64,000 nt of DNA, taken from Burkholderiales bacterium. Its GTDB lineage: Bacteria; Pseudomonadota; Gammaproteobacteria; Burkholderiales; SG8-41. The stretch is taken from contig DATAJS010000032.1 of assembly GCA_036262035.1 (NCBI GenBank), positions 62,001 through 126,000 of the forward strand, in the 5' to 3' direction. Made by a program: the position numbers and the translations under genes. Below are positions 1 to 64,000 of the stretch, in pieces. How positions within the stretch are numbered: position 1 is the first letter of the stretch; every line of letters starts with the position of its first letter. The notes beneath the pieces were generated by a model. The model searched no databases. It worked only from the letters and a program-made list of their open reading frames with translations, and was not told where the DNA came from.

Positions 1-1
1 C

Positions 2-772
2 GAACGGATCGAAGGCCTGATCCGCGAGAACACGATCGGCGTCTACTGCGAATCGCCGGGCTCGCTGACGCTGGAGCTGCAGGACATCCCCGCCATCTCG
101 GCGGTGGTGCGCGGGCGCGGCATACCGGTCGTCGCAGACAACACATGGGGAACACCGTATTTCTTTTCCCCGTTCGCGTGCGGCGTCAACATCTCGATCC
201 ACGCAGCCACGAAGTACATCGCGGGGCACTCGGACGTGATGCTCGGCGTCGTCGCGACCGACCAGGCGCATTGGGAGCCGGTGCGCGAGACCGTCAGCGA
301 CTACGGCTACGCAGTGAGCCCGGACGACTGCTATCTCGCGCTGCGCGGCATGCGCACGATGGGCGTGCGCCTGAAGCAGCAGATGGCGAATGCGCTGGAG
401 GTGGCGCGCTGGCTCGAATCCCGCGCGGAAGTGGAGCGCGTCATCTATCCCGCACTGAAAAGCCATCCCGATCACGCGATCTGGCAGCGCGACTTCCGCG
501 GTGCGGCCTCGCTCTTCTCGTTCGTGCTGCGCGAATCGAGCCGGCAGCGCGTCGCGCGCTTCGTCGACGCGCTGGAGCTTTTCGGCATCGGATCGAGCTG
601 GGGCGGTTACGAGAGCCTGATCACCATCGCACAGCCCGGACGCACCGCTACCGCCTGGAGCTCGGACGGCACGCTCGTGCGCCTGCACATCGGTCTCGAA
701 TCACCGTGCGATCTCGTCGACGACCTCGCACACGGATTCGATTCGATGGCCGGCGGCGACAGCGGCGCGTGA
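2..772 (+). CDS. metC: cystathionine beta-lyase (5' truncated by window edge)
   Basis: PLP-dependent transsulfuration enzyme that cleaves cystathionine to homocysteine, pyruvate and ammonia in methionine synthesis. The frame is open from base 2, so the N-terminus lies outside the window. The visible part has the family block ESPGSLTLELQD, then VADNTWGTPYFF with the PLP-contacting Asp, and the Schiff-base lysine motif ATKYIAGHSDVMLG. The C-terminal half (SSWGGYESL, VRLHIGLESPCDLVDDL) is typical of the Cys/Met metabolism PLP family. A 28-bp gap separates it from a Bug receptor gene on the same strand. Cystathionine gamma-lyase or another Cys/Met enzyme is possible, but the GHSDVMLG signature favours MetC. 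Confidence 0.9.
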   Translation, partial: ERIEGLIRENTIGVYCESPGSLTLELQDIPAISAVVRGRGIPVVADNTWGTPYFFSPFACGVNISIHAATKYIAGHSDVMLGVVATDQAHWEPVRETVSDYGYAVSPDDCYLALRGMRTMGVRLKQQMANALEVARWLESRAEVERVIYPALKSHPDHAIWQRDFRGAASLFSFVLRESSRQRVARFVDALELFGIGSSWGGYESLITIAQPGRTATAWSSDGTLVRLHIGLESPCDLVDDLAHGFDSMAGGDSGA

Positions 773-800
773 CTTTCGCAACTCTTCACCAGGGAATCCC

Positions 801-1772
801 ATGACTCGCATATCGCTGCAACTCCTCGCCTGTGCCTGCGCCGCCGCAGGCGCGACGAGTGCTTTCGCCCAGCCCTATCCGACGCGGCTGGTGCGCATCG
901 TCGTCGGCTTCGCGCCCGGCGGCTCCATGGATGTGGTCGCGCGCATCGCCGCCGACCGGCTCAGGGAAAGCCTGGGTCAACAGGTGATCGTCGAGAACAG
1001 AGCCGGCGCAAGCGGCAGCATCGCGGCCGACGCGCTGGCGAAGGCAGCCCCCGACGGCCACACCATCATGCTGGCGGGCGGCGGCACGCTTGCGATCCGG
1101 CAAAAGCTCGAGCTGAAGCTGCCCTACGACGCGCAGCGCGATTTCGCGCCGGTCATACAGGTGGCGAATCTGCCGCTGCTGCTGGTAGTGCCGACGTCCC
1201 TGCCCGTGAAATCGGTGAAGGAGCTCGTCACGCTCGCGCGCGCCCGCCCCGGTCAGCTCAACTTCTCTTCGTCGGGCGTCGGCTCGACGACGCATCTCAG
1301 CGGCGAGATGCTCAAGGCACTGGCGAAGATCGAGCTCACGCACGTCCCGTACAAAGGGAGCTCGCAGATGCTGCCCGATCTCGTCGCCGGACAGATCTCG
1401 CTCGCGTTCGATCAGATCACGACGACCCAGCCTTATATCGCGGCCGGCAAGCTGCGCGCGCTGGCCATCTCGACGCCGAAGCGCTCGCGGCTGATGCCGG
1501 CGCTGCCGACGATCGCAGAGGCCGGCGTTCCCGGCTACGAAGCGATCTCGTGGAACGGGTTCGTCGTTCCTGCGGCGACGCCCAGGACCATCGTCGAACG
1601 GATCAACGACGAGACAGTGAAGCTTCTCAATACGACGAGCACCGCCGAACGGCTCGCATCGATCGGCGCCGAGCCCGCGGGCGGCACGGCCGAGCAGTTC
1701 GCGGCGTTCATCAAGGCCGAGTCGATCCGCTGGGGGCGGCTCATCGACCGGCTCGGCATCAAACCGCAATAG
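801..1772 (+). CDS. Bug-family tripartite tricarboxylate transporter receptor (TctC-like)
   Basis: Periplasmic solute-binding protein of the Bug/TctC family, which delivers small carboxylates or similar ligands to TctAB membrane permeases. It is 323 residues, the usual family size. A Sec signal peptide ends at about SAFA-QPYP. Family blocks follow: VRIVVGFAPGGSMDVVAR near the N-terminus, VENRAGASGSIAAD, LPYDAQRDFAPV, HVPYKGSSQMLPDLVAGQ and a C-terminal RWGRLIDRLGIKPQ. No tctA or tctB is visible nearby, which is usual for orphan bug genes in Burkholderiales. It lies 14 bp before a small cupin gene, probably co-transcribed. The ligand cannot be told from sequence. Confidence 0.93.
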   Translation: MTRISLQLLACACAAAGATSAFAQPYPTRLVRIVVGFAPGGSMDVVARIAADRLRESLGQQVIVENRAGASGSIAADALAKAAPDGHTIMLAGGGTLAIRQKLELKLPYDAQRDFAPVIQVANLPLLLVVPTSLPVKSVKELVTLARARPGQLNFSSSGVGSTTHLSGEMLKALAKIELTHVPYKGSSQMLPDLVAGQISLAFDQITTTQPYIAAGKLRALAISTPKRSRLMPALPTIAEAGVPGYEAISWNGFVVPAATPRTIVERINDETVKLLNTTSTAERLASIGAEPAGGTAEQFAAFIKAESIRWGRLIDRLGIKPQ

Positions 1773-1786
1773 CCGAAGGAGAAGTG

Positions 1787-2290
1787 ATGACGCAGACACT
1801 GCAAGCATTCGTCGCGAAGTGCAGCGAGACTCTCACGCTCGCGAACAATCCCGCGGGCCGGGCGAGAGTCTGCCTGCTGCTCGAGGCGGCGCTCCGCGAC
1901 GCGGACTTCATAGCCGAGGCGTTCGACGACCATACCCCCGAACGCAAGCTCCTGTACGAGGATGCGCGGCTGGGATTCTGCGTCCTCGCGCACAACTACC
2001 TGCGCGCCAAGCAAAGCGCGCCGCACGACCACGGCCCTTCGTGGGCGATCTACGGCCAGGCGTCGGGCGAAACCGCGATGAGCGACTGGGCGCTCGTGGA
2101 GCCCGCCACGCCGACGACGGCCGGCAAGGTCCGCAAGGTTCGAGAGTACAGGCTCGTCCCCGGCGCGGCGCACGTCTACAACGAAGGCGACCTGCATTCT
2201 CCTTCGCGCACCGGTCCGACGCGCCTCATCCGCATCGAAGGGACCAACATGGAAAAGGTCCGGCGCCTGAGGTACGAGCCCGTCGCCTAG
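1787..2290 (+). CDS. small cupin protein, cysteine-dioxygenase-like
   Basis: A 167-residue protein started at the ATG preceded by AAGGAGAAG. The motif HNYLRAKQSAPHDHGPSWAIYGQ holds the two histidines expected of a metal-binding cupin, and a further His lies in VYNEGDLHSPSR. It resembles the cysteine dioxygenase / 3-mercaptopropionate dioxygenase type of small Fe(II) cupins. Substrate and reaction are inferred only. It sits between a Bug receptor gene and a TauD-family dioxygenase gene, which suggests a catabolic cluster for a small acid, perhaps sulfur-containing. Confidence 0.75.
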   Translation: MTQTLQAFVAKCSETLTLANNPAGRARVCLLLEAALRDADFIAEAFDDHTPERKLLYEDARLGFCVLAHNYLRAKQSAPHDHGPSWAIYGQASGETAMSDWALVEPATPTTAGKVRKVREYRLVPGAAHVYNEGDLHSPSRTGPTRLIRIEGTNMEKVRRLRYEPVA

Positions 2291-2320
2291 CGGCCGGCCG
2301 CCTCCCGGCGTTCGCGCAAG

Positions 2321-2341
2321 ATTGTATACAACGTATACAAT
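2321..2341. promoter_or_regulatory. perfect inverted repeat, probable GntR (FadR-type) operator
   Basis: Nine-base arms ATTGTATAC and GTATACAAT are separated by AAC, forming a perfect palindrome 40 bp before the TauD-like start codon. TTGTATAC half-sites are typical of FCD-domain GntR regulators. One is encoded just downstream at 3345-4091, so local autoregulation of the dioxygenase-regulator unit is likely. Confidence 0.75.
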
Positions 2342-2380
2342 GTGCCTGCGACACACCACCGACATTCCAAAGGAGGCCCG

Positions 2381-3334
2381 ATGACTGCCGTTCAGCCCGC
2401 GCTCGACAGCGCCACGCACGTGAATGCACCCGAGAACGTACAGATCGTACCGACCGCCACGGCGGTCGGCGCCGAAATCCGCGGCGTCGATCTGTCCAAA
2501 CCGGTGCCGGAGGAAACCAAGGCCCTGCTGCGCAAAGCGTGGGCCGATCACCTCGTGCTCCTGTGGCGCGGCCAGACATTGCCTGACGTGTCCTTCCTGG
2601 AGGCCGCGGCGATCTTCGGCAGCCCGAAAGAGCCCGCGGCCCGCAAGTACCAGGTCGCCGGCGGCTACAAGATCGGCGGCAAGATCGTGCCGCTGCACCC
2701 GCACGTCAGCCTCATCAGCAACCTGAACGAGCACGGCGAGCCAGTGATGCACAACGGCGCGCTCGGCAGCGCCGAAGTGGTGTGGCACAGCGACAATTCG
2801 TACGTCGAAGTGCCCCCGGCAGGCAGCATGCTGTACGCAGTGGTGCTTCCGACCGACGGCGGCGGCGACACGTACTTCAACAACCAGTACCTGGCCTACG
2901 ATGAACTGCCCGATGATCTGAAGCAGGCAATCGCCGGACGTTCGCAGCGCCACGACGCGAGCCGCAACAGCGCCGGCGTGCTGCGTCCCACGGTCAAGAT
3001 GCCGACGACGCCGGAGGAAGTGCCCGGTCCGGTCCATCCTCTGGTGCGCGTGCATCCGGTCACGGGCAAGCGCGCGCTGTATCTCGGACGGCGCCGCGAC
3101 TGGCCGTCGAACTACATCATCGGCATGCCCAACGACGAGAGCGAGGCGCTGCTCGACCGGCTGTGGGCGCATGCGACGCGGGACAAGTACGCGTGGTGCC
3201 ACAAGTGGCGCGTGGGCGACGTCGTGCTGTGGGACAACCGCTGCGCGATGCACTACCGCTCCGAAGTGGACGCGATGCAGGCGCGCGTGCTGTATCGCAC
3301 CGTCGTCACCGGCGAGCCGGTCATCGCCGGCTGA
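2381..3334 (+). CDS. TauD/TfdA-family Fe(II)/2-oxoglutarate dioxygenase
   Basis: A 317-residue dioxygenase expected to couple 2-oxoglutarate decarboxylation to hydroxylation of a small substrate. The start is the ATG spaced 4 nt after a strong AAAGGAGG. The 2-His-1-Asp triad is visible as VWHSDNSY (HxD) and the distal His in WDNRCAMHYRSEVD, followed by the arginine that usually binds 2-oxoglutarate (ARVLYR). N-terminal PTATAVGAEIRGVDLSKP and the FGSP segment are typical of TauD/TfdA. The nearby cupin and Bug genes point to a catabolic role; taurine, a herbicide-like ether or another acid cannot be distinguished. The operator at 2321-2341 lies upstream. Confidence 0.88.
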   Translation: MTAVQPALDSATHVNAPENVQIVPTATAVGAEIRGVDLSKPVPEETKALLRKAWADHLVLLWRGQTLPDVSFLEAAAIFGSPKEPAARKYQVAGGYKIGGKIVPLHPHVSLISNLNEHGEPVMHNGALGSAEVVWHSDNSYVEVPPAGSMLYAVVLPTDGGGDTYFNNQYLAYDELPDDLKQAIAGRSQRHDASRNSAGVLRPTVKMPTTPEEVPGPVHPLVRVHPVTGKRALYLGRRRDWPSNYIIGMPNDESEALLDRLWAHATRDKYAWCHKWRVGDVVLWDNRCAMHYRSEVDAMQARVLYRTVVTGEPVIAG

Positions 3335-3344
3335 TCGCACGTCC

Positions 3345-4091
3345 GTGAGCAGTGTAGCCAGGCAGCGCCGCGGCGCTCCCGCCGATGCGGACGCCGCGCT
3401 CGCGCGTATCACGGGGCGGCGCGACAAAGCGCCCTCCCCCGCGTCTCAACCGCTGGGGGAGCGCGCGTACCGTGCGCTGCGCGAGGCGATCCACGAAGGC
3501 ACGATCGAGCCCGACACGCATCTCACCGAGGTGGACGTCGCCGCATGGCTCCAGATGAGCCGCACGCCGGTGCGCGAAGCCATGCGCCGGCTCGAAAGCG
3601 AAGGTGTCCTGCGCAACCAGCCGTTTCGCGGCGCGGTCGTGGTCGCGATCGACGAACGGCAACTGCGCGAGCTCTACGCAGTGCGCGAGCTGCTCGAGGT
3701 GGCCGCCGCCGGATGGTGCGCCGCGAATGCGACCGAAGCGCAGCTCGACGCGTTGCGCGAGATCACCGCCGCCGAGTCAAAGGCGACGCGCGATCCGCGC
3801 GCGCTGAGCAAGCTCAACCGGCGCTTCCACGACGAGATCTGCCAGGGCGCCCGCAACGAATTCCTGCTCAAGGCGCTCGCGACGGTGCACACGTCGTTCG
3901 CGCTGCTCGGCAAATCGAACCTGCTGACGGCCGGCCGCGCGCGCGTTTCGATCGCGGAGCATCGCGAGCTGCTCGCGGCGATCGAGAAGCGCGACACCGA
4001 AGCTGCCGAAGCCGCCGCACGCAAGCACGTGCGCCGATCGCTGGAGCAGCGCCTGAAAGAGCTCGGCGCCCGCGCCGCGGCGACGTTCTGA
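3345..4091 (+). CDS. GntR-family transcriptional regulator (FCD domain)
   Basis: A 248-residue regulator, GTG start at 3345, ten bases after the dioxygenase stop. The N-terminal winged helix is plain: LGERAYRALREAIHEGTI, then LTEVDVAAWLQMSRTPVREAMRRLESEGVL. The C-terminal helical FCD domain has the metal or ligand residues expected: RRFHDEIC, then H in EHRELLAAIEKRD and the last KHVRRSLEQRL. It probably binds the TTGTATAC palindrome upstream of the preceding gene and responds to a substrate of that cluster. Open reading frame upstream of the GTG overlaps the dioxygenase gene and was not used. Confidence 0.9.
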   Translation: MSSVARQRRGAPADADAALARITGRRDKAPSPASQPLGERAYRALREAIHEGTIEPDTHLTEVDVAAWLQMSRTPVREAMRRLESEGVLRNQPFRGAVVVAIDERQLRELYAVRELLEVAAAGWCAANATEAQLDALREITAAESKATRDPRALSKLNRRFHDEICQGARNEFLLKALATVHTSFALLGKSNLLTAGRARVSIAEHRELLAAIEKRDTEAAEAAARKHVRRSLEQRLKELGARAAATF

Positions 4092-4123
4092 ACCCGTTCC
4101 TGATTTTTCCATACCGTAGAGAC

Positions 4124-5107
4124 ATGAATCGAATCACCCTGCCCTGCGCGCTGCTGTGCGGCGCCGCCTTTACCGCCTCCATCAGCTTCGCCTGGGCGAA
4201 TCCCACTGCGAGCAAATTCCCGAACAATCCGGTGCGCTTCATCGTCCCGTTCTCCGCCGGCGGCGGCACCGATACCACCGCGCGCACGATCGCGGCCAAG
4301 CTCTCCGAGAAATGGGGCCAGCAGGTCGTGACCGACAACCGTACCGGCGCCGCCGGCGCGATCGGCGTCGAGCTCACCGCCAACGCCAATCCCGACGGCT
4401 ACACGATCTGCCTCGTCTCGGCGTCCACCGCCGTCAATTCCGCGACCAACCCGAAGCTGCCGTACGATCTGACCAAGGACCTCCAGGGGATCACCCAGGC
4501 GACGTCGCTGTTCTACGTCGTGTATCACAACCCTTCGCTGCCGGTTAAATCGATCAAGGAGCTCATCGCCTACGCCAAGGCCAATCCCGGCAAGCTCAAC
4601 TTCGGCACGTCCGGCACGGGCGGGCTTCAGCACGTGGGCGGCGAGCTTTTCAATCACATGGCGGGCGTGAAGATCGTCCATGTGCCGTACAAGGGCGGCG
4701 CCACGGTGGTGCCGGCGATGATCGCGAACGAAGTGCAGATGGGCTATGCGTCGCTCTTCGCGGTGCGCCCGCAAGTGCAAGCGGGCCGGCTGAACTGGAT
4801 CGCCATCACGGCGAAAAAGCGCTCGCCCATCGTGGACCTGCCCACCGTGGCGGAATCGGGCCTGCCCGGCTTCGAGGTCGACCAGTGGTACGGCATCGTC
4901 ACCTCCTCGAAGGTGCCGCGGCCGGTGGTGCAGCAGATCCACGCGGCGATCGCCGATGTGCTCAAGATGCCGGACGTGGTGCAGCGTCTCGGCGCCGACG
5001 GCTCGACGCCGGTGGGCAGCGCGCCCGACGCGTTCAACGCGCACGTCAAGGCGGAGATCGCGAAATGGCGCAAGCTGGTGAAGGACGCGAATCTCAAGCT
5101 GCACTGA
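4124..5107 (+). CDS. Bug-family tripartite tricarboxylate transporter receptor
   Basis: Second Bug/TctC periplasmic binding protein, 327 residues. The signal peptide MNRITLPCALLCGAAFTA ends near AWA-NPTA. The conserved blocks VRFIVPFSAGGGTDTTAR, TDNRTGAAGAIGVEL, KLPYDLTKDLQG, VHVPYKGGATVVPAMIANE and the terminal KWRKLVKDANLKLH are present. It follows the GntR gene by 32 bp and is likely under the same control, completing a receptor, enzymes and regulator cluster. The substrate is unknown. Confidence 0.92.
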   Translation: MNRITLPCALLCGAAFTASISFAWANPTASKFPNNPVRFIVPFSAGGGTDTTARTIAAKLSEKWGQQVVTDNRTGAAGAIGVELTANANPDGYTICLVSASTAVNSATNPKLPYDLTKDLQGITQATSLFYVVYHNPSLPVKSIKELIAYAKANPGKLNFGTSGTGGLQHVGGELFNHMAGVKIVHVPYKGGATVVPAMIANEVQMGYASLFAVRPQVQAGRLNWIAITAKKRSPIVDLPTVAESGLPGFEVDQWYGIVTSSKVPRPVVQQIHAAIADVLKMPDVVQRLGADGSTPVGSAPDAFNAHVKAEIAKWRKLVKDANLKLH

Positions 5108-5170
5108 TCGGCCGTCGCATTCCTGTCGAGACGCAAGAAGCGCATAACCACGATCCACGCCGACGAAAGG

Positions 5171-5968
5171 TCAGGCTGCGCGTAGCTGCCGATAGACTTC
5201 CTGCGCCAGACGCTCGAGCTCACGCTTGTCGGCGCCAGCCGAAATTGCGTAACCGAAGTGGCCATCGACCCAGTAGAAAACATTCACGGGCCCGTCGCTC
5301 GCAAAGCGAAACGCGGCCTCCCCGGAGCGCGCGCCTTCCCGGCTCACGTACAGCGTCAGGCGTTCACCCTGTCCATTGTGGTACATGAACTGCGCGACGG
5401 GACCTTCGCTGCCCGGGAGAAGGCGTCCTCCGATCAGCTCGTAGCCGAGCGTCGTCAGCCGCGGCGGCTTCAACGACGCACCCAGGCGCTTGGAGAGCCA
5501 CGTCACGAGCTGCTCTTCCTGCGAAGCGTCGACTTCAACGGGGTGCCGCACGTCCGGGCTGTAAACGACGTGCGCGATCGCGGCGCGGTGCGCCATGCCA
5601 TCCAGTCTGTCCCGCGATGGCGCAGCGATGCCCTCGGCAGGCGCCACGATGGCCGCACCTCGCATCAGCCAGCCTCCCGACGCACTCACCACCGCGATCG
5701 AGGCCGCCGCGCCGAGCTGGCGCCAGCGAGTCGCACGCGCCGCCGGAGGGCCGGCCAGCGCGATGGGAATCGGCTCTTTCGTCACCGGATCGAGCATTGA
5801 GCGCAGCGCGGCGTTGTCGCGCGCCCACGCTGCGACGAGCGCCGCCTTCGCAGGATCCGTAGCGAGGTATGCCTCGACCTGCAGGCGACGCGCCTCTCCG
5901 AGCTGACCGTCCGCATACGCGTGCAGATCGCTCTCCGTCAGCGGAGGCATTCTCGAGTGTTCACTCAT
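5171..5968 (-). CDS. anti-sigma factor, membrane-anchored
   Basis: A 265-residue partner of the ECF sigma factor encoded just upstream; its ATG overlaps the sigma stop (ATGA). The N-terminal segment ESDLHAYADGQL is the usual sigma-binding helix of anti-sigma proteins, here without a zinc HxxxCxxC motif. A single membrane span lies about residues 85-105 (LGAAASIAVVSASGGWLM). The remaining 150 residues would be periplasmic and include EVDASQEEQLVTWLSKRLG and LTTLGYELIGGRLLP, a pattern common in proteobacterial anti-sigma proteins. It probably holds the sigma factor inactive until an envelope signal arrives; the signal is unknown. Confidence 0.8.
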   Translation of the reverse strand: MSEHSRMPPLTESDLHAYADGQLGEARRLQVEAYLATDPAKAALVAAWARDNAALRSMLDPVTKEPIPIALAGPPAARATRWRQLGAAASIAVVSASGGWLMRGAAIVAPAEGIAAPSRDRLDGMAHRAAIAHVVYSPDVRHPVEVDASQEEQLVTWLSKRLGASLKPPRLTTLGYELIGGRLLPGSEGPVAQFMYHNGQGERLTLYVSREGARSGEAAFRFASDGPVNVFYWVDGHFGYAISAGADKRELERLAQEVYRQLRAA

Positions 5969-6474
5969 TTGACCGCCTTCAGCCTTGAAACGGGTTCGCT
6001 TCCCTCCAGCAGCGCGCGCAGGTGCTGCCGCGCGCGCGAGAGTCGGGACATCACGGTCCCGAGCGGCACACCGACCGCCTTCGCGATTTGTTCGTAGCTC
6101 ATTTGCTCGACCGCGACGAGCAGCAGCACCTCGCGTTGGTCAGGCGGAAGGCGCATCAAGGCGCGACCGAGATCGCGCACTTCGAGCATGTCCGATTGCG
6201 TTGCGCGCACAGGCGCGGTCAGCTCCTCGCCGCACCTCGGCTGCACGGGAGAGCTCTTCGCCGATCGCACGCGATCGATGAATACATTGTGCATGATGCT
6301 GAAGAGCCACGCGCGAAGGTCCCCCCGGCGCTGCCACAGGGCAATGCGGCCGCACGCGCGCTCGAGCGCGTCCTGCACGAGGTCATCGGCTGCATGCACG
6401 TTGCCGGTGAGCCCGCGCGCGTAGCGGCGCAGGTTCGGCATCCATGCGACGATCTGATCGTGCAGGTCGGTCAT
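5965..6474 (-). CDS. ECF RNA polymerase sigma factor
   Basis: A 169-residue ECF sigma factor. Region 2 is recognisable in YARGLTGNVHAADDLVQDALERA and DLRAWLFSIMHNVFIDRVR, and region 4 in RLPPDQREVLLLVAVEQMSYEQIAKAVGVPLGTVMSRLSRAR. I chose the ATG at MTDLHDQI; an upstream in-frame ATG would add 23 residues of atypical sequence. It is translationally coupled to the anti-sigma gene, and the DUF305 and propeller genes upstream on the same strand are candidate targets. Specificity of the promoter it reads cannot be derived here. Confidence 0.9.
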   Translation of the reverse strand: MTDLHDQIVAWMPNLRRYARGLTGNVHAADDLVQDALERACGRIALWQRRGDLRAWLFSIMHNVFIDRVRSAKSSPVQPRCGEELTAPVRATQSDMLEVRDLGRALMRLPPDQREVLLLVAVEQMSYEQIAKAVGVPLGTVMSRLSRARQHLRALLEGSEPVSRLKAVK

Positions 6475-6505
6475 GTGTCGCGGGAGTTGGCTTGTTGCGA
6501 AGCGA

Positions 6506-6826
6506 CTACTCGGCTCGGGTACCGCCGAGCGCCGGATAGCCATCGGGCTCGCTCGTGCTGGCGCCTCTGCGCAGTTGCTCGAGACGCCGGCGCATGCCTT
6601 CGATCTCTACCTGCTGACTCGCGATGATGTCTTCGGCCAGCTTGCGCGTCACAGGGTCGCGTCCATACACGAGGAGCAGGCGAGACATCTCGACGGCACC
6701 TTCGTGATGCGGAATCATCATCGCAAGGAAATCGGCGTCGACGTTGCCGGTATGTGCCGACGCATGCATGTCGTGCATCATCTTTGCCATGCCGGCATCG
6801 ATGCCGCGCTCGAATGGCGCGCTCAC
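6506..6826 (-). CDS. DUF305 family protein
   Basis: A 106-residue DUF305 protein starting at a GTG that overlaps the stop of the propeller gene (GTGA). It carries the family motif MMHDMHAS and the hallmark FLAMMIPHHEGAVEMSRLLL followed by LAEDIIASQQVEIEGMRR. The Met/His-rich four-helix ferritin-like fold is linked in other bacteria to copper and other metals. A longer reading frame runs upstream but lies inside the propeller gene in another frame. No signal peptide is obvious, which is unusual because many DUF305 proteins are exported. Confidence 0.82.
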   Translation of the reverse strand: MSAPFERGIDAGMAKMMHDMHASAHTGNVDADFLAMMIPHHEGAVEMSRLLLVYGRDPVTRKLAEDIIASQQVEIEGMRRRLEQLRRGASTSEPDGYPALGGTRAE

Positions 6827-8187
6827 GCGGTCTGCCCCCGGTATCCCGGACGCACGTACACGAGGTTGATGCTCTTCTTGTTGCGAAGCTCTCCGGAAGG
6901 CAGCTTCAGGCTGCCGAGAGGGATTTGCGCGACGTGTTTCGGATTGAACGGATCGGAAACGTCGAAGGCGCTGCACACGGTCTGTCCCGCATTCGGAGTT
7001 CCGGGCAATTCGTCCTGCTCGTGCGCGACGTAGAGCAGATCGTGGGCGGGGTTGGTCCACAATCCATGCGCTTCCCGACCGTGCGTGAAGAACGTCCCCA
7101 CGACCTTCCGCGAGCCTGCGGGCGCGCTGCGATCGATGATCGCGATGCGGCTGGACGCGACGCTGCCGGGTCCGCCGTCGTCCACGCGGGCAAGACTCGC
7201 GTATACGACTTTGCCTTTGGCGTTCTCGACGAATTCGACATGATTGGGCCGCGCCATAGGGCCCAGCGCGACGGAGTCGTGAAGTCCGAAGGGCTGGCTC
7301 GTCGAGCGCGCGGACACGGCGTCGGCAAGCTTGTGTGAAAGCCATACCTCGGCCCCGTCAGGGCTGGTCTTGAGAAACGGCGTGAACGCCGGCTTGTCCT
7401 GTGCCGAGATATCGATCGTCGTGATGCGTGACGGCCGCGAATAGCCGGAGGCGTCGGCATTCACCGCAAACACGTCGATCGCAGCGGTCTTCTGGCTGGC
7501 GACGAAGGCGATCGTGCCGCGGGCATCGAACCAGGCTTGCGCCGGCCCGTTGATCGTCGGCAGGTAGCGCAGCACTGCCCCCGCATCGACGCCGCCTGCC
7601 TGCTTGATCGCGCGCTCGACGTCCAGAATCGCGATGCGGTTCTCGCCGCGCACAGTCACCCAAAGCTCCTTGCCGTTTCGCGTGAACGTCGGCTCGTGCG
7701 GCTCGCGGCCGACGAGGATGCCGCTCGACAGGCGCTCGGGGTTGCCGCCGGCCGTCGCCTGCGGGTTCGGCGTGTTACCCACGACGCGCCGGTTGACGGC
7801 ATCGATGAGGTAGATGTTGCTCGAACCGCGGCCGCTCGTAGCAAGCAGTCGCCCGTCCGGCGAAGGGACGGCGCCGTGCGCGTCTATACAGCCGTGATAG
7901 AGAGGCTTGTGGATCATCGCGGCATGCGGCGGCGCGACTCCCGCCGTCACGAACCGGAACGGCGGCCGCGGGTCCTCGTCGAAGCTGGTCAGGTTGATGG
8001 TCGTCTCCACCGCGTTGCTGTTCGGGTTGATGACTGCGATCGTGTTCGAGTCTTCGTTGGTGATGAAGACGCGATCGCCTGCCTCGATCGAAGCGGCGCG
8101 CTGCGCCCAGGCGGTGCGGGTGGTCGACAGCGTCGCCGCTGCGGCGAGCGCGAAGCTCGTCTTGATGAATTCTCGGCGGTTTTCCAT
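6823..8187 (-). CDS. exported YncE-like beta-propeller protein
   Basis: A 454-residue protein with a Tat-type signal (NRREFIKTSF, then a hydrophobic stretch ending near AWA). The mature part has repeated propeller blades: VFITNEDSNTIAVINPNSNAV, LLATSGRGSSNIYLIDAVNRRV, LWVTVRGENRIAILDVERA and LLYVAHEQDELPGTPNAG. This is the YncE/YVTN seven-bladed type, likely periplasmic and binding or scaffold in function rather than clearly enzymatic. It is coupled by a GTGA overlap to a DUF305 gene and lies upstream of the sigma/anti-sigma pair. Confidence 0.85.
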   Translation of the reverse strand: MENRREFIKTSFALAAAATLSTTRTAWAQRAASIEAGDRVFITNEDSNTIAVINPNSNAVETTINLTSFDEDPRPPFRFVTAGVAPPHAAMIHKPLYHGCIDAHGAVPSPDGRLLATSGRGSSNIYLIDAVNRRVVGNTPNPQATAGGNPERLSSGILVGREPHEPTFTRNGKELWVTVRGENRIAILDVERAIKQAGGVDAGAVLRYLPTINGPAQAWFDARGTIAFVASQKTAAIDVFAVNADASGYSRPSRITTIDISAQDKPAFTPFLKTSPDGAEVWLSHKLADAVSARSTSQPFGLHDSVALGPMARPNHVEFVENAKGKVVYASLARVDDGGPGSVASSRIAIIDRSAPAGSRKVVGTFFTHGREAHGLWTNPAHDLLYVAHEQDELPGTPNAGQTVCSAFDVSDPFNPKHVAQIPLGSLKLPSGELRNKKSINLVYVRPGYRGQTA

Positions 8188-8316
8188 CGGGATCTCCTGA
8201 AAGGGTCAAGAGGTGGACGTATGCCACCCTCGATTTATTCCCCGGATGGAGCGTGGCGACTGTGGCGCAGTGGCGGGCTCACGCCGCGTTCCCGGCACCG
8301 CTCGCTTCACGCAGGA

Positions 8317-9390
8317 TCACTTCTCGATAGCGACGCACGCAGCGCCCTTGCTGTTCCCGCCGCTTGCGCCGAACAGCGCCTCACGCCCGCATTGCGAGCC
8401 GAACATCCCTGCCTGGTCGTGGCTGACCCCGATCACTTCGTAGGCGTGGTGCCGCAACGTCGCCATGCGCTCCGCGGCGAGCCACCGCTCGTAGCGCACG
8501 TACGAGAGTCCCCGCTCGATGCGCGTGCGCCCTTGCGCCGCGGCGGCGCAGCGCTTGTCCAGCGCCCGGTGGTTCGGATCGTTGTCCGCGGTCCCGAGCA
8601 GGTACAGCACGTCGCGCGCGGCATACGCTGCAAAGAGCTGATCGGCCGAGCGGCCGTCGCTGTACGGCACACGGCCTTCGAAACCGTACTTGTATCGGTT
8701 GTACTCCGGGCACAGCGCACTGTCGTAAGGCGCGTAACCTGCGCCCTGCGGCCGGTCCTTGGTGAAGTACAGATAGGACGACGGATTCGCGATCACGAAG
8801 CGCAGATCGATGCCCGCTGCGCGCACCTTCTCGTCGACACGGCTCAGAATCGCGTAGCGGTGGACCGCCTGCCCGCCGGCGGAATGGCCTGCGAATACGA
8901 TGCGCCGGAGCGCCGGGAAGCGGGTGCGGTCGGTGAGCAGCGCGACGAGGTCGTGATACACCCGAAAAGAACTCACGCCTTTCGTTCCGCCGATCGAGTC
9001 CGCGCCTTCCATCCAGCCGCCGCGGCTCCACAGCGGGATCGCATCATCCGCGACCTTCGCGATGTCTTCAGTCGCGAAGAACTGCGTCGCGATGACCAAC
9101 ACCGTCCGCGGATCCGTTCCGCTCTGCGTGAGGAGCTTCTCGGCGTCGGCGAAATACACATCGCCGTTGCGGGAGCGGCCGTGCTGGATGACGATCGCTG
9201 CCGTGATCGTCTTCGGCGCGGCGTCGAGCGGATAGTTGCCGTAGATCGGGAATGGATACGCGTTGTCGCCAGTACCGAGCGTCGCCGTGCGCCATGTGAC
9301 TTTCGCCGCCGCAATCTCCGGCGCCGCGGCGTACGCACGAGCCGCGAGCGCAAGCGCCACGGCGACGATCAGTCTTGCCAGAATTTTCAT
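8317..9390 (-). CDS. secreted alpha/beta hydrolase
   Basis: A 357-residue protein with a Sec signal peptide (MKILARLIVAVALALAARAYA). The nucleophile elbow IVFAGHSAGGQAVHRY gives a catalytic serine in GHSAGG, and the oxyanion region is TAAIVIQHGRSRNGD. A late Asp and the His in LRHHAYEVIGVSHDQAG are candidate acid and base. The Cys-containing C-terminal tail is unusual. Best called a secreted esterase or lipase-like hydrolase of unknown substrate. It lies upstream of, and on the same strand as, the propeller gene, with a 129-bp gap. Confidence 0.8.
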   Translation of the reverse strand: MKILARLIVAVALALAARAYAAAPEIAAAKVTWRTATLGTGDNAYPFPIYGNYPLDAAPKTITAAIVIQHGRSRNGDVYFADAEKLLTQSGTDPRTVLVIATQFFATEDIAKVADDAIPLWSRGGWMEGADSIGGTKGVSSFRVYHDLVALLTDRTRFPALRRIVFAGHSAGGQAVHRYAILSRVDEKVRAAGIDLRFVIANPSSYLYFTKDRPQGAGYAPYDSALCPEYNRYKYGFEGRVPYSDGRSADQLFAAYAARDVLYLLGTADNDPNHRALDKRCAAAAQGRTRIERGLSYVRYERWLAAERMATLRHHAYEVIGVSHDQAGMFGSQCGREALFGASGGNSKGAACVAIEK

Positions 9391-9455
9391 AGGCAGCTCT
9401 GGTTTCGGCTCGCGCGCGTGCGGCCGATGTCATAGGGTCGGCTCCGACTTCTATT

Positions 9456-9471
9456 GTGACAGGGCTGTCAC
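9456..9471. promoter_or_regulatory. 16-bp perfect palindrome, candidate operator
   Basis: GTGACAG and CTGTCAC flank a GG centre, 66 bp upstream of the secreted hydrolase start. The position fits a regulator-binding site, but no neighbouring regulator gene is obvious other than the LuxR remnant on the other side. Confidence 0.4.
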
Positions 9472-9617
9472 CGCTGGGCCGAAGAATTGCGCACGGCGAT
9501 CGCTGATCGACCGGGACGCGCTCGCGCGCATCGAGCGCGGCGCCTACCTCACCTACGTCGGGCGCGGATCGCTGGCGTCCGCGCGGCCACCATAACCGGC
9601 CGCGCACCGCTTCCGCG

Positions 9618-9764
9618 ACATGCGAGATCGCCGACCGACTCGGAATCACCCGTCGCACCGCGGAGACCCACCGCGCGAACGTACACAAGAAGCTCATAAT
9701 CGAGAACCGCGCCGACCTCGTTGCGTTCGCGCTGCGGCGGGGCCTAATCACCAGGGATATCTAG
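9618..9764 (+). pseudogene. LuxR-type helix-turn-helix remnant
   Basis: Forty-eight codons in frame to a TAG read EIADRLGITRRTAETHRANV followed by HKKL and ADLVAFALRRGLI, the C-terminal recognition helices of a LuxR/NarL-family response regulator. The usual upstream LTxREREVL segment and receiver domain are missing; the preceding bases have no matching frame. It is a truncated gene end lying just left of the first attachment-like repeat, so it probably marks the old chromosome side of an insertion. The rest of 9391-9980 shows nothing else recognisable. Confidence 0.75.
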
Positions 9765-9982
9765 GCAGAGCAGTTCGGCACAGTCGGCAGGATGCATTCG
9801 TCATGACGCGGCGCTCGCCTGAAATCCGGACGTGACGCACGACGAGCACCACTGCCGGTACTTCCTGGAGTGCCTCCCGCAACAGCGAAGCACCCGAGCT
9901 CGCGTCGACGCCTAAACGAGCCGCAATTGCTTGCGTCCAGCAACTGCGTTGCTCGTGACAAGTGACTGGCATGTAAGACTTT

Positions 9983-10078
9983 GGGAGGCGGGGGTCTGAT
10001 CCTAATTAGGGACCTAACCCGTTGACTGTTTGTTTCTCTTAGCCTTCCTCGGCGCTCAGTTACCCCAACAATTCCCCC
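9983..10078. repeat. attachment-site-like sequence A (tRNA-Cys 3'-end core plus arm repeats)
   Basis: The core GGGAGGCGGGGGTC at 9983-9996 matches 13 of 14 bases of the tRNA-Cys 3' end. A block GACCTAACCCGTTGACTG and a pair TTACCCC / TTCCCC follow at the same spacing as in the copy at 15095-15190. I read it as a decayed att region of an integrative element. The gap to the xsc gene (10079-10261) holds no recognised gene. Confidence 0.6.
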
Positions 10079-10261
10079 TGAGACGTTCGGCCCGGAACCT
10101 GGGCCGGACTGCGCCGGGCCCGCAGCGACGCCGAGCGGAGAGATGTGCAACAAGGGGGCGAGCGTCTGCTCGGTCCTCGCCTTCGAGCGCCTGGCGCGCG
10201 GTCCAGGGTGCCTCTCGACGCGAGATCAATCGCTTGCGTCGGTCCGACCCCTGAGCGAGGC

Positions 10262-12040
10262 TCAGAGGGCCGGCCGTTGCGGTGCGAAGTCGCTCTCGTT
10301 GATACCGGCGATGCGCACCGGCTTCTTCATCGCGTCGCGCCGGAAGGGCTCGCCCAGCTCCTGGTTGAGCACGACCTCGATGAAGGTGGTCACGCGATCC
10401 TTCATCTGCGCATTGATCGCCGCGCGCAGCGCCTGCGTGAGCGCCTCCGCCGTGCTCACCTGCACGCCCTTGAGCCCGCACGCCTGGGCGAGCTTCGCGT
10501 AGTCGACGCCGGTATTGAGCTCCGTGCCGACGAAGTTGTCGTCGAACCAGAGCGTCGTGTTGCGCTTTTCAGCGCCCCACTGGTAGTTGCGGAAGATCAC
10601 CATCGTGATGGGCTCCCACTCTCTGCGTCCGCACGCCGTCATCTCGTTCATCGAGATGCCGAACGCGCCGTCGCCGGCAAAACCCACGACAGGCACGTCG
10701 GGGCATCCGATCTTGGCGCCGAGGACCGCGGGGAAGCCGTAGCCACAGGGGCCGAAGAGACCCGGCGCCAGATATTTCCGGCCGGCCTCGAATGTCGGAT
10801 AGGCGTTGCCGATGGCGCAATTGTTGCCGATGTCGCTCGAGATGATCGCCTCCTTCGGCAGCACCGCCATGATCGCGCGCCAGGCTTGCCGCGCACTCAT
10901 CCGGTTCGGCTCGCGCTTGCGGGCGCGCTCGTTCCACGTCGTGCCCGGGTCGTCCTCCTCGTGATCCATGGTGGCAAGCTCCTTCGCCCAGCGGGATCGG
11001 GCCTGCTCGATCAAGGTGCGGCGTTCCTGCCCGCCGGCGCCGGCGGTGCTGGGAAGCTGGGCAAGTATCTGCTCCGCGACGTAGCGCGCATCGCCCTGGA
11101 TGCCCACCGTGACTTTCTTTGTCAGGCCGATCCGGTCGGCATTGATATCGACCTGGATGATCTTCGCTTCCTTCGGCCAGTAATCGATCCCGTAGGCCGG
11201 CAGCGATGAAAAGGGATTGAGCCGCGTGCCGAGCGCAAGAACGACATCGGCTTTCGCAACAAGCTCCATGGCCGCCTTCGAGCCGTTGTAGCCGAGCGGG
11301 CCGCAGGAAAGCGGGTGCGAGCCCGGAAACGCGTCGTTGTGCTGGTAGTTGCAGCACACCGGGGCGGCCAGCCGCTCGGCCAGCGCGGCGGCCGCGCGGA
11401 TTCCGCCGGAGAGCACCACGCCCGCACCGTTCAGAATGACCGGAAACTTCGCCTCGGCAAGGAGCCTGGCCGCGGCCGCAATCGCCTCTTCGCCGCCGCG
11501 CGGGCGCTCGAGCTCCACGATCTGCGGCAACTCGATGTCGATCACCTGCGTCCAGAGATCCCGCGGCACGTTGATCTGGGCCGGCGCGGAGCCACGCCGC
11601 GCCTTGGTGATGACGCGGTTCAGCACCTCGGCGATGCGCGATGGGTCGCGAACCTCCTCCTGGTAGCAGACGCAATCCTGGAATAGCGCCATCTGCTTCA
11701 TTTCCTGGAATCCGCCCTGCCCGATGGTCCGGTTGGCCGCCTGCGGCGTGACGAGCAGCAGCGGCGTGTGGTTCCAGTATGCAGTCATGACCGGCGTCAC
11801 CATGTTGGTGATGCCTGGACCGTTCTGGGCGATGATCATGGACATCATGCCGGTCGCTCGCGTATAGCCGTCCGCGGCCATACCGGCGTTGCACTCGTGC
11901 GCGCAGTCCCAGAACTTGATTCCGGCAGCCGGAAAGAGATCCGAGACCGGCATCATCGCGGAGCCGATGATGCCGAAGGCATGCTCGATCCCGTGCCTCT
12001 GCAGTACCTTGATGAACGCTTCTTCGGTCGTCATTTTCAT
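10262..12040 (-). CDS. xsc: sulfoacetaldehyde acetyltransferase
   Basis: Thiamine-diphosphate enzyme converting sulfoacetaldehyde and phosphate to acetyl phosphate and sulfite in organosulfonate degradation. It is 592 residues from the ATG after AGGAG. The Xsc-specific start MKMTTEEAFIKVLQRHGIEH and AFGIIGSAMMPVSDLFP, plus the ThDP glutamate region CAHECNAGMAADGYTRATG and QAANRTIGQGGFQE, are typical. The C-terminal ThDP/Mg block is VVGFAGDGAFGISMNEM followed by an Asn. It is divergent from a Bug receptor gene, which may bring in the sulfonate. Acetolactate synthase is the alternative but fits less well. Confidence 0.88.
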   Translation of the reverse strand: MKMTTEEAFIKVLQRHGIEHAFGIIGSAMMPVSDLFPAAGIKFWDCAHECNAGMAADGYTRATGMMSMIIAQNGPGITNMVTPVMTAYWNHTPLLLVTPQAANRTIGQGGFQEMKQMALFQDCVCYQEEVRDPSRIAEVLNRVITKARRGSAPAQINVPRDLWTQVIDIELPQIVELERPRGGEEAIAAAARLLAEAKFPVILNGAGVVLSGGIRAAAALAERLAAPVCCNYQHNDAFPGSHPLSCGPLGYNGSKAAMELVAKADVVLALGTRLNPFSSLPAYGIDYWPKEAKIIQVDINADRIGLTKKVTVGIQGDARYVAEQILAQLPSTAGAGGQERRTLIEQARSRWAKELATMDHEEDDPGTTWNERARKREPNRMSARQAWRAIMAVLPKEAIISSDIGNNCAIGNAYPTFEAGRKYLAPGLFGPCGYGFPAVLGAKIGCPDVPVVGFAGDGAFGISMNEMTACGRREWEPITMVIFRNYQWGAEKRNTTLWFDDNFVGTELNTGVDYAKLAQACGLKGVQVSTAEALTQALRAAINAQMKDRVTTFIEVVLNQELGEPFRRDAMKKPVRIAGINESDFAPQRPAL

Positions 12041-12213
12041 GCCGTTGCTCCTGTTCGTAGAGTGCAGCTTACGCGAGTCTGACACCATCCTGCTCTGCAG
12101 GCATCATCTCCTGGATTGGTTATAGCTCGTGAAGTCCGGACTGCACTCTTCTCCATGATGGGCGGCGCACCGGCCTGAAGCATGCCGCATAATCCGTGAT
12201 TCGCTCTCCGAGG

Positions 12214-13185
12214 ATGACCATGCGCCACAGAATCGCTTTGCTGCTGCTCGCGCTCGCGCCCGCGGTCGCTGCCGCCCAGGTCCGACGCGTCGATTACCCG
12301 ACCAAATTCGTGCGCTTCATCGTGCCGTATGCGCCCGGCGGCAGCTCGGATGTGCTCGCGCGCGCGCTCGGGCAGAAGCTCGGCGACGCGCTGGGGCAGA
12401 GCTTCGTCATCGACAACCGCCCGGGCGCCGGCAGCATGATCGGCACCGACGTCGCAGCGAAAGCGACACCCGACGGTTACACGCTGATCCTCTCCGACAT
12501 GCCTCACACGATCAACCCGAGCATCTACGCGCACGTGCCCTACGATCCGGTGCGCAATTTCGCACCCGTTACCATCATCGGCGTGTCTCCGATGTTCCTC
12601 TTCGCGAACCCGTCGTTTCAGGCGCACAGCGTGAAAGAGCTCATCGCGCTCGCGAAATCGCAGCCCGGCAAGATCGCGATCGCGTCGGGCGGCACCGGTG
12701 CGACCACGCATCTCGCCGCCGAGCTCCTGCGAGGCCGCGCGGGCATCAAGCTCAATCATGTGCCCTATAAAGGCGCCGGGCCCGCTCTCACCGACGTCGT
12801 CGGTGGGCAGGTGCCGCTGACCTTCACTTCGATGGCGACCGCGGCGCCGTTCGCGAAATCGGGACGCCTGCGCATACTCGGCGTCACGAGCGGAAAGCGG
12901 CTCGCTTCGTTCCCCGACGTTCCGACGTTCGAGGAGAGCGGCGTGCCTATCGTGTTCGAGCACTGGTGGGGCGTCATGGCGCCCGCGGGCACCCCGCGGC
13001 CCATCATCGACAAGCTTCATGAAGCCATCGTCAAAGCGCTTGCGACGCCCGACCTGCGCGAACGCTTCGCAGCGCTCGCGGTCGAACCGCGCACGAACAC
13101 CCCTGAGCAGTTTCGCGCGCTGCTCGAATCCGACCTCAAGCGCTGGGCGAAAGTGGTCAAAGACGCCGGCATCAAACCCGAATGA
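12214..13185 (+). CDS. Bug-family tripartite tricarboxylate transporter receptor
   Basis: Third Bug/TctC receptor, 323 residues from ATG 12214 (an ATG six bases on is equally possible). The signal peptide ends near AVAAAQ. The family blocks VRFIVPYAPGGSSDVLAR, IDNRPGAGSMIGTDVAAK, HVPYDPVRNFAPVTII, NHVPYKGAGPALTDVVGGQ and the end KRWAKVVKDAGIKPE are all present. Its stop overlaps the start of the M28 peptidase gene (ATGA), so the two are coupled; xsc diverges from it across a 173-bp intergenic region that must hold both promoters. Confidence 0.93.
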   Translation: MTMRHRIALLLLALAPAVAAAQVRRVDYPTKFVRFIVPYAPGGSSDVLARALGQKLGDALGQSFVIDNRPGAGSMIGTDVAAKATPDGYTLILSDMPHTINPSIYAHVPYDPVRNFAPVTIIGVSPMFLFANPSFQAHSVKELIALAKSQPGKIAIASGGTGATTHLAAELLRGRAGIKLNHVPYKGAGPALTDVVGGQVPLTFTSMATAAPFAKSGRLRILGVTSGKRLASFPDVPTFEESGVPIVFEHWWGVMAPAGTPRPIIDKLHEAIVKALATPDLRERFAALAVEPRTNTPEQFRALLESDLKRWAKVVKDAGIKPE

Positions 13186-14459
13186 GCGCGATGGATAACG
13201 CATTACAGGAAGTGCTTGGTGCGGTCTCCGCGGATGAAGCGATGTGGTCCGATTTCCTCGCACTGTGCGATTGCGGCGGCCGCCGCGCCGGCACGCCGAG
13301 CGAAGAGCGGGGTATTGCGCTGGTGCGCGAGCGGCTCGCGAAAATCGGCAGTGAAGTGAGTGTCGCTCGTGTGCCTTATGCCGCGTGGCGTCTCGACCGG
13401 GCGTCTCTCGATCTCGACGGCGTGCCGCTCGCATGCAATCCGCTGCTCGGATCACAGTCGACGCCGGCTGAGGGCGTCGCGGGGGAAGTGTGCGATGTGG
13501 GCCGCGGGACGCCCGCAGACTTCGAGCGACATGCCGCCGCCATCGCCGGCCGCTTCGTCGTCGTGCGGCACGAATATCCGTTCAGCACCGAGACCGTCCA
13601 CCGCCGCCGCAAGCTTGCGATGGCGATGGAGAAGGGCGCGGCCGGATTCATCATCGCCAATCCGTTCCCGGGGGCAGGCGCCGTAGCAGGTTCGTCGGGA
13701 CGCGGCGGCGCCGCGGGCATACCCGCGGTCGGCACCGACTATGAATCGTCCGTGCGGCTCGCAGCGGCTTCCGGCTCGCACGCACGTGTGCGTGTTGTCC
13801 TCGCTGCCGAGGACTGTGCGGGAGAGACATCGGCGCTGATCCTCGATCTGCCCGGCAGGACACGCGAATGCGTGGTGCTGAGCGCGCACGTCGATGGCCA
13901 CGATCTTGCCGAAAGCGCCATGGACAATGCGACCGGTGTCGCAGCGGCGCTGGCGATCGCACGCGCGGTCGCGCCACGCATCGCTGAATGCGAACGAGGG
14001 TTGCGCGTGTGCATCTTCAGCGCGGAAGAGTGGGCTCTCGCGGGCTCCCGCCAGTATCTCGATACGATGCCCGACGAAGAGCGCGCGCGCATCGCGTTCA
14101 ACGTGAACCTCGACACACTCGGCGGCGACGAGCGCTTCACCGCGCTCACCAGCGACTTTTCGAAGCTGGACGCCTACGTGCAGACTGTCGCGCGCGAATC
14201 CGGATTGGCGCTCGGAACCCACCTGCCGATGATGCCCAATTCCGACCACTACAACTTCGCGCGCCACGGCATACCGGCGCTGCGCCTCGTCGCCGGCTTC
14301 AACCGCCCCGACAGCGACATCCGTCTCATCCTGACCCGCGGCGACACCCGCGATCGCGTCGAGCCCGCCCAGTTCACCGAAGGTGCCAGGATTGCCGCAA
14401 CCCTGGTATGGCGCGCGCTCACTGCCAAAAGCGAAGCCCTGCGAGACTTGCGCAAATAA
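13182..14459 (+). CDS. M28-family metallopeptidase
   Basis: A 425-residue zinc aminopeptidase-like protein. An N-terminal part is followed by a PA-type insert (about residues 95-200, EGVAGEVCDVGRGTPADFERHA to GIPAVGTDYESSVRLAAA). The M28 catalytic domain has ligands in LSAHVDGHD, AMDNATGVAAAL, FSAEEWALAGSR (Glu-Glu), NLDTLGGDE and NSDHYNFARHG. No signal peptide is visible, so it is probably cytoplasmic. Coupling to a Bug receptor gene suggests it may hydrolyse an imported amide or peptide-like compound; that is inference. Confidence 0.88.
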   Translation: MSAMDNALQEVLGAVSADEAMWSDFLALCDCGGRRAGTPSEERGIALVRERLAKIGSEVSVARVPYAAWRLDRASLDLDGVPLACNPLLGSQSTPAEGVAGEVCDVGRGTPADFERHAAAIAGRFVVVRHEYPFSTETVHRRRKLAMAMEKGAAGFIIANPFPGAGAVAGSSGRGGAAGIPAVGTDYESSVRLAAASGSHARVRVVLAAEDCAGETSALILDLPGRTRECVVLSAHVDGHDLAESAMDNATGVAAALAIARAVAPRIAECERGLRVCIFSAEEWALAGSRQYLDTMPDEERARIAFNVNLDTLGGDERFTALTSDFSKLDAYVQTVARESGLALGTHLPMMPNSDHYNFARHGIPALRLVAGFNRPDSDIRLILTRGDTRDRVEPAQFTEGARIAATLVWRALTAKSEALRDLRK

Positions 14460-15094
14460 GGACGGGAGGCCAGGAGGGAAACATCGTCGGCGGCAGCTCG
14501 TAGGACTTTACCTCGCTCATAGCGCGCGAGTCGCGGAAATGGGCTGACGTCGCGACAAAGGCTGGCATACGGCCGGATTGACGAAGCGCCAGGCGACCGC
14601 GGCACGAGACGTTCATCGCAGCGCTCGCTTGAAGGGGCATTCGCCGCCTTCGCATGCTTGGTGGGTCAATTGACGGGTCGGGAGTGACCGCTCGGGGCTA
14701 CAGGCGGAGAGCTGGGGATTCTGGCGGAGAGAGGGGCTCGAAGCTTCGCCCTGCTCTGCGGCCGCTGCGTTACAGCAGTACGGGAATGGCTGGCGCCGAA
14801 AGCATGTCGCAGGGAGATTTCGCTGCACGAGCCGCGCGCTACGTTGCGCGCCACGCGAAAGCAGCCGATTGTCGCGGGCTTTTACGTGGCGTCGGCTAGA
14901 CGCAGCTTGAACGTGCCCCCCGCCACGCACATACTCACATCGGGGAAGAACGTCGTTTCAAGGAACACCGGAGGAACCGATCACGACACATCGCTAACGC
15001 ACCGATCAAGAGATCGATGTTCGCTCGAAAGCACTGCCGAAAATCCGAGGCGCTGGTAAACGGGTAAACGGAGGCGTGCTAGCGACTTGATCGA
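14460..15094. other. non-coding junction region with tRNA-Ser-3'-end-like segment
   Basis: No gene is supported over these 635 bases; all frames give short, atypical peptides. TGGCGGAGAGAGGGG at 14722-14736 resembles the reverse complement of a bacterial tRNA-Ser 3' end, without any tRNA body attached. The region separates the peptidase gene from the second attachment-like sequence. Confidence 0.4.
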
Positions 15095-15190
15095 CTGGAG
15101 GGGGGGTCACAACCTAATCGCGGACCTAACCTGTTGACTGCTCGCCCTTCTCTGCCTCGTCGGCGACCAGTTACCCCAACTGTTACCCCG
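15095..15190. repeat. attachment-site-like sequence B, left end of the pPIWI-RE island
   Basis: The core CTGGAGGGGGGGTC (15095-15108) equals the tRNA-Cys 3' end with one C lost. It is followed by GGACCTAACCTGTTGACTG and by two direct TTACCCC repeats (15171-15177 and 15183-15189) that look like integrase arm sites. The layout matches sequence A base for base over much of its length. The integrase remnant starts about 220 bp to the right and reads away, the usual arrangement at an integrative-element left end. Confidence 0.65.
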
Positions 15191-15412
15191 CGCCGCACAG
15201 CCATCAATCGCGGGCACCCTGTTGCTGAGGCTCGCGGAGAGGGTGTCCGCCTCGATAGCGTCCGACAGCGTCGTCCACTAACGGCAAGCTAAGTGCCCGT
15301 GTCACTACCAAAACAGACTTCTCACGTCTTATGATGTCCGTACCCATCCAGTAGCCTCCAGAGCTGGTTCGGTAGTCATTTCGGTAATCACCTTTCGTGG
15401 CGACCAAGGCAC

Positions 15413-16063
15413 ATGACGCGGCAAATTCACAAGCTCACAGCGGTATGGATCGCCAGCCAAAAGCTGGCCGAGCATATCCCAATCTCGGTGGTCGCTATCT
15501 TCAGATCGGTGGGAGCGGCGCGAAGTCTTGGCTGTTCAAGTTCATGGTCAGGGAAGCGATTCGGCATGGGCTTGGCCCCTTACACGCGGGTTCACTCGCG
15601 GAAGCTCGTAAACGCGCCGCGGAATGCCGAGCGCTCGTCGCGGGACGCATGATCCGATGGTCCGTCAGGGGCAGCAGCAGGCGAAGCTGGCGGAGAAGAC
15701 CGCGGTGAAGACGTTCGGCGATTGCGCCGACGCTTTCATAGAGATGCAACGCCCCGACCCGGAAGAACGAGAAGCATGTAACCCAATGGACGAATACGAT
15801 CCGCGACTATTGCGGGCGTCTTCGCCCCCTCCCCGTCGCTGACATCGAGACGTCCCGCGTCCTCGAAGTACTGCAGCCGATCTGGAGCCCCAAGCGGGAG
15901 ACCGCCAGCCGTCTGCGCCGGGATTGGAGCGGATACTCGACTGGGTGAAGGTCCGCAACTACCGGGCGGGCGAAAATCCGGCTCGTTAGCGCCGCCACCT
16001 AGACAAACTTCTCCCTGTGTTCAACAAAGTCGGATGCGCTCGCGAGAATGATACGCACAGAGG
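15413..16063 (+). pseudogene. P4-type tyrosine integrase, decayed and truncated
   Basis: Pieces of a P4-like integrase appear in order in shifting frames. The start is MTRQIHKLTA; then GGRYLQIGGSGAKSWLFKFM, HGLGPLHAGSLAEARKRAAE (DUF4102 arm-binding domain), AVKTFGDCADAFIEMQR, then WTNTIRDYCGR, PIWSPKRETASRL and ILDWVKVRNYRAGENPAR. At least four frameshifts and a stop break it, and the IS3-family element at 16.06 kb removes the catalytic half. The island is therefore not expected to move by itself. It lies just inside attachment-like site B. Confidence 0.85.
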
Positions 16064-16116
16064 TGGCTCCGCTTGTTAAGACAGAATTCTGCGGAAGTTA
16101 AGTGCAGCCCTGCGGG

Positions 16117-16944
16117 TTAAGCTGCCAGCGGAAGCGGCAGCGATTTGAAGTACACGGCATCGGGCGTCATGCCGTCAAGCGCACGATGCGGCCTGCGCCC
16201 GTTGTAGAAGTCGATGTATCGCGCGATTCCGGCCTTGGCGTCGGCAACGGTGTCGTAGGCGTGCAGATAGATCTCTTCGTACTTGATTGTCTTCCACAGC
16301 CGTTCGACGAACACGTTGTCGCGCCATGCCCCCTTGCCGTCCATGCTGATCGCGATGCCGTTGCGGCTGAGCAGTCCGGTGAACTCGGCGCTGGTGAATT
16401 GGCTGCCTTGATCGGTGTTGAAGATTTCGGGCTTGCCGTTCTTCACCAACGCTTCCTCGACCGCCTCGGTGCAGAAGTCGGTGTTCATGCTGATCGAGAC
16501 CCGCCAAGCCAGAACGCGCCGCGTCGCCCAATCCAGCACCGCCGCCAGATACACGAAGCCGCGGCTCATCGGAATGTAGGTGATGTCCATTGCCCACACT
16601 TCATTCGGACGCTCAATCACCCGGTTACGCAGCAGATACGGATAGATCGCATGCGCCGAATGCCTGCGGCTGACGTTAGGCCGGCGATAGAGCGCTTCGA
16701 TCCCCATCGTCTTCATCAGCGTCGCCACATGCCTGCGGCCGACGCTGTAGCCCTCGTTGTTCAGCAGATCGCGCAGCATGCGGCTGCCGGCGAAGGGATG
16801 GTTCAGGTGCAATTCGTCGATGCGCCTCATAAGCACCAGATCGCCAGGCGGCGTTGCCCGAGGCAGGTAGTAGACCGAAGCCCGCGAGAGCTCGAGCAGC
16901 TGCGCCTGGCGCGTGATGGGAAGCTCGTGCTCAGGATCGATCAT
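16117..16944 (-). CDS. IS3-family transposase OrfB (DDE integrase domain)
   Basis: A 275-residue product from the ATG overlapping the orfA stop (ATGA). The N-terminal HTH_21 segment is SRASVYYLPR to NHPFAGSRMLRDLLNNEGY. The rve catalytic core shows the DDE triad in WAMDITYIPM, FNTDQGSQFTS and DNVFVERLWKTIKYEE, and the closing YNGRRPHRALDGMTP is typical. In IS3 elements the active enzyme is normally an OrfAB fusion made by frameshifting near the overlap. The gene appears intact. Confidence 0.92.
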   Translation of the reverse strand: MIDPEHELPITRQAQLLELSRASVYYLPRATPPGDLVLMRRIDELHLNHPFAGSRMLRDLLNNEGYSVGRRHVATLMKTMGIEALYRRPNVSRRHSAHAIYPYLLRNRVIERPNEVWAMDITYIPMSRGFVYLAAVLDWATRRVLAWRVSISMNTDFCTEAVEEALVKNGKPEIFNTDQGSQFTSAEFTGLLSRNGIAISMDGKGAWRDNVFVERLWKTIKYEEIYLHAYDTVADAKAGIARYIDFYNGRRPHRALDGMTPDAVYFKSLPLPLAA

Positions 16945-17246
16945 CGCTTTGCGCTCGCATCGTCGATACGACCGAGCGCGCCGGCCAAAAAATCGTTCTC
17001 CATGGCGAGCTGCCCGATCTTCGCCTGTAGGTCCTTCACGCTCGGGCCTTCGGTCCCGCGCTTCTCGCCGGCAGTGGCGAATACGTGGCCGGCACGCTCG
17101 AGGAGTTGGGCCTTCCATTGGGTGATTTGCTGCGGATGGACATCGAAGCGCTCGGCGAGCTGCGCCAGCGTCTGGTCCCCTTTGAGGGCGGCCAGCGCCA
17201 CCTTCGCCTTGAACGCCGATGAGTGGTTACGACGGGGTCGTTTCAT
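16941..17246 (-). CDS. IS3-family transposase OrfA
   Basis: A 101-residue protein with an N-terminal helix-turn-helix (SSAFKAKVALAALKGDQTLA, then LAERFDVHPQQITQWKAQLL) and a C-terminal leucine-rich coiled segment (VKDLQAKIGQLAMENDFLAG) that mediates dimerisation in this family. It overlaps orfB by the ATGA arrangement. It supplies DNA binding at the terminal repeats. Confidence 0.92.
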   Translation of the reverse strand: MKRPRRNHSSAFKAKVALAALKGDQTLAQLAERFDVHPQQITQWKAQLLERAGHVFATAGEKRGTEGPSVKDLQAKIGQLAMENDFLAGALGRIDDASAKR

Positions 17247-17356
17247 TGCTCATGCTCCTATGCGGGCTCATGGCCCGATTAGAGCAGAGCTACACTTATC
17301 CGACTGTCTGAAAAACCGGAGCCCTCTCTCACTGCGTACATCGACATCCCGGCAAT

Positions 17357-17385
17357 TTGAGTCTTTGGTACGCACCCGATACACT
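17357..17385 (+). promoter_or_regulatory. candidate sigma-70 promoter of the pPIWI-RE operon
   Basis: TTGAGT at 17357-17362 and TACACT at 17380-17385 are 17 bp apart, each four of six to consensus. It lies just outside the IS end and 33 bp before the first gene's start, so the operon can be transcribed without IS read-through. Weak evidence from motif match and position only. Confidence 0.4.
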
Positions 17386-17418
17386 GAGACGAAAGAAGTG
17401 GGGTCAGGAGGGTCGGTT

Positions 17419-18756
17419 ATGTCTTCCACGCAGAAGGCGTTCCTCACGGACGCTAAGCGCAGGCTTCAGCAGACCATTCCCAGCCTTACCTGGGATCAGT
17501 TCGCCAACCTCTTCCAGATCGAGCCGCGGGCCCTTAAGACGTATCGGATGCCCGAGACGTCCGCCGACTACCGGGTGATGCCTAAGGCATTGCGGGCCGC
17601 CATCGAGCATCGCGTTCAGCCGAAGGCCGACTCCGCAGCCATACCCGATGTTTCTGACCCAAAAGACGTCCCGGCGACCGTCATTGTTCAGGCGCTGGCC
17701 GCGCTTGTCGTGCGGCAATCTCGGATTGCCGTACTCGAACGGCGCGGGATCTCAGGCCTAGACCGCACACCTGGCACGACATCGGGGCTCACGAGCGAAG
17801 ACCGGCGCGCCATGGCACTCGTCTCTCGCGCCCGCCTTTCGCAGGGTCAATCTGATATCGGCTCAGAGATTCACGAGTTGCTCTGGCATTGCACGCAAGC
17901 TCTCGGTGGATGGCTTAGCCTGCCGGATATCTACTCAGAGCAGTTGAGCCAGATTGTGCTGCTTGACGCGGAAGAAGGCGTTCCTACGCGAGAGGCCGAC
18001 GAACTCGCGCGCAACTTCGGCGGGGTATCAGCTGGTCTCGAAGAAATGATCTTCGGGCGTTTCAAAGAGTTGCTTCTTACGAAGAACTCAAGAGCCACGG
18101 CAGAAGAGCATTACACCCTGGTGCGCGAATTCGTCGTGCGCAATCCCATCACGACATCCGAAAAGCTAAACGAGCTCACACGTCGACTGCATGTATCAGT
18201 CGGACAGTTTCTTACGCAAACGTTTTACGAGCCGGTGCCGGAGCACTGGCTGATTGGTGAGGATGTGCAACTGTGCGCGCATTGCGGCAACTCAATGGGA
18301 CATGGTGTTGCCGCACTTAAGTGCCGAACCAACGCTTGCTCCGAAACCCACGCTGAGTTGCCCGGCGCGCGTATTCACGGCAGCAAGGCGTTGCGACTGG
18401 GACGCGGCCTGCGCCAGTACTGGCAGGAACCTGGAGTTGATGAAATCAGCCTATTCGACGCTCTTAAGCAAGCATCGCACAACCCAGCACTCTACCCCAG
18501 CATGGATCGGGTAGACATCGAGGTAGGTGACGTGGGCATGGACTTGAAAGCCTACGCGTCGCCCGAATTGCTTGCGGCCCGAATATCGCGTAGCGCCGGC
18601 GGATTACTTTACTACCGGAAGAAGTGGCTCGTTATCCCCGACCGCTTAACAAAGCGGGTGCCCGCTTATATGGATCGCCTCAAAGCACGGCTTACGAATA
18701 GCGACGTGCGCTGCCTTACGGCGGCTCAAGTACTGAAGGAAATACGCCATGCGTGA
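17419..18756 (+). CDS. pPIWI-RE-associated REase protein (zinc ribbon plus PD-(D/E)XK)
   Basis: A 445-residue first gene of the operon. The ATG follows AGGAGG by 7 nt; the open frame upstream runs antisense through the IS and is not coding. An N-terminal segment of about 65 residues looks like a helix-turn-helix (LTWDQFANLFQIEPRALKTY). The middle is helical and unassigned. A zinc-ribbon-like knuckle has C286, C289, C302 and C307 (CAHCGNSMGHG). The C-terminal domain fits the REase of pPIWI-RE three-gene islands: D363/D366 in MDRVDIEV, then D375-L-K377 as the (D/E)XK motif in GMDLKAYASPELL, and a KKWLVIPDRL core strand. It presumably cleaves nucleic acid recognised by the pPIWI-RE protein. It overlaps the helicase gene by 8 bp. 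Confidence 0.8.
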   Translation: MSSTQKAFLTDAKRRLQQTIPSLTWDQFANLFQIEPRALKTYRMPETSADYRVMPKALRAAIEHRVQPKADSAAIPDVSDPKDVPATVIVQALAALVVRQSRIAVLERRGISGLDRTPGTTSGLTSEDRRAMALVSRARLSQGQSDIGSEIHELLWHCTQALGGWLSLPDIYSEQLSQIVLLDAEEGVPTREADELARNFGGVSAGLEEMIFGRFKELLLTKNSRATAEEHYTLVREFVVRNPITTSEKLNELTRRLHVSVGQFLTQTFYEPVPEHWLIGEDVQLCAHCGNSMGHGVAALKCRTNACSETHAELPGARIHGSKALRLGRGLRQYWQEPGVDEISLFDALKQASHNPALYPSMDRVDIEVGDVGMDLKAYASPELLAARISRSAGGLLYYRKKWLVIPDRLTKRVPAYMDRLKARLTNSDVRCLTAAQVLKEIRHA

Positions 18757-21700
18757 GGCACTGAAACCATATCACGGCGCAAACGCGTTGAACTATGTAT
18801 GCGTAATCGCCACTGAAATCTTGCAAGTCAATCACCTGCGTGACATGCCATCACTTGCCGCAGGTTTCGCAAGTGTGATCAACACGCTGCCGATCGCTGC
18901 GGCTCGTGCGCTCAAGAACTTGCGGGCTGCTGGACATGCTCCCGCGACTCTACGTGAGCTTCGGCTGATGGTGGACCAATACAACAATCACCACGAACGG
19001 CGTTTGGAGCAGCGCCGTAGCACTTCAGGGCCTGTACGCGTTAACGAAAGAGGACGCCCGCCCAATGATGACGTCGACACATTCGAGGCACGGTTCCAGA
19101 TAGACGAGAGATTGAACGTCACTCGGCGCTGGGGACGCATCATGCCTAAGGATGTGTCACAGGCCGTGCAGATGCTCACGGGGCGCCTACCACCACGCGA
19201 GTGGAAGCGCCGTCCGCCGCATGATCCTCTGCGCAGGGCAAGCGCAACAGTCAAGAGCTCCGGCTTCCGGGCCGACGTGGAGCCGCTCGGCTTCACGCCG
19301 CTCCCACCACCTACCTATGACCTCGCGCGGAAACCGCGGGCCGTGCCACCTATTAACTGGGCGGACTTGGTCAGCATTGCAGATCAGTTCGACAACCTCG
19401 ACGTGGACGGTGGCCGCCAACAGCCAGACGAGCGGAGGTGGTACAACCGACTTTACGATAGTAAAGGCAACTCCACCGCGATTCTCAAAGAAGCCACGCA
19501 GAATGGCCTGCAATCCACGGACATACTAAATCTCAGCGGCATCAAACATCTCATCGGCTTGCCCGGCGCAGGCAAGACCACGCTGTTGTACTTACTCGGC
19601 GCTTACTTTGCGCAGCGCGGTTACCGCGCGTGCTTTCTGTTCCCTTCCATTGAGGTGTCAACTCGGTTCGCCGAGACGCTCAGTCTCTACGACATTCCCG
19701 CGGCGCTCCTTTTCGGCCAGAGTGAGGCTTCGCGCACGCGTCACGTAGCCAATTTCAGCGCGTCTTTGTCGTCGAAGAGCCTGGGACTAGGCGTTACTCG
19801 TTCAACAGCACCCTTCTTTGCCACGAACTGCGCATTGGCGGGCTTCGCCTCTGATGAGGAAGAAGCCTTTCCTCATAGCCGTCCGCCGTGCGAACAACTC
19901 GAGCAGCGCGAATCACAGGGCCGGCGTTATAAGCATTGCGCACTCGCATCCGTATGCGGCCGACAGTATTCCGAACGCGCGCTCATAAGCATGCCTCTCT
20001 GGGTCGGTCACGTATTGTCTATGGATCGCGCGGTCACGAATCTCTTCAGCGACCACCGCTTACAGCACTTCGAATACCTCGCGCGGACATTCGATGTGCT
20101 GATCATTGACGAATGTGACGGCGCGCAGAATATGCTCGATGCTCGCGGCACGCCCATGATGAAACTCTCTGGCAGTCACGATTCGGTCTGGAGTCACCTC
20201 ATACAAGACTTCCACGGCGCGGTAGCGCGAGGCAGTAACGCCTTCGTCTCACAAGCCATGATGCCGCACATGCTGGAGATGACCGGACGGTTCGGCCGGG
20301 CCACTGATCGGCTCATGTCCTGCGTAAAGCATCTGTCGAAGCCACTGCACGAAGCTTACAAGAACAAGATGATGACGACGGTTTCCCTAATCGCTGATCT
20401 CTATCATGTCGGCGACCCAGAGGGTCTAGACAACGTAAAAAGCAAGGCGCGCGACGCGCTCGAAAAGATATGGGATTTGGCGGCGAAAGAAGTTGCGTTC
20501 CGTAACGTGCCAGCCACGCAGGACATAGATGAATACGAACAGGACCCGGACGAAAACCCTACCGACATCCATCGCGCGATTTTGGACGCCGCGCTTGACG
20601 TGAATGTACCAGAGGATCAGCTACGAGCTCTTTACCAAACGGTCTTTCAAAATCTCGAGCGATGGGATGCGACGGCAGACAAAATGCACCTGCTTGCGCT
20701 CTCAAACGTGCTGAGGCACGACGCCAAGTCGCTACTAAAGCTTGAGTCTGAGCACGACGCTAACGCTTTCTTCGAGCACGTAAGCCTGCTTGCAACTGTC
20801 TCGCTTCTCGTGCTGCAGCACTTCGGACTAGCGCCGCACCTCCGGCTCCTCAACGCGCAGGGGCTCGTTGGTGATGATGTATTCGAGTCCCGCCCGTCGA
20901 AGGACATGCTTGGCCTCGTTTCGGAGGCACTGGTTGGCCGATTAAGCGGAGTGCGCTACACGATCAGCGAAGAGGGTAACGTGGAGATTACCCACATCAG
21001 CTTCGTTGGTACCCCACGCCTGCTGCCCGAACGTATGAACGCCCTCGGTGTCGAGGACGGCGAAGGCCCTGCGGTCCTTTACACCAGCGCCACCTCAATG
21101 CTCGAGGCGAGTCCGAGCTTTCATGTGTCAGCTGGACCGCATTACGTCCTGCACCGCCCAAACGCCGGCTCGGGTTGGACTGCCTCCAAGTACACATTCA
21201 AGCCACTTAAAGGACCGGACGGGCATTTCCTGCGCTTCAGTGGTGCAAAGATGAGCCAACGCGAGCGAATGCTGCGAACGATGGCAGAGGAATTGCTGCG
21301 CGGTGGCGCGATGAGCGATGTGGAGAGCGCACTGAACTCTCATGATGTGGTGGATGGTGTCGGCCGCAAGGCGGCATTCGTCCTAAATAGTTACGACCAA
21401 TGTGAGATGCTCTTTTCATACATCCAGGACAACCACCCCGAGTGGCGCGGCCGCGTTCGGTACCTCGTGCGTGCCGCGCCCAGCGCCGCAATTGCTGAAT
21501 TCGCAATCACGGCATCGGAAATCGAGCGCCTCGGTGAGGACCCGAAGTGGGATCTGCTCTTGTTCCCCATGAACGCGATAGGTCGCGGCGTGAATATCGT
21601 CTATCGATTTGGACCGCGCATCGACAAAGCGATGATTGGATCTCTGTTCTTTCTAACGCGTCCACACCCGCGCTCGGAGAGTCTGCAGTTGATGCAAGGC

Positions 21701-22135
21701 ATCATCGGACGAGCTTCTGAGGATTTTGACGGGCAGACGTTTCATACCACCGACGAGGCACTGCAGGCGCTCTCGACGCATCGACACTCACGTTCTCGAG
21801 AAATCCGTCGCTTGCTGCGACTTCCGCTCGCCATGGGCGCACTGGGAAGTTATGCGAAGCCCTTCGTGGCCGACCAAATGATCATGATCTTGCAGACAAT
21901 CGGCCGCGCGATGCGAGGCGACTGCCCTGCGTACGTATATTTCATCGACGCCGCCTGGGCGCCGAACTCTGCGCATGGACTTCCTGACACAGCCCAGAGC
22001 TCTATGTTGGTAATGATCCGGGAGATCTTAGCGGAATGCTTAAACCACGCCGATCAGTCTAGGCGCGAGTGTTACCAAAATCTTTATACGTCGTTCTCGA
22101 TTCCGATGAACAACATTGAAGGACTGGTGAGCTGA
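18749..22135 (+). CDS. DinG/XPD-type superfamily 2 helicase of the pPIWI-RE system
   Basis: A 1128-residue helicase. An N-terminal region of about 260 residues without known motifs precedes the ATPase core. Walker A is LIGLPGAGKTTLL (K276). Walker B is VLIIDECDGAQ (D454, E455; a DECD box rather than DEAH). Four cysteines between them (C361, C381, C397, C403) sit where DinG and XPD hold their iron-sulfur cluster. Late motifs include NAIGRGVNIVYRF (942 on) and the arginine-finger block LQTIGRAMRGDCPAY (Q1049). Start overlaps the nuclease gene; stop overlaps the giant gene (TGATG). DinG-type helicases are a fixed partner of pPIWI-RE proteins and may unwind RNA-DNA hybrids or R-loops; the actual substrate here is inferred. 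Confidence 0.87.
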   Translation: MREALKPYHGANALNYVCVIATEILQVNHLRDMPSLAAGFASVINTLPIAAARALKNLRAAGHAPATLRELRLMVDQYNNHHERRLEQRRSTSGPVRVNERGRPPNDDVDTFEARFQIDERLNVTRRWGRIMPKDVSQAVQMLTGRLPPREWKRRPPHDPLRRASATVKSSGFRADVEPLGFTPLPPPTYDLARKPRAVPPINWADLVSIADQFDNLDVDGGRQQPDERRWYNRLYDSKGNSTAILKEATQNGLQSTDILNLSGIKHLIGLPGAGKTTLLYLLGAYFAQRGYRACFLFPSIEVSTRFAETLSLYDIPAALLFGQSEASRTRHVANFSASLSSKSLGLGVTRSTAPFFATNCALAGFASDEEEAFPHSRPPCEQLEQRESQGRRYKHCALASVCGRQYSERALISMPLWVGHVLSMDRAVTNLFSDHRLQHFEYLARTFDVLIIDECDGAQNMLDARGTPMMKLSGSHDSVWSHLIQDFHGAVARGSNAFVSQAMMPHMLEMTGRFGRATDRLMSCVKHLSKPLHEAYKNKMMTTVSLIADLYHVGDPEGLDNVKSKARDALEKIWDLAAKEVAFRNVPATQDIDEYEQDPDENPTDIHRAILDAALDVNVPEDQLRALYQTVFQNLERWDATADKMHLLALSNVLRHDAKSLLKLESEHDANAFFEHVSLLATVSLLVLQHFGLAPHLRLLNAQGLVGDDVFESRPSKDMLGLVSEALVGRLSGVRYTISEEGNVEITHISFVGTPRLLPERMNALGVEDGEGPAVLYTSATSMLEASPSFHVSAGPHYVLHRPNAGSGWTASKYTFKPLKGPDGHFLRFSGAKMSQRERMLRTMAEELLRGGAMSDVESALNSHDVVDGVGRKAAFVLNSYDQCEMLFSYIQDNHPEWRGRVRYLVRAAPSAAIAEFAITASEIERLGEDPKWDLLLFPMNAIGRGVNIVYRFGPRIDKAMIGSLFFLTRPHPRSESLQLMQGIIGRASEDFDGQTFHTTDEALQALSTHRHSRSREIRRLLRLPLAMGALGSYAKPFVADQMIMILQTIGRAMRGDCPAYVYFIDAAWAPNSAHGLPDTAQSSMLVMIREILAECLNHADQSRRECYQNLYTSFSIPMNNIEGLVS

Positions 22136-25100
22136 TGCATGCCATCGATGACGGCGATAAATGCTGGACGCGTATTAGTGGTACGACGCTCAAGGACGGT
22201 ATCAAGAAAGATCGTAAGAGCCTCGTACTCTGCGGCGTGACATTCTGTCAGCCCTGGCTACACGAGCCTGTCGACACCTTAAACATTCACTTCACCGGAG
22301 AACTGCTCCAGTCCCTGCGCGACCTTGCCGCGGTCGCCAAAAACACCAAAGATGAGCGCGGCTTTCTGTTGCCGGTCCGAAGCCTGCGGGCCACGCTAGC
22401 CGCTCGCGTGAAGTCTCTGATTCGCGTCGATAGGAATCTCGGCTTGGACGAGGCTGCTCGAAATGAGCCTGCCCTCCTGCTATACGGCAGTATCGCCGAC
22501 ACCGAGCAGAAGACGATACTGGTGCAAGGCATTTTGGATGCGCTTCATGCATGGGGCGTCAATACGCTAGACCGCTGGGCTGAACAATTCCATGCCGAAG
22601 CGATCGTAAAGCGCATTCGGAATGCGATCGCCCCAATAAACATCAAGATCGTTCCAGAACGCCGCATTCCGGCGAGCAGTGGTCGCAATAAGGCCTACGA
22701 CTACCAACTCATTATTCAGCGCGTTGCCGATCGTCTTGTTGGAGCCGAGCTTTTTGCCGGCTTTGGCCCGTGTGAAATAGTTCTCGACACCGAGCCTGAC
22801 AGCAATTCAGTCGAACTGATGACGGCTCCCGCTAGAACTGCCGGCCAAAACGCAGTCTTTTCGCTGGTCGCAAAGCTCTCCGCAATCACGGTCCCCTACG
22901 ACACAAGATTGTACCTCCGCATTGCCATGTCGAAGCGCGTTTGGTCGGCACGAGTGCCGAGCATCCGCTACAGCAATGTTGGGCGTGTGAGTGGATATGT
23001 GATGACCCCCGACGGGCGCATAGCGGCCATTCCCGTTTTTCGCAACAAGACGGATGGCTGGCAATTTGGTGATGAATACGCCGTTTGGCTATACGAGTCT
23101 CAGAGTCAGTTGCCCAGCAAATTAGCAGACGCCGTGGCGAGGCGCGTGCCCGGTCAAGGGCAGTGGTGGGCCGGACTGCCAGAACTCACCACCTTATTCA
23201 GCCGAGTGTCTCCGCGGACTGTGTTTGAAAACGACGAAGCCGAACTGCGCGAGAAGACCCTCGGTCTGCTCAAGAGCGCAGGCGTGGTCGATCAAGATAT
23301 CGATTTTCGTCCTGTGCTCATTCCGCGACGTAGTAAAGCGGTCGAAAAGCGTGAGCCAAACAGGATCGCAATGCTCAAACTCCAAGACCTCGGCATCGTG
23401 GCGGGCGATCCTCTCTTCCACGATGAGCCTGAGGAAGACGAGCCGGACGCGAATCCCCGGATAAAGGCGCACCGCGAAGAGAACGTCGCGCTGATTCAAC
23501 TTATCTACGATGGCGTGAGGCCCGTTCTTTGGAGCTTTTGCAGCACTGAAGACGAAAAGCGACTCATCGAGAGTACGGTAGTGGGCATGTTCGGTGACTC
23601 CGTCGACCTCAGGGCGGAGCTGTTGCCGACGGATAGCCACGGTCTAAAGGCTAATCTTCCAGGAGCCGACAAATCTGGGCGATTGCGCTTTGAAGAGCGC
23701 GTGAAAAGCTGGCAAGAGGCCGCACTGGAGGTAGCGAGCAGTCGTGAGCCTCGATACGTGCTCATCTGCGCTCCTGACAAGATCGCGGGAAAATTCGAAG
23801 ACCCAGTGAATTACTTCGCTGGTATGCATGCGATGTGCGCCATCGGCAAAGCCAACGTTCACCACGTGCTGCCGATTGGCGCGGGCAACATCGCCGACTC
23901 GCAGCAACACTTCGTTCATCGTTTGCAAAGTGCTTTGCTGGATGTTTTCTTTGCCCATTCCGGCCTGCTCTACGGCGTGCGGAATGAGTTCGAAGCACAC
24001 TTTGGCGAGGCAATGCCCAATGCTGTTTATGGCATTCAAGTCGTGCGCTCACGCGCGCGCGCATTCTCCGGCGAAAGCTCTGTTGAATTCATTCTTTACA
24101 CGCGGCTACCCATTGGCATTAGCAAGCCTAATGGCGACCGCGTTACCGCAACCGACGTGCGGTTTGTGTACTCGACGAAACGTAAGCTCACGAAATCAGC
24201 GTGGATGCCCATGCGTGAGGGGTTGCAGTGGCTCGCGTCCCAACGCGACATAGATCCAGAAAAGAACTGGCTCCGGGATAACTTTGCACGACAGACCCGC
24301 GATTTCTTAGGGGAGATACACAAAGACGACCCGCGAGCGGTCGTATTGATAGATTGGCAAACCGTTCGCGGATTGTGGCCCAATCTCTCAGATGCAGATC
24401 TAACGACCACGGGACGTCCGATGATTGATCGGATCGATATCGCCAGCGCATGCCCAAAGATGACGCTTGTGCGAGTGCGCCACGGTGACGGATCGATCAA
24501 TTTGCGGGCGAAGACAACCACCATCTACCAGGAACTCTTTCTCGGCGAATCGGGCAGCCAAGAAATTGAAGGGCCGGAACGAGGCGTAGAGATATACCCA
24601 CACACCTATACCACGACGACCAAGGCGATTGTTTCTATTGACCCGGCTGGAGCAGGCGCTATGCAGTCGTCGTGTGGTCATTACATCATGACCATGGGTT
24701 ACCGCAGCACCGTCCAACTACCGAGGGGCCAGTCATGCTATCGCGTAATGCCCCGGATGAGGAAGGTCGCGGACGAGTTGTACCGCAGGGTATGGATGCA
24801 GCCGAGCAGAATTGACGCGGCTCTGCCGGCCCCGCTCGAAGTCACGGTAATGCATTGCCCAAGTGACGTGTCACCGGACAACGTCGCCATAGCGATTATG
24901 GCGCTGCGGATAGGCTTTACCCACTACAAAGACTATAGCAAGTTGCCAGCGCCGCTTTTCTTCAAGCGAAAGGTCGAAGACTACATCATCCGATACCGCG
25001 GTCCCGCTGTAGATGTATCAGACGCCGCTGAGGAGCCTGACTCGGATCTTCCGGATACGGAAACTATCGCGATCGATGATGAACCAGAAGCTGCCGCGGA

Positions 25101-28100
25101 TCTGGATGCGGAGCAGGTTAGTCTGAAGTTCGAGCAAACACTCAATTCTTCGACAAGTGCGGTTTCTTCGCCACTGCCCGACCCTGCGGAATCGGTTGGC
25201 TCGCACTGCGTTGGGTCCGGCTTCCCAGATCGGATAGACGGCTGCGGCACGGTCGAGGCTGGCGATCTGCTAGGGCGCGCGAAGGAACTCGCTAAAACTG
25301 ACATTTTGCTCTACAAAAAGGACGCGGCATTCGCGCGACGCAAGCTATACAACAGCATGCTGACAGGCCAGTGCCGCGTCTACGTGCCCGTACCCTACTT
25401 CGTTACGCAAGGGTCGATTTTCGATGGCCGCCCCCCGATCGACAAAGCGACTTTGGGGCGTTTTTGGCGCAATTCGAAGGAATGGCGCTGGGTCGCCGGT
25501 GCATGTCCGACGCTTGGCCAGATCCCAAAGTGGGTGATGAACCGTCTCAACATCCCGCAGGGGGGCATAAGCCTAGATGGATCGCCACTATTTCCTCGCA
25601 CCACCCTATTTCGCGCGATCAACAACGGCTGGGATGATTATTGCGAAAGTCATCCACACGATGATGGAGTGGAAACTGCGCGCCGTCGCATCGACCTTGT
25701 GAAGCTCACGCGCTGGGCCTGCGATAGCAACAACGACGTCCTTTTGGCGTGGCTTGTATTCGGCGCGGCTCAATTCCCATACAAGTCGCACCTCAGCGAC
25801 GTGGTTGAAAACGTCACGGCTATCCTCGGGCAAGCAACGCACGCGGCTTTGCACTATTTCTGTGATTGCGCGTGCGCTATCGCGATGACTAAAAACCGAG
25901 ACGCATTGGAGCGTGGAATTCACTTTGCACCTGGTCCTCGCCCGGAGCACATCTTCGGCGACGAACAGGCGCCTCAAGCCTTCGGGGTAAGCGAACCGCA
26001 GACAAACCACCGGCACGAATCAACAAGGGACGTTTTGAATATGGCATTCGTACCTAAAAGCGCCGTTCATACTGCTGTGGCGCAGGTGTTCCGAGACCAG
26101 CGCGTCAATCAAACGTCAACTGGTCTCCTCTTCTCGGCTGTCGAGTGTGCGCTGACTCCTGCACCCGGTGTGGTTAGTAGCGCTTTGTCTGAAACGAATT
26201 GCGAGTGGGCCGACGACACGTCGATCATGACGTCCCTGCAAAAGGCCGGCATACCGAAACCTGGGGATCCGCACTTTGCTGACGCCGTGGCGAAGCTGCG
26301 CGCAGCTCTAGATGACTTAGAAGATCAACACCAGAAACTCATTGACGAGCGCGAAGCCGAGGCCAAGGCTGCGGAAGAAGCGGCGGCGGCGGCGCAGAGA
26401 TCAGCCGAACTTTGGAGTGAGCTACTCTCGAACGCTGGCGCCCTCGTCGAACGTGCTTGCAACGACTTACTAGATCTGCAGCAGAGTGGGATCAGAGTCG
26501 CCGCGGAGCCGGCCGGGGACATTGAAGCCGCGAGAAAGAGCTTCGAACTCGTGCAGGGACTGATCGCCGCCGCTAAGCAGGCACAAGACGAATGGCAGGC
26601 TGTTGAAGACAAGGCTGACACGCGCAACATGAAACCGCTTGAAGCGACGCGTCACCGTAAGAAATGGGAGCGTGCCGTTGAAGTCGCGGAACGCACGCTT
26701 GAGGCGGCCTATAGCGAGATCGCCCTTGCCGTTGCAGATTCTCCGCTATTCGTGATGCCAGTCGGCCCGCAGGAATCCCTAGATCCTGCGGTTCCTATGG
26801 CGGCTTTAGTAGATGGCGGTCACGTCGGCCGGCTCGTGGCTGAGTCATTGGTGCCTGCGGGACCGGACCGCGAGCCCGAACCTCGACCGCATCTGGCGTG
26901 CCCACCCGCCGTTACACTGCCTTCTGCCCCGTCATCTGTTGATGTCGACTCCGCCGGCGAGGCCGTACCGCCGCGGGGCGACGAGGCGCTCGTTCAACTG
27001 CTCGTTGAGCCTTTCGCGGTACGGAACCTTGCGGCCGACGCCAAGGAGTCTACGCGCGACGCACTACCTGAGACCTTCGTTGGGCGATCCGACAACGATC
27101 GAACGCCCGAGCTGGCGGAAGAAGCGCCCGCTGGAGCTCCCGGCAGCACAGAGTTCCCCGACGGCACCAATCTTGACCAGCGTGTTGCCGTCCTGAGCAC
27201 TCTCGTCGACCAGCAAGTGCTCATCGGAGCTGAGATCTACGCTGACGCTATGGAGCGCGCTGCGCAGCCGAATATGCTTGGAGATCACCCGGCAATCATC
27301 GGCGCCGCACTGCGCGAGATCCGTCGGCTCCAGCGGCCAAACGACCAAGACCCTGCGCGGTCTGATCGCGGTGCTACGCAGCGACTACTTTCACTTATCG
27401 CATCAGAGAAAGGGCTGGACGCCCGAGAATACGCGGGGCAACCCGCTATAGCGCTTGCCGTGCTCGCTGCCGGCCTCCATCTAATGCTGTTTCCGGAGAC
27501 CGATAGCGGGGCGCGCTGGACGTTCATTCAATACCTCGCGCCGCGCTTTACGCCCTATCTACCGCTGAAAGCCTTGATCGAGCGCATTGAGAATCTCGAA
27601 GGTTTTACCATCACTCGAGAGGATATCGCTGCTGCAAAGATCGGGATCCGCGATGCGGTGAGCCGTAAATTGGATGCCATGCGGCAGCGCGCTCGACACT
27701 GGCACCAAGACGGCGACTTGTACCGCAATTGGACTACCCACGAATACAGAGCCATACATGCAGCATTCTTCCAAAATGAGATCACCCCGGTCGGCAGATG
27801 CCTCGCTCTAATCGCTCGCGGAGCCGACGGCGAACTGGTCGACGCCATCGCCGACGCCGAAAAAAGCTTCGCGACTGCGGTTAACGCCATTGATGACTTG
27901 CGCCGCAAAATTGGCCGTCGCCAACCGATCGAAGGACAAGCGCGCGCGCACATCGTAAAGAACCTGCGCACCACTGAAGAATTCATCAGGCTATACCAGG
28001 AGGCCGCCGCACGCGCCGCCAACCCGCAAGCGGAAGTGCCGCCCAACGTACGCCAGTTTCTGCAAGGTCTCTACCGGGACATCGTGACGGCTGTTGAGTT

Positions 28101-31100
28101 TGTGTGTGGAATGGGGTTTGGCCAGTCGGTTGAAATTCTCTACCGCACTCTCGCGTCTCATGCTCTCTTTACGATCAAGGCGATGTTCGACTGCGCTGAG
28201 GCCGCGCCTGCATTGTCAAACCGGGAGCAGCTGCTCCTTTTACAGCTCCCGATGAATTCCGATCTCACGCCCTCTATTCAACCGACAGCGGATTTTCTTG
28301 GTCGAGCGCTTTCGCCCGTAGCCGACCCGCTGATGGCCATGAAGGAGGTCGAAACGTTGAGCCGCATACTGGAGGATGCTGGGAGCCAAATCACGGATGG
28401 CGCGTGGAGACGGGAACAGATGCAACGCGCCTTTGAATTCCACTTGATGCAGCGTCGAATGTTGCCCGCCGAAATCATCAACAAACAATACTTGGAAGGC
28501 GCAAACAGCACGGCTTGTGGGGACGCCCGAAATCGTAACGTCCTCGAACTTACTGCCGAACTGCATAAGGAGCGTCAACGCGTACTTCATGCCGTTGCGG
28601 TCGCCGGTCTCAGCCAGAGCGAGTCTGATCGGATGCGCGAGGTGATCGAGCGTTTACTAAGTGCTACACCCCTACTTGGCATGCCTGGCGCGGAAGTCCA
28701 TGGCATTCCGGATTTCCCGCACGCATATGGCGCGCTACGCGAACTAGTCCGGGACGAACTGGACGCAACGCTCGAGCAAAGCGTGTTCAAACTGCGGCAG
28801 GAGGCCGAGGAATTTTACGAGACGCATAAGGACACCATAGGCCGAAGCGACATAGATCGCATCTTTCACCTTGTTTCCGACCGGTCCGCGTCCAGCATCC
28901 GCACTGCCGCGGACATGCTCTCCTTGTTACGCGATGGCGCGTTGCCGCCGGCGCGCGCGGCAAGCGACGCGAACGCTACAGAATACGTCGGATTTATTCG
29001 CACCGTTCGCTCCACGATCTCAGCCAGCCGCCCACTCATTGAGTCTGTCGAGCGGCGCCTACATACCGAGCATTCACAGGAGGACCCAGCGTGGATCGGC
29101 GCTTTGAGCTCTGACGAGCGCATCGAAGGGCTGCATCTGGTTCAGACATGGATCTCGCTGACTACGTCCGGAAATCCACGAGAGACTGAGGAAGCATTAA
29201 AACGGCTGTTCGCCGTGCTGGATGTCGAGATCACGGTAGCGCCAATTTCGCGCACAGAACAAAAGATCATCGACTTCTTCCTGCCGGATGGGCCCTTCGC
29301 CGGCATGGAACGCACGCACCCGGGCTTGTTCATACCACCCAGTCTAGGTTCGCAGAAACGGCCGGTGCAAGGCATTCTTTTGCGCGGCAACATGACGGAC
29401 GCGGCGATAAGTCAGCTGATCGAAGACCGATGCCACTCTACGCCAACGCTCGTCCTGACAAAGAATCCGATGCCTTTGGAAAAGCGCGCAGCTATCTGTC
29501 GTGACAATCCGGTACTCATCCTTGATGATGAACTGCTCGCCTATGTTGCCTTACACCCCAAGGACCGTCTCGCGCGACTGCTTCACGTTGCGCTGCTGAC
29601 CTACCACGATAGCCCCTACGACGACTATGGGGCTCAACCCGTGCCGACCGAGATGTTCTTCGGGCGGCGTCAGGAGCGTAATAAGCTGAGGAACGTGAAG
29701 AGTAGCGCCATCCTGTATGGAGGTCGTCGCCTCGGCAAGTCGTCGTTGCTTGCTGAGCTCCACTATGACACTACTGTCAATGGCGCCGATCGCGGCGAGG
29801 AAGTGATCTACATCCCGTTCGCTGCAACCAGCGACCTCGAAGATCACGTATCCGTCGCATGGAGCACTATTTACCGCAAACTCGTTCAAAGCAAGTTTAT
29901 CCCCCGTCCGTCTGGCAAGACGCCGACGTCCGCAAAGGCAATTCGCGAGTACTTGGAAGAGATGCTAGCCACAGGACAGGCTTCGCGACGTAGCCTCTAC
30001 ATGTTGATCGACGAAGCTGACGACATTATGGGGCGCGATCTAATTGCGGGCGGTCAATTCGTTGCCGAATTGCAGCGGCTGTGCGAATCAGTGCGTGGCA
30101 AATGCAATATCCGGTTCGTTATTACCGGCTTGCACAATCTAACTCGCATGGCCAACGAGGAAAATTCCCCGCTTGGTAAGTTTGACGCGATCGCGCTGAA
30201 ACCGTTTTGGTCCGCCGAGGACATACAACGCGGTATTGACCTTATTACGGTGCCTCTCGCTGGCTTGGGATTCTACTTCGGCAGCGGCAAGGACGATTTG
30301 GCTTATCGAATCATGGCTGTATGTAACTTCTATCCCGCCCTTATCCAATTGTATTGCAAGAGCTTGCTCGCACACCTGTACAACAAACGCGAAGTCGCAC
30401 CGCCACCCACATTCATCGATGAGAGTGATCTCGATAAGGTCGAGAATGACAGCACCTTCCTGCGGGAGATCCAAACGAAGTTTGTGGCAACACTCAATCT
30501 AGACAAGCGGTACAAGGCTATCGCTCTGGTACTCGCAGACCACTACTACTCCGCCAATACCGAGCGGGGGCTGACGGTGCCGGAAGTACGTGAGCTTTGC
30601 GAAACCTACTTTCCTGAGCAGTTCCGCAACACCTTTCCCGACGCTTACAACTCGCTGCTAGACGAGATGGAGATTCTGACCGTATTAAAGCGAGTCCAGA
30701 ATCGCTACATGCTGCGTACGCCAAACATCGCCACGATGCTTGGCAATAGAGACGACATCGATCGACTGATTGAAGAGTTGGCGATGGAGAAAGCGAACCA
30801 TGGCCGGCTACGCGGGGAGATGCGAAGCATTCTCACCCCTTTCAAAGGTGGTCGCGAGCACCATACCTTTCCGATGGCCAGCGCTTGGACGCGCAGTGTC
30901 ATGAATGTAGGAGCGGAATTAGACCGGGATGTACTTATTCTCGTTGGAAACGCGCTGTCTGGCCTCTCGACGCTAAACACGCTAAAGGGCGACTGGCAGA
31001 TTGGCGAAGCGGGTGCGGCCACTAACGTGCTCGATGTGAAGCTCTACCCGTCCCCTGAGATGGCCCGCACCATTCTAGTGCGGGAGACTCGTGCGTCGCG

Positions 31101-31800
31101 GGAGCCGAATTATGTTCGGCGAATCCATTGCGTAGCCGAGGGTTCCTGGAAGCTTCACGATCTACAGCAGTATGCCAGTCTGTCAGCGACGGTAGCACCG
31201 GCTATCGCGGCCGACGGCACCCTGCGTGGACAAATGCGTCGGCTGGCGTTGCTCTGTAACACCGAGCGTGCATACGAAGTGGCGCAGCTCTGGGCCGCCC
31301 GCCAGGCTGACGCCCCATTAGGCTGGCGCCCCGTGCCCGCGCCTGTGTGGACGGAGGACGCGCTTTACTTCCGAAAAGACCTCCAGGAAAAAGCCGAAAT
31401 TCGCGAAAAGAGCGAGGTCCTTAGGACAATATTGGATTGCACGTGTGGATTCGGTGTCGAAGTGGATCGTCTGTGCTCTACGAAGTCGCTGAGCATCGAG
31501 TCGATCACCGAAAGCCTCAGCGCTGCCGAAAGACGTCTTGCGCCAGATCTAACAACGCTCTACAAGCACGTCGGCATCGCCCCCGCAATTAGTAGGGAAG
31601 AATTGCGAAGCATTGAAGACGTTTTACGCGCACTGCACGGTAAAAAGCGGGACCCGCTTGAACTCGAAGAGTTGTGCAAGGCCGTACAGCCTATCGTGAC
31701 ACCCGCGATGATCGTCTATTTTCAATGGATGGGCTTGCTACAAGACACGACGGATGGCACTTGGTACGTGCCCTCCCTTTACGCGAGGCTTCTCCATTGA
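22135..31800 (+). CDS. giant pPIWI-RE protein fused to a C-terminal AAA/STAND-type ATPase
   Basis: A 3221-residue protein in one uninterrupted frame. Residues 1 to about 955 match the size and layout of a pPIWI-RE protein. An N-terminal X-like part is followed by an RNase-H-fold PIWI-like domain: RAVVLIDWQTVRGLWPNLSD (D740), MTLVRVRHGDGSIN (R780, R782), YPHTYTTTTKAIVSID and LPAPLFFKRKVEDYIIRY (E948). An acidic linker (956-1035) leads to an unassigned domain (about 1040-1290). A coiled coil with an Ala/Glu-rich core lies at 1388-1530, then a variable linker and a long helical region to about 2440. The ATPase follows: MFFGRRQER (2507 on), Walker A YGGRRLGKSS (K2535), Walker B LYMLIDEADDIM (D2626, E2627) and sensor RFVITGLHNL (2660 on). 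A winged-helix-like segment lies at about 2813-2865. Known pPIWI-RE proteins are near 1000 residues; I know of no such fusion. Confidence 0.82.
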   Translation: MHAIDDGDKCWTRISGTTLKDGIKKDRKSLVLCGVTFCQPWLHEPVDTLNIHFTGELLQSLRDLAAVAKNTKDERGFLLPVRSLRATLAARVKSLIRVDRNLGLDEAARNEPALLLYGSIADTEQKTILVQGILDALHAWGVNTLDRWAEQFHAEAIVKRIRNAIAPINIKIVPERRIPASSGRNKAYDYQLIIQRVADRLVGAELFAGFGPCEIVLDTEPDSNSVELMTAPARTAGQNAVFSLVAKLSAITVPYDTRLYLRIAMSKRVWSARVPSIRYSNVGRVSGYVMTPDGRIAAIPVFRNKTDGWQFGDEYAVWLYESQSQLPSKLADAVARRVPGQGQWWAGLPELTTLFSRVSPRTVFENDEAELREKTLGLLKSAGVVDQDIDFRPVLIPRRSKAVEKREPNRIAMLKLQDLGIVAGDPLFHDEPEEDEPDANPRIKAHREENVALIQLIYDGVRPVLWSFCSTEDEKRLIESTVVGMFGDSVDLRAELLPTDSHGLKANLPGADKSGRLRFEERVKSWQEAALEVASSREPRYVLICAPDKIAGKFEDPVNYFAGMHAMCAIGKANVHHVLPIGAGNIADSQQHFVHRLQSALLDVFFAHSGLLYGVRNEFEAHFGEAMPNAVYGIQVVRSRARAFSGESSVEFILYTRLPIGISKPNGDRVTATDVRFVYSTKRKLTKSAWMPMREGLQWLASQRDIDPEKNWLRDNFARQTRDFLGEIHKDDPRAVVLIDWQTVRGLWPNLSDADLTTTGRPMIDRIDIASACPKMTLVRVRHGDGSINLRAKTTTIYQELFLGESGSQEIEGPERGVEIYPHTYTTTTKAIVSIDPAGAGAMQSSCGHYIMTMGYRSTVQLPRGQSCYRVMPRMRKVADELYRRVWMQPSRIDAALPAPLEVTVMHCPSDVSPDNVAIAIMALRIGFTHYKDYSKLPAPLFFKRKVEDYIIRYRGPAVDVSDAAEEPDSDLPDTETIAIDDEPEAAADLDAEQVSLKFEQTLNSSTSAVSSPLPDPAESVGSHCVGSGFPDRIDGCGTVEAGDLLGRAKELAKTDILLYKKDAAFARRKLYNSMLTGQCRVYVPVPYFVTQGSIFDGRPPIDKATLGRFWRNSKEWRWVAGACPTLGQIPKWVMNRLNIPQGGISLDGSPLFPRTTLFRAINNGWDDYCESHPHDDGVETARRRIDLVKLTRWACDSNNDVLLAWLVFGAAQFPYKSHLSDVVENVTAILGQATHAALHYFCDCACAIAMTKNRDALERGIHFAPGPRPEHIFGDEQAPQAFGVSEPQTNHRHESTRDVLNMAFVPKSAVHTAVAQVFRDQRVNQTSTGLLFSAVECALTPAPGVVSSALSETNCEWADDTSIMTSLQKAGIPKPGDPHFADAVAKLRAALDDLEDQHQKLIDEREAEAKAAEEAAAAAQRSAELWSELLSNAGALVERACNDLLDLQQSGIRVAAEPAGDIEAARKSFELVQGLIAAAKQAQDEWQAVEDKADTRNMKPLEATRHRKKWERAVEVAERTLEAAYSEIALAVADSPLFVMPVGPQESLDPAVPMAALVDGGHVGRLVAESLVPAGPDREPEPRPHLACPPAVTLPSAPSSVDVDSAGEAVPPRGDEALVQLLVEPFAVRNLAADAKESTRDALPETFVGRSDNDRTPELAEEAPAGAPGSTEFPDGTNLDQRVAVLSTLVDQQVLIGAEIYADAMERAAQPNMLGDHPAIIGAALREIRRLQRPNDQDPARSDRGATQRLLSLIASEKGLDAREYAGQPAIALAVLAAGLHLMLFPETDSGARWTFIQYLAPRFTPYLPLKALIERIENLEGFTITREDIAAAKIGIRDAVSRKLDAMRQRARHWHQDGDLYRNWTTHEYRAIHAAFFQNEITPVGRCLALIARGADGELVDAIADAEKSFATAVNAIDDLRRKIGRRQPIEGQARAHIVKNLRTTEEFIRLYQEAAARAANPQAEVPPNVRQFLQGLYRDIVTAVEFVCGMGFGQSVEILYRTLASHALFTIKAMFDCAEAAPALSNREQLLLLQLPMNSDLTPSIQPTADFLGRALSPVADPLMAMKEVETLSRILEDAGSQITDGAWRREQMQRAFEFHLMQRRMLPAEIINKQYLEGANSTACGDARNRNVLELTAELHKERQRVLHAVAVAGLSQSESDRMREVIERLLSATPLLGMPGAEVHGIPDFPHAYGALRELVRDELDATLEQSVFKLRQEAEEFYETHKDTIGRSDIDRIFHLVSDRSASSIRTAADMLSLLRDGALPPARAASDANATEYVGFIRTVRSTISASRPLIESVERRLHTEHSQEDPAWIGALSSDERIEGLHLVQTWISLTTSGNPRETEEALKRLFAVLDVEITVAPISRTEQKIIDFFLPDGPFAGMERTHPGLFIPPSLGSQKRPVQGILLRGNMTDAAISQLIEDRCHSTPTLVLTKNPMPLEKRAAICRDNPVLILDDELLAYVALHPKDRLARLLHVALLTYHDSPYDDYGAQPVPTEMFFGRRQERNKLRNVKSSAILYGGRRLGKSSLLAELHYDTTVNGADRGEEVIYIPFAATSDLEDHVSVAWSTIYRKLVQSKFIPRPSGKTPTSAKAIREYLEEMLATGQASRRSLYMLIDEADDIMGRDLIAGGQFVAELQRLCESVRGKCNIRFVITGLHNLTRMANEENSPLGKFDAIALKPFWSAEDIQRGIDLITVPLAGLGFYFGSGKDDLAYRIMAVCNFYPALIQLYCKSLLAHLYNKREVAPPPTFIDESDLDKVENDSTFLREIQTKFVATLNLDKRYKAIALVLADHYYSANTERGLTVPEVRELCETYFPEQFRNTFPDAYNSLLDEMEILTVLKRVQNRYMLRTPNIATMLGNRDDIDRLIEELAMEKANHGRLRGEMRSILTPFKGGREHHTFPMASAWTRSVMNVGAELDRDVLILVGNALSGLSTLNTLKGDWQIGEAGAATNVLDVKLYPSPEMARTILVRETRASREPNYVRRIHCVAEGSWKLHDLQQYASLSATVAPAIAADGTLRGQMRRLALLCNTERAYEVAQLWAARQADAPLGWRPVPAPVWTEDALYFRKDLQEKAEIREKSEVLRTILDCTCGFGVEVDRLCSTKSLSIESITESLSAAERRLAPDLTTLYKHVGIAPAISREELRSIEDVLRALHGKKRDPLELEELCKAVQPIVTPAMIVYFQWMGLLQDTTDGTWYVPSLYARLLH

Positions 31801-33011
31801 ACCGAGTCGGCAGCAATATTTACGTTTCCACAGCTATCTATTGGCAGATGCCGAGTCCACAAGCGTTTTCAGAGCAGGTCGCATGGACGCTTGCAAAAGG
31901 TCGCTGGGCGCTTATACGGATCCCCCACGACTCAGTCCCGGGAATCACTAGCGCGCTGGAAATGGCGCTGTCGCATGTGCATTACGACAATGAAAAACTC
32001 GCCCGGCTGCACATCGACGATGGCATGAACGTGCCAATGGAGGTCGGAACAGTATTCGAGCGTAAGCACATGCACGCGATTGACCTGGCAAAACAATCGA
32101 ATGGCGTGTCATCCGTGATTCTCGAATACAGCGGTGACAGCGCGTCTCGGAATTGTCGACAGTATCTCGTAGACTTCGAAGCGGCTTGTCGGTCCACGAA
32201 CAACATCACGAACGGCACACGACTGCTCGTGCTGTCACGACAGCCGCTGCACGATTTACGTACCCCGAAGGCTTCCTCCGTCCAGGATATCGTCTTCTCT
32301 GGCGCTTTGAGCTACCGCGAAATGCGGGCATACGTTTATATGCGAACGGACCGTATTGGACCGGGTACGATTCCATTAGTGCCAGCGCTGATTGCCGAGT
32401 TTGCCGGCTACGACCCGTTGCTCGCGGAGCAACTCATGGCACTCCCCCTCGAGGCGCTGCTGAATCTGCCACATCCGCTAGACGCCCTTCTCGCCTTGGA
32501 CACTCATAGATGGCGTGCCGGTCAGTGGTCCGCCGGCGCAGTTGCAGAAATTGACGGCCGGACCTACCGGCATGCACTGTACGATCAATATCTCGCGACT
32601 CACCCGGGCCCAGAACAAGATACAGCCATCACAGCATTAAAGCGTCGCTACTGGCAGGCCTGTATCCAGGCAGTGATGCCATGGCTGGAGCTGCGTCGCC
32701 CGCTTGTAATGAGCATATTGAAGCCGTCCGTTCAGCGCTTCCTGCAGTCCACTGGTGAAAAGCTCTACAACCGCAGCGATCGTCCCGATTATGAAATTGA
32801 CATTGAAGATCTTGAATACAATCGGATCGTAGGTTTGGTTTACAAGCAGAACCTGCGGATCGCAGCTGATGCCGAGGCGCAATTGGCATTCAAGGTTTGC
32901 TGCTTAGCCAAAAAACTGCGCGATAGCCTCGCGCATATCCGCTGTCCCGGCCCACGCGATCTCGTTGACCTGGCCGAGGCTATGGACTATTTGGTGCCTG
33001 AAGTCGCCTAA
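31797..33011 (+). CDS. uncharacterised fourth protein of the pPIWI-RE operon, HEPN-like C-terminus
   Basis: A 404-residue protein. I place the start at the TTG overlapping the giant gene's stop (TTGA), which preserves the operon's overlap pattern; an ATG 123 bp earlier lies inside the giant gene. The N-terminal half (about 1-180) has alternating strands and helices, such as KGRWALIRIPHDSVPG and GTRLLVLSRQPLHDL, like an ATPase fold lacking a P-loop. The C-terminal part is all helical and ends with KLRDSLAHIRCPGPRDLVDL. R375 and H380 form the RxxxxH motif typical of HEPN ribonucleases, with the usual polar residue after Arg. It may be a regulated effector or a partner of the adjoining ATPase. 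No family was recognised; the HEPN reading is tentative. Confidence 0.6.
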   Translation: MNRVGSNIYVSTAIYWQMPSPQAFSEQVAWTLAKGRWALIRIPHDSVPGITSALEMALSHVHYDNEKLARLHIDDGMNVPMEVGTVFERKHMHAIDLAKQSNGVSSVILEYSGDSASRNCRQYLVDFEAACRSTNNITNGTRLLVLSRQPLHDLRTPKASSVQDIVFSGALSYREMRAYVYMRTDRIGPGTIPLVPALIAEFAGYDPLLAEQLMALPLEALLNLPHPLDALLALDTHRWRAGQWSAGAVAEIDGRTYRHALYDQYLATHPGPEQDTAITALKRRYWQACIQAVMPWLELRRPLVMSILKPSVQRFLQSTGEKLYNRSDRPDYEIDIEDLEYNRIVGLVYKQNLRIAADAEAQLAFKVCCLAKKLRDSLAHIRCPGPRDLVDLAEAMDYLVPEVA

Positions 33012-33187
33012 CTAAGGCGCGCAGTGCCACTGATTGTCGCTGTTTTGAGTCACGATCAGCTTGTGACCACGCGCTGCGCCGCAGGTATCTGCTGATCTAT
33101 CCAGTTTTCAATCTGCGTCTCGGGCCAGCCCACTGCCCTTGGCCCTCACCGACAGGTTCCACGCGTTCAGATAAAAGTCGGTTCTTA
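33012..33187. other. short non-coding end of the island
   Basis: No gene, terminator hairpin or repeat is evident between the last island gene and the attachment-like sequence C. Confidence 0.5.
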
Positions 33188-33299
33188 TATTGGACAACTG
33201 ACTGGAGGCGGGGGTCTCCATCGAATTTGCCGTGTAACCTGTTGTCACAGCGGCAATATCAACAAGATGCGTTCCGTTAGTTACCCCGGGACTTACCCC
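33188..33299. repeat. attachment-site-like sequence C, right end of the pPIWI-RE island
   Basis: CTGGAGGCGGGGGTC at 33202-33216 is identical to the 3' end of the tRNA-Cys gene, and with the 14 bases before it matches the tRNA-Cys locus at 26 of 29 positions. TAACCTGTTG and two TTACCCC arm-like repeats (33281 and 33293) follow at nearly the spacing seen in copies A and B. It delimits the pPIWI-RE island on the right, and by its layout may also be the left end of a further element reaching the tRNA-Cys gene. Confidence 0.7.
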
Positions 33300-33471
33300 A
33301 TTTAAAGCCTGGCCGGACGCGGGCACTCGACAAGCTACTTCCCACGCGGGGCAAAGAGAAAGCGCGTAAAGCCCCAAACACGGCCTGCTCGGGTGACGCA
33401 CGTGACCTGCCCAGGTTTTTCGGGCCAGCCGGAACTTGAGAAAATGGCTCCCGTACTGGCAAGGGAGTTCC

Positions 33472-33735
33472 ATGAAGAAGGTCCGTTTCACCGAAGAGCA
33501 GATGGTCGCGATCCTGCGGGAAGCCGACAAAACGCCGGTCGCTGAAGTCGCGAAGAAGCACAAGATCAGCGAGCAGACGATCTACAACTGGCGGCGTCAT
33601 TTCGGCGGCCTGGAGCCGGTCGATGTTAAGCGGCTTCGCGGTCTTGAATCCGAGAACGCAAAGCTCAAGCGGCTACTCGCCGAGCGCGATCTGGAGATCG
33701 ATACGCTCAAGGAGATTAACCGCCGAAAGTGGTGA
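33472..33735 (+). CDS. IS407-type transposase OrfA
   Basis: An 87-residue DNA-binding subunit from the ATG after AAGGGAG. It opens with MKKVRFTEEQMVAILREAD, has the helix-turn-helix VAKKHKISEQTIYNWRRHFG, then a leucine-rich segment (LESENAKLKRLLAERDLEID). Its stop overlaps orfB, whose in-frame start candidates are GTG codons; the fusion protein is probably produced by frameshifting. Confidence 0.93.
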   Translation: MKKVRFTEEQMVAILREADKTPVAEVAKKHKISEQTIYNWRRHFGGLEPVDVKRLRGLESENAKLKRLLAERDLEIDTLKEINRRKW

Positions 33736-34577
33736 GCTCGCAGGCGCGTCGGGAACAGGTGGCGTTCGCATGCGAGCGCGGCCTGTCGCAGCGACGGGCT
33801 TGCGAGCTGCTTGAAGTGGCGCGCTCGGCGCTGTCGTATCGGTCGGTCCGCGCCGAGCGCGATGCGCCAGCGCTGGATGCGATGAAACGACTTGCCGCAC
33901 AGTATCCGCGCTACGGCTATCGTCGAATTCGCATTTTCCTGCGGCGCGAAGGGTTCCACATGAGTCGGCATCGTGCGCATCGCCTGTGGCAGCTCGCCGC
34001 GCTTCAGTTGCCAGCGAAGCGCAGACGGCGGCGCGTCGCGAACTCTCGGCCACGGCCTATTCCGCCGAACACTACAAATCACGTGTGGGCGTATGACTTC
34101 GTGTTCGACGCCTGCGCCAACGGACAGAGCCTCAAATGCCTCACGATCATCGACGAGTTCACACGCGAATGTCTGGCAATCGACGTCGCCGGCAGCATCC
34201 GCTCCGCACGCGTCATCGATGTCCTGAGTCGCCTTGTCAGCGAGCACGGTGCGCCGCGCTATCTTCGCTCCGACAACGGGCCGGAATTCGTCAGCAACGC
34301 AGTTCTCGAGTGGCTGGACAGCGCCGGCGTCGAGACGGCGCTGATCGATCCGGGAAAGCCGTGGCAGAACGGCATGGATGAGAGCTTCAATGGCCGATTC
34401 CGCGACGAATGTCTGAGCGTCGAGTGGTTCCGCGGTCGGCGCGAAGCGAAGGTCATCATCGAGACCTGGCGCCGGCACTACAATGCAGTTCGACCGCATT
34501 CGAGCCTCGACTACCTCACACCCGTCGAGTTCAAACAGCAGCACCAGTTCATCAACCAGGGCGCCGTTCTAAAGTAA
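33729..34577 (+). CDS. IS407-type transposase OrfB
   Basis: A 282-residue DDE transposase. HTH_21 is at SQRRACELLEVARSALSYR to YPRYGYRRIRIFLRREG. The rve core holds the triad in HVWAYDFVFDA, LRSDNGPEFVS and GMDESFNGRFRDECL. The end WRRHYNAVRPHSSLDYLTP is typical of the family. It is complete and lies in an IS with intact ends, so it is probably active. Confidence 0.94.
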   Translation: MVSSQARREQVAFACERGLSQRRACELLEVARSALSYRSVRAERDAPALDAMKRLAAQYPRYGYRRIRIFLRREGFHMSRHRAHRLWQLAALQLPAKRRRRRVANSRPRPIPPNTTNHVWAYDFVFDACANGQSLKCLTIIDEFTRECLAIDVAGSIRSARVIDVLSRLVSEHGAPRYLRSDNGPEFVSNAVLEWLDSAGVETALIDPGKPWQNGMDESFNGRFRDECLSVEWFRGRREAKVIIETWRRHYNAVRPHSSLDYLTPVEFKQQHQFINQGAVLK

Positions 34578-34997
34578 CGAATGGTCCGAAGATCCCTGGG
34601 CACGTCACACGTTCGAACGGCACGAGGATGCGCGCACTACGCTCGCCCCCGGTCTTTCGTGCGATCGCACGTACGATCTTCGACGGCCCGGCCGTGAACC
34701 CACCCGGCGCGCAGGCCAGCGTGTCGAGTACGCGCCGCTTGCATTCGTGTATCGCTTGCGGGGAAAGATCCGCGTAGGAGATACCGTGTGTCCAGTCGAT
34801 CAGCTCTGGAGCCACGCCGCCTCCACACAATCTTCACGCCTGCGAACGCAGAATCGCGGGACTATCGGCGAGCTCGACGATTCGCAAACGTCGCCCCCCT
34901 CCGGGATTGCTCGTCGACGGAACGAGCAACGCGTAGCACTGCTGTCATTGCAGCATGTCAGGCCGAGGAGACCGTTGTTACCCAATGGAGGCCGACA

Positions 34998-36326
34998 ATG
35001 TCTCACGCTCCCCGCAGGTCCCTCATTTCGCATTCGGTTTCTACCCCACCCGTTCTTCGCTCCGTCGCTCGATGTCTCGCTGTCTCTATCGTTTCGGCGA
35101 TCGTCGCGGCAGGCTCGGCACTCGCGGACGAGGGTGACGGCGGCGCAGTACGGCTGGTGAAGAGCATACCCATCCCGCCGAGCCTCGCGCCCCTCAGATC
35201 GTTCGACATCAGCTGGGTCGATGTGACCAGCCAACGCTACTACCTCGCCGATCGCTCCAACAAGACCGTCGACGTGATCGACGCGAAGAACAATACGTTC
35301 ATCAAGGCGATCTCCGGAGGCTTCGCGGGCGTGCACTTCAACGGCGCGGGCGCTGCGAACAACGACATCGCCGGGCCGAATGGCGTCGTGACCTCCGGCC
35401 GCTGGCTGTTCGTGACGGACGCGCCGAGCCGCGTCGTCACCATCGATCTCACGAACGACCAGATCGTCAGCACTGCGTCGACTTCTGCGAGCCCGAATCG
35501 CGCGGACGAGCTTGCCTACGATCCGGCGAGCGGCACGCTGCTGGTCATCAACAACGCCGACGACCCGCCGTTCGGCACGCTCATCTCGGTCAACAAGACG
35601 AACGGACACCTGTCGGTCGTCCGCAAGATCATCTTCGACATGTCGCATTCTGGATTCGACGCGACGAACGGCGCGGAGCAGCCGGTGTGGGAGGCCGCGA
35701 CTCAGCGGTTCTATGTCTCGATACCCGAGATCAACTGCAACGTCGCGGCGCAGTGCGGCGGCAAGTTCCCGCTCGGCGCGATCGCGCGCATCAATCCGGT
35801 GAGCGGCATTGTCGACGGACTCTTTCCGGTGCAGCACTGCCAACCCGCGGGCCTGACGCTCGGCCCGAAGCAGGATTTGCTGCTCGGCTGCGGCGTCGCC
35901 TTCGATGCCGCGGGCAATGCATGGAGGACCACCGACCCCAATTCGGCGGCGCCCATCTCGGTGATCATGGACGCGAAGAACGGCAGCATCGACAGGATGG
36001 TGGCGGGCGTCTCCGGCAGCGACGAGGTCTGGTTCAACAGCGGCGACGGACGCTACTACCTCGCTGCGCGCAACCAGCCTGGCGGCCCTGTGCTGGGCGT
36101 CATCGACGCGCGCTCCCAAAAGCTCACGCAGGTCACGCCGACGGTCAATGCGGCGGGAGTGCCCTTCGTGTTTCCAGCCGGCACCGCGCATTCGGTCGCT
36201 GCGAATGCGCGCAACAACGAAGTGTTCGTGCCGTTGCCCGCCAACAATGTCTTTCCGCAGTGCCTGAACGGTTGCATCGCCGTGTATGCGGCGCCGAACG
36301 ATGACCATCACGAGGGTCATCACTGA
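34998..36326 (+). CDS. secreted beta-propeller protein
   Basis: A 442-residue protein from the ATG following GGAGG. A long signal peptide (hydrophobic CLAVSIVSAIVAAGSALA) precedes the mature start DEGDGG. Blade-like repeats follow: RYYLADRSNKTVDVIDAKNN, RWLFVTDAPSRVVTIDLTND, TLLVINNADDPPFGTLISV, RYYLAARNQPGGPVLGVID. Two pairs of cysteines (INCNVAAQCGG, FPQCLNGC) may form disulfides, and the tail DDHHEGHH is His-rich and might bind metal. The function is unknown; it resembles lactonase or YncE-type propellers. A strong terminator follows. Confidence 0.8.
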   Translation: MSHAPRRSLISHSVSTPPVLRSVARCLAVSIVSAIVAAGSALADEGDGGAVRLVKSIPIPPSLAPLRSFDISWVDVTSQRYYLADRSNKTVDVIDAKNNTFIKAISGGFAGVHFNGAGAANNDIAGPNGVVTSGRWLFVTDAPSRVVTIDLTNDQIVSTASTSASPNRADELAYDPASGTLLVINNADDPPFGTLISVNKTNGHLSVVRKIIFDMSHSGFDATNGAEQPVWEAATQRFYVSIPEINCNVAAQCGGKFPLGAIARINPVSGIVDGLFPVQHCQPAGLTLGPKQDLLLGCGVAFDAAGNAWRTTDPNSAAPISVIMDAKNGSIDRMVAGVSGSDEVWFNSGDGRYYLAARNQPGGPVLGVIDARSQKLTQVTPTVNAAGVPFVFPAGTAHSVAANARNNEVFVPLPANNVFPQCLNGCIAVYAAPNDDHHEGHH

Positions 36327-36361
36327 AGCGCCTGAGTCCTGATACAGCGCGCGATGACGAG

Positions 36362-36382
36362 GGGCCCGGGTGAACCGGGCCC
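36362..36382 (+). terminator. rho-independent-like terminator after the propeller gene
   Basis: An 8-bp GC stem (GGGCCCGG with CCGGGCCC) and a 5-nt loop are followed by TTCTC, 36 bp past the propeller stop. The U-run is short. Confidence 0.6.
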
Positions 36383-36504
36383 TTCTCAACTTGTCCCGCT
36401 CACACGAGCGCGATCACGAGCCGTTTATGGCGAGCGCGCTAACGGATGTCCTGCGGGTGGTAAGGGAAAACCCGCGCATCATGCGGCGCGTCGGTGAACG
36501 CATG

Positions 36505-36532
36505 TTCACGCCGTATTAACGAATCATTGACA
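36505..36532 (+). promoter_or_regulatory. 11-bp-spaced TTNACG repeats upstream of arnT
   Basis: TTCACG (36505), TTAACG (36516) and TTGACA (36527) lie exactly 11 bp apart, and a poorer copy TGAACG starts at 36495. OmpR-family regulators bind such head-to-tail repeats one helical turn apart. The array ends 48 bp before the arnT start and matches the array upstream of eptA. Confidence 0.7.
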
Positions 36533-36579
36533 GACGCGCCGGTATCCTCCCGGCATACCGTTGGGGGAAGGCCGGCTTC

Positions 36580-38292
36580 GTGATACCAAACCGTGGACGC
36601 TTGACAGGCGCCCCCCTCCTGCTCGTGAACGTCGACCGAACGGGCCTGCGCGTTTATCGTGCACGGCGTGCATGGCGCTATGTCGCGCCCGCGCTGATCA
36701 TGCTGGCGTTGTGGTGCGCGCTGCTCGAGCGCCGCGCGCTCTGGGAACCGGACGAAGCGCGCTACGCGGAGATCCCGCGAGAGATGGTCGCCACCGGCGA
36801 CTGGACGACGCCCCGCCTGAACGATCTCCTCTATTTCGAAAAGCCGCCGCTTCAGTACTGGGCCACGGCCACGGCCTACACGTTGTTCGGTCAGCGCCAC
36901 TGGACGGCCCGTCTTTGGATCGCGTTGACGGGACTCGCCGGAGCTCTGCTCGTCCTGCATGCCGGCCGCAAACTTTATTCCCCCACTGCGGGTGCCGCGG
37001 CAGCGGTCATCCTCGCGAGCAGCCTTCTGTATTTCGGGATGGGGCACATCAACACGCTCGACATGGGGCTAGCGCTGTTCACGTCGATCACGGTGCTCGC
37101 GCTGGCGCTCGGATTGCGGGACGACGCGGGCGAGAAGGAACGCGCCGTGTCGGTGTACGCGGCATGGGGTGCCGCGGGGCTCGCCGTGCTGAGCAAAGGC
37201 CTCGTCGGCATCGTGCTGCCTGCAGGCGCTCTCGTCGGCTACTCGCTGCTGTACCGCGACGCCTCGGTATGGAAGAAGCTCTCTCCACTCCGCGGCGCGG
37301 CGCTGCTGCTCGCCGTGTCGGCGCCGTGGTTCATCGCAGTATCGCGCGCCAACCCCGACTTCGCTCAATTCTTCTTCATCCACGAGCACTTCACTCGCTT
37401 CACGACACACGAGCATCACCGCGTGCAGCCGTGGTTCTTCTTCGTGCCGGCACTCCTCGCCGGCACGCTGCCCTGGATCGTGCCGATGATTGCGGGCTGG
37501 ATGCGCGGACTCAGGCGGGACGCGGGCACGAGGTTCCAGCCTTCGGCCTTCCTCGCGATTTGGGCCTTGGTCGTATTCGTCTTTTTCAGCGCATCGGGCT
37601 CCAAGCTCGTTCCATACATCCTTCCGATGTTCCCCGCGCTCGCGCTGCTCGCCGGACGCTATGTTTGTGAGGCAAACCCCGCGCGCATCGGACGCGCCCT
37701 CCTCGCGAGCTCGCTCATACCCGCCGCCCTGCTGGCGCTCGCGCCTGTGGTCCTGTCGCGCTACCCGCAACTCATCGACAGCGCCGGATCCCGCAGCGTC
37801 ACGGTCTACGCGCTGAGCGCGGCCGCGCTATGGGCCGCAGGCGGCGTCCTCGCCCTGATGATGGCGAGAAGGGGTGACGTCCTGCTCGGCGTGTTCCTGC
37901 TGGCGCCCGCGGCGATGGCGGCCTACCAGGTGCTGCTGCTCGCCGCACCCGTGCTGGCGCCCGCCAAATCGACCCTGGAGCTCGCGCAAAAGATCCGTCC
38001 CCATCTCACTGGAGAGACTCGTCTGTATACGACCGATACGTATCCCCAGTCCCTGCCGTTCTACCTCGGGCGCACCGTCACCGTTGTCCACGTCAGGGGC
38101 GAGCTCGACTTCGGTCTGACGCACGAACCGGACAAGACCATACCCACGATCGAAGCTTTCCGCGACGTGTGGCCGCGCGAGCGCGACGCGGTGGCCGTCA
38201 TGACCCGAGCGACCTATCGCGAGCTCGCGGGGAGCGGGCTGCCGATGACGGTCATCGCCGAAGACGTCGCGCGCGTCGCGGTGCGCCCATGA
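36580..38292 (+). CDS. arnT: ArnT-like 4-amino-4-deoxy-L-arabinose lipid A transferase
   Basis: A 570-residue inner-membrane glycosyltransferase that moves L-Ara4N from undecaprenyl phosphate to lipid A on the periplasmic face, lowering the negative charge. The catalytic loop LWEPDEARYAEIPREM is the PMT/ArnT signature, followed by FEKPPLQYWATA. About a dozen hydrophobic spans fill residues 30-450, and a soluble C-terminal domain follows (TRLYTTDTYPQSLPFYLG). GTG start after GGGGGAAGG; an internal GTG 48 bp on is possible. It is first of a seven-gene overlapping arn operon and is preceded by regulator-type repeats. Confidence 0.9.
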   Translation: MIPNRGRLTGAPLLLVNVDRTGLRVYRARRAWRYVAPALIMLALWCALLERRALWEPDEARYAEIPREMVATGDWTTPRLNDLLYFEKPPLQYWATATAYTLFGQRHWTARLWIALTGLAGALLVLHAGRKLYSPTAGAAAAVILASSLLYFGMGHINTLDMGLALFTSITVLALALGLRDDAGEKERAVSVYAAWGAAGLAVLSKGLVGIVLPAGALVGYSLLYRDASVWKKLSPLRGAALLLAVSAPWFIAVSRANPDFAQFFFIHEHFTRFTTHEHHRVQPWFFFVPALLAGTLPWIVPMIAGWMRGLRRDAGTRFQPSAFLAIWALVVFVFFSASGSKLVPYILPMFPALALLAGRYVCEANPARIGRALLASSLIPAALLALAPVVLSRYPQLIDSAGSRSVTVYALSAAALWAAGGVLALMMARRGDVLLGVFLLAPAAMAAYQVLLLAAPVLAPAKSTLELAQKIRPHLTGETRLYTTDTYPQSLPFYLGRTVTVVHVRGELDFGLTHEPDKTIPTIEAFRDVWPRERDAVAVMTRATYRELAGSGLPMTVIAEDVARVAVRP

Positions 38293-38672
38293 ACGCCGCG
38301 TCCTTCTCGCTGATACTTGCTGGCGTCGTCCTCAATGCCGGCGCCCAGTTGCTGCTCAAGGCAGGTGCCGTTCGCGTCGGACCGCTCGATCTGCATCTGG
38401 GCAGGCTCGCGTCGGCCGCGGTCGAGCTCGCGTCCTCGGGCCCGATACTCGCCGGGCTCGCGTGCTACGGCGTGAGCGTCGTGCTCTGGATAGCTGCGCT
38501 CACGCGAGTCGAAGTAAGCCTGGCCTACCCGATGCTGTCGATCGGTTACGTCATCAACGCGATCGCCGCGTGGATGTTGTTCGGCGAATCTCTGAACGGC
38601 ATGCGCGTGGCGGGCATCGGCGTCATCATCGTCGGAGTTTTTCTGCTGGCAAGGAGCGGGCATGGCGCGTGA
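38289..38672 (+). CDS. ArnE/ArnF-like flippase subunit (EamA/SMR fold)
   Basis: A 127-residue protein with four hydrophobic spans of the small multidrug resistance type, including LNAGAQLLLKAG and SLAYPMLSIGYVINAIAAW, both typical of ArnE/ArnF. It would flip undecaprenyl-phosphate-L-Ara4N across the inner membrane. Enteric bacteria use two paralogues, ArnE and ArnF; only one such gene is present here, so it may act as a homodimer or have a partner elsewhere. It overlaps arnT by ATGA and arnB by 11 bp. Confidence 0.85.
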   Translation: MNAASFSLILAGVVLNAGAQLLLKAGAVRVGPLDLHLGRLASAAVELASSGPILAGLACYGVSVVLWIAALTRVEVSLAYPMLSIGYVINAIAAWMLFGESLNGMRVAGIGVIIVGVFLLARSGHGA

Positions 38673-39837
38673 CATCCCGCCGGCAGCGCCCACCGCGTCG
38701 TTCCTTCAGTTCGCCCGGCCGGACATCGACGAAGACACGATCGCAGCCGTCGCCGACGTACTGCGTTCCGGATGGATCACCACCGGGCCCCGCACTGCGG
38801 AGTTCGAGCACGCGCTCTCAGACTATTTCAGCGGGCGCACCGTCCGGACATTCACCAGCGCGACCGCGGCCCTCGAGGTCGCGTTGCTGGTCGCCGGGAT
38901 ACGCCCCGGCGACGAAGTGATCACCACCGCCATGAGCTTCGCCGCGACCGCCAACGTCATCCTGCGCGTCGGCGCGCGGCCGGTGTTCGTCGATGTCGAT
39001 CTCGCCACGCGCAATATCGATCTCCAGCAGGTCGAGGGCGCGTTTACCAGCCGCACCAGGGCGATCATGCCGGTGCACTTCGCCGGGCGCCCCGTCGACA
39101 TGGACCGGCTATATGCGCTGGCGAAGCGCCACCGCGTGCGCGTTATCGAAGACGCGGCCCATGCGATGGGCGCCTCGTGGCGCGGAAAGCGCATCGGCGC
39201 GCTCGGCGACCTGGTCGTGTTCAGCTTCCATCCCAACAAGAACATGACCACGATCGAAGGCGGCGCCCTCGCGCTCGACGATCCGGACGAGGCGCGTCAA
39301 GTCGATCTGCATCGCTTCCATGGCCTCCAACGGACGGCTGCGGGAGAGCTCGACGTCGAGCTTCCGGGAGGCAAGTTCAATTTTTCGGATGTGGCGGCCG
39401 TGATCGGCCTCGGGCAGCTGCGGCGGCTCGATGCCATGAACGCTCGGCGCAGGCACCTCGCGGCGCGCTACTTCGAGCGGCTTGCGGACGAGCCCTCGCT
39501 CGCCCTGCCGGCGCGCGCCGACGACGGCCATTGCTGGCATATTTTTACGCCGCTGCTGGCGGAGGACGCGCTCGGGCTCACTCGCCAGGAGTTCATCGGC
39601 CGCATGCGCGACCGCGGCATCGGCGTCGGCGTGCATTACCCGGCGATACCGGGGCTCACCCTGTACCGGCGCCGGGGCGACGAGCAGCACGCCTGCCCCA
39701 ATGCCGAACGCATCGGGCGCGAAACGGTGAGCCTGCCGCTCTTCCCCGCGATGTCCGACGCGGACGTCGATCGCGTCTGTGACGCCGTGCGCGAAGTGTC
39801 GGCGACGGCGGCGGCGCGACGAGCGAGGCGCGCGTGA
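38662..39837 (+). CDS. arnB: UDP-4-amino-4-deoxy-L-arabinose synthase (ArnB aminotransferase)
   Basis: A 391-residue PLP aminotransferase of the DegT/DnrJ/EryC1 family, making UDP-L-Ara4N from the 4-keto sugar. Family blocks: GWITTGPRTAEFEHAL, FTSATAALEVALLVAGIRPG, DEVITTAMSFAATANVIL, VIEDAAHAMGASWRGK and the PLP lysine in FSFHPNKNMTTIEGGALAL. Placed between the flippase-like gene and arnC, overlapping both (GTGA with arnC). Assignment to ArnB rather than another sugar aminotransferase rests on this context. Confidence 0.9.
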   Translation: MARDIPPAAPTASFLQFARPDIDEDTIAAVADVLRSGWITTGPRTAEFEHALSDYFSGRTVRTFTSATAALEVALLVAGIRPGDEVITTAMSFAATANVILRVGARPVFVDVDLATRNIDLQQVEGAFTSRTRAIMPVHFAGRPVDMDRLYALAKRHRVRVIEDAAHAMGASWRGKRIGALGDLVVFSFHPNKNMTTIEGGALALDDPDEARQVDLHRFHGLQRTAAGELDVELPGGKFNFSDVAAVIGLGQLRRLDAMNARRRHLAARYFERLADEPSLALPARADDGHCWHIFTPLLAEDALGLTRQEFIGRMRDRGIGVGVHYPAIPGLTLYRRRGDEQHACPNAERIGRETVSLPLFPAMSDADVDRVCDAVREVSATAAARRARRA

Positions 39838-40805
39838 GACGCCCGTCGGTTTCGGTCGTGATACCGGTCTACGACGAGGAGGCCGTGCTGCCGCGGCTCT
39901 TCGAGCGTCTGTATCCCGCACTCGACGCACTGGGCTGTCCGTACGAAGTGGTCTTCGTCGATGACGGAAGCCGCGACGGCTCGGCGGACCTGCTGCGCGC
40001 GCAGTACGCACGCCGGCGCGACGTGACCCGAGTGGCGCTGCTCGGATTCAACGTCGGCCAGCACATGGCGATACTCGCCGGCTTCGCGCATGCACGCGGC
40101 GCGCGCATCGTCACGCTGGATGCGGATTTGCAGAACCCGCCGGAGGAAATCGTCAGGCTGCTGGAGACGATGGACAGGGGCCACGACTACGTCGGCGGCG
40201 TGCGGGTGGACCGGCACGACAGCCGGTGGCGCACCCACGCGTCGCGCGCGATCAACTGGCTGCGCGCGCGCACCACACCCATTCGGCTGACCGACCACGG
40301 CTGCATGCTGCGCGCCTACGACCGGCGAATCGTCGACATCATCCTGCGCTCCGGGGAAGCGAACATCTTCATACCCGCCCTCGCTTACAGCTACGCCCGC
40401 AAGCCCGTCGAGATCGAAGTCGCCCACGCCGAGCGCGCCGCAGGCGCGTCGAAATACTCGCTGCTGAGTCTGGTACAGCTCAACTTCGATCTGATGACCG
40501 GCTTCTCCGTGGCCCCGCTCAGGATTTTCTCGCTTTTCGGCATGGCGGTCTCGGTGCTATCGGGCGTGTTCGTCGTCTATCTGTTTCTGCGGCGGCTATG
40601 GATAGGCCCCGAGGCCGAAGGCGTATTTACGCTCTTCGCGTTGCTCTTCCTGTTGATGGGCATCGTCCTCTTCGCGGTCGGTCTGCTTGGCGAGTACGTC
40701 GGCCGTATCTACGAGCAGGTGCGGGGACGTCCGCGCTATCAGGTGCACGAGCTGCTCGAAGCCGGAAGCGAAACGGCCGCACAGAAAGTGGAGGCGCTGC
40801 GATGA
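39834..40805 (+). CDS. arnC: undecaprenyl-phosphate 4-deoxy-4-formamido-L-arabinose transferase
   Basis: A 323-residue GT2 glycosyltransferase with a GTG start. The catalytic domain has VSVVIPVYDEEAVLPRLFER, EVVFVDDGSRDGS and TLDADLQNPPEEI (the metal-binding Asp block), plus TDHGCMLRAYDRR. Two membrane spans lie near the C-terminus (FSLFGMAVSVLSGVFVVYLF and LFLLMGIVLFAVGLLGEYVG). It attaches formyl-L-Ara4N to undecaprenyl phosphate on the cytoplasmic side. Coupled to arnB and to the next gene by 4-bp overlaps. Confidence 0.92.
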   Translation: MRRPSVSVVIPVYDEEAVLPRLFERLYPALDALGCPYEVVFVDDGSRDGSADLLRAQYARRRDVTRVALLGFNVGQHMAILAGFAHARGARIVTLDADLQNPPEEIVRLLETMDRGHDYVGGVRVDRHDSRWRTHASRAINWLRARTTPIRLTDHGCMLRAYDRRIVDIILRSGEANIFIPALAYSYARKPVEIEVAHAERAAGASKYSLLSLVQLNFDLMTGFSVAPLRIFSLFGMAVSVLSGVFVVYLFLRRLWIGPEAEGVFTLFALLFLLMGIVLFAVGLLGEYVGRIYEQVRGRPRYQVHELLEAGSETAAQKVEALR

Positions 40806-41731
40806 CGAGCGCAATCGTTTTCGCCAATCACGACGTCGGGGTGCACTGCCTCGCGGTCCTGCTCGCGGCGGGCGTGGACGTGCGGCTCGTCGTCGCTCAT
40901 GACGAGGATCCGCGGGAGTCGCTCGCTTTCGCCAGCGTGATCGGCGCCGCCGTCGCCCAGGGAATCGAAGTCGCGCTGCCGGACGATCCCAACGCCGAGA
41001 CCTTTGCGCGGCGCATCGAGCGGCTAGCGCCCGATTTCATCTTTTCCTTTTACTACCGGCGCCTGCTGGGCGAGCGCATCCTTCGCGCCGCGAAGGTTGC
41101 CGCCCTGAACATGCACGGTTCGCTCCTTCCGGCTTATCGGGGACGGGCGCCGACCAACTGGGCCGTGATCCGCGGCGAGAGTATCACCGGTGCGACGCTG
41201 CACCACATGATCGCGGCCCCCGACGCGGGGGACATCGTCGATCAGCAGCCCGTGCCGATACTCCCCGACGACACGGCTTTCGACGTGTTCGGGAAGGTTA
41301 CCGTCGCCGCCGTGCTTGTTCTTTGGCGCAGCCTGCCGGGGCTGCTCAACGGCACCGCGCCGCGCGCGGCGCAGATGCCGGAGGCGGCGAGCTACTTCGG
41401 GCGGCGCCGCCCCGAGGACGGCCGCATCGACTGGCGCGCGGATGCGAAGACCGTGCACAACCTCGTGCGCGGCGTCGCCCCACCCTACCCCGGCGCGTTC
41501 ACCGATATCCGTGGACGACGCCTGCGCGTGCTCAAGACCGCGCTGGAGCGCTCTCGCGCCGCACGTAGCGCATCCGCCTCGATCTACGTCGAAGGCGATG
41601 TGTGCTTCGTCGACTGCGCGGGGGGCGGCGTGTTGCGACTCGTAAACATCGAACTTGACGGACAGCCGCTCTCGCCCGGCGCGCTTGGCGGAGTACTCGG
41701 ACTCGTCGGCGCGCTCGCGCTGGAACCCTAA
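40802..41731 (+). CDS. ArnA formyltransferase, separate protein
   Basis: A 309-residue protein equivalent to the N-terminal half of enteric bifunctional ArnA, which formylates UDP-L-Ara4N with 10-formyl-tetrahydrofolate. The catalytic NMHGSLLPAYRGRAPTNWAVI block with its His and Asn is present, then HHMIAAPDAGDIVDQQ with the essential Asp. The C-terminal OB-like domain contains RPEDGRIDWRADAKTVHNLVR. The ATG overlaps the arnC stop. The decarboxylase half is encoded by the next gene 14 bp away, so ArnA is split here. Confidence 0.9.
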   Translation: MTSAIVFANHDVGVHCLAVLLAAGVDVRLVVAHDEDPRESLAFASVIGAAVAQGIEVALPDDPNAETFARRIERLAPDFIFSFYYRRLLGERILRAAKVAALNMHGSLLPAYRGRAPTNWAVIRGESITGATLHHMIAAPDAGDIVDQQPVPILPDDTAFDVFGKVTVAAVLVLWRSLPGLLNGTAPRAAQMPEAASYFGRRRPEDGRIDWRADAKTVHNLVRGVAPPYPGAFTDIRGRRLRVLKTALERSRAARSASASIYVEGDVCFVDCAGGGVLRLVNIELDGQPLSPGALGGVLGLVGALALEP

Positions 41732-41745
41732 CAGAAGACAGGCAG

Positions 41746-42849
41746 ATGAAGAAGATTCTAGTTCTCGGCGTCAATGGGTTTATCGGGCACCATCTGGCGC
41801 GCAGAGTGCTCGCCACGACGGACTGGTCGCTGTACGGCATGGACATGCACAGCGACCGGGTCGAAGACTTTATTGGAGACCCGCGTTTCCATTTCTTCGA
41901 AGGCGACATCACGATCAATCACGAGTGGATCGAGTACCACGTCAAGAAATGCGACGTCGTGCTTCCGCTGGTGGCGATCGCGACCCCGGCCGACTACGTC
42001 ACTCGCCCCCTCGACGTATTCGAGCTCGACTTCCTCGCCAATTTGCCGGTCGTCAAGGCCTGCGTTCAGCGCGGCAAGCGGCTCGTGTTCCCTTCGAGCT
42101 CCGAGGTGTACGGCATGTGCGCCGACGAACATTTCGACACCGAGCGCTCCAATCTGGTGCTCGGACCGATCGACAAGCAGCGGTGGATCTACTCATGCTG
42201 CAAGCAGCTCATGGATCGGGTTATCTGGGGATACGGGGCCGCCGGAAAGCTCGATTTCACGCTGTTCCGTCCCTTCAACTGGGTCGGCCCTGGGCTCGAC
42301 GATTTGCACGCCGCCAAGGAGGGCAGCTCGCGCGTGATCACCCAGTTTCTGGGACACATCGCTCGCGGAGAAGACATACGCCTGGTCGACGGCGGAGCGC
42401 AGCGCCGCAGCTTTACGGCCATCGAAGACGCCATGGATGCCCTGATGGCGCTCATTGCGAACCGTGAGGGCGTGGCGAGCGGGCGCATCTACAACATCGG
42501 CAATCCGCAGAACAATTTCTCCATACGCGAGGTTGCCCACATGATGCTCGAGCTTGCCCAACAGTTTCCGGAGTGGCGCGAGCGCGCCCGCAGGGTTCGC
42601 ACCGTCGACGTCTCGGCCGCAGCATATTACGGGACCGGCTACCAGGACATGACTCATCGCAGCCCCGACATCGGGCCGACCTGCGCGGACCTGCAATGGC
42701 AGCCGCGGATCAGCCTGCGCGAGACGCTGACGCGGCTGTTCGATCATTACCGCGCGCAGTTACCCACCGCCGGACAGTTGCTGGACAGCGCCGACCCCCC
42801 TCAGTACGACCAGGAATCCCGACGCGCCCTGAGCTACGCCTCGTCATGA
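41746..42849 (+). CDS. ArnA-type UDP-glucuronate decarboxylase, separate protein
   Basis: A 367-residue NAD-dependent SDR enzyme corresponding to the C-terminal half of ArnA, which oxidatively decarboxylates UDP-glucuronate to the UDP-4-keto-pentose. The Rossmann motif is LVLGVNGFIGHHLARRV. The catalytic part shows VFPSSSEVYGMC and the YxxxK motif in WIYSCCKQLMDRV. RPFNWVGPGLDD is a substrate-binding segment of this subfamily. Its end overlaps arnD by ATGA. UDP-glucose dehydrogenase, needed to supply its substrate, is not in the window. Confidence 0.9.
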   Translation: MKKILVLGVNGFIGHHLARRVLATTDWSLYGMDMHSDRVEDFIGDPRFHFFEGDITINHEWIEYHVKKCDVVLPLVAIATPADYVTRPLDVFELDFLANLPVVKACVQRGKRLVFPSSSEVYGMCADEHFDTERSNLVLGPIDKQRWIYSCCKQLMDRVIWGYGAAGKLDFTLFRPFNWVGPGLDDLHAAKEGSSRVITQFLGHIARGEDIRLVDGGAQRRSFTAIEDAMDALMALIANREGVASGRIYNIGNPQNNFSIREVAHMMLELAQQFPEWRERARRVRTVDVSAAAYYGTGYQDMTHRSPDIGPTCADLQWQPRISLRETLTRLFDHYRAQLPTAGQLLDSADPPQYDQESRRALSYASS

Positions 42850-43781
42850 CGAGGCGCAAGCCCATGCTCGGGCTCAAGGTCGACGTGGATACGCTGCGCG
42901 GCACCCGCGTCGGCGCGCCGCAGCTCGCGCGCATGCTTTCCGCCGCCGGCGCGCAGGCAACGTTTCTCTTCAGCGTCGGCCCGGATCGTACCGGCCGCGC
43001 CATCCGGCGCGTGTTAAGACGCGGGTTCATCCACAAAGTCGCGCGTACCTCCGTGCTCGAGCACTACGGCCTGCGCACGCTGCTGTACGGCACGCTGCTG
43101 CCGGGCCCGCACATCGGGCGCGCATGCGCGAGCGAGCTGCGTGCGATACGCGCCGACGGATTCGAGACCGGGCTGCACGCATACGATCACGTCGAATGGC
43201 AGGACTTCGTCGCGCATCGGGACGCTGCGTGGGCCGCTCTCGAGTTACGCCGCGGTATTTCCGCTTATGTCGACGTCTTCGGCCATGCGCCGAAGGTGCA
43301 CGGAGCCGCCGGGTGGCAGATAACGGCGGCCGGTTTCGAAGCCGAGGCAATGTGCGATTTCGACTATTGCTCGGATACCCGCGGCGCTCATCCCTACCTG
43401 CCTGTGATCCCGGGCGCAACCGCGGTGTGCGCACAGTTGCCGACAACACTGCCTACTCTCGACGAGCTGATCGGCGTCGATGGCCTGACCGCGCTGACTG
43501 CGGTCGATCGTCTGCTGGCGCTCACCGCGGAGCCGCCGCGTCACGGCCACGTCTTCACGCTGCATGCCGAGCTCGAAGGCATGCGCCTGAACGCGGCATT
43601 CTCCAGGCTGCTCGACGGGTGGCGCGCGCAAGGTTACGAGCTCGTCGCGCTGCGTGAGATGTTCGCCGCGTTGGATATACGCACGCTTCCCCGGCACGCC
43701 GTGAAGATGGCGCCCATCGAAGGTCGAAGCGGGTCGCTCATGCGGCAGGGGGCCGCAGTCGCGGCGCCTCAGGTGAATTGA
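42846..43781 (+). CDS. arnD: 4-deoxy-4-formamido-L-arabinose-phosphoundecaprenol deformylase
   Basis: A 311-residue polysaccharide-deacetylase-fold enzyme (NodB domain) that removes the formyl group from undecaprenyl-linked L-Ara4FN, driving the pathway forward. Visible motifs: GLKVDVDTLRGT (metal Asp), TFLFSVGPDRTGRA, GLHAYDHVEWQDF (metal His pair HxxxH), VHGAAGWQIT, CDFDYCSDTRG and VFTLHAELEG. It is the last gene of the overlapping arn run; a 162-bp gap with repeats of its own precedes eptA. Confidence 0.9.
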   Translation: MTRRKPMLGLKVDVDTLRGTRVGAPQLARMLSAAGAQATFLFSVGPDRTGRAIRRVLRRGFIHKVARTSVLEHYGLRTLLYGTLLPGPHIGRACASELRAIRADGFETGLHAYDHVEWQDFVAHRDAAWAALELRRGISAYVDVFGHAPKVHGAAGWQITAAGFEAEAMCDFDYCSDTRGAHPYLPVIPGATAVCAQLPTTLPTLDELIGVDGLTALTAVDRLLALTAEPPRHGHVFTLHAELEGMRLNAAFSRLLDGWRAQGYELVALREMFAALDIRTLPRHAVKMAPIEGRSGSLMRQGAAVAAPQVN

Positions 43782-43855
43782 TACGGGGTTGTCGCAATCT
43801 CTCGCGACGCCAATCCACAGCTTTACGCGCCATAAGTCAAGGCTTTCGAGCGACT

Positions 43856-43894
43856 TTAACGCCCCGTTCACGCGGCGTTGACGCCGGCTTCACA
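43856..43894 (+). promoter_or_regulatory. four 11-bp-spaced TTNACG repeats upstream of eptA
   Basis: TTAACG, TTCACG, TTGACG and TTCACA start at 43856, 43867, 43878 and 43889, exactly 11 bp apart, ending 49 bp before the eptA start. Sequence, spacing and distance from the start codon match the array at arnT, so the same OmpR/PmrA-family regulator probably activates both units. Confidence 0.75.
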
Positions 43895-43943
43895 AAGGCA
43901 TTGGTACTCTTGTCGCCCCGCCTGATCCTCGCGAAAAGTTGCC

Positions 43944-45668
43944 GTGCCGCAAGAACGCATTTCTGGTCGTTTTGCCCGCTTTTCGCTAGGGCGACATCTC
44001 CCCGTAGTCGACTTGCCTCTTCCATTGTTGAACCTGGGCGTCGCGCTGTGGCTGCTTGCGGCGCTAAACGTTCCGTTTTGGCGGTCGCTTTGGATGGCGA
44101 CACAGGGATGGGATCCAACCCGCGCCGTTTATCTGTTGTCGCTGCCCGTATTCGTCGTGGTTTGGGTTTGGCTGCTTCTGGAATGTCTTACCTGGGGACG
44201 AGCTGCCAAACCAGTGCTCGGCGTCCTGTTGGTGCTCTCCGCGGCCGCGGCGTATTACATGAGCGCCTACGGGGTGGTGTTCGACCGCGCCATGATCACG
44301 AACATCGTGGAGACAGACCCGGCCGAGGCTGCCGAGCTGCTGAACGCCCGCATGGTCGGGTGGCTGCTCTTTCTTGGTATCGCGCCCTTAGGGCTATTGG
44401 CTCGCGCGCGCGTGCGGCGCCACGGGTGGCGCCGACAGATTCTCGTCAAAGCGACGACCATCGGCGTGCTGATCTGCGCAATCGCCGTGTTGGTCGCGCC
44501 CTCCTTTCAATCTTACGCGGCGCTCTTGCGCAATCATCGAGAACTGCGCCTCAGTCTCGTGCCCGCGAACTACCTGGCCGCGGCTCACAGCTACCTCAGG
44601 ACGCAACTGAGTACCCCGGATCGGCTCGAGGCGGTCACCAACGATGCGAAACGCGCATTGGCGCCCGAGCCCGGCGCCAAACCGACTCTGACCGTGTTGG
44701 TCATCGGCGAAACCGCGCGCGCGGCGAACTTTCAGCTGAACGGCTATTCCCGGCCGACCACGCCACGGCTCGCGGCGGAGACCGACCTCATCCATTTTCG
44801 TGACGTGAGCTCCTGCGGCACGTCGACGGCGGTTTCGCTGCCCTGCATGTTTCTCGACGTCGGTCGATCCGGGTTCAGCGATACGCTTGCGCGGCGGCGC
44901 GAGAATCTCCTCGACGCGCTTCAGAGGGCCGGGTTTGATGTCCTGTGGCGCGACAACAACTCCGGCTGCAAAGGCATCTGTGATCGCGCGCCGTCGGAGG
45001 ATCTCACCCGCGCCGTCGATCCAGCGCTATGCGGCAGCGGCGAATGCTATGACGAAGTGCTGCTGACCGGGCTGCAGGACAAGCTGGACGCTTTCAAACG
45101 CGACACGGTCATCGTGCTGCACATGAAAGGCAGCCACGGCCCGGCCTACCACCTGCGATACCCGCCTGCGTTCGAGCGCTTCAAACCGGTCTGCCGCGAC
45201 GCGCAATTCGACCGTTGCGAGCGCCAGGCGATCGTGAATGCTTATGACAATACGCTCTTGTACACGGACTACGTCATTTCGCGCACGATCGAGCTGTTAC
45301 GCCGGAACTCCAACCGTTTCACGACTTCCCTCGTATACGTGTCGGACCATGGCGAATCGCTCGGGGAACGCGGACTCTACTTGCACGGAGTGCCGTACGC
45401 CCTTGCGCCGGCGGAGCAGACGCACGTGCCGCTCCTGATGTGGTTCTCGGCAGAAGCCCAGAAGCGCTTTGGAGTCGACATGGCGTGTCTGCGCCATAAA
45501 GAGGGCACTCCGGCCTCACATGACAATCTTTATCACTCGACGCTCGGGCTGCTCGAGGTGCAAACGCGAGTCTATCGCCCGGACCGCGACCTGTTCCGCA
45601 GCTGTCGCACCCGAGAATGGGAGCTCGAAGCGCGGGCTGAGCAGCCACGTCGCGTCGTTTTGCAGTAA
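43944..45668 (+). CDS. eptA: lipid A phosphoethanolamine transferase
   Basis: A 574-residue inner-membrane protein with five N-terminal hydrophobic spans (to about residue 190) and a periplasmic sulfatase-fold domain. The catalytic block is LTVLVIGETARAANFQLNGY followed by SCGTSTAVSLPCMF, where the Thr in GTSTAVS is the nucleophile. Metal ligands appear in LHMKGSHGPAYH and YVSDHGESLGE. Cysteines (SCG, LPCM, CKGICD, ALCGSGECYD) fit the disulfides of EptA enzymes. It adds phosphoethanolamine to lipid A, giving cationic peptide and polymyxin tolerance. GTG start; regulator-type repeats precede it. Confidence 0.93.
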   Translation: MPQERISGRFARFSLGRHLPVVDLPLPLLNLGVALWLLAALNVPFWRSLWMATQGWDPTRAVYLLSLPVFVVVWVWLLLECLTWGRAAKPVLGVLLVLSAAAAYYMSAYGVVFDRAMITNIVETDPAEAAELLNARMVGWLLFLGIAPLGLLARARVRRHGWRRQILVKATTIGVLICAIAVLVAPSFQSYAALLRNHRELRLSLVPANYLAAAHSYLRTQLSTPDRLEAVTNDAKRALAPEPGAKPTLTVLVIGETARAANFQLNGYSRPTTPRLAAETDLIHFRDVSSCGTSTAVSLPCMFLDVGRSGFSDTLARRRENLLDALQRAGFDVLWRDNNSGCKGICDRAPSEDLTRAVDPALCGSGECYDEVLLTGLQDKLDAFKRDTVIVLHMKGSHGPAYHLRYPPAFERFKPVCRDAQFDRCERQAIVNAYDNTLLYTDYVISRTIELLRRNSNRFTTSLVYVSDHGESLGERGLYLHGVPYALAPAEQTHVPLLMWFSAEAQKRFGVDMACLRHKEGTPASHDNLYHSTLGLLEVQTRVYRPDRDLFRSCRTREWELEARAEQPRRVVLQ

Positions 45669-45671
45669 GGA

Positions 45672-46478
45672 ATGGTGCCGCTCAGCGCAAAATCGCCCGC
45701 GCGCGGGCGCTACCGCGAGCTCGTCAGCTCGGGAGCTGAACCGGTTTACGCGCGCGCGCCGGCCGGATGGCTCGCGATCCCCGCGGCGATCGCGTGCGTG
45801 TTGCTTCTGCTTGGCCAGGCGACGGACTTCGATCTACTCGTTACCCGCTACGTCTTCAATGCCCACACGGGCGAATTTCCACTGCGCCTGAATTTCTGGT
45901 TCGATGTCGTCCTGCATCACTGGACGAAATATATCGTCATGACGGTCGCGGCTCTGACGATAGCGGGTCTCGGGCTGACTTTCATGCTGCCCCCATTGAA
46001 GGTTCACCGGCGAGTGTTGACGTTTCTGGCGCTTGCGCTGTGTCTCGCCCCGCTCAGCGTCAGCATCGCGAAAACCACCAGCGCTCGCCATTGCCCGTGG
46101 GACGTCATCGAGTTTGGGGGAGACGTGCCCTACGAACGCCTCTTCGAGCCCAATGCCGTGGGCGTGGACCCCGGCCGCTGTTTCCCTGCCGGGCACGCGT
46201 CGACCGGCTTCGCGTTGATGGCGTTCTATTTCGCGGCATACAGCCGCCGCGCTCGTAGGGCTGCGCGCAATTGGCTGCTCGCCGGCATCGTCGCAGGCGT
46301 TGCCTTGGGCCTGGGGCGTGTCGTGCAAGGCGCCCATTTCATCTCTCATGTGCTCTGGGCAGGACTTCTATGCTGGATTGTGATGGTCGCGCTCTATCGA
46401 GTGTGCCTGTCCGGCGCGCCCAGTCGCGACGCGGCGATCGCGCTTCGTATCGTGGATGAGGGCGGCCTCACGCCTTGA
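45672..46478 (+). CDS. PAP2-family membrane phosphatase
   Basis: A 268-residue integral membrane protein starting 4 bp after eptA, so co-transcribed. Six or so hydrophobic spans carry the PAP2 motifs: SIAKTTSARHCPWD (C1-like), CFPAGHASTGFAL (C2) and GLGRVVQGAHFISHVLWAG (C3 with the catalytic His). Similar proteins dephosphorylate lipid A (LpxE, LpxF), transfer phosphate (LpxT) or act on undecaprenyl pyrophosphate. Its place after eptA favours lipid A, but the precise reaction is open. Confidence 0.85.
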   Translation: MVPLSAKSPARGRYRELVSSGAEPVYARAPAGWLAIPAAIACVLLLLGQATDFDLLVTRYVFNAHTGEFPLRLNFWFDVVLHHWTKYIVMTVAALTIAGLGLTFMLPPLKVHRRVLTFLALALCLAPLSVSIAKTTSARHCPWDVIEFGGDVPYERLFEPNAVGVDPGRCFPAGHASTGFALMAFYFAAYSRRARRAARNWLLAGIVAGVALGLGRVVQGAHFISHVLWAGLLCWIVMVALYRVCLSGAPSRDAAIALRIVDEGGLTP

Positions 46479-46505
46479 CCTGGATCGTGGACGCGCGAGG
46501 CAGCC

Positions 46506-47960
46506 TCAGGCGGCACCGTTGCCGAGACTATGACCAGCAGCCGGCGCGCGCCCCTGTCCTACATCAAGCGGCGACCGGGACAAGCGCACGCGGAATACCG
46601 CACCGCCTCCGAGCCGCTCCTCCACGCTGACGTTTCCGTGGTGTAACCGGGCGATCTCTCGCACGATCGCAAGCCCCAGTCCCGAGCCGCCGGGAGGGCT
46701 TCCGGGAAGCCGATGAAAGCGCTCGAAGATGTCCGCGCGTTCCGCAGGCGCGATGCCCGGGCCGTCGTCCTCGACCGAAATCTCGGTCGCGTCACCGCAG
46801 TGGAGCCTCACGGTGATCGCACCGCCCGCTCTCGCTCCGTAGCGCAGCGCGTTATCGATGAGGTTATTGAGCATCTCGGTGAGCAGCGCCTCATGCCCGA
46901 CGACCTCGCAGCGCCCGGCCTCGCCGACGAACCCGAGATCGACGCTGCGCTGGAGCGCTTCGGGAACCCATTCGCGGCAGACGTTCTGCACGAGTTGCGA
47001 CAGGTCGAGTGGAGCGATTACGTGTCGCGGGTCGTTGCCGGGCTCGGCGCGAGCGAGCGTCAGTAGCTGGTTCACGAGCCGGATGACTCGCCGGGCCGAC
47101 GATTGAAGCTGCGTCAGAGCCGGGGTGATGCTCTCGACGTCGGCGGCGAGGAGCGCGCGCTCGGTCTGCGCCGCCAGCGCGGCGAGCGGGGTGCGCAGTT
47201 GGTGCGCCGCTTCGGCGATGAAGCGCTGCTGCGCCTCCTGCGAGGCCGAAAGGCGCTCGATGAGGTCATTCAGCGCATCGACGAGCGGCTTTACCTCGTC
47301 GGGGGTGCGCGCTTGTGTGACGGGCCGCAGATCGCCCCAGCCTCTACGTCCGAGCGCCAGGGCGAGGTCGCCGAGCGGGGCGAGACCCTTGCGCACGCCG
47401 TAGCCCACGATCGAGGTGACGATGACCACCGCGAACACGAGCGGCAGGACGACTGTCCAGATGAGCCGTTCCGACAAGCGTCTGCGCTTGATGAGCGTCT
47501 CGGCGTAACGCACGGTGGCGGCGGGACGGCCGGCACCGGTGAAGATCGCGTAGGTAGCGACCCGAACGTGGTCGCGCGCGATCTGCGCATCGTAGAACTG
47601 CACCGGCGCGTCCTTCGACGGCGCCGCCGGCGGCGCGGGAACCGCGGCGTTGCCGGCGATCGCCGCGTCGTTCCCGTCGAGCACGGTGAAAAACACGCGG
47701 TCGTACGGATCGGCCAGCAGGATGTCCCGTGCGGCCTTGGGGAGGTCGAGCGACGGCGCCGCAGCGCTCAGGTGAATTTGCTGCGCGAGCGAGCGCGCGG
47801 AATCGAACAGCGCGCTGTCGTACGCTTCGGTCGCCGAACGCCACGCCACCGTATACGACAGCGCGCCGGCCGCGGCGACGACGAGCAGCATCGGCGGAAT
47901 CAGCGCCCACAGAAGCTGCCGGCGCAGCGTCGGGCCGCGCGCGGCGCCGGCGCCGCTCAA
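46506..47960 (-). CDS. sensor histidine kinase, TctE/QseC type
   Basis: A 484-residue kinase with a TTG start overlapping the regulator stop (TTGA). Membrane span LLWALIPPMLLVVAAAGAL, then a periplasmic domain (about 35-165) of the two-component-kinase N-terminal type typical of TctE, a second span, and HAMP. The H-box is FIAEAAHQLRTPLAALAAQT; the ATPase domain shows MLNNLIDNALRYG (N box) and EDDGPGIAPAERADIFERF (G boxes) and SGLGLAIVREIARLH. It phosphorylates the response regulator below. Being near both arn/ept and an RND pump, its signal could be cationic peptides, metals or an acid; sequence does not decide. Confidence 0.88.
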   Translation of the reverse strand: MSGAGAARGPTLRRQLLWALIPPMLLVVAAAGALSYTVAWRSATEAYDSALFDSARSLAQQIHLSAAAPSLDLPKAARDILLADPYDRVFFTVLDGNDAAIAGNAAVPAPPAAPSKDAPVQFYDAQIARDHVRVATYAIFTGAGRPAATVRYAETLIKRRRLSERLIWTVVLPLVFAVVIVTSIVGYGVRKGLAPLGDLALALGRRGWGDLRPVTQARTPDEVKPLVDALNDLIERLSASQEAQQRFIAEAAHQLRTPLAALAAQTERALLAADVESITPALTQLQSSARRVIRLVNQLLTLARAEPGNDPRHVIAPLDLSQLVQNVCREWVPEALQRSVDLGFVGEAGRCEVVGHEALLTEMLNNLIDNALRYGARAGGAITVRLHCGDATEISVEDDGPGIAPAERADIFERFHRLPGSPPGGSGLGLAIVREIARLHHGNVSVEERLGGGAVFRVRLSRSPLDVGQGRAPAAGHSLGNGAA

Positions 47961-48640
47961 CTGTGCGCGCCCTGTTCGGCTGCGCGGAGCAGATAACCCA
48001 ACCCGCGAATCGTCTTGATCTCCACACCAGCGCCTTGCAGCTTCTTGCGCAGGCGGTGCACGTGGATCTCGATCGCGTTCGAGCTCACGTCCTCATCCCA
48101 CTGGTAAAGGCTCGCGATCAGCGCGTCCTTGCTGACGACGCGCCCTGAGCGCGACGCGAGCACTTCGAGCACTTCGAATTCGCGGGCCGAAAGGTCGAGG
48201 CCCGCGCCGTCGAGCAGCGCGCGGCGCCCGCGCAGGTCGACGGAGAGACGCGCCAGCTCGATGCGGTTATCGGCGAGCCCCTGAGCGCGCCGCACGAGCG
48301 CACGGATGCGGGCTTCGAGCTCCCCCATCTCGAAAGGCTTGACGAGATAGTCGTCGGCGCCGAGGTCGAGGCCGTGGATGCGATCGTGCACCCCATCGCG
48401 TGCGGTAAGCACGAGCACCGGCACGCTCGATCTGCGCCGGCGCATCCGCCGCAACACCTCGAAGCCGTCGAACACCGGGATCTCGATATCGAGGATGGCG
48501 AGGTCGTACTCTTCTACGGCGAGCGCCTGGTCTGCCTGCTCGCCGGTGGCCATGCAGTCGACCGCGTAGCCGAGGCTGCGCAGCGACGCGGCCACGCCGT
48601 CAGCGAGGATCGCGTCATCTTCGACCAGTAGTATGCGCAC
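47957..48640 (-). CDS. OmpR-family response regulator, TctD/QseB/PmrA type
   Basis: A 227-residue regulator. The receiver begins MRILLVEDDAILADGVAASL, with the phospho-acceptor Asp in YDLAILDIEIPVFDG, a Thr in VLVLTARDG and the Lys in DYLVKPFEMGEL. The C-terminal winged helix includes LDLSAREFEVLEVLASRSGR and SNAIEIHVHRLRKKL. Members of this subgroup bind direct repeats near one helical turn apart, so it may be the protein acting at the arnT and eptA arrays. It diverges from the RND pump genes across a 158-bp region in which I saw no such repeats. Confidence 0.9.
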   Translation of the reverse strand: MRILLVEDDAILADGVAASLRSLGYAVDCMATGEQADQALAVEEYDLAILDIEIPVFDGFEVLRRMRRRRSSVPVLVLTARDGVHDRIHGLDLGADDYLVKPFEMGELEARIRALVRRAQGLADNRIELARLSVDLRGRRALLDGAGLDLSAREFEVLEVLASRSGRVVSKDALIASLYQWDEDVSSNAIEIHVHRLRKKLQGAGVEIKTIRGLGYLLRAAEQGAHS

Positions 48641-48798
48641 GGCGGCATCATCATGGCTTGCCCCTGACGCGTCAATGCCCGGCGTAAGGACCGCTGCAAG
48701 ATTCGCGAAAGGAATACCCGGTTATCCTGCCGCCCCTTCGTCCCTGACGCGGCCCGGCTGCCGTTGCGGGTGGACGAAAGACCCGCAGATCACGGCTC

Positions 48799-49965
48799 AT
48801 GACGTCCCGCATCCTCGCCACAACACTCACCTGCATCGGGCTTGCCGCGCTGTGCTTTGCTGCCGGCTCGCTGTGGCAGCGGGAGCGCACGACCGCGGCA
48901 GCGCCCGCGCCGGTGCAGCATGAGCTCGCAGGTCCCGACTCGCGCACGGCGCGCTTCGCGGCGGATTCACCGCAGCTTCAGTTCATCAAGACCGAGCAGG
49001 TGGTCGCACTGCCTGAGCCGCTGCTCGATCCGCTCAACGGCCGTGTCGCTTACGACGAGAACTACACGGCGCGCGTGACCTCGCCGATCGCCGGCCGCGT
49101 CACGCGCATCGAAGTGCAGCCCGGTGACCGAGTCGGCGCGGGATCGCCGCTCGCGTGGATCGATGCGCCGGATTACGCAACGGCTTCGGCCGATCTCGGC
49201 AAAGCGCAAGCCGACGTGCAGCAGAGGACCCGTGCTTACGCACGCGCCAAAGAACTGCTGGAAGGTGGCGTCGTGCCGCGCAAGGACGTCGAATCGTCCG
49301 AGACCGACCTCAGACAGGCCCAGACCGAGCTGCGCCGCGCCGATCTTCGCCTCCGCAACCTGACGGCGGGCACGCGCGCGCCCAACGACGGCAAGCTCTC
49401 GCTGCGCTCGCCGATCGCCGGCGTGGTGGCGGACCGCAAGCTCAACCCCGGCGCGGAAGTGAGGCCCGACGCACCCGATCCGCTTTTCATCATCACCGAT
49501 CCGGCGCACGTCTGGGTGATCGTGGAGCTGCCGGAGCGCTTTCTCGGCAAGGTCGCGGTGGGCCAGACGGTCTCGGTGGAGACCGACGCGTACGCCGGCG
49601 TCGACATCAACGGCCGGATCGCGTCGATCGGCCAGGTGCTCGATCCTGCGACACGGCGCGTCCAGGTGCGCTGCGTCGTCAACAACCCGCGGCAGTTGCT
49701 CAAGCCCGAGATGTTCGCGCGCGTCATCCCGCTGCGCGACGAGCGCGAGAAGCTCGTCCGGGTACCCAACACGGCGCTCATCAGTCAGGGACTGTACAGC
49801 TTCGTCTACGTCGAGACGCAGCCCGGCGCCTTCGAGAAGCGGAAGGTGACGCTCGGCCTCCAGGGCCGCGATCAGAGCTACGTCCGAGCCGGTCTTGTAG
49901 AGGGCGAGCGCGTAGTGGCGAGCGGGACCCTGCTGCTCGAGTCAGAGCTCGCGTCGCGGAACTGA
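48799..49965 (+). CDS. RND efflux membrane fusion protein (CzcB/CusB-like)
   Basis: A 388-residue periplasmic adaptor. A membrane anchor lies at LTCIGLAALCFAAGSLW. The lipoyl half-motifs are SPIAGRVTRIEVQPGDRVGAG and LRSPIAGVVADRKLNPGAEV, separated by a coiled-coil hairpin (ASADLGKAQADVQQRTRAYA to TDLRQAQTELRRADLRL). Beta-barrel and membrane-proximal domains follow. It links an inner-membrane RND pump to an outer-membrane channel; the pump gene starts 1 bp later. Confidence 0.88.
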   Translation: MTSRILATTLTCIGLAALCFAAGSLWQRERTTAAAPAPVQHELAGPDSRTARFAADSPQLQFIKTEQVVALPEPLLDPLNGRVAYDENYTARVTSPIAGRVTRIEVQPGDRVGAGSPLAWIDAPDYATASADLGKAQADVQQRTRAYARAKELLEGGVVPRKDVESSETDLRQAQTELRRADLRLRNLTAGTRAPNDGKLSLRSPIAGVVADRKLNPGAEVRPDAPDPLFIITDPAHVWVIVELPERFLGKVAVGQTVSVETDAYAGVDINGRIASIGQVLDPATRRVQVRCVVNNPRQLLKPEMFARVIPLRDEREKLVRVPNTALISQGLYSFVYVETQPGAFEKRKVTLGLQGRDQSYVRAGLVEGERVVASGTLLLESELASRN

Positions 49966-49966
49966 C

Positions 49967-52900
49967 GTGCTCGATCGCATCATCACCTTCGCTCTCCAGC
50001 AGCGCGTTTTCGTGGTCGCGGCGGCGCTGATCGTCGCCATCGCCGGCTGGCGGGCGTGGCAAGACCTCCCCGTCGAGGCCTTTCCTGATGTGCAGGACGT
50101 CCAGGTCATCATCATCACCCAGGCCCCCGGCAAGGCCCCCGAGGAAGTCGAGCGCAGCATCACGCTCCCCATCGAGCTCGAGATGGGCGGCGTGCCGCGC
50201 ATGACGCAACTGCGCTCGGTGTCGATCACGGGGCTCTCGGTCATCACGCTCACGTTTTCGGACAATACCAACGATTACTTCGCGCGCGCGCAGGTGCTGG
50301 AACGGCTGCAGGGGGTCGCCCTGCCCGCCAACGTGCAGCCGACGCTGGCGCCGCTCACGAACGCCATCGGTGAGATCTACCGCTACGTCATCGAAGCGCC
50401 TCCCGGCATGCCGCTCTACGAGGTGCGGGCGGTCCAGGACTGGATCATCCGTCCCGCGCTGCGCCGCGTCAGCGGCGTCGCGGACGTGGTGAGCTTCGGC
50501 GGAACGATCAAGGAATACCAGGCGAAGATCGACCCGTCGCAGCTACGCAAATACGGCGTGACGATCGACCAGGTCTCGGTGGCGCTCGGCGCCAACAGCG
50601 CGAACACCGGCGGCGGCCTGCTCGCGCGGGGCGAGGAGGCCCTCGTGATCCGCAGCGTGGGCATCTTCGAGAGCATCGACGACATCGCCCGTGTCGTGGT
50701 GGCGAGCCGCGGCGGGAGGCCGATCGTGGTGGGCGACCTCGGCACGGTCGAGGTCGGCTCGCGCGTGAGGACCGGCATCGTCGCGTTCAACGAGCGCGCC
50801 CAGGTCGTCCAGGGCGTCGTGCAGATGATCAAGGGCCAGGATCCCGCAAAAGTCGTCGACGAGCTCAAGCGCGAGGTCGAGCGCGTGTCCGGGCGTCTGC
50901 CGCCGGGCGTGAAGATCCATCCGTTCTACGACCGCACCGAGCTCGTGAAGCACACCGTCCATACCGTCACCGAGAACCTCGCGATCGGCGCCGCCCTCGT
51001 CGTGGCGGTACTCATCATCTTTCTGCGCAACGGGCACGCGGCGCTGGCGGTCGCGGTGGTAATTCCGCTCTCGCTGCTGATCGCGTTCTCGCTGATGGAC
51101 GCCAAAGGCATCGCGGCCAACCTCATTTCGCTCGGCGCGGTCGACTTCGGCATCATCATCGACAGTGCGGTGGTTCTCGTCGAGGCGCTGATGGTGCGCC
51201 TCGCGCTCACCGGCCACGACGACAATCCCGCGCACTCGGGCTACGGCTGGCGGCTGCATACGCTCAAAGCCGTGACCCTGGAGATGGGCCCGCCGATCCT
51301 CTTCTCCAAGGCGATCATCATCCTGGCGTTCCTGCCGATCTTCACGTTCCAGCGGGTCGAAGGGAAGATCTTCGCTCCGATGGCGTACACGCTGTCGTTC
51401 GCCCTGCTCGGCGCCATCGTGCTCACGCTCACGCTCGTTCCGGCGCTCGTCAGCTTCTCGCTGCGATACACCGATTTCGCCGAGAAGCACTCGCGCTGGA
51501 TGCATGCGCTGCAGACGCGCTACCGCAGCTTCCTGCAGAGCACGTTCCCGCGGCGCATCGCCGTCACGGCCGCGAGCTGCGTCGCGCTCGCGATTGCGCT
51601 GGCGCTCGCGCCGAGGCTGGGCAGCGAGTTCCTCCCGAAGCTCGATGAAGGCAACATCTGGCTCACGATCACGCTGCCGCCTTCGACGAACATCGACACG
51701 ACCAAGGCGATCGAACAGCACGTTCGCAGCATCCTGCGCGGTTATCCCGAGGTGAACAGCATCGTGACGCAGATCGGCAGGCCCGACGACGGCACCGACC
51801 CGAAAGGGCCGAACAACGTGGAGATCATGGCCGACCTCAAGCCCCGCGACACGTGGCGCTTCGCGCGCAAGGACGACATGATCGCGGACATGACCGCGAA
51901 GCTGAAGGTCATTCCGGGACTGCCGACCAACTTCTCGCAGGTGATCGAAGACAACGTCAACGAGGCGCTGTCCGGCGCCAAAGGCGAGATCGTCGTGAAG
52001 GTGTTCGGCCCCAACCTCGAGATTCTCGAGCAAAAGAGCGAGCAGATCGCGCGCGTTCTCGCGGGCATCCGCGGCGCCGCGGACGTCGGCGCGTCCAAGG
52101 TCGGCGGGCAGAGTGAGCTCACGATCAATCTCGACCGCGCGCGCATGGCGCGGTACGGCATCAACGTCGCCGACGTCAACTCGACGGTCGAAGCCGCGCT
52201 CGCCGGCACGATCGTCAATACTTTCTTCGAAGGCGATCGCCGCTTCAACGTGACGGTCCGCCTTGCACCCGAGTTCCGCGACGCCGTCGACGATGTCGCC
52301 GATCTGCCCGTCGCTCTCCCCGGCGGCGCAGGCACGATACCGTTGGCGGCGATCGCGGACATCGCGGTGAAGCAAGGCGTCGGGCGCGTATCGCGCGAAG
52401 CCGGCGGACGCAACGTCGCGGTCAAAGCGAACCTGCTCGGGCGGGACCAGGGCAGCTTCGTCGACGAGGCGATGGCGAAAGTCGACGCGCAGGTGAAGCT
52501 GCCGGAGGGTTACTACATCACGTGGGGCGGACAGTTCGAGAACCAGCAGCGGGCGATCGCCCGGCTGAAAATCATCGTGCCCTTGTCCGTGCTCGGGATC
52601 TTCGTGCTGCTCTTCTGGGCGTTCAGGTCGATGAGGCAGGCGTTGCTGGTCGTGTCGATGATACCGTTCACGCTCATCGGCGGCCTCGCGGGCCTCGCCG
52701 TCGCGGGGCTGCACCTGTCGGTGTCGGCCGCGGTCGGATTCATAGCCGTTGCGGGGATCTCGGTGCAGAACGGAGTGATCATGGCTTCGCAGTTCAACGA
52801 GCTCATACGCAACGGCCGCAGCGTAGGCGTCGCGGTGCTCGAGGGCGCGGCGGACCGGCTGCGGCCGATCCTGATGACCGCGCTGATGGCGGGTATCGGC

Positions 52901-53083
52901 CTGATGCCCGCCGCGCTCTCGCATGGCATCGGCTCGGAGACGCAACGGCCGTTCGCCGTGGTCATCGTCGGCGGCATCGTATCGGCGACGCTGTTCACTC
53001 TCGTCCTGCTGCCGCTGTTGTACCCGCTCGTGGCGCGCGAAGAGCCGAGCGCCGTGACCGAGGGCGATTCGGTCACCGCGTAA
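49967..53083 (+). CDS. RND efflux pump, heavy-metal (CzcA/CusA) type
   Basis: A 1038-residue proton-driven transporter of the HME-RND family; GTG start directly after the adaptor gene. Typical parts: an N-terminal membrane span, AFPDVQDVQVIIITQAPGKA in the porter domain, and TM4 with the proton-relay residues in SLGAVDFGIIIDSAVVLVEAL (two Asp and Glu). The second porter half has SEFLPKLDEGNIWLTITLPP. The C-terminal repeat includes SVSAAVGFIAVAGISVQNGV and ALMAGIGLMPAALSHG. Likely ions are divalent or monovalent metals. No outer-membrane partner gene adjoins it, so it must use one from elsewhere. Confidence 0.9.
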   Translation: MLDRIITFALQQRVFVVAAALIVAIAGWRAWQDLPVEAFPDVQDVQVIIITQAPGKAPEEVERSITLPIELEMGGVPRMTQLRSVSITGLSVITLTFSDNTNDYFARAQVLERLQGVALPANVQPTLAPLTNAIGEIYRYVIEAPPGMPLYEVRAVQDWIIRPALRRVSGVADVVSFGGTIKEYQAKIDPSQLRKYGVTIDQVSVALGANSANTGGGLLARGEEALVIRSVGIFESIDDIARVVVASRGGRPIVVGDLGTVEVGSRVRTGIVAFNERAQVVQGVVQMIKGQDPAKVVDELKREVERVSGRLPPGVKIHPFYDRTELVKHTVHTVTENLAIGAALVVAVLIIFLRNGHAALAVAVVIPLSLLIAFSLMDAKGIAANLISLGAVDFGIIIDSAVVLVEALMVRLALTGHDDNPAHSGYGWRLHTLKAVTLEMGPPILFSKAIIILAFLPIFTFQRVEGKIFAPMAYTLSFALLGAIVLTLTLVPALVSFSLRYTDFAEKHSRWMHALQTRYRSFLQSTFPRRIAVTAASCVALAIALALAPRLGSEFLPKLDEGNIWLTITLPPSTNIDTTKAIEQHVRSILRGYPEVNSIVTQIGRPDDGTDPKGPNNVEIMADLKPRDTWRFARKDDMIADMTAKLKVIPGLPTNFSQVIEDNVNEALSGAKGEIVVKVFGPNLEILEQKSEQIARVLAGIRGAADVGASKVGGQSELTINLDRARMARYGINVADVNSTVEAALAGTIVNTFFEGDRRFNVTVRLAPEFRDAVDDVADLPVALPGGAGTIPLAAIADIAVKQGVGRVSREAGGRNVAVKANLLGRDQGSFVDEAMAKVDAQVKLPEGYYITWGGQFENQQRAIARLKIIVPLSVLGIFVLLFWAFRSMRQALLVVSMIPFTLIGGLAGLAVAGLHLSVSAAVGFIAVAGISVQNGVIMASQFNELIRNGRSVGVAVLEGAADRLRPILMTALMAGIGLMPAALSHGIGSETQRPFAVVIVGGIVSATLFTLVLLPLLYPLVAREEPSAVTEGDSVTA

Positions 53084-53333
53084 TTGACGCTCCCGCCATG
53101 GGCGTAGAAGCGCGCGTTCTCCGTATCCGCGAATGCCGGGGAGCAGCGGCCTATACGGATATCACGGCATCCGCCCGGATACCCAAATCAACCAGCACTC
53201 GCGGAACGTGTTGCAATGAACATGTTGCGGGTCCATACGGGGCTGGGGGCGAGTACGCAGTCATATCCAAAGCCCGCCGATAGGCGTGCCTGGGATGCAT
53301 TCGTCATCGGGGGTACGCGCTTCTTATTGGAGC

Positions 53334-53471
53334 CAGTCAGTGATGATCGGCGCCGACTTTCCCGTTCTGGAGTACGAGAAGATCGTCGCCGACTGGCGCT
53401 CACTCGGCTACCCGGAAGAGGTGCTCGACAAGATCCTTTACCGGAATGCCGAGTCGTATTTCAAAGTTTGA
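53334..53471 (+). pseudogene. amidohydrolase C-terminal remnant
   Basis: A reading frame ending at 53471 gives SVMIGADFPVLEYEKIVADW and LGYPEEVLDKILYRNAESYF, the last segment of TIM-barrel amidohydrolases (the Asp in GADFPV is the usual metal-site Asp). Nothing upstream continues the family. A gene end stranded next to the tRNA-Cys integration locus fits loss by insertion or deletion. The remainder of 53084-53579 shows no gene. Confidence 0.65.
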
Positions 53472-53579
53472 TCGGCGACTCGCGGGTACTGCCAGATCCA
53501 CGGCAACGTTTTCAAGTTCCACCCACCGCGACAGCTTTCGTCGGCGCCGTGAATGTTCCGCGGATTCTTATAGTTATCG

Positions 53580-53608
53580 TATTAGATAACTGGCTGGAGG
53601 CGGGGGTC
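53580..53608. repeat. integration core D at the tRNA-Cys 3' end
   Basis: TATTAGATAACTGG followed by CTGGAGGCGGGGGTC spans the tRNA-Cys 3' terminus and its downstream flank. It matches the copy at 33188-33216 in 26 of 29 positions and shares the 13-15 base core with the copies near 9.98 and 15.10 kb, all in the same orientation. This is the copy attached to the full tRNA, so probably the original target. Confidence 0.7.
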
Positions 53609-53668
53609 GGAATCGAACCGGCGTACACGGCTTTGCAGGCCGCTGCATAACCACTCTGCCACCCCGCC
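53595..53668 (-). tRNA. tRNA-Cys (GCA)
   Basis: 74 bases with encoded CCA. Acceptor stem GGCGGGG pairs with CCCCGCC, discriminator U, anticodon loop CTGCAAA giving GCA, T loop GGTTCGATTCC. Its 3' end is repeated at three other places in the window. Confidence 0.97.
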
Positions 53669-53716
53669 CGGGGTGTGCTGCCAGCGCATCGGACGGGCGT
53701 CCGGCGCGCACGGGAC

Positions 53717-53746
53717 AAAAAAGAGGGGGAAACGAATGTTTCCCCC
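53717..53746 (-). terminator. rho-independent terminator after tRNA-Gly
   Basis: On the minus strand GGGGGAAAC pairs with GTTTCCCCC around ATTC, followed by TCTTTTTT, 12 bases past the tRNA-Gly 3' end. tRNA-Cys further downstream then needs read-through or its own promoter. Confidence 0.9.
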
Positions 53747-53757
53747 GGGGAGAATTC

Positions 53758-53833
53758 TGGAGCGGGAAACGAGGCTCGAACTCGCGACCTCAACCTTGGC
53801 AAGGTTGCGCTCTACCAACTGAGCTATTCCCGC
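53758..53833 (-). tRNA. tRNA-Gly (GCC)
   Basis: 76 bases with encoded CCA. Acceptor stem GCGGGAA pairs with TTCCCGC; D-arm AGCTCAGTTGGTAGAGC; anticodon loop TTGCCAA giving GCC; T-arm GTTCGAGCC. Follows pgsA by 42 bases. Confidence 0.97.
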
Positions 53834-53875
53834 GTCGAGCTGCGAATTATACGCGAATACAAAGTTTTGGGGCAA

Positions 53876-54442
53876 CTACCGCTTCCACGCGAGCGGCAGC
53901 GAGAGCTTCAGGTACCACACCATGGACACGAGGGTCAGGACGGCGGCGATATAGACGAGCCACGTCCCCCAGTACTGGGGATCGAAGGCGCCGATCGGGT
54001 CGTAATAGAGCAGCATCGGGATCGCCACCATCTGCGACACCGTCTTGATCTTGCCGAGCATCGACACCGCGACGCTCTTGGCCTCCCCGATCTTGGCCAT
54101 CCACTCGCGCAGCGCCGAGATGGTGATCTCGCGGCCGATGATGATGAGCGCGACGACCGCGTGCACGCGCCCGAGATGCACCAGGACGATGAGCGCTGCC
54201 GCAACCATCACCTTGTCGGCCACCGGGTCGAGGAACGCCCCGAAGGCGGAGGTCTGGTTGAGCTTGCGGGCGAGCCAGCCGTCGAGCCAGTCGGTGATCG
54301 CCGCCGCGGTGAAGATGACGGTGGCGACGAGGTTCTGGTTCGGCGCCGAGACCCAGCTCTTGTCGAAATAGAAGATTCCCACGAACAGCGGTATCAGGAG
54401 GATCCGCGCCCACGTGAGCAGGTTCGGCAGGTTGAGCGGCAT
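53876..54442 (-). CDS. pgsA: CDP-diacylglycerol--glycerol-3-phosphate 3-phosphatidyltransferase
   Basis: A 188-residue inner-membrane enzyme making phosphatidylglycerol phosphate. The CDP-alcohol phosphotransferase signature DG-x2-AR-x8-G-x3-D-x3-D is complete in DWLDGWLARKLNQTSAFGAF and LDPVADK. Four or so hydrophobic spans flank it. Start ATG overlaps the uvrC stop (TGATG). A much longer frame on this strand continues into uvrC out of frame and is not coding. Confidence 0.95.
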   Translation of the reverse strand: MPLNLPNLLTWARILLIPLFVGIFYFDKSWVSAPNQNLVATVIFTAAAITDWLDGWLARKLNQTSAFGAFLDPVADKVMVAAALIVLVHLGRVHAVVALIIIGREITISALREWMAKIGEAKSVAVSMLGKIKTVSQMVAIPMLLYYDPIGAFDPQYWGTWLVYIAAVLTLVSMVWYLKLSLPLAWKR

Positions 54443-56244
54443 CAGTGCAGCTCCTCGTAGATCTTCTCCGCGAGCACGCGGCTGATGCCGTCGACCTGCG
54501 CCAGGTCGTCGACGCTCGCGGCGAGCAGCCCGCGCATGCCGCCGAAGCGCACGAGCAGGCGCTGCCGGCGCTTCGCGCCGATGCCCGAGATCGCTTCCAG
54601 CGGCGAGACGTTGCGCGCCTTGGCGCGCCGCGCGCGGTGGCCGGTGATCGCGAAGCGATGCGCCTCGTCGCGGACCTGCTGGATGAGATGCAACGCCGGA
54701 TGGTCGGGACCGAGCACCAGCGCCTCGGGCTTGTTCGGGATGAAGAGCTGCTCGAGCCCGGGCTTGCGCTCCTCGCCTTTGGCGACTCCCACGAGCGGCA
54801 CGTCGGTCAGGCCCAGCTCGGTGAAGACTTCGACCGCCACCCCGAGCTGTCCCTTGCCGCCGTCGATCAGCACCAGGTCGGGCAGCTTGCCCTCGCTCGC
54901 CACGATCTTGCCGTAGCGGCGCGACAGCACCTCGCGCATCGCGCCGTAATCGTCGCCGGGCTCGACGCTGCGGATGTTGTAGCGCCGGTATTCGCTCTTC
55001 TGCATGGCCCCGCGATCGTATACGACGCACGAGGCCACTGTCGCCTCGCCCATGGTATGGCTGATATCGAAGCACTCGATGCGCTGCATCGATTCGCCGA
55101 GCTCGAGCGCCTGCTGGAGCGCGGTGAGCCTGCGCTCGGCGGTCGACTGCGAGCTCGCCGCCTGCTCTGCGCCGAGCTGCGCGTTCTTCTGCGCCATCTC
55201 CAGCCACACCCGGCGCGGCCCGGTCGGATTGACGTTGATGTGCACCTTGCGGCCCGCCTGCTGCGACAGCGCCTCCTCGAGCGCGCCGGGCTGGAAGCCC
55301 GCGCCGACGACGATCTGCCGCGGGATGCCGTGGCGCAGGTAATGCTGGGCGATGAACGCTTCGAGCACCTCGTCCTCGGAGAACTCCTCGGCGTTCTTCG
55401 GAAAGAAGTTCTTGTCGCCGAGATGGTGGCCGCCGCGGATCATGACGAGGTTCACGCAGGTGATGCCGGAGACGCGATGCAGGGCGACGACGTCGGTGTC
55501 GCGCCCGCCCTCGTCGCTCACGAACTGGCGCTCGCGCACGCGGCGCAGCGCCGTGATCTGGTCGCGCACGATCGCGGCTTCTTCGTATTCCATGCGCTCG
55601 GCCGACGACTCCATGCGCGCTTCGAGCCGCTCCATGACCTCGTCTTCCTTGCCGGAGAGGAAGAGCTCGGCGCTCTTCACGTCTTCCGCGTAACCCGCCG
55701 CGTCGATCAGGTGCACGCACGGCGCCGTGCAGCGCTTGATCTGGTGCAGGAGGCACGGCCGCGAGCGGTTGGTGAACACCGTGTCCTCGCAGGTGCGGAT
55801 GCGGAAGACCTTCTGCATGAGCTGGATGCTCTCGCGCACCGCGCCGGCGCCGGGGAACGGGCCGTAGTAATGATGGCGCGCGTCGAGGCTGCCGCGGTGG
55901 AAGCCGAGGCGCGGGTATTCGTGGCCGGTGACGACGAGATAGGGATACGACTTGTCGTCGCGGAAAAGGATGTTGTAGCGCGGGTTGAGCGCCTTGATCA
56001 GGTTGTTCTCGAGGAGCAGCGCCTCGCCTTCGGAGCGGGTGACCGTCGTCTCGACGTTCGCGACCTGCCCCACCATGATCGCGATGCGCGGGCTGTGGCC
56101 GGCGGTCTTCTGGAAGTACGACGACACGCGCTTCCTCAGATCGAGCGCCTTGCCGACGTACAGCACCTCCCCCGCCTCGTTCAGCATGCGGTAGACGCCC
56201 GGCAGGTGCGGCAATCCGGCGATGATCTCGGCGACGTCTGCCAT
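54442..56244 (-). CDS. uvrC: excinuclease ABC subunit C
   Basis: A 600-residue nuclease that incises both sides of a DNA lesion marked by UvrAB. GIY-YIG domain: GLPHLPGVYRMLNEAGEVLY then VGKALDLRKRVSSYF. The four-Cys region gives RIRTCEDTVFTNRSRPCLLH and HQIKRCTAPC. UVR domain: YEEAAIVRDQITALRRVRE. RNase-H-like C-terminal endonuclease: RIECFDISHTMGEATVAS and DLVLIDGGKGQL, then helix-hairpin-helix ISGIGAKRRQRLL. I took the ATG at MADVAEII; the upstream extension is atypical. Confidence 0.97.
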   Translation of the reverse strand: MADVAEIIAGLPHLPGVYRMLNEAGEVLYVGKALDLRKRVSSYFQKTAGHSPRIAIMVGQVANVETTVTRSEGEALLLENNLIKALNPRYNILFRDDKSYPYLVVTGHEYPRLGFHRGSLDARHHYYGPFPGAGAVRESIQLMQKVFRIRTCEDTVFTNRSRPCLLHQIKRCTAPCVHLIDAAGYAEDVKSAELFLSGKEDEVMERLEARMESSAERMEYEEAAIVRDQITALRRVRERQFVSDEGGRDTDVVALHRVSGITCVNLVMIRGGHHLGDKNFFPKNAEEFSEDEVLEAFIAQHYLRHGIPRQIVVGAGFQPGALEEALSQQAGRKVHINVNPTGPRRVWLEMAQKNAQLGAEQAASSQSTAERRLTALQQALELGESMQRIECFDISHTMGEATVASCVVYDRGAMQKSEYRRYNIRSVEPGDDYGAMREVLSRRYGKIVASEGKLPDLVLIDGGKGQLGVAVEVFTELGLTDVPLVGVAKGEERKPGLEQLFIPNKPEALVLGPDHPALHLIQQVRDEAHRFAITGHRARRAKARNVSPLEAISGIGAKRRQRLLVRFGGMRGLLAASVDDLAQVDGISRVLAEKIYEELH

Positions 56245-56245
56245 G

Positions 56246-56887
56246 TCACGACCCGTTCGCGAGATGCTCGCCGATGCGCTCGAAGACGTCGCGGAACATG
56301 GCCTCGGTGAGCCGGCGCGTGTTGGTGTTGTAGCGGCTGCAATGGTAGCTGTCGAAAAGCACCTTGCCGTCGGGAAGCACGTGGCGGGCCGCATGGGCGA
56401 ACGGGTGCCCGTTGCGCTTCAGTCCCAGGGCCATCAGCACCGCCTGGTGCGCGATCGCGCCGAGCGCGAGGATCGCGGCGCGCCCGGGCAGCGCCTCCAG
56501 CTCCGCCTTGAGATAGGCGTTGCATTGCCGCACCTCGGACGTCTCCGGTTTGTTCCCGGGCGGCAGGCATTTCACCGCGTTGGTGATGCGGCAGCGCTTG
56601 AGCTTCAGGCCGTCTTCCGGCGCGACCGACACCGGCCGGTTCGCGTAGCCGTAACGGTGCAGCGTCTCATAAAGAAGGATGCCCGCGTAATCGCCGGTGA
56701 ACGGCCGCCCGGTGCGATTCGCGCCGTGCATGCCGGGCGCGAGTCCGACGACGAGCAGGTCCGGCCTGGCGGCGCCGAAAGGCGCGACGGGTCGGCCATG
56801 ATAGTCCGCATACTCCTCGCGCACGCCGGCGAGGTGCTTCGACAGCCTCGGGCACGCGCGGCAGTCGGTAGTGAACGCGGCGCTCAT
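56246..56887 (-). CDS. uracil-DNA glycosylase, family 5 (UDGb-type)
   Basis: A 213-residue base-excision enzyme removing uracil and possibly other deaminated bases from DNA. An iron-sulfur-type start CRACPRL, then the family-5 active loop LLVVGLAPGMHGANRTGRPF with TGDYAG, and ITNAVKCLPPGNKP. The distal loop has FDSYHCSRYNTNTRRL, where the His-Cys-Ser is the usual catalytic-loop position. The lack of Asp or Asn in the first loop is characteristic of UDGb. Start overlaps the cation efflux gene stop. Confidence 0.88.
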   Translation of the reverse strand: MSAAFTTDCRACPRLSKHLAGVREEYADYHGRPVAPFGAARPDLLVVGLAPGMHGANRTGRPFTGDYAGILLYETLHRYGYANRPVSVAPEDGLKLKRCRITNAVKCLPPGNKPETSEVRQCNAYLKAELEALPGRAAILALGAIAHQAVLMALGLKRNGHPFAHAARHVLPDGKVLFDSYHCSRYNTNTRRLTEAMFRDVFERIGEHLANGS

Positions 56888-57819
56888 GAGGGTCGCTGCC
56901 CGCGCGGCCAGACGGTGACCGTCGCACGTTGCGGCCGCGGATCGACGAGCTCCGGCTGCAGCGTCACGTGATCGATGCCGTATTCGGCATGCAGCATCTC
57001 GCGGCTCGCCTGGAGGATGCGCGGCCAGTCTTCGAGGCGCTCGATGTCGACGTGCGCCGACAGCGCGGCGCGCTCGCTGCCGATGCTCCAGATGTGCAGG
57101 TCGTGCACCGTGACCACGCCGGCCACGCGCGCGAGCGCCCCGCCGATCTGCGCCATGTCGAACGCGCTGGGCACCCCTTCCATCAGCACGTGCAGCGTGT
57201 CGCGCAGCAGGCGCAGCGTGGTGACCAGGATCAGCACCGCGATGAGCAGCGAGAGGATCGGGTCGATCAGCACCCAGTCGGTGACGTACACCACCGCGCC
57301 GGCGATCAGCGCGGCGAGCGAGCTCACGAGATCGCCGAGCACGTGGATCATGGCGGCGCGCGAGTTGAGATCGGAGTGCCCCCGGCTCAGCACGAACATG
57401 ACGCCGATGTTGACGAGCAGCCCGATCGCCGCGATGACCATCACCGCCACCGCCGTCACCGGCCGCGGATCGAGCAGCCGCTGCACCGCCTCGACCACCA
57501 GCAGCACGATGATGCCGAGCATGATGAGACCGTTGAGCGTCGCGCCGATCACTTCGGCGCGCGCGAGGCCGTACGAGTGCTTCAGTCCCGGCGGACGGCG
57601 CGCGACCCACGCCGCGCCCGCCGCCAGCGCGAGCGCGAGGGCGTCCGAGAACATGTGGCCGGCGTCGCTCGCCAGCGCCAGCGAACCGGACATGAGGCCG
57701 CCCGCAAGCTCGACGATCGCGTAGGCGAGCGTGATCGACAGCGCTAGCGCGTAGGCGGGCGGGCCTTCGCCGTGGTCGTGCGCATGGCCGTGGTGATGGG
57801 GGTGGGCGTGCGCGCTCAT
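56884..57819 (-). CDS. cation diffusion facilitator (zinc/cobalt/cadmium type)
   Basis: A 311-residue metal exporter. A His-rich N-terminus (HAHPHHHGHAHDHGEG) precedes six membrane spans. Metal-site residues appear in SLALASDAGHMFSDALALAL (HxxxD in TM2) and MIHVLGDLVSSLAALI (HxxxD in TM5). A cytoplasmic ferredoxin-like domain has VHDLHIWSIGSERAALSAHV. It overlaps nagZ upstream and the glycosylase downstream, with 4 bp shared at each end. Confidence 0.93.
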   Translation of the reverse strand: MSAHAHPHHHGHAHDHGEGPPAYALALSITLAYAIVELAGGLMSGSLALASDAGHMFSDALALALAAGAAWVARRPPGLKHSYGLARAEVIGATLNGLIMLGIIVLLVVEAVQRLLDPRPVTAVAVMVIAAIGLLVNIGVMFVLSRGHSDLNSRAAMIHVLGDLVSSLAALIAGAVVYVTDWVLIDPILSLLIAVLILVTTLRLLRDTLHVLMEGVPSAFDMAQIGGALARVAGVVTVHDLHIWSIGSERAALSAHVDIERLEDWPRILQASREMLHAEYGIDHVTLQPELVDPRPQRATVTVWPRGQRPS

Positions 57820-58877
57820 GCGAGCGGCAGCTCGCCGCTTTCGTCGCCGAGGCCGGCGATGGCGTGCAGGGCCGCGACGTAGCGCGCGTCCTCGCGCAGC
57901 TCGATCGTCGATTCCGCGGCGGGCCGGCCGTGCAGCCTGGCGAGGCGCGCGAGCGAGACCGCCGGCATCGTGCGGTGCATGCGCCGATACAGCTCGTCCA
58001 CGGTCTGCGGCTCGTTGCAGATGAGCACCATGTCGCAGCCCGCGTCGAGCGCCGCGCCCGCGCGCGTGGCGATGTCGCCGAAGGCCTTGGCGCCTTCCAT
58101 CGAGAGATCGTCGCTGAAGACGAGGCCGTCGAAGCCGAGGCGCTCGCGCAGGATGCGCTTCAACCACACCTCGGAGAATCCCGCGGGCTTGGAGTCGACC
58201 CTGGCGTAGACGATGTGCGCCGGCATCACCGCCGCCACACCCGATTCGATGAGCCGCACGAACGGCACGAGATCGTCGGCTTCGATCGCGTCGTACTCGC
58301 GCTCGTCGACAGGGAGCTCGCTATGCGAATCGGCCCGCACGTGGCCGTGGCCGGGGAAATGCTTGCCGACCGCGGCCATGCCCCCGTCCTTCATGCCTTG
58401 CGTGAGCGCGCCCGCCAGCGCGGCGACGGCCTCGCGCTCGCGATGGAACGAGCGGTCGCCGATGACGCTGCTCGAGCCGTGGTCGACGTCGAGCACCGGC
58501 GCGAAGGACAGGTCGACGCCGTGCGCGCGAAGCTCGGCGGCCAGGATGAAGCCCAACGCGTGGGCGAGCTTCGCCGCGTGCTGGGCGTTGCGGTCCCACG
58601 CGCGGCCGAGGGCGCGCATCGGCGGCAGCCGCGTGAAACCATCGCGAAAACGCTGCACGCGCCCGCCTTCGTGGTCGACCGCGACGAGCAGCGCCGGCTC
58701 GCGCAGCGCGTGGATCTCCGCGGTCAGCGCGCAGAGCTGCTCGGGCGACTCGTAGTTGCGCGCGAACAGGATGACGCCGCCGGCCAGCGGATGCAGCAGC
58801 CGCTCGCGGTCGTCGGCGGTGAGCCTCAAACCGGCGACGTCGGCGACGACCGGCCCGAGCGGTTTGTTCTCAGCCAT
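57816..58877 (-). CDS. nagZ: beta-N-acetylhexosaminidase
   Basis: A 353-residue cytoplasmic GH3 enzyme releasing GlcNAc from muropeptides in cell-wall recycling. Conserved blocks: LLVAVDHEGGRVQRFRDGF, SFAPVLDVDHGSSSVIGDRS, AAVGKHFPGHGHVRADSH (catalytic-loop Asp-His in the following DSHSELP) and LGFDGLVFSDDLSMEGA with the nucleophile Asp. Length and motifs are typical of the proteobacterial enzyme. Its start overlaps the acpS end by 8 bp. Confidence 0.95.
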   Translation of the reverse strand: MAENKPLGPVVADVAGLRLTADDRERLLHPLAGGVILFARNYESPEQLCALTAEIHALREPALLVAVDHEGGRVQRFRDGFTRLPPMRALGRAWDRNAQHAAKLAHALGFILAAELRAHGVDLSFAPVLDVDHGSSSVIGDRSFHREREAVAALAGALTQGMKDGGMAAVGKHFPGHGHVRADSHSELPVDEREYDAIEADDLVPFVRLIESGVAAVMPAHIVYARVDSKPAGFSEVWLKRILRERLGFDGLVFSDDLSMEGAKAFGDIATRAGAALDAGCDMVLICNEPQTVDELYRRMHRTMPAVSLARLARLHGRPAAESTIELREDARYVAALHAIAGLGDESGELPLA

Positions 58878-59265
58878 GCCCGTGGGTCGCGGACTCGAGC
58901 ACCACGCACGCGCAGGCGAGGCTCTTCTCGTCGCTGATCGTGAGATGGTGGCCGACGATGCGCTCGCGTTCCATCATCGCCTGGAGCTTGAAGTCGAATT
59001 GCAGGCTCGGCTTGCCGAGCCCGTTCTGGACGACGCTGATGCACTGCAGCGTCACGGGATAGCGAAAGCCGGTGCCCATCGCCTTGGAGAACGCTTCCTT
59101 TGCCGCGAACCGGTTCGAGACATACAGCACCTTCTTCGCCGTTTTCTCGTAGCCCGGCCACTCCACCGCGGTGAGCACGCGGCGCGCGAAGCGCTCGCCG
59201 TAGAGGCCGAGCAGCCGCTCGATGCGATGCGGCTCGACCACGTCTATGCCGATGCCGTAGATCAA
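58870..59265 (-). CDS. acpS: holo-[acyl-carrier-protein] synthase
   Basis: A 131-residue transferase of 4'-phosphopantetheine from CoA to acyl carrier protein. MIYGIGIDVVEPHRIERLL with the metal Asp, then RFAAKEAFSKAMGTG with the catalytic Glu and Lys, and HLTISDEKSLACA. Overlaps pdxJ by ATGA and nagZ by 8 bp, the standard betaproteobacterial order. Confidence 0.96.
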   Translation of the reverse strand: MIYGIGIDVVEPHRIERLLGLYGERFARRVLTAVEWPGYEKTAKKVLYVSNRFAAKEAFSKAMGTGFRYPVTLQCISVVQNGLGKPSLQFDFKLQAMMERERIVGHHLTISDEKSLACACVVLESATHGHG

Positions 59266-59999
59266 CGAGCGTGTCCGATCGCTGCGAGGTAGCCGCGCAC
59301 CGTCGCCGCGAGGCCCTCTTCGAGCGCATCGGCGATGAGCGCGTGGCCGATAGAGACTTCGAGCACGCCCGGCACCTCGGCGACGAAGCGCGGCAGGTTC
59401 TGCTGGTTCAGATCGTGGCCGGCGTTGACGCCCAGCCCAGCCGCGGCGGCCGCCGTCGCGGCGGCGGCGAACTGCGCGCGCGCTTCGGCTTCGCGCGCGG
59501 TGCCGAACGCGGCGGCATACGGCTCGGTATAGAGCTCGACGCGGTCGGCGCCGACCGCCGCCGCGCCCGCCATCGCGTCCGGATCGGCGTCCATGAAGAG
59601 GCTCACGCGCACGCCGAGGCGCTTCACTTCGGCGATGAGCGGTTTCAGACGCGCTTCGTGACGCGGAATGTCCCAGCCGTGATCCGACGTGAACTGGCCC
59701 GGATCGTCGGGCACGAGCGTGAACTGGTGAGGCTTCACCTCGCGCACGAGGTCGAGCGCGTTCTCGAACGGATTGCCTTCGATGTTGTATTCGGCGTGCG
59801 GGTAGCGCCGGAGCAGCGCGGCGAGCTCGTGCACGTCCTCGGTGCGGATGTGGCGCGCGTCGGGCCGGGGATGGACGGTGACGCCGTGCGCGCCGGCGTC
59901 GAGCGCGATCTGCGCCGCGCGGGTCACGCTCGGAATGCCGAGGTGGCGCGTATTGCGCAGGAGCGCGACCTTGTTGACGTTGACGCTGAGCTTCGTCAT
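59262..59999 (-). CDS. pdxJ: pyridoxine 5'-phosphate synthase
   Basis: A 245-residue TIM-barrel enzyme condensing 3-amino-2-oxopropyl phosphate and deoxyxylulose phosphate to pyridoxine phosphate. Blocks: LSVNVNKVALLRNTRHLG, GVTVHPRPDARHI (His and Arg), YNIEGNPF (Glu), HQFTLVPDDPGQFTSDHGWD, VSLFMDADPD, RVELYTEPYA and GVNAGHDLNQQNL. Ten bases separate it from recO. Confidence 0.97.
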   Translation of the reverse strand: MTKLSVNVNKVALLRNTRHLGIPSVTRAAQIALDAGAHGVTVHPRPDARHIRTEDVHELAALLRRYPHAEYNIEGNPFENALDLVREVKPHQFTLVPDDPGQFTSDHGWDIPRHEARLKPLIAEVKRLGVRVSLFMDADPDAMAGAAAVGADRVELYTEPYAAAFGTAREAEARAQFAAAATAAAAAGLGVNAGHDLNQQNLPRFVAEVPGVLEVSIGHALIADALEEGLAATVRGYLAAIGHAR

Positions 60000-60009
60000 G
60001 CGCTTGACG

Positions 60010-60741
60010 CTAGAGCTCCTGAAGGTCCCGCAACAGCTGGCGCGTGTGGAGCTCCTGGTCGCCGAGATGGTGGTTGATGAGCAAACGCATCAGCGCTTTG
60101 CTCTGCGCAAGGGTGGTCGCGCTCCGATAATCGTTCGATTGCATGTCGAGCAAAGTCTGGCCGACCAATTCTACCCCGTTTCTCCCGGCATCCGGCCCTG
60201 CGCGGACCGGTCCTTTCTCGAGCAGATAGGTGTAACGCGCCTCGGCGGCGATCGGCTGTCCGGTGTCGACGTCGCGGTCGAGCGTCACCGCGTAGCCGAG
60301 CTCGGACAGCAGGCTCTTCTCGAACCCGCGCAGGATGCGCGCGTGGTCGCCGCCCGGCGCGAGCTCCAGCAGCGTCTCGGCGTAGTGGTCGAACAGCCGC
60401 TCGTGTGCGTCGTGCCGCGCGAGGAGCTTCAGCATGAGCTCGTTCAGGTAGAAGCCGCAGATGAGCGAAAGCCCCTTCAGCGGGTGATAGCCGCCGTGCC
60501 ATTCGGCGCGGATCAGCGTGTGCAGCTCGCCTTTGCCCGACCACGACACGAGCAGCGGCTGGAACGCGAGCAGCACGCCGCGCAGAGCCGACTTCGGACG
60601 CCGCGCGCCTTTGGCGACCACCGCGACGCGGCCGAAGTCGCGCGACAGGAGCTCGACGACGAGGCTCGTCTCCTTGAACGGGTAGCTGTGCAGGACGAAC
60701 GCGGGCTGCGCATCCTGCCGCGTGGCGTCCCGTGTGCTCAC
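60010..60741 (-). CDS. recO: DNA repair protein RecO
   Basis: A 243-residue recombination mediator that helps load RecA at SSB-coated gaps with RecR. Start is the GTG overlapping the era stop (GTGA). An N-terminal OB fold (AFVLHSYPFKETSLVVELLS, RVAVVAKGARRPKSALRG) precedes a helical domain (LICGFYLNELMLKLLARHDA, RGFEKSLLSELGY). A longer open frame continues antisense to era's codons and is discounted. Confidence 0.93.
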   Translation of the reverse strand: MSTRDATRQDAQPAFVLHSYPFKETSLVVELLSRDFGRVAVVAKGARRPKSALRGVLLAFQPLLVSWSGKGELHTLIRAEWHGGYHPLKGLSLICGFYLNELMLKLLARHDAHERLFDHYAETLLELAPGGDHARILRGFEKSLLSELGYAVTLDRDVDTGQPIAAEARYTYLLEKGPVRAGPDAGRNGVELVGQTLLDMQSNDYRSATTLAQSKALMRLLINHHLGDQELHTRQLLRDLQEL

Positions 60742-61631
60742 TCGATACCCATGCGCTTCAGCGTCGCCGCGTCGTCCGCCCACCCGCTCTTCACGCGCAC
60801 GAAGGTCTCGAGGAAGACCTTGCCGCCGAACAGCTTCTCCATGTCCTTGCGCGCCTGCGTGCCGACCGCTTTGAGCTTCTCGCCGTCCTTGCCGATGATG
60901 ATCGGCTTCTGGTTCGGCTTGTCGACGAGGATGGCGACGTGGATGCGGCGCAGCGTGTCGGTCGTCTCGAACTTCTCCACTTCCACCGCGGTCGAGTACG
61001 GCACTTCTTCGCCGAGCAGCCGGAAGAGCTTCTCGCGCACGATCTCGCTCGCCAGGAAGCGCTCCGAGTGCGTGGTGATCTCGTCCTCGTCGTACAGGCG
61101 CTCGCCTTCGGGCAGGAGGGGCACGATCTCGCGCACGAGGTCTTCGACCTGCTGTCCGCGCTCGGCGGACACCGGCACGATGGCGGTGAACGGGTGGCGC
61201 TCGCTCATCGCTTTCGTGAAAGGCAGCAGCGTGCGCTTGTCCTTCACCTTGTCGATCTTGTTCATCGCGAGCACCACCGGCACCTTCTCGGGCATGAGCT
61301 TCAACAGCGCTTCGTCGCGCGCGTCGAAGCGTCCCGCCTCGATCACCCACACGACCGCGTCGACCTCTTCCAGCGCGGTGCGCACCGAGCGGTTCATGAG
61401 CCGGTTCATCGTCGAGCGATGCTGGGTCTGGAAACCCGGGGTGTCGACGAACACGAGCTGCCCCGCAGGCACCGTGAGGATGCCGTTGATGCGGTGGCGG
61501 GTCGTCTGCGGCTTGCGCGACGTGATGCTGATCTTCTGCCCCACGAGGTGGTTGAGCAGCGTCGACTTGCCGACGTTCGGCCGGCCGACGATGGCGACCA
61601 GACCCGCGCGGTGACCCGGGGCTACACTCAT
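60738..61631 (-). CDS. era: GTPase Era
   Basis: A 297-residue GTPase for 16S rRNA maturation and 30S assembly. G1 AIVGRPNVGKSTLLN, switch ISITSRKPQTTRHRI, G3 VDTPGF, G4 AMNKIDKV, G5 VSAERGQQ. The KH domain has the RNA-binding block IIIGKDGEKLKAVGTQARKD. ATG at 61631 overlaps the rnc stop (ATGA). Confidence 0.97.
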   Translation of the reverse strand: MSVAPGHRAGLVAIVGRPNVGKSTLLNHLVGQKISITSRKPQTTRHRINGILTVPAGQLVFVDTPGFQTQHRSTMNRLMNRSVRTALEEVDAVVWVIEAGRFDARDEALLKLMPEKVPVVLAMNKIDKVKDKRTLLPFTKAMSERHPFTAIVPVSAERGQQVEDLVREIVPLLPEGERLYDEDEITTHSERFLASEIVREKLFRLLGEEVPYSTAVEVEKFETTDTLRRIHVAILVDKPNQKPIIIGKDGEKLKAVGTQARKDMEKLFGGKVFLETFVRVKSGWADDAATLKRMGIE

Positions 61632-62296
61632 GTCGCCGCGCGCTCGTAGACCGCGCGCGCCGCCTGCTGCTCGGCGCTGCGCCGGCTCGCGCCGGTGCCG
61701 CGGCAGCGGATGTCCAACTCTTTCACTTCGCACTCCACTTCGAAAAGCTGTTCGTGCGCCTCGCCGTGTATGGCGATGACGCTGTAGCGCGGCAGCGCCA
61801 TGCGGCGGCTCTGCAGGAATTCCTGGAGCAGCGTCTTGGCGTCCTTGCCGCTGGTCTGCGGGTCGATCTTCGACAGCGCGTCGCTGAAGAGCCGCGCGAC
61901 GATGCCGTGCGCGGCGTCGAAGCCGCCGTCCAGGAACGCCGCGCCGATCACCGCCTCGACCGCGTCGGCAAGCATCGACGGACGCCGGGCGCCGCCGCTC
62001 CTGAGCTCCCCTTCGCCCAGCCGCAGGTGGCGGCCGAAGCCGGACTCGGACGCGATGCCGGCGAGCGAGGGCTGCGACACGAGCGATGCGCGCAGGCGCG
62101 ACAGCTCGCCTTCGGTGAGTCCGGGAAATTTGCGGTAGAGCTCCAGCGCGACCGCGCAGTTGACCACGCTGTCGCCGAGGAACTCGAGGCGCTCGTTGTG
62201 CTCCGCGCCGTAGCTGCGGTGGGTCAGCGCCCGGGCGAGCAGCCCCGGCTGTTTGAAGCGGTACCCGATCGCGAGCTCGAAGCCTTGCAGGTCCAT
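61628..62296 (-). CDS. rnc: ribonuclease III
   Basis: A 222-residue double-strand RNA endonuclease. The nine-residue signature is NERLEFLGDSVVN; the second metal site is DAVEAVIGAAFLDGG. A dsRNA-binding domain occupies the C-terminus (DAKTLLQEFLQSRRMALPRY to GTGASRRSAEQQAARAVYER). It processes rRNA and some mRNAs. Coupled to era. Confidence 0.97.
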   Translation of the reverse strand: MDLQGFELAIGYRFKQPGLLARALTHRSYGAEHNERLEFLGDSVVNCAVALELYRKFPGLTEGELSRLRASLVSQPSLAGIASESGFGRHLRLGEGELRSGGARRPSMLADAVEAVIGAAFLDGGFDAAHGIVARLFSDALSKIDPQTSGKDAKTLLQEFLQSRRMALPRYSVIAIHGEAHEQLFEVECEVKELDIRCRGTGASRRSAEQQAARAVYERAAT

Positions 62297-62324
62297 TGCA
62301 GCGGAGATCGGCCCGTCGCCATCG

Positions 62325-62678
62325 TTAATCGGACGTCGGATGGAAATCGATGCACGCGTTGACGTTGGCGAAGAGCTTCACCTTGACCGAGTAGTCGGCG
62401 GAAACGTGCAGGCCGTTCGCATCCTTGGCGTACTCGATGGCCGAGCCGTCGAGGTTCTTCACGTCGTCGACCATGGTGCGGGAGCTCCACGAGCGGTCGA
62501 GCTCGCCGCGGCTCGCCTTGCGCAGCGCGGGGTCCTCGGACATGCTCTTGAAGATCGTCTTGATCCTGTTGTACTCGAGGTAGACCGGAACGAGCTTGAA
62601 GCCGCCGATCGCCACGAGCACGACGATGAAGCCCAGCACGATGAGCCCGCTGAGGCTCAGCCCCTTCTGTCTGTTCAT
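62325..62678 (-). CDS. DUF4845 family membrane protein
   Basis: A 117-residue protein with one N-terminal span (GLSLSGLIVLGFIVVLVAIG) after the typical MNRQKG start, then a soluble part (VYLEYNRIKTIFKSMSEDPA, ASRGELDRSWSSRTMVDDVK). It sits between lepB and rnc, its standard place in beta- and gammaproteobacteria. The role is unknown; a pilin-like fold has been suggested by the shape of its start. Confidence 0.88.
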   Translation of the reverse strand: MNRQKGLSLSGLIVLGFIVVLVAIGGFKLVPVYLEYNRIKTIFKSMSEDPALRKASRGELDRSWSSRTMVDDVKNLDGSAIEYAKDANGLHVSADYSVKVKLFANVNACIDFHPTSD

Positions 62679-62689
62679 GGCTCCCCTTC

Positions 62690-63493
62690 TCATTCGATCC
62701 CGCGGCCGATGCGCCTGAACTCGTCGAAGTTCCACCAGATCAGAAAGGCCTTCCCGACGATGTTCTCCTCGGGGACGAATCCCCAGTAGCGGCTGTCGCT
62801 GCTGCTGTCGCGGTTGTCGCCCATCATGAAGTAATGACCGGGCGGCACCTTGCACGTGAACCCCTCGTCATTGTAGGCGCAATTATCGCGAGACGGAAAG
62901 TTGCCCACTCCCGACAGCTGCACCGGCGGCTGCTCCTTCTGTATGAGGATCGCATGCTGGTGCTCGCCGAGCTTCTCCTGGAAGCGCTGGGTCGGCACGA
63001 AGTTCAGCCCGCTTTCGACGTAGTTGAACTCGCCGTCGGCCTTGACGGGCATCTCCCGGCCGTTCACGGTGAGGCGCTTGTTCCGGTACACGACCTCGTC
63101 CCCCGGCAGACCCACCACGCGCTTGATGTAGTCGAGCGAAGGGTTGACCGGGTAGCGGAAGACCATCACCTCGCCGCGCTTGGGCTCGTTGACGTCGACG
63201 ATCTTCATGTTGATCACCGGTAGACGGATCCCGTACGTGAATTTGTTGACGAGGATGAAATCCCCCACGAGCAGCGTCGGCAGCATCGAGCCCGAAGGGA
63301 TCTTGAACGGCTCGACGAGGAACGAGCGCAGCAGGAAGACCACGAGGATGACGGGAAAGAAGCTCTTCGGATACTCGACCCACCACGGCTCGCGCGTGTC
63401 GGCGACGCGCCGCTTGGCGAGGACGGCATAGTCGAGCAGCCAGATGGCGCCGGTCACGACCAGCAGCACGAACATGATCAATGCAAAATTCAT
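62690..63493 (-). CDS. lepB: signal peptidase I
   Basis: A 267-residue inner-membrane serine protease that removes Sec and Tat signal peptides. Two N-terminal spans (ALIMFVLLVVTGAIWLLDY and SFFPVILVVFLLRSF). The catalytic Ser is in EPFKIPSGSMLPTLLVGDF and the Lys in SLDYIKRVVGLPGDEV; box E is HYFMMGDNRDSSSDSRYWGF. Complete, standing upstream of DUF4845 and downstream of lepA. Confidence 0.97.
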   Translation of the reverse strand: MNFALIMFVLLVVTGAIWLLDYAVLAKRRVADTREPWWVEYPKSFFPVILVVFLLRSFLVEPFKIPSGSMLPTLLVGDFILVNKFTYGIRLPVINMKIVDVNEPKRGEVMVFRYPVNPSLDYIKRVVGLPGDEVVYRNKRLTVNGREMPVKADGEFNYVESGLNFVPTQRFQEKLGEHQHAILIQKEQPPVQLSGVGNFPSRDNCAYNDEGFTCKVPPGHYFMMGDNRDSSSDSRYWGFVPEENIVGKAFLIWWNFDEFRRIGRGIE

Positions 63494-63516
63494 TGTTTTT
63501 CTCGTGAACGGTGACC

Positions 63517-63621
63517 CGTGAAACGTGACATGTGAAACGTGAAACGTGCGTCCCCGGATGTACCCGCGTCCGGCGGCTTGATCGGACGTTTACGTTTCAC
63601 TTTTCACTTTTCACGTTTCAC
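63517..63621. repeat. GTGAAACGT-type repeats in inverted clusters between lepA and lepB
   Basis: Several direct copies of GTGAAACGT (or GTGACATGTG) at 63517-63548 face inverted copies (TACGTTTCAC, TTTTCAC twice, TTTTCACGTTTCAC) at 63588-63621. The two clusters can pair as a long imperfect stem in the lepA-lepB mRNA. The cluster is about 45 bases apart and fills most of this intergenic stretch. Confidence 0.75.
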
Positions 63622-63626
63622 GAACC

Positions 63627-64000
63627 TTACTTCTCCACCTGCAAGATCGCCAGGAACGCTTCCTGCGGAATCTCGACGTTGCCCACCTGCTTCATGCGCT
63701 TCTTGCCTTCTTTCTGCTTCTCCAGCAGCTTCTTCTTGCGCGTGATGTCGCCGCCGTAACACTTCGCCAGCACGTTCTTGCGCAGCGCCTTGACCGTCTC
63801 GCGGGCGATGATGTGCGCGCCGATCGCAGCCTGCACCGCGATGTCGAACATCTGCCGCGGCAGCAGCGAGCGCATCTTGGAGGCGATCTCGCGGCCTCGA
63901 TACGTCGCGTTCTCGCGATGCACGATCAGCGACAGCGCGTCGACCTTGTCGCCGTTGATGAGGATGTCGAGCTTGACGAGGTCGCCCGCGCGATACTCGA
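63627..64000 (-). CDS. lepA: elongation factor 4 (5' part beyond window)
   Basis: The last 124 codons or so of LepA, a ribosome-associated GTPase that back-translocates stalled ribosomes. The LepA-specific C-terminal domain is seen: [58 protein letters not shown] and the basic stretch [19 protein letters not shown] ending in QVEK. The GTPase domain lies outside the window. Confidence 0.96.

Follow-up and report, generated by a model that had tools for sequence, protein, structure and literature searches.

A broken integrase gene beside an open defence operon raises the question of whether the two belong to one mobile island and what the difference in their preservation says about selection on the operon. 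We addressed this question in a stretch of 64,000 nucleotides, referred to here as the window, from a Burkholderiales bacterium (genome G000, 7.1 Mb in 32 contigs; the window is contig C32, positions 62001-126000). Our data indicate that the broken gene is likely the integrase remains of one island (approximately 15092-33199) in a seven-island array at a tRNA-Cys gene, with a complete four-gene pPIWI-RE operon as its cargo. The features of the locus, in window coordinates, are as follows.

14724-15091, plus strand: conserved sequence on the left side of the core, interpreted as the right end of the island before it; belongs to a dispersed repeat with matches in its own genome on C32 and C19 (72-77% identity)
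15092-15108, plus strand: left att core of the pPIWI-RE island, a degraded copy of the tRNA-Cys 3' end with 2 differences, from the core-motif scan
15170-15189, plus strand: paired GTTACCCC motif, 78 bp from the core start; putative arm-type integrase sites
15425-16058, plus strand: P4-type integrase fossil, arm- and core-binding half without the catalytic half; 3 agreed frameshifts plus a stop at 15987
16099-17298 (by eye), minus strand: left IS3-type element (rve, HTH_21), single copy in the genome, no clear target duplication
17419-18756, plus strand: gene 1 (P0001), pPIWI-RE-associated REase protein PprRE (PF18154, 1.1e-15; PF18156, 9.8e-7; PprRE, 6.4e-46)
18749-22135, plus strand: gene 2 (P0002), DinG-type helicase PprDinG (PprDinG, 1e-162)
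22135-31800, plus strand: gene 3 (P0003), 3221-aa pPIWI-RE/ATPase fusion (PF13111, PF18157 and PF13032 above cut-off)
31725-33011, plus strand: gene 4 (P0004), AAA+/STAND-like, no Walker A, C-terminal R-x4-H; overlaps gene 3; start taken from relatives, frame open from 31674
33199-33216, plus strand: next att core, an exact copy that forms the right border of the pPIWI-RE island
33280-33299, plus strand: paired GTTACCCC motif of the next island, with one mismatch
33403-34607, plus strand: second IS3-type element, unlike the first, in the next island; CACG on both sides by eye
53591-53668, minus strand: tRNA-Cys(GCA) with the att core at its 3' end; integration target and right end of the array

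The integrase fossil and the neighbouring insertion sequence

The sequence-only reading had described the N-terminal domains of a P4-type integrase running across shifting frames, and our data bear this out. One frame of 15397-15708 gives an Arm-DNA-bind_3 match (PF13356, E 6.5e-9), and tblastn with 19 relatives of the fossil as queries matched the window in two frames at approximately 15425-16058, with the starts of single queries ranging over 15424-15526. Matches to a 54-residue piece of the fossil occur in 23 of 369 genomes of the class; this count includes its own genome, where the fossil is the sole match. The proteins of the 19 fetched relative loci are 239-483 aa long, 14 of them 400-450 aa, and all ten that were scanned contain Arm-DNA-bind_3, Phage_int_M and Phage_integrase in this order. 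The fossil retains the arm domain and then the Phage_int_M region, with the central domain aligned across frames, as expected of a P4-type tyrosine integrase. Since the C-terminal catalytic Phage_integrase domain is absent from the window copy, the fossil is a remnant and not a working integrase. Homology stops before 16060, at residue 206-247, and the catalytic domain of intact relatives begins at residues 209-257. A search for the catalytic domain down to 17450-17500 (tblastn, 19 queries) returned just weak scattered matches (E 0.04-0.7). One of the 19 queries, L095, gave a joined pair of short antisense matches inside the left IS (E 5.8e-4), which we take for chance.

We found that the lesions in the fossil are largely agreed upon in frameshift-aware alignments with 7 of the 20 integrases at hand. 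Frameshifts at approximately 15649-15688, 15741-15759 and 15919-15922, together with the stop at 15987, are common to six of the seven alignments, while an extra compensating pair near 15550/15593 appears in three and an extra frameshift near 15473-15476 in two. The seventh, poor alignment is to the integrase of G001 (score 63 vs 241-333), which gives two shifts and no stop.

The left IS starts approximately 40-70 bp past the last integrase homology. That the fossil was cut by this IS, as had been proposed, is plausible and even likely, but given this gap and the lack of a clear target duplication a deletion beside the IS is equally possible. A composite transposon formed by the two flanking IS was rejected, since the left and right elements share 25% aa identity. 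In the next island, the second IS lies approximately 100 bp past the motif pair, at the place expected for that island's integrase.

The four-gene operon and constraint on its genes

REase, DinG and pPIWI-RE genes in this order, with overlapping or close ends, constitute the layout of a pPIWI-RE system. All four cargo frames are open, unbroken over approximately 15.6 kb, in agreement with the nearly 15 kb of open cargo noted earlier. The pPIWI-RE X, MID and RNaseH domains of gene 3 occupy residues 51-952, and its long C-terminal part contains an ATPase near residues 2520-2690 (AAA_22, E 2.2e-5, just below its cut-off) with invariant GGRRLGKSS and LLIDEADD-like motifs. Structure prediction of the ATPase region was too low in confidence for use (pLDDT 44), comparison of the N-terminal pPIWI-RE part with solved structures gave one chance match (E 0.95), and PADLOC on the four operon proteins gave no DruE match.

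Gene 4 probably starts at the ATG at 31725, judging by an 'MDG' start common to three of six relatives. Its product has no family match, and no Pfam match was found in the window protein or its six relatives. In the predicted model (mean pLDDT 74), residues ~40-320 form an AAA+/STAND-like domain (best Z 10.6, rmsd 6.0, 226 residues aligned) with many tied ORC, clamp-loader and NLR rows in the fold search; the Walker A motif is missing from this domain. R416 and H421 are invariant in all seven aligned sequences, the R of the window copy is followed by D, and the model places this R-x4-H at the end of helix 400-420. The accessible text of PMC3710099 describes the HEPN motif as Rx4-6H with a polar residue after the R, placed at the end of helix 3. 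Gene 4 shows the same spacing, polar residue and helix-end position, and this pattern of motif and predicted helix provides a lead that gene 4 may encode a HEPN-like protein. No HEPN was among the 50 rows listed by the fold search, which were filled by the AAA+-like domain, so that the C-terminal part was hardly probed. Two plasmid homologues of gene 4 also contain R-x4-H, an equivalence judged by eye, as the profile match stops short of the motif. These alphaproteobacterial versions of gene 4 (L120:18789-20366 and L121:18196-19845) have an extra C-terminal AAA_33 (kinase-like) domain, and each of the two operons has a gene for a WYL-domain protein upstream.

We next consider the distribution of the operon. 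Scanning the genome contigs once with P0002 gave six loci, Burkholderiales judging by their titles, and in all six the four genes are open and in the same order, with gene 3 giants of 3225-3481 aa. The N-terminal region matched 15 plasmid records, of which three were opened, and two of these three have the same layout: the Azospirillum and Bradyrhizobium plasmids encode giants of 3256 and 3100 aa, respectively, and in each the gene that comes next is annotated AAA family ATPase. The Tolypothrix plasmid encodes a 1064-aa protein with no such AAA family ATPase gene after it. Because the Burkholderiales relatives and two plasmids have the same layout, the giant four-gene pPIWI-RE system is a recurrent variant in Proteobacteria and not a local accident. 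The operon was not found in three other genomes of the genus, and the C-terminal part of the giant has matches in 7 of 398 genomes from the phylum, its own counted, with four of the seven being short and weak. A 2418-aa protein (L119, genome G545) was rejected as a further candidate; it resembles the giant just around the P-loop.

The contrast between a broken integrase and open cargo had been taken to suggest that the cargo is under selection. Within the operon family, purifying selection is clear. In the close clade (L009, L010, L013 and L014; six pairs per gene), NG86 dN/dS is 0.10-0.17 for gene 1, 0.04-0.10 for gene 2, 0.16-0.19 for gene 3 and 0.12-0.31 for gene 4 (four of six pairs, the rest being saturated). 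Comparison of this clade with L011 gave higher values (0.17-0.53), and the distant L012 was left out of the dN/dS table. The 20 pairs that include the window copy have a pS of 0.69-0.82; five are saturated beyond correction and the others give a rough dN/dS of 0.18-0.50. Since dS of the window copy is saturated, the dN/dS test is not specific to its lineage. At sites invariant in the other six sequences, the window copy has changed at 11/102, 45/365, 71/394 and 4/36 for genes 1 to 4, compared to 5/96, 29/349, 55/378 and 4/36 in L011 (called the next most divergent) and 48/139, 131/451, 237/560 and 23/55 in L012. The window copy has one to approximately two times the changes of L011; these counts suggest no clear relaxation, are no proof of selection in the host, and would allow for mild relaxation. 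The claim of selection is partly supported, as constraint on the family (dN/dS 0.04-0.31), and is not carried over to the window copy, for which dS is saturated and recent arrival is an alternative.

With four agreed lesions in ~587 bp of fossil and none in 15,593 bp of cargo, P is approximately 1.7e-6 under equal rates and equal exposure, a contrast that is valid only if fossil and cargo were exposed for the same time. Decay of the fossil may predate the arrival of the cargo beside it. Furthermore, the G+C of the cargo is foreign (0.53-0.61 per kb vs approximately 0.65-0.70 for 1-14 kb), so recent arrival is an alternative to selection and would likewise leave the cargo genes open. We regard it as rather unlikely, though deserving of serious weight, that the fossil stems from an older occupant and that the operon was brought in afterwards by a different route, either IS-linked or through homologous exchange, in which case the contrast is silent on selection. 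Such a route is consistent with the foreign G+C, with an IS lying exactly between fossil and operon and lacking a clear target duplication, and with the other mobile genes beside the operons of relatives (a serine recombinase in L010, tRNA-Ser and a weak tyrosine-recombinase match in L013, and an IS1595 transposase in L012). Moreover, no P4-type integrase was found near the operon in any of the six relatives, so the tie between integrase and cargo is one of position only. However, that position places fossil and operon within the same two att cores with no core in between, the G+C of 15-16 kb (0.606) is near that of the cargo, and the two IS are too different for a composite transposon. We favor the reading in which fossil and operon belong to one island.

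Probable islands behind the tRNA-Cys gene

The pPIWI-RE island is flanked by direct repeats of the tRNA-Cys 3' end. The repeat at 14724-15257 has eight further matches in the genome, and its copies have in common an 18-nt core followed by the GTTACCCC motif pair. Genome-wide, the core was found at ten sites with up to 3 mismatches (seven exact and one each with 1, 2 and 3 mismatches), compared to four for a reversed control pattern, and the site with one mismatch is the 3' end of the tRNA-Cys gene at window 53591. A direct scan of C32 found seven core-motif pairs, all on the plus strand with a spacing of 78-81 bp, at contig positions 2990, 31924, 43559, 57687, 71980, 77092 and 95199; five of the paired cores are exact while two have 2 and 4 differences. 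No such pairs were found on the other strand of C32, in 100 shuffles (blocks of two bases) or in control loci totalling 227,243 bp. One more motif pair, the eighth, stands at 54157 without a core. The distance from the first detected core on C32 to the tRNA-Cys gene is 112.6 kb, in seven intervals of 5.1-28.9 kb, and these repeats are most simply read as a tandem array of this length, made up of seven islands at a single tRNA-Cys gene. An exact core with a motif pair also occurs once each on two other contigs (G000:C19:8297 and C14:5863), which may be the same array across contig breaks. The tmRNA gene (ssrA) was rejected as the integration target: the core resembles its 3' end, but the strongest match to tmRNA lies on C18, and the core itself is the tRNA-Cys 3' end.

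The order of the genes right of the tRNA-Cys gene is kept in G001, G002 and G003. Left of it there was no match to relatives, which offered just 0.3-5.4 kb of left flank, and neither an empty site nor a circular form was observed. Array genes sampled elsewhere encode TctC receptors, M24 and M28 peptidases, aconitase, a heavy-metal ATPase, an outer-membrane efflux protein, rhodanese, an AcrB-type pump and an ArnT-like transferase. The TctC and M28 peptidase pair of the short preceding island (window 12196-14459) is also present in G001 (L034, 81% and 66% aa identity) in another context.

A reading of the repeats as an independent dispersed element, with no att sites and no island array, is very unlikely. 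Copies do reach up to approximately 550 bp and two of them lie on other contigs, as might be expected of such an element, but the core equals the tRNA-Cys 3' end, the seven copies on C32 share one orientation and regular core-motif spacing and end at tRNA-Cys, and an integrase or its remnant adjoins the motif pair in both the window and G001.

Under the island-array reading, each island would have entered by site-specific integration, the integrases would since have been lost, and the array would now be fixed. The integrase of the pPIWI-RE island would have been lost via frameshifts, a stop and loss of its catalytic half beside the IS. That the lesions are assembly or sequencing errors is the least probable explanation: the genome is a draft, but approximately four lesions in 0.6 kb of fossil contrast with a lesion-free 15.6 kb of cargo that is similar in composition, and the whole catalytic half is gone.

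The island had been described as locked in place, and our searches agree. When 19 integrases were compared with C32:1-146000, the first 16 kb of C19 and the first 14 kb of C14 (tblastn, E <= 1e-4), the fossil alone was matched, with no second remnant. Seven tyrosine recombinases were found in the genome, and the P4 arm domain is in none of them; one, L007, matches the central domain below threshold. Action in trans by a P4 integrase was likewise rejected, with none among the seven recombinases and no match of the 54-residue piece in the genome besides the fossil. The array is apparently immobile. In G001, the same tblastn search found a P4-type integrase in an open frame beside tRNA-Cys with the same motif pair adjoining (L101:67-3630). 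This is a different element at tRNA-Cys: its integrase is on the opposite side of the core from the fossil of the window, and so it is not of the same element type. We take one ORF in this element to be TraG-like from its appearance.

Similar arrangements have been described in other bacteria. According to the accessible text of PMC3146451, the ssrA tandem islands of Dehalococcoides also comprise many direct repeats of an RNA gene 3' end in approximately 100 kb, and 15 islands are without integration modules; those islands involve ssrA and a serine recombinase, while the array reported here involves tRNA-Cys and a P4-type tyrosine integrase with one remnant left. At the asn tDNAs of Klebsiella pneumoniae, tandem accretion has likewise placed composite islands next to one another at a tRNA gene, with a conserved core repeat of 17 bp and with integrases present (PMC4891358, in its accessible part), whereas the array here has more islands and no integrase left.

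Known pPIWI-RE systems and a possible mechanism

The three-gene pPIWI-RE system has the same order of REase, DinG helicase and pPIWI-RE as the window, with matching X, MID and RNaseH domains, and the accessible text of its description (PMC3702460) contains neither an ATPase fusion nor a fourth gene. The window operon differs in its 3221-aa protein with a fused ATPase, compared to 1064 aa in Tolypothrix, and in its conserved fourth gene. In Pseudomonas stutzeri, a pPIWI-RE protein is also encoded beside DinG and is reported to be an RNA-guided DNA nuclease; its coding region is approximately 2.35 kb, and the accessible part of that paper (PMC10991935) does not mention a fused ATPase such as the one found here. 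We found no description of an ATPase fusion in the pPIWI-RE literature within our scope, with subscription papers mostly outside it, and do not claim its absence from print. PMC7641849 was a false lead, the term in its accessible text being 'Piwi-related', and the accessible text of PMC12458937 does not mention PIWI.

The ATPase part of the giant has a homologue elsewhere. A Druantia-like operon of G744 (L117) encodes a 2069-aa protein homologous to this part (E 1.4e-65); the G744 protein has no pPIWI-RE Pfam match, and the window operon has no DruE-like gene. The G744 operon (L117:48-14403) encodes a 1073-aa protein without a family match, a DruE1-like helicase and the 2069-aa protein, and looks like an undescribed Druantia-like system.

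We hypothesize that the pPIWI-RE domain would recognize invading nucleic acid, perhaps RNA-DNA hybrids, that DinG and the REase would open and cut it, that the ATPase part of the giant would work as a switch, and that the fourth, HEPN-like protein would be an RNase effector that cleaves RNA. Recognition by pPIWI-RE and processing by DinG and REase are proposed in the accessible text of Burroughs et al. 2013 (PMC3702460). As a tentative possibility, the four-gene operons might represent an immunity class in which a giant STAND-like ATPase, fused to the PIWI sensor, controls a HEPN-type RNase effector, with the ATPase part common to the Druantia-like operon serving as a signalling chassis for different nucleic-acid sensors.

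The island array would account for the dispersed repeats behind one tRNA gene, and an array without detectable integrases shows which mobile cargo remains once escape is impossible. The common ATPase part ties the pPIWI-RE family to the Druantia-like operon. Furthermore, the pPIWI-RE/ATPase fusion and its conserved HEPN-like partner offer a concrete idea of how effector signalling may work in the little-studied pPIWI-RE family.
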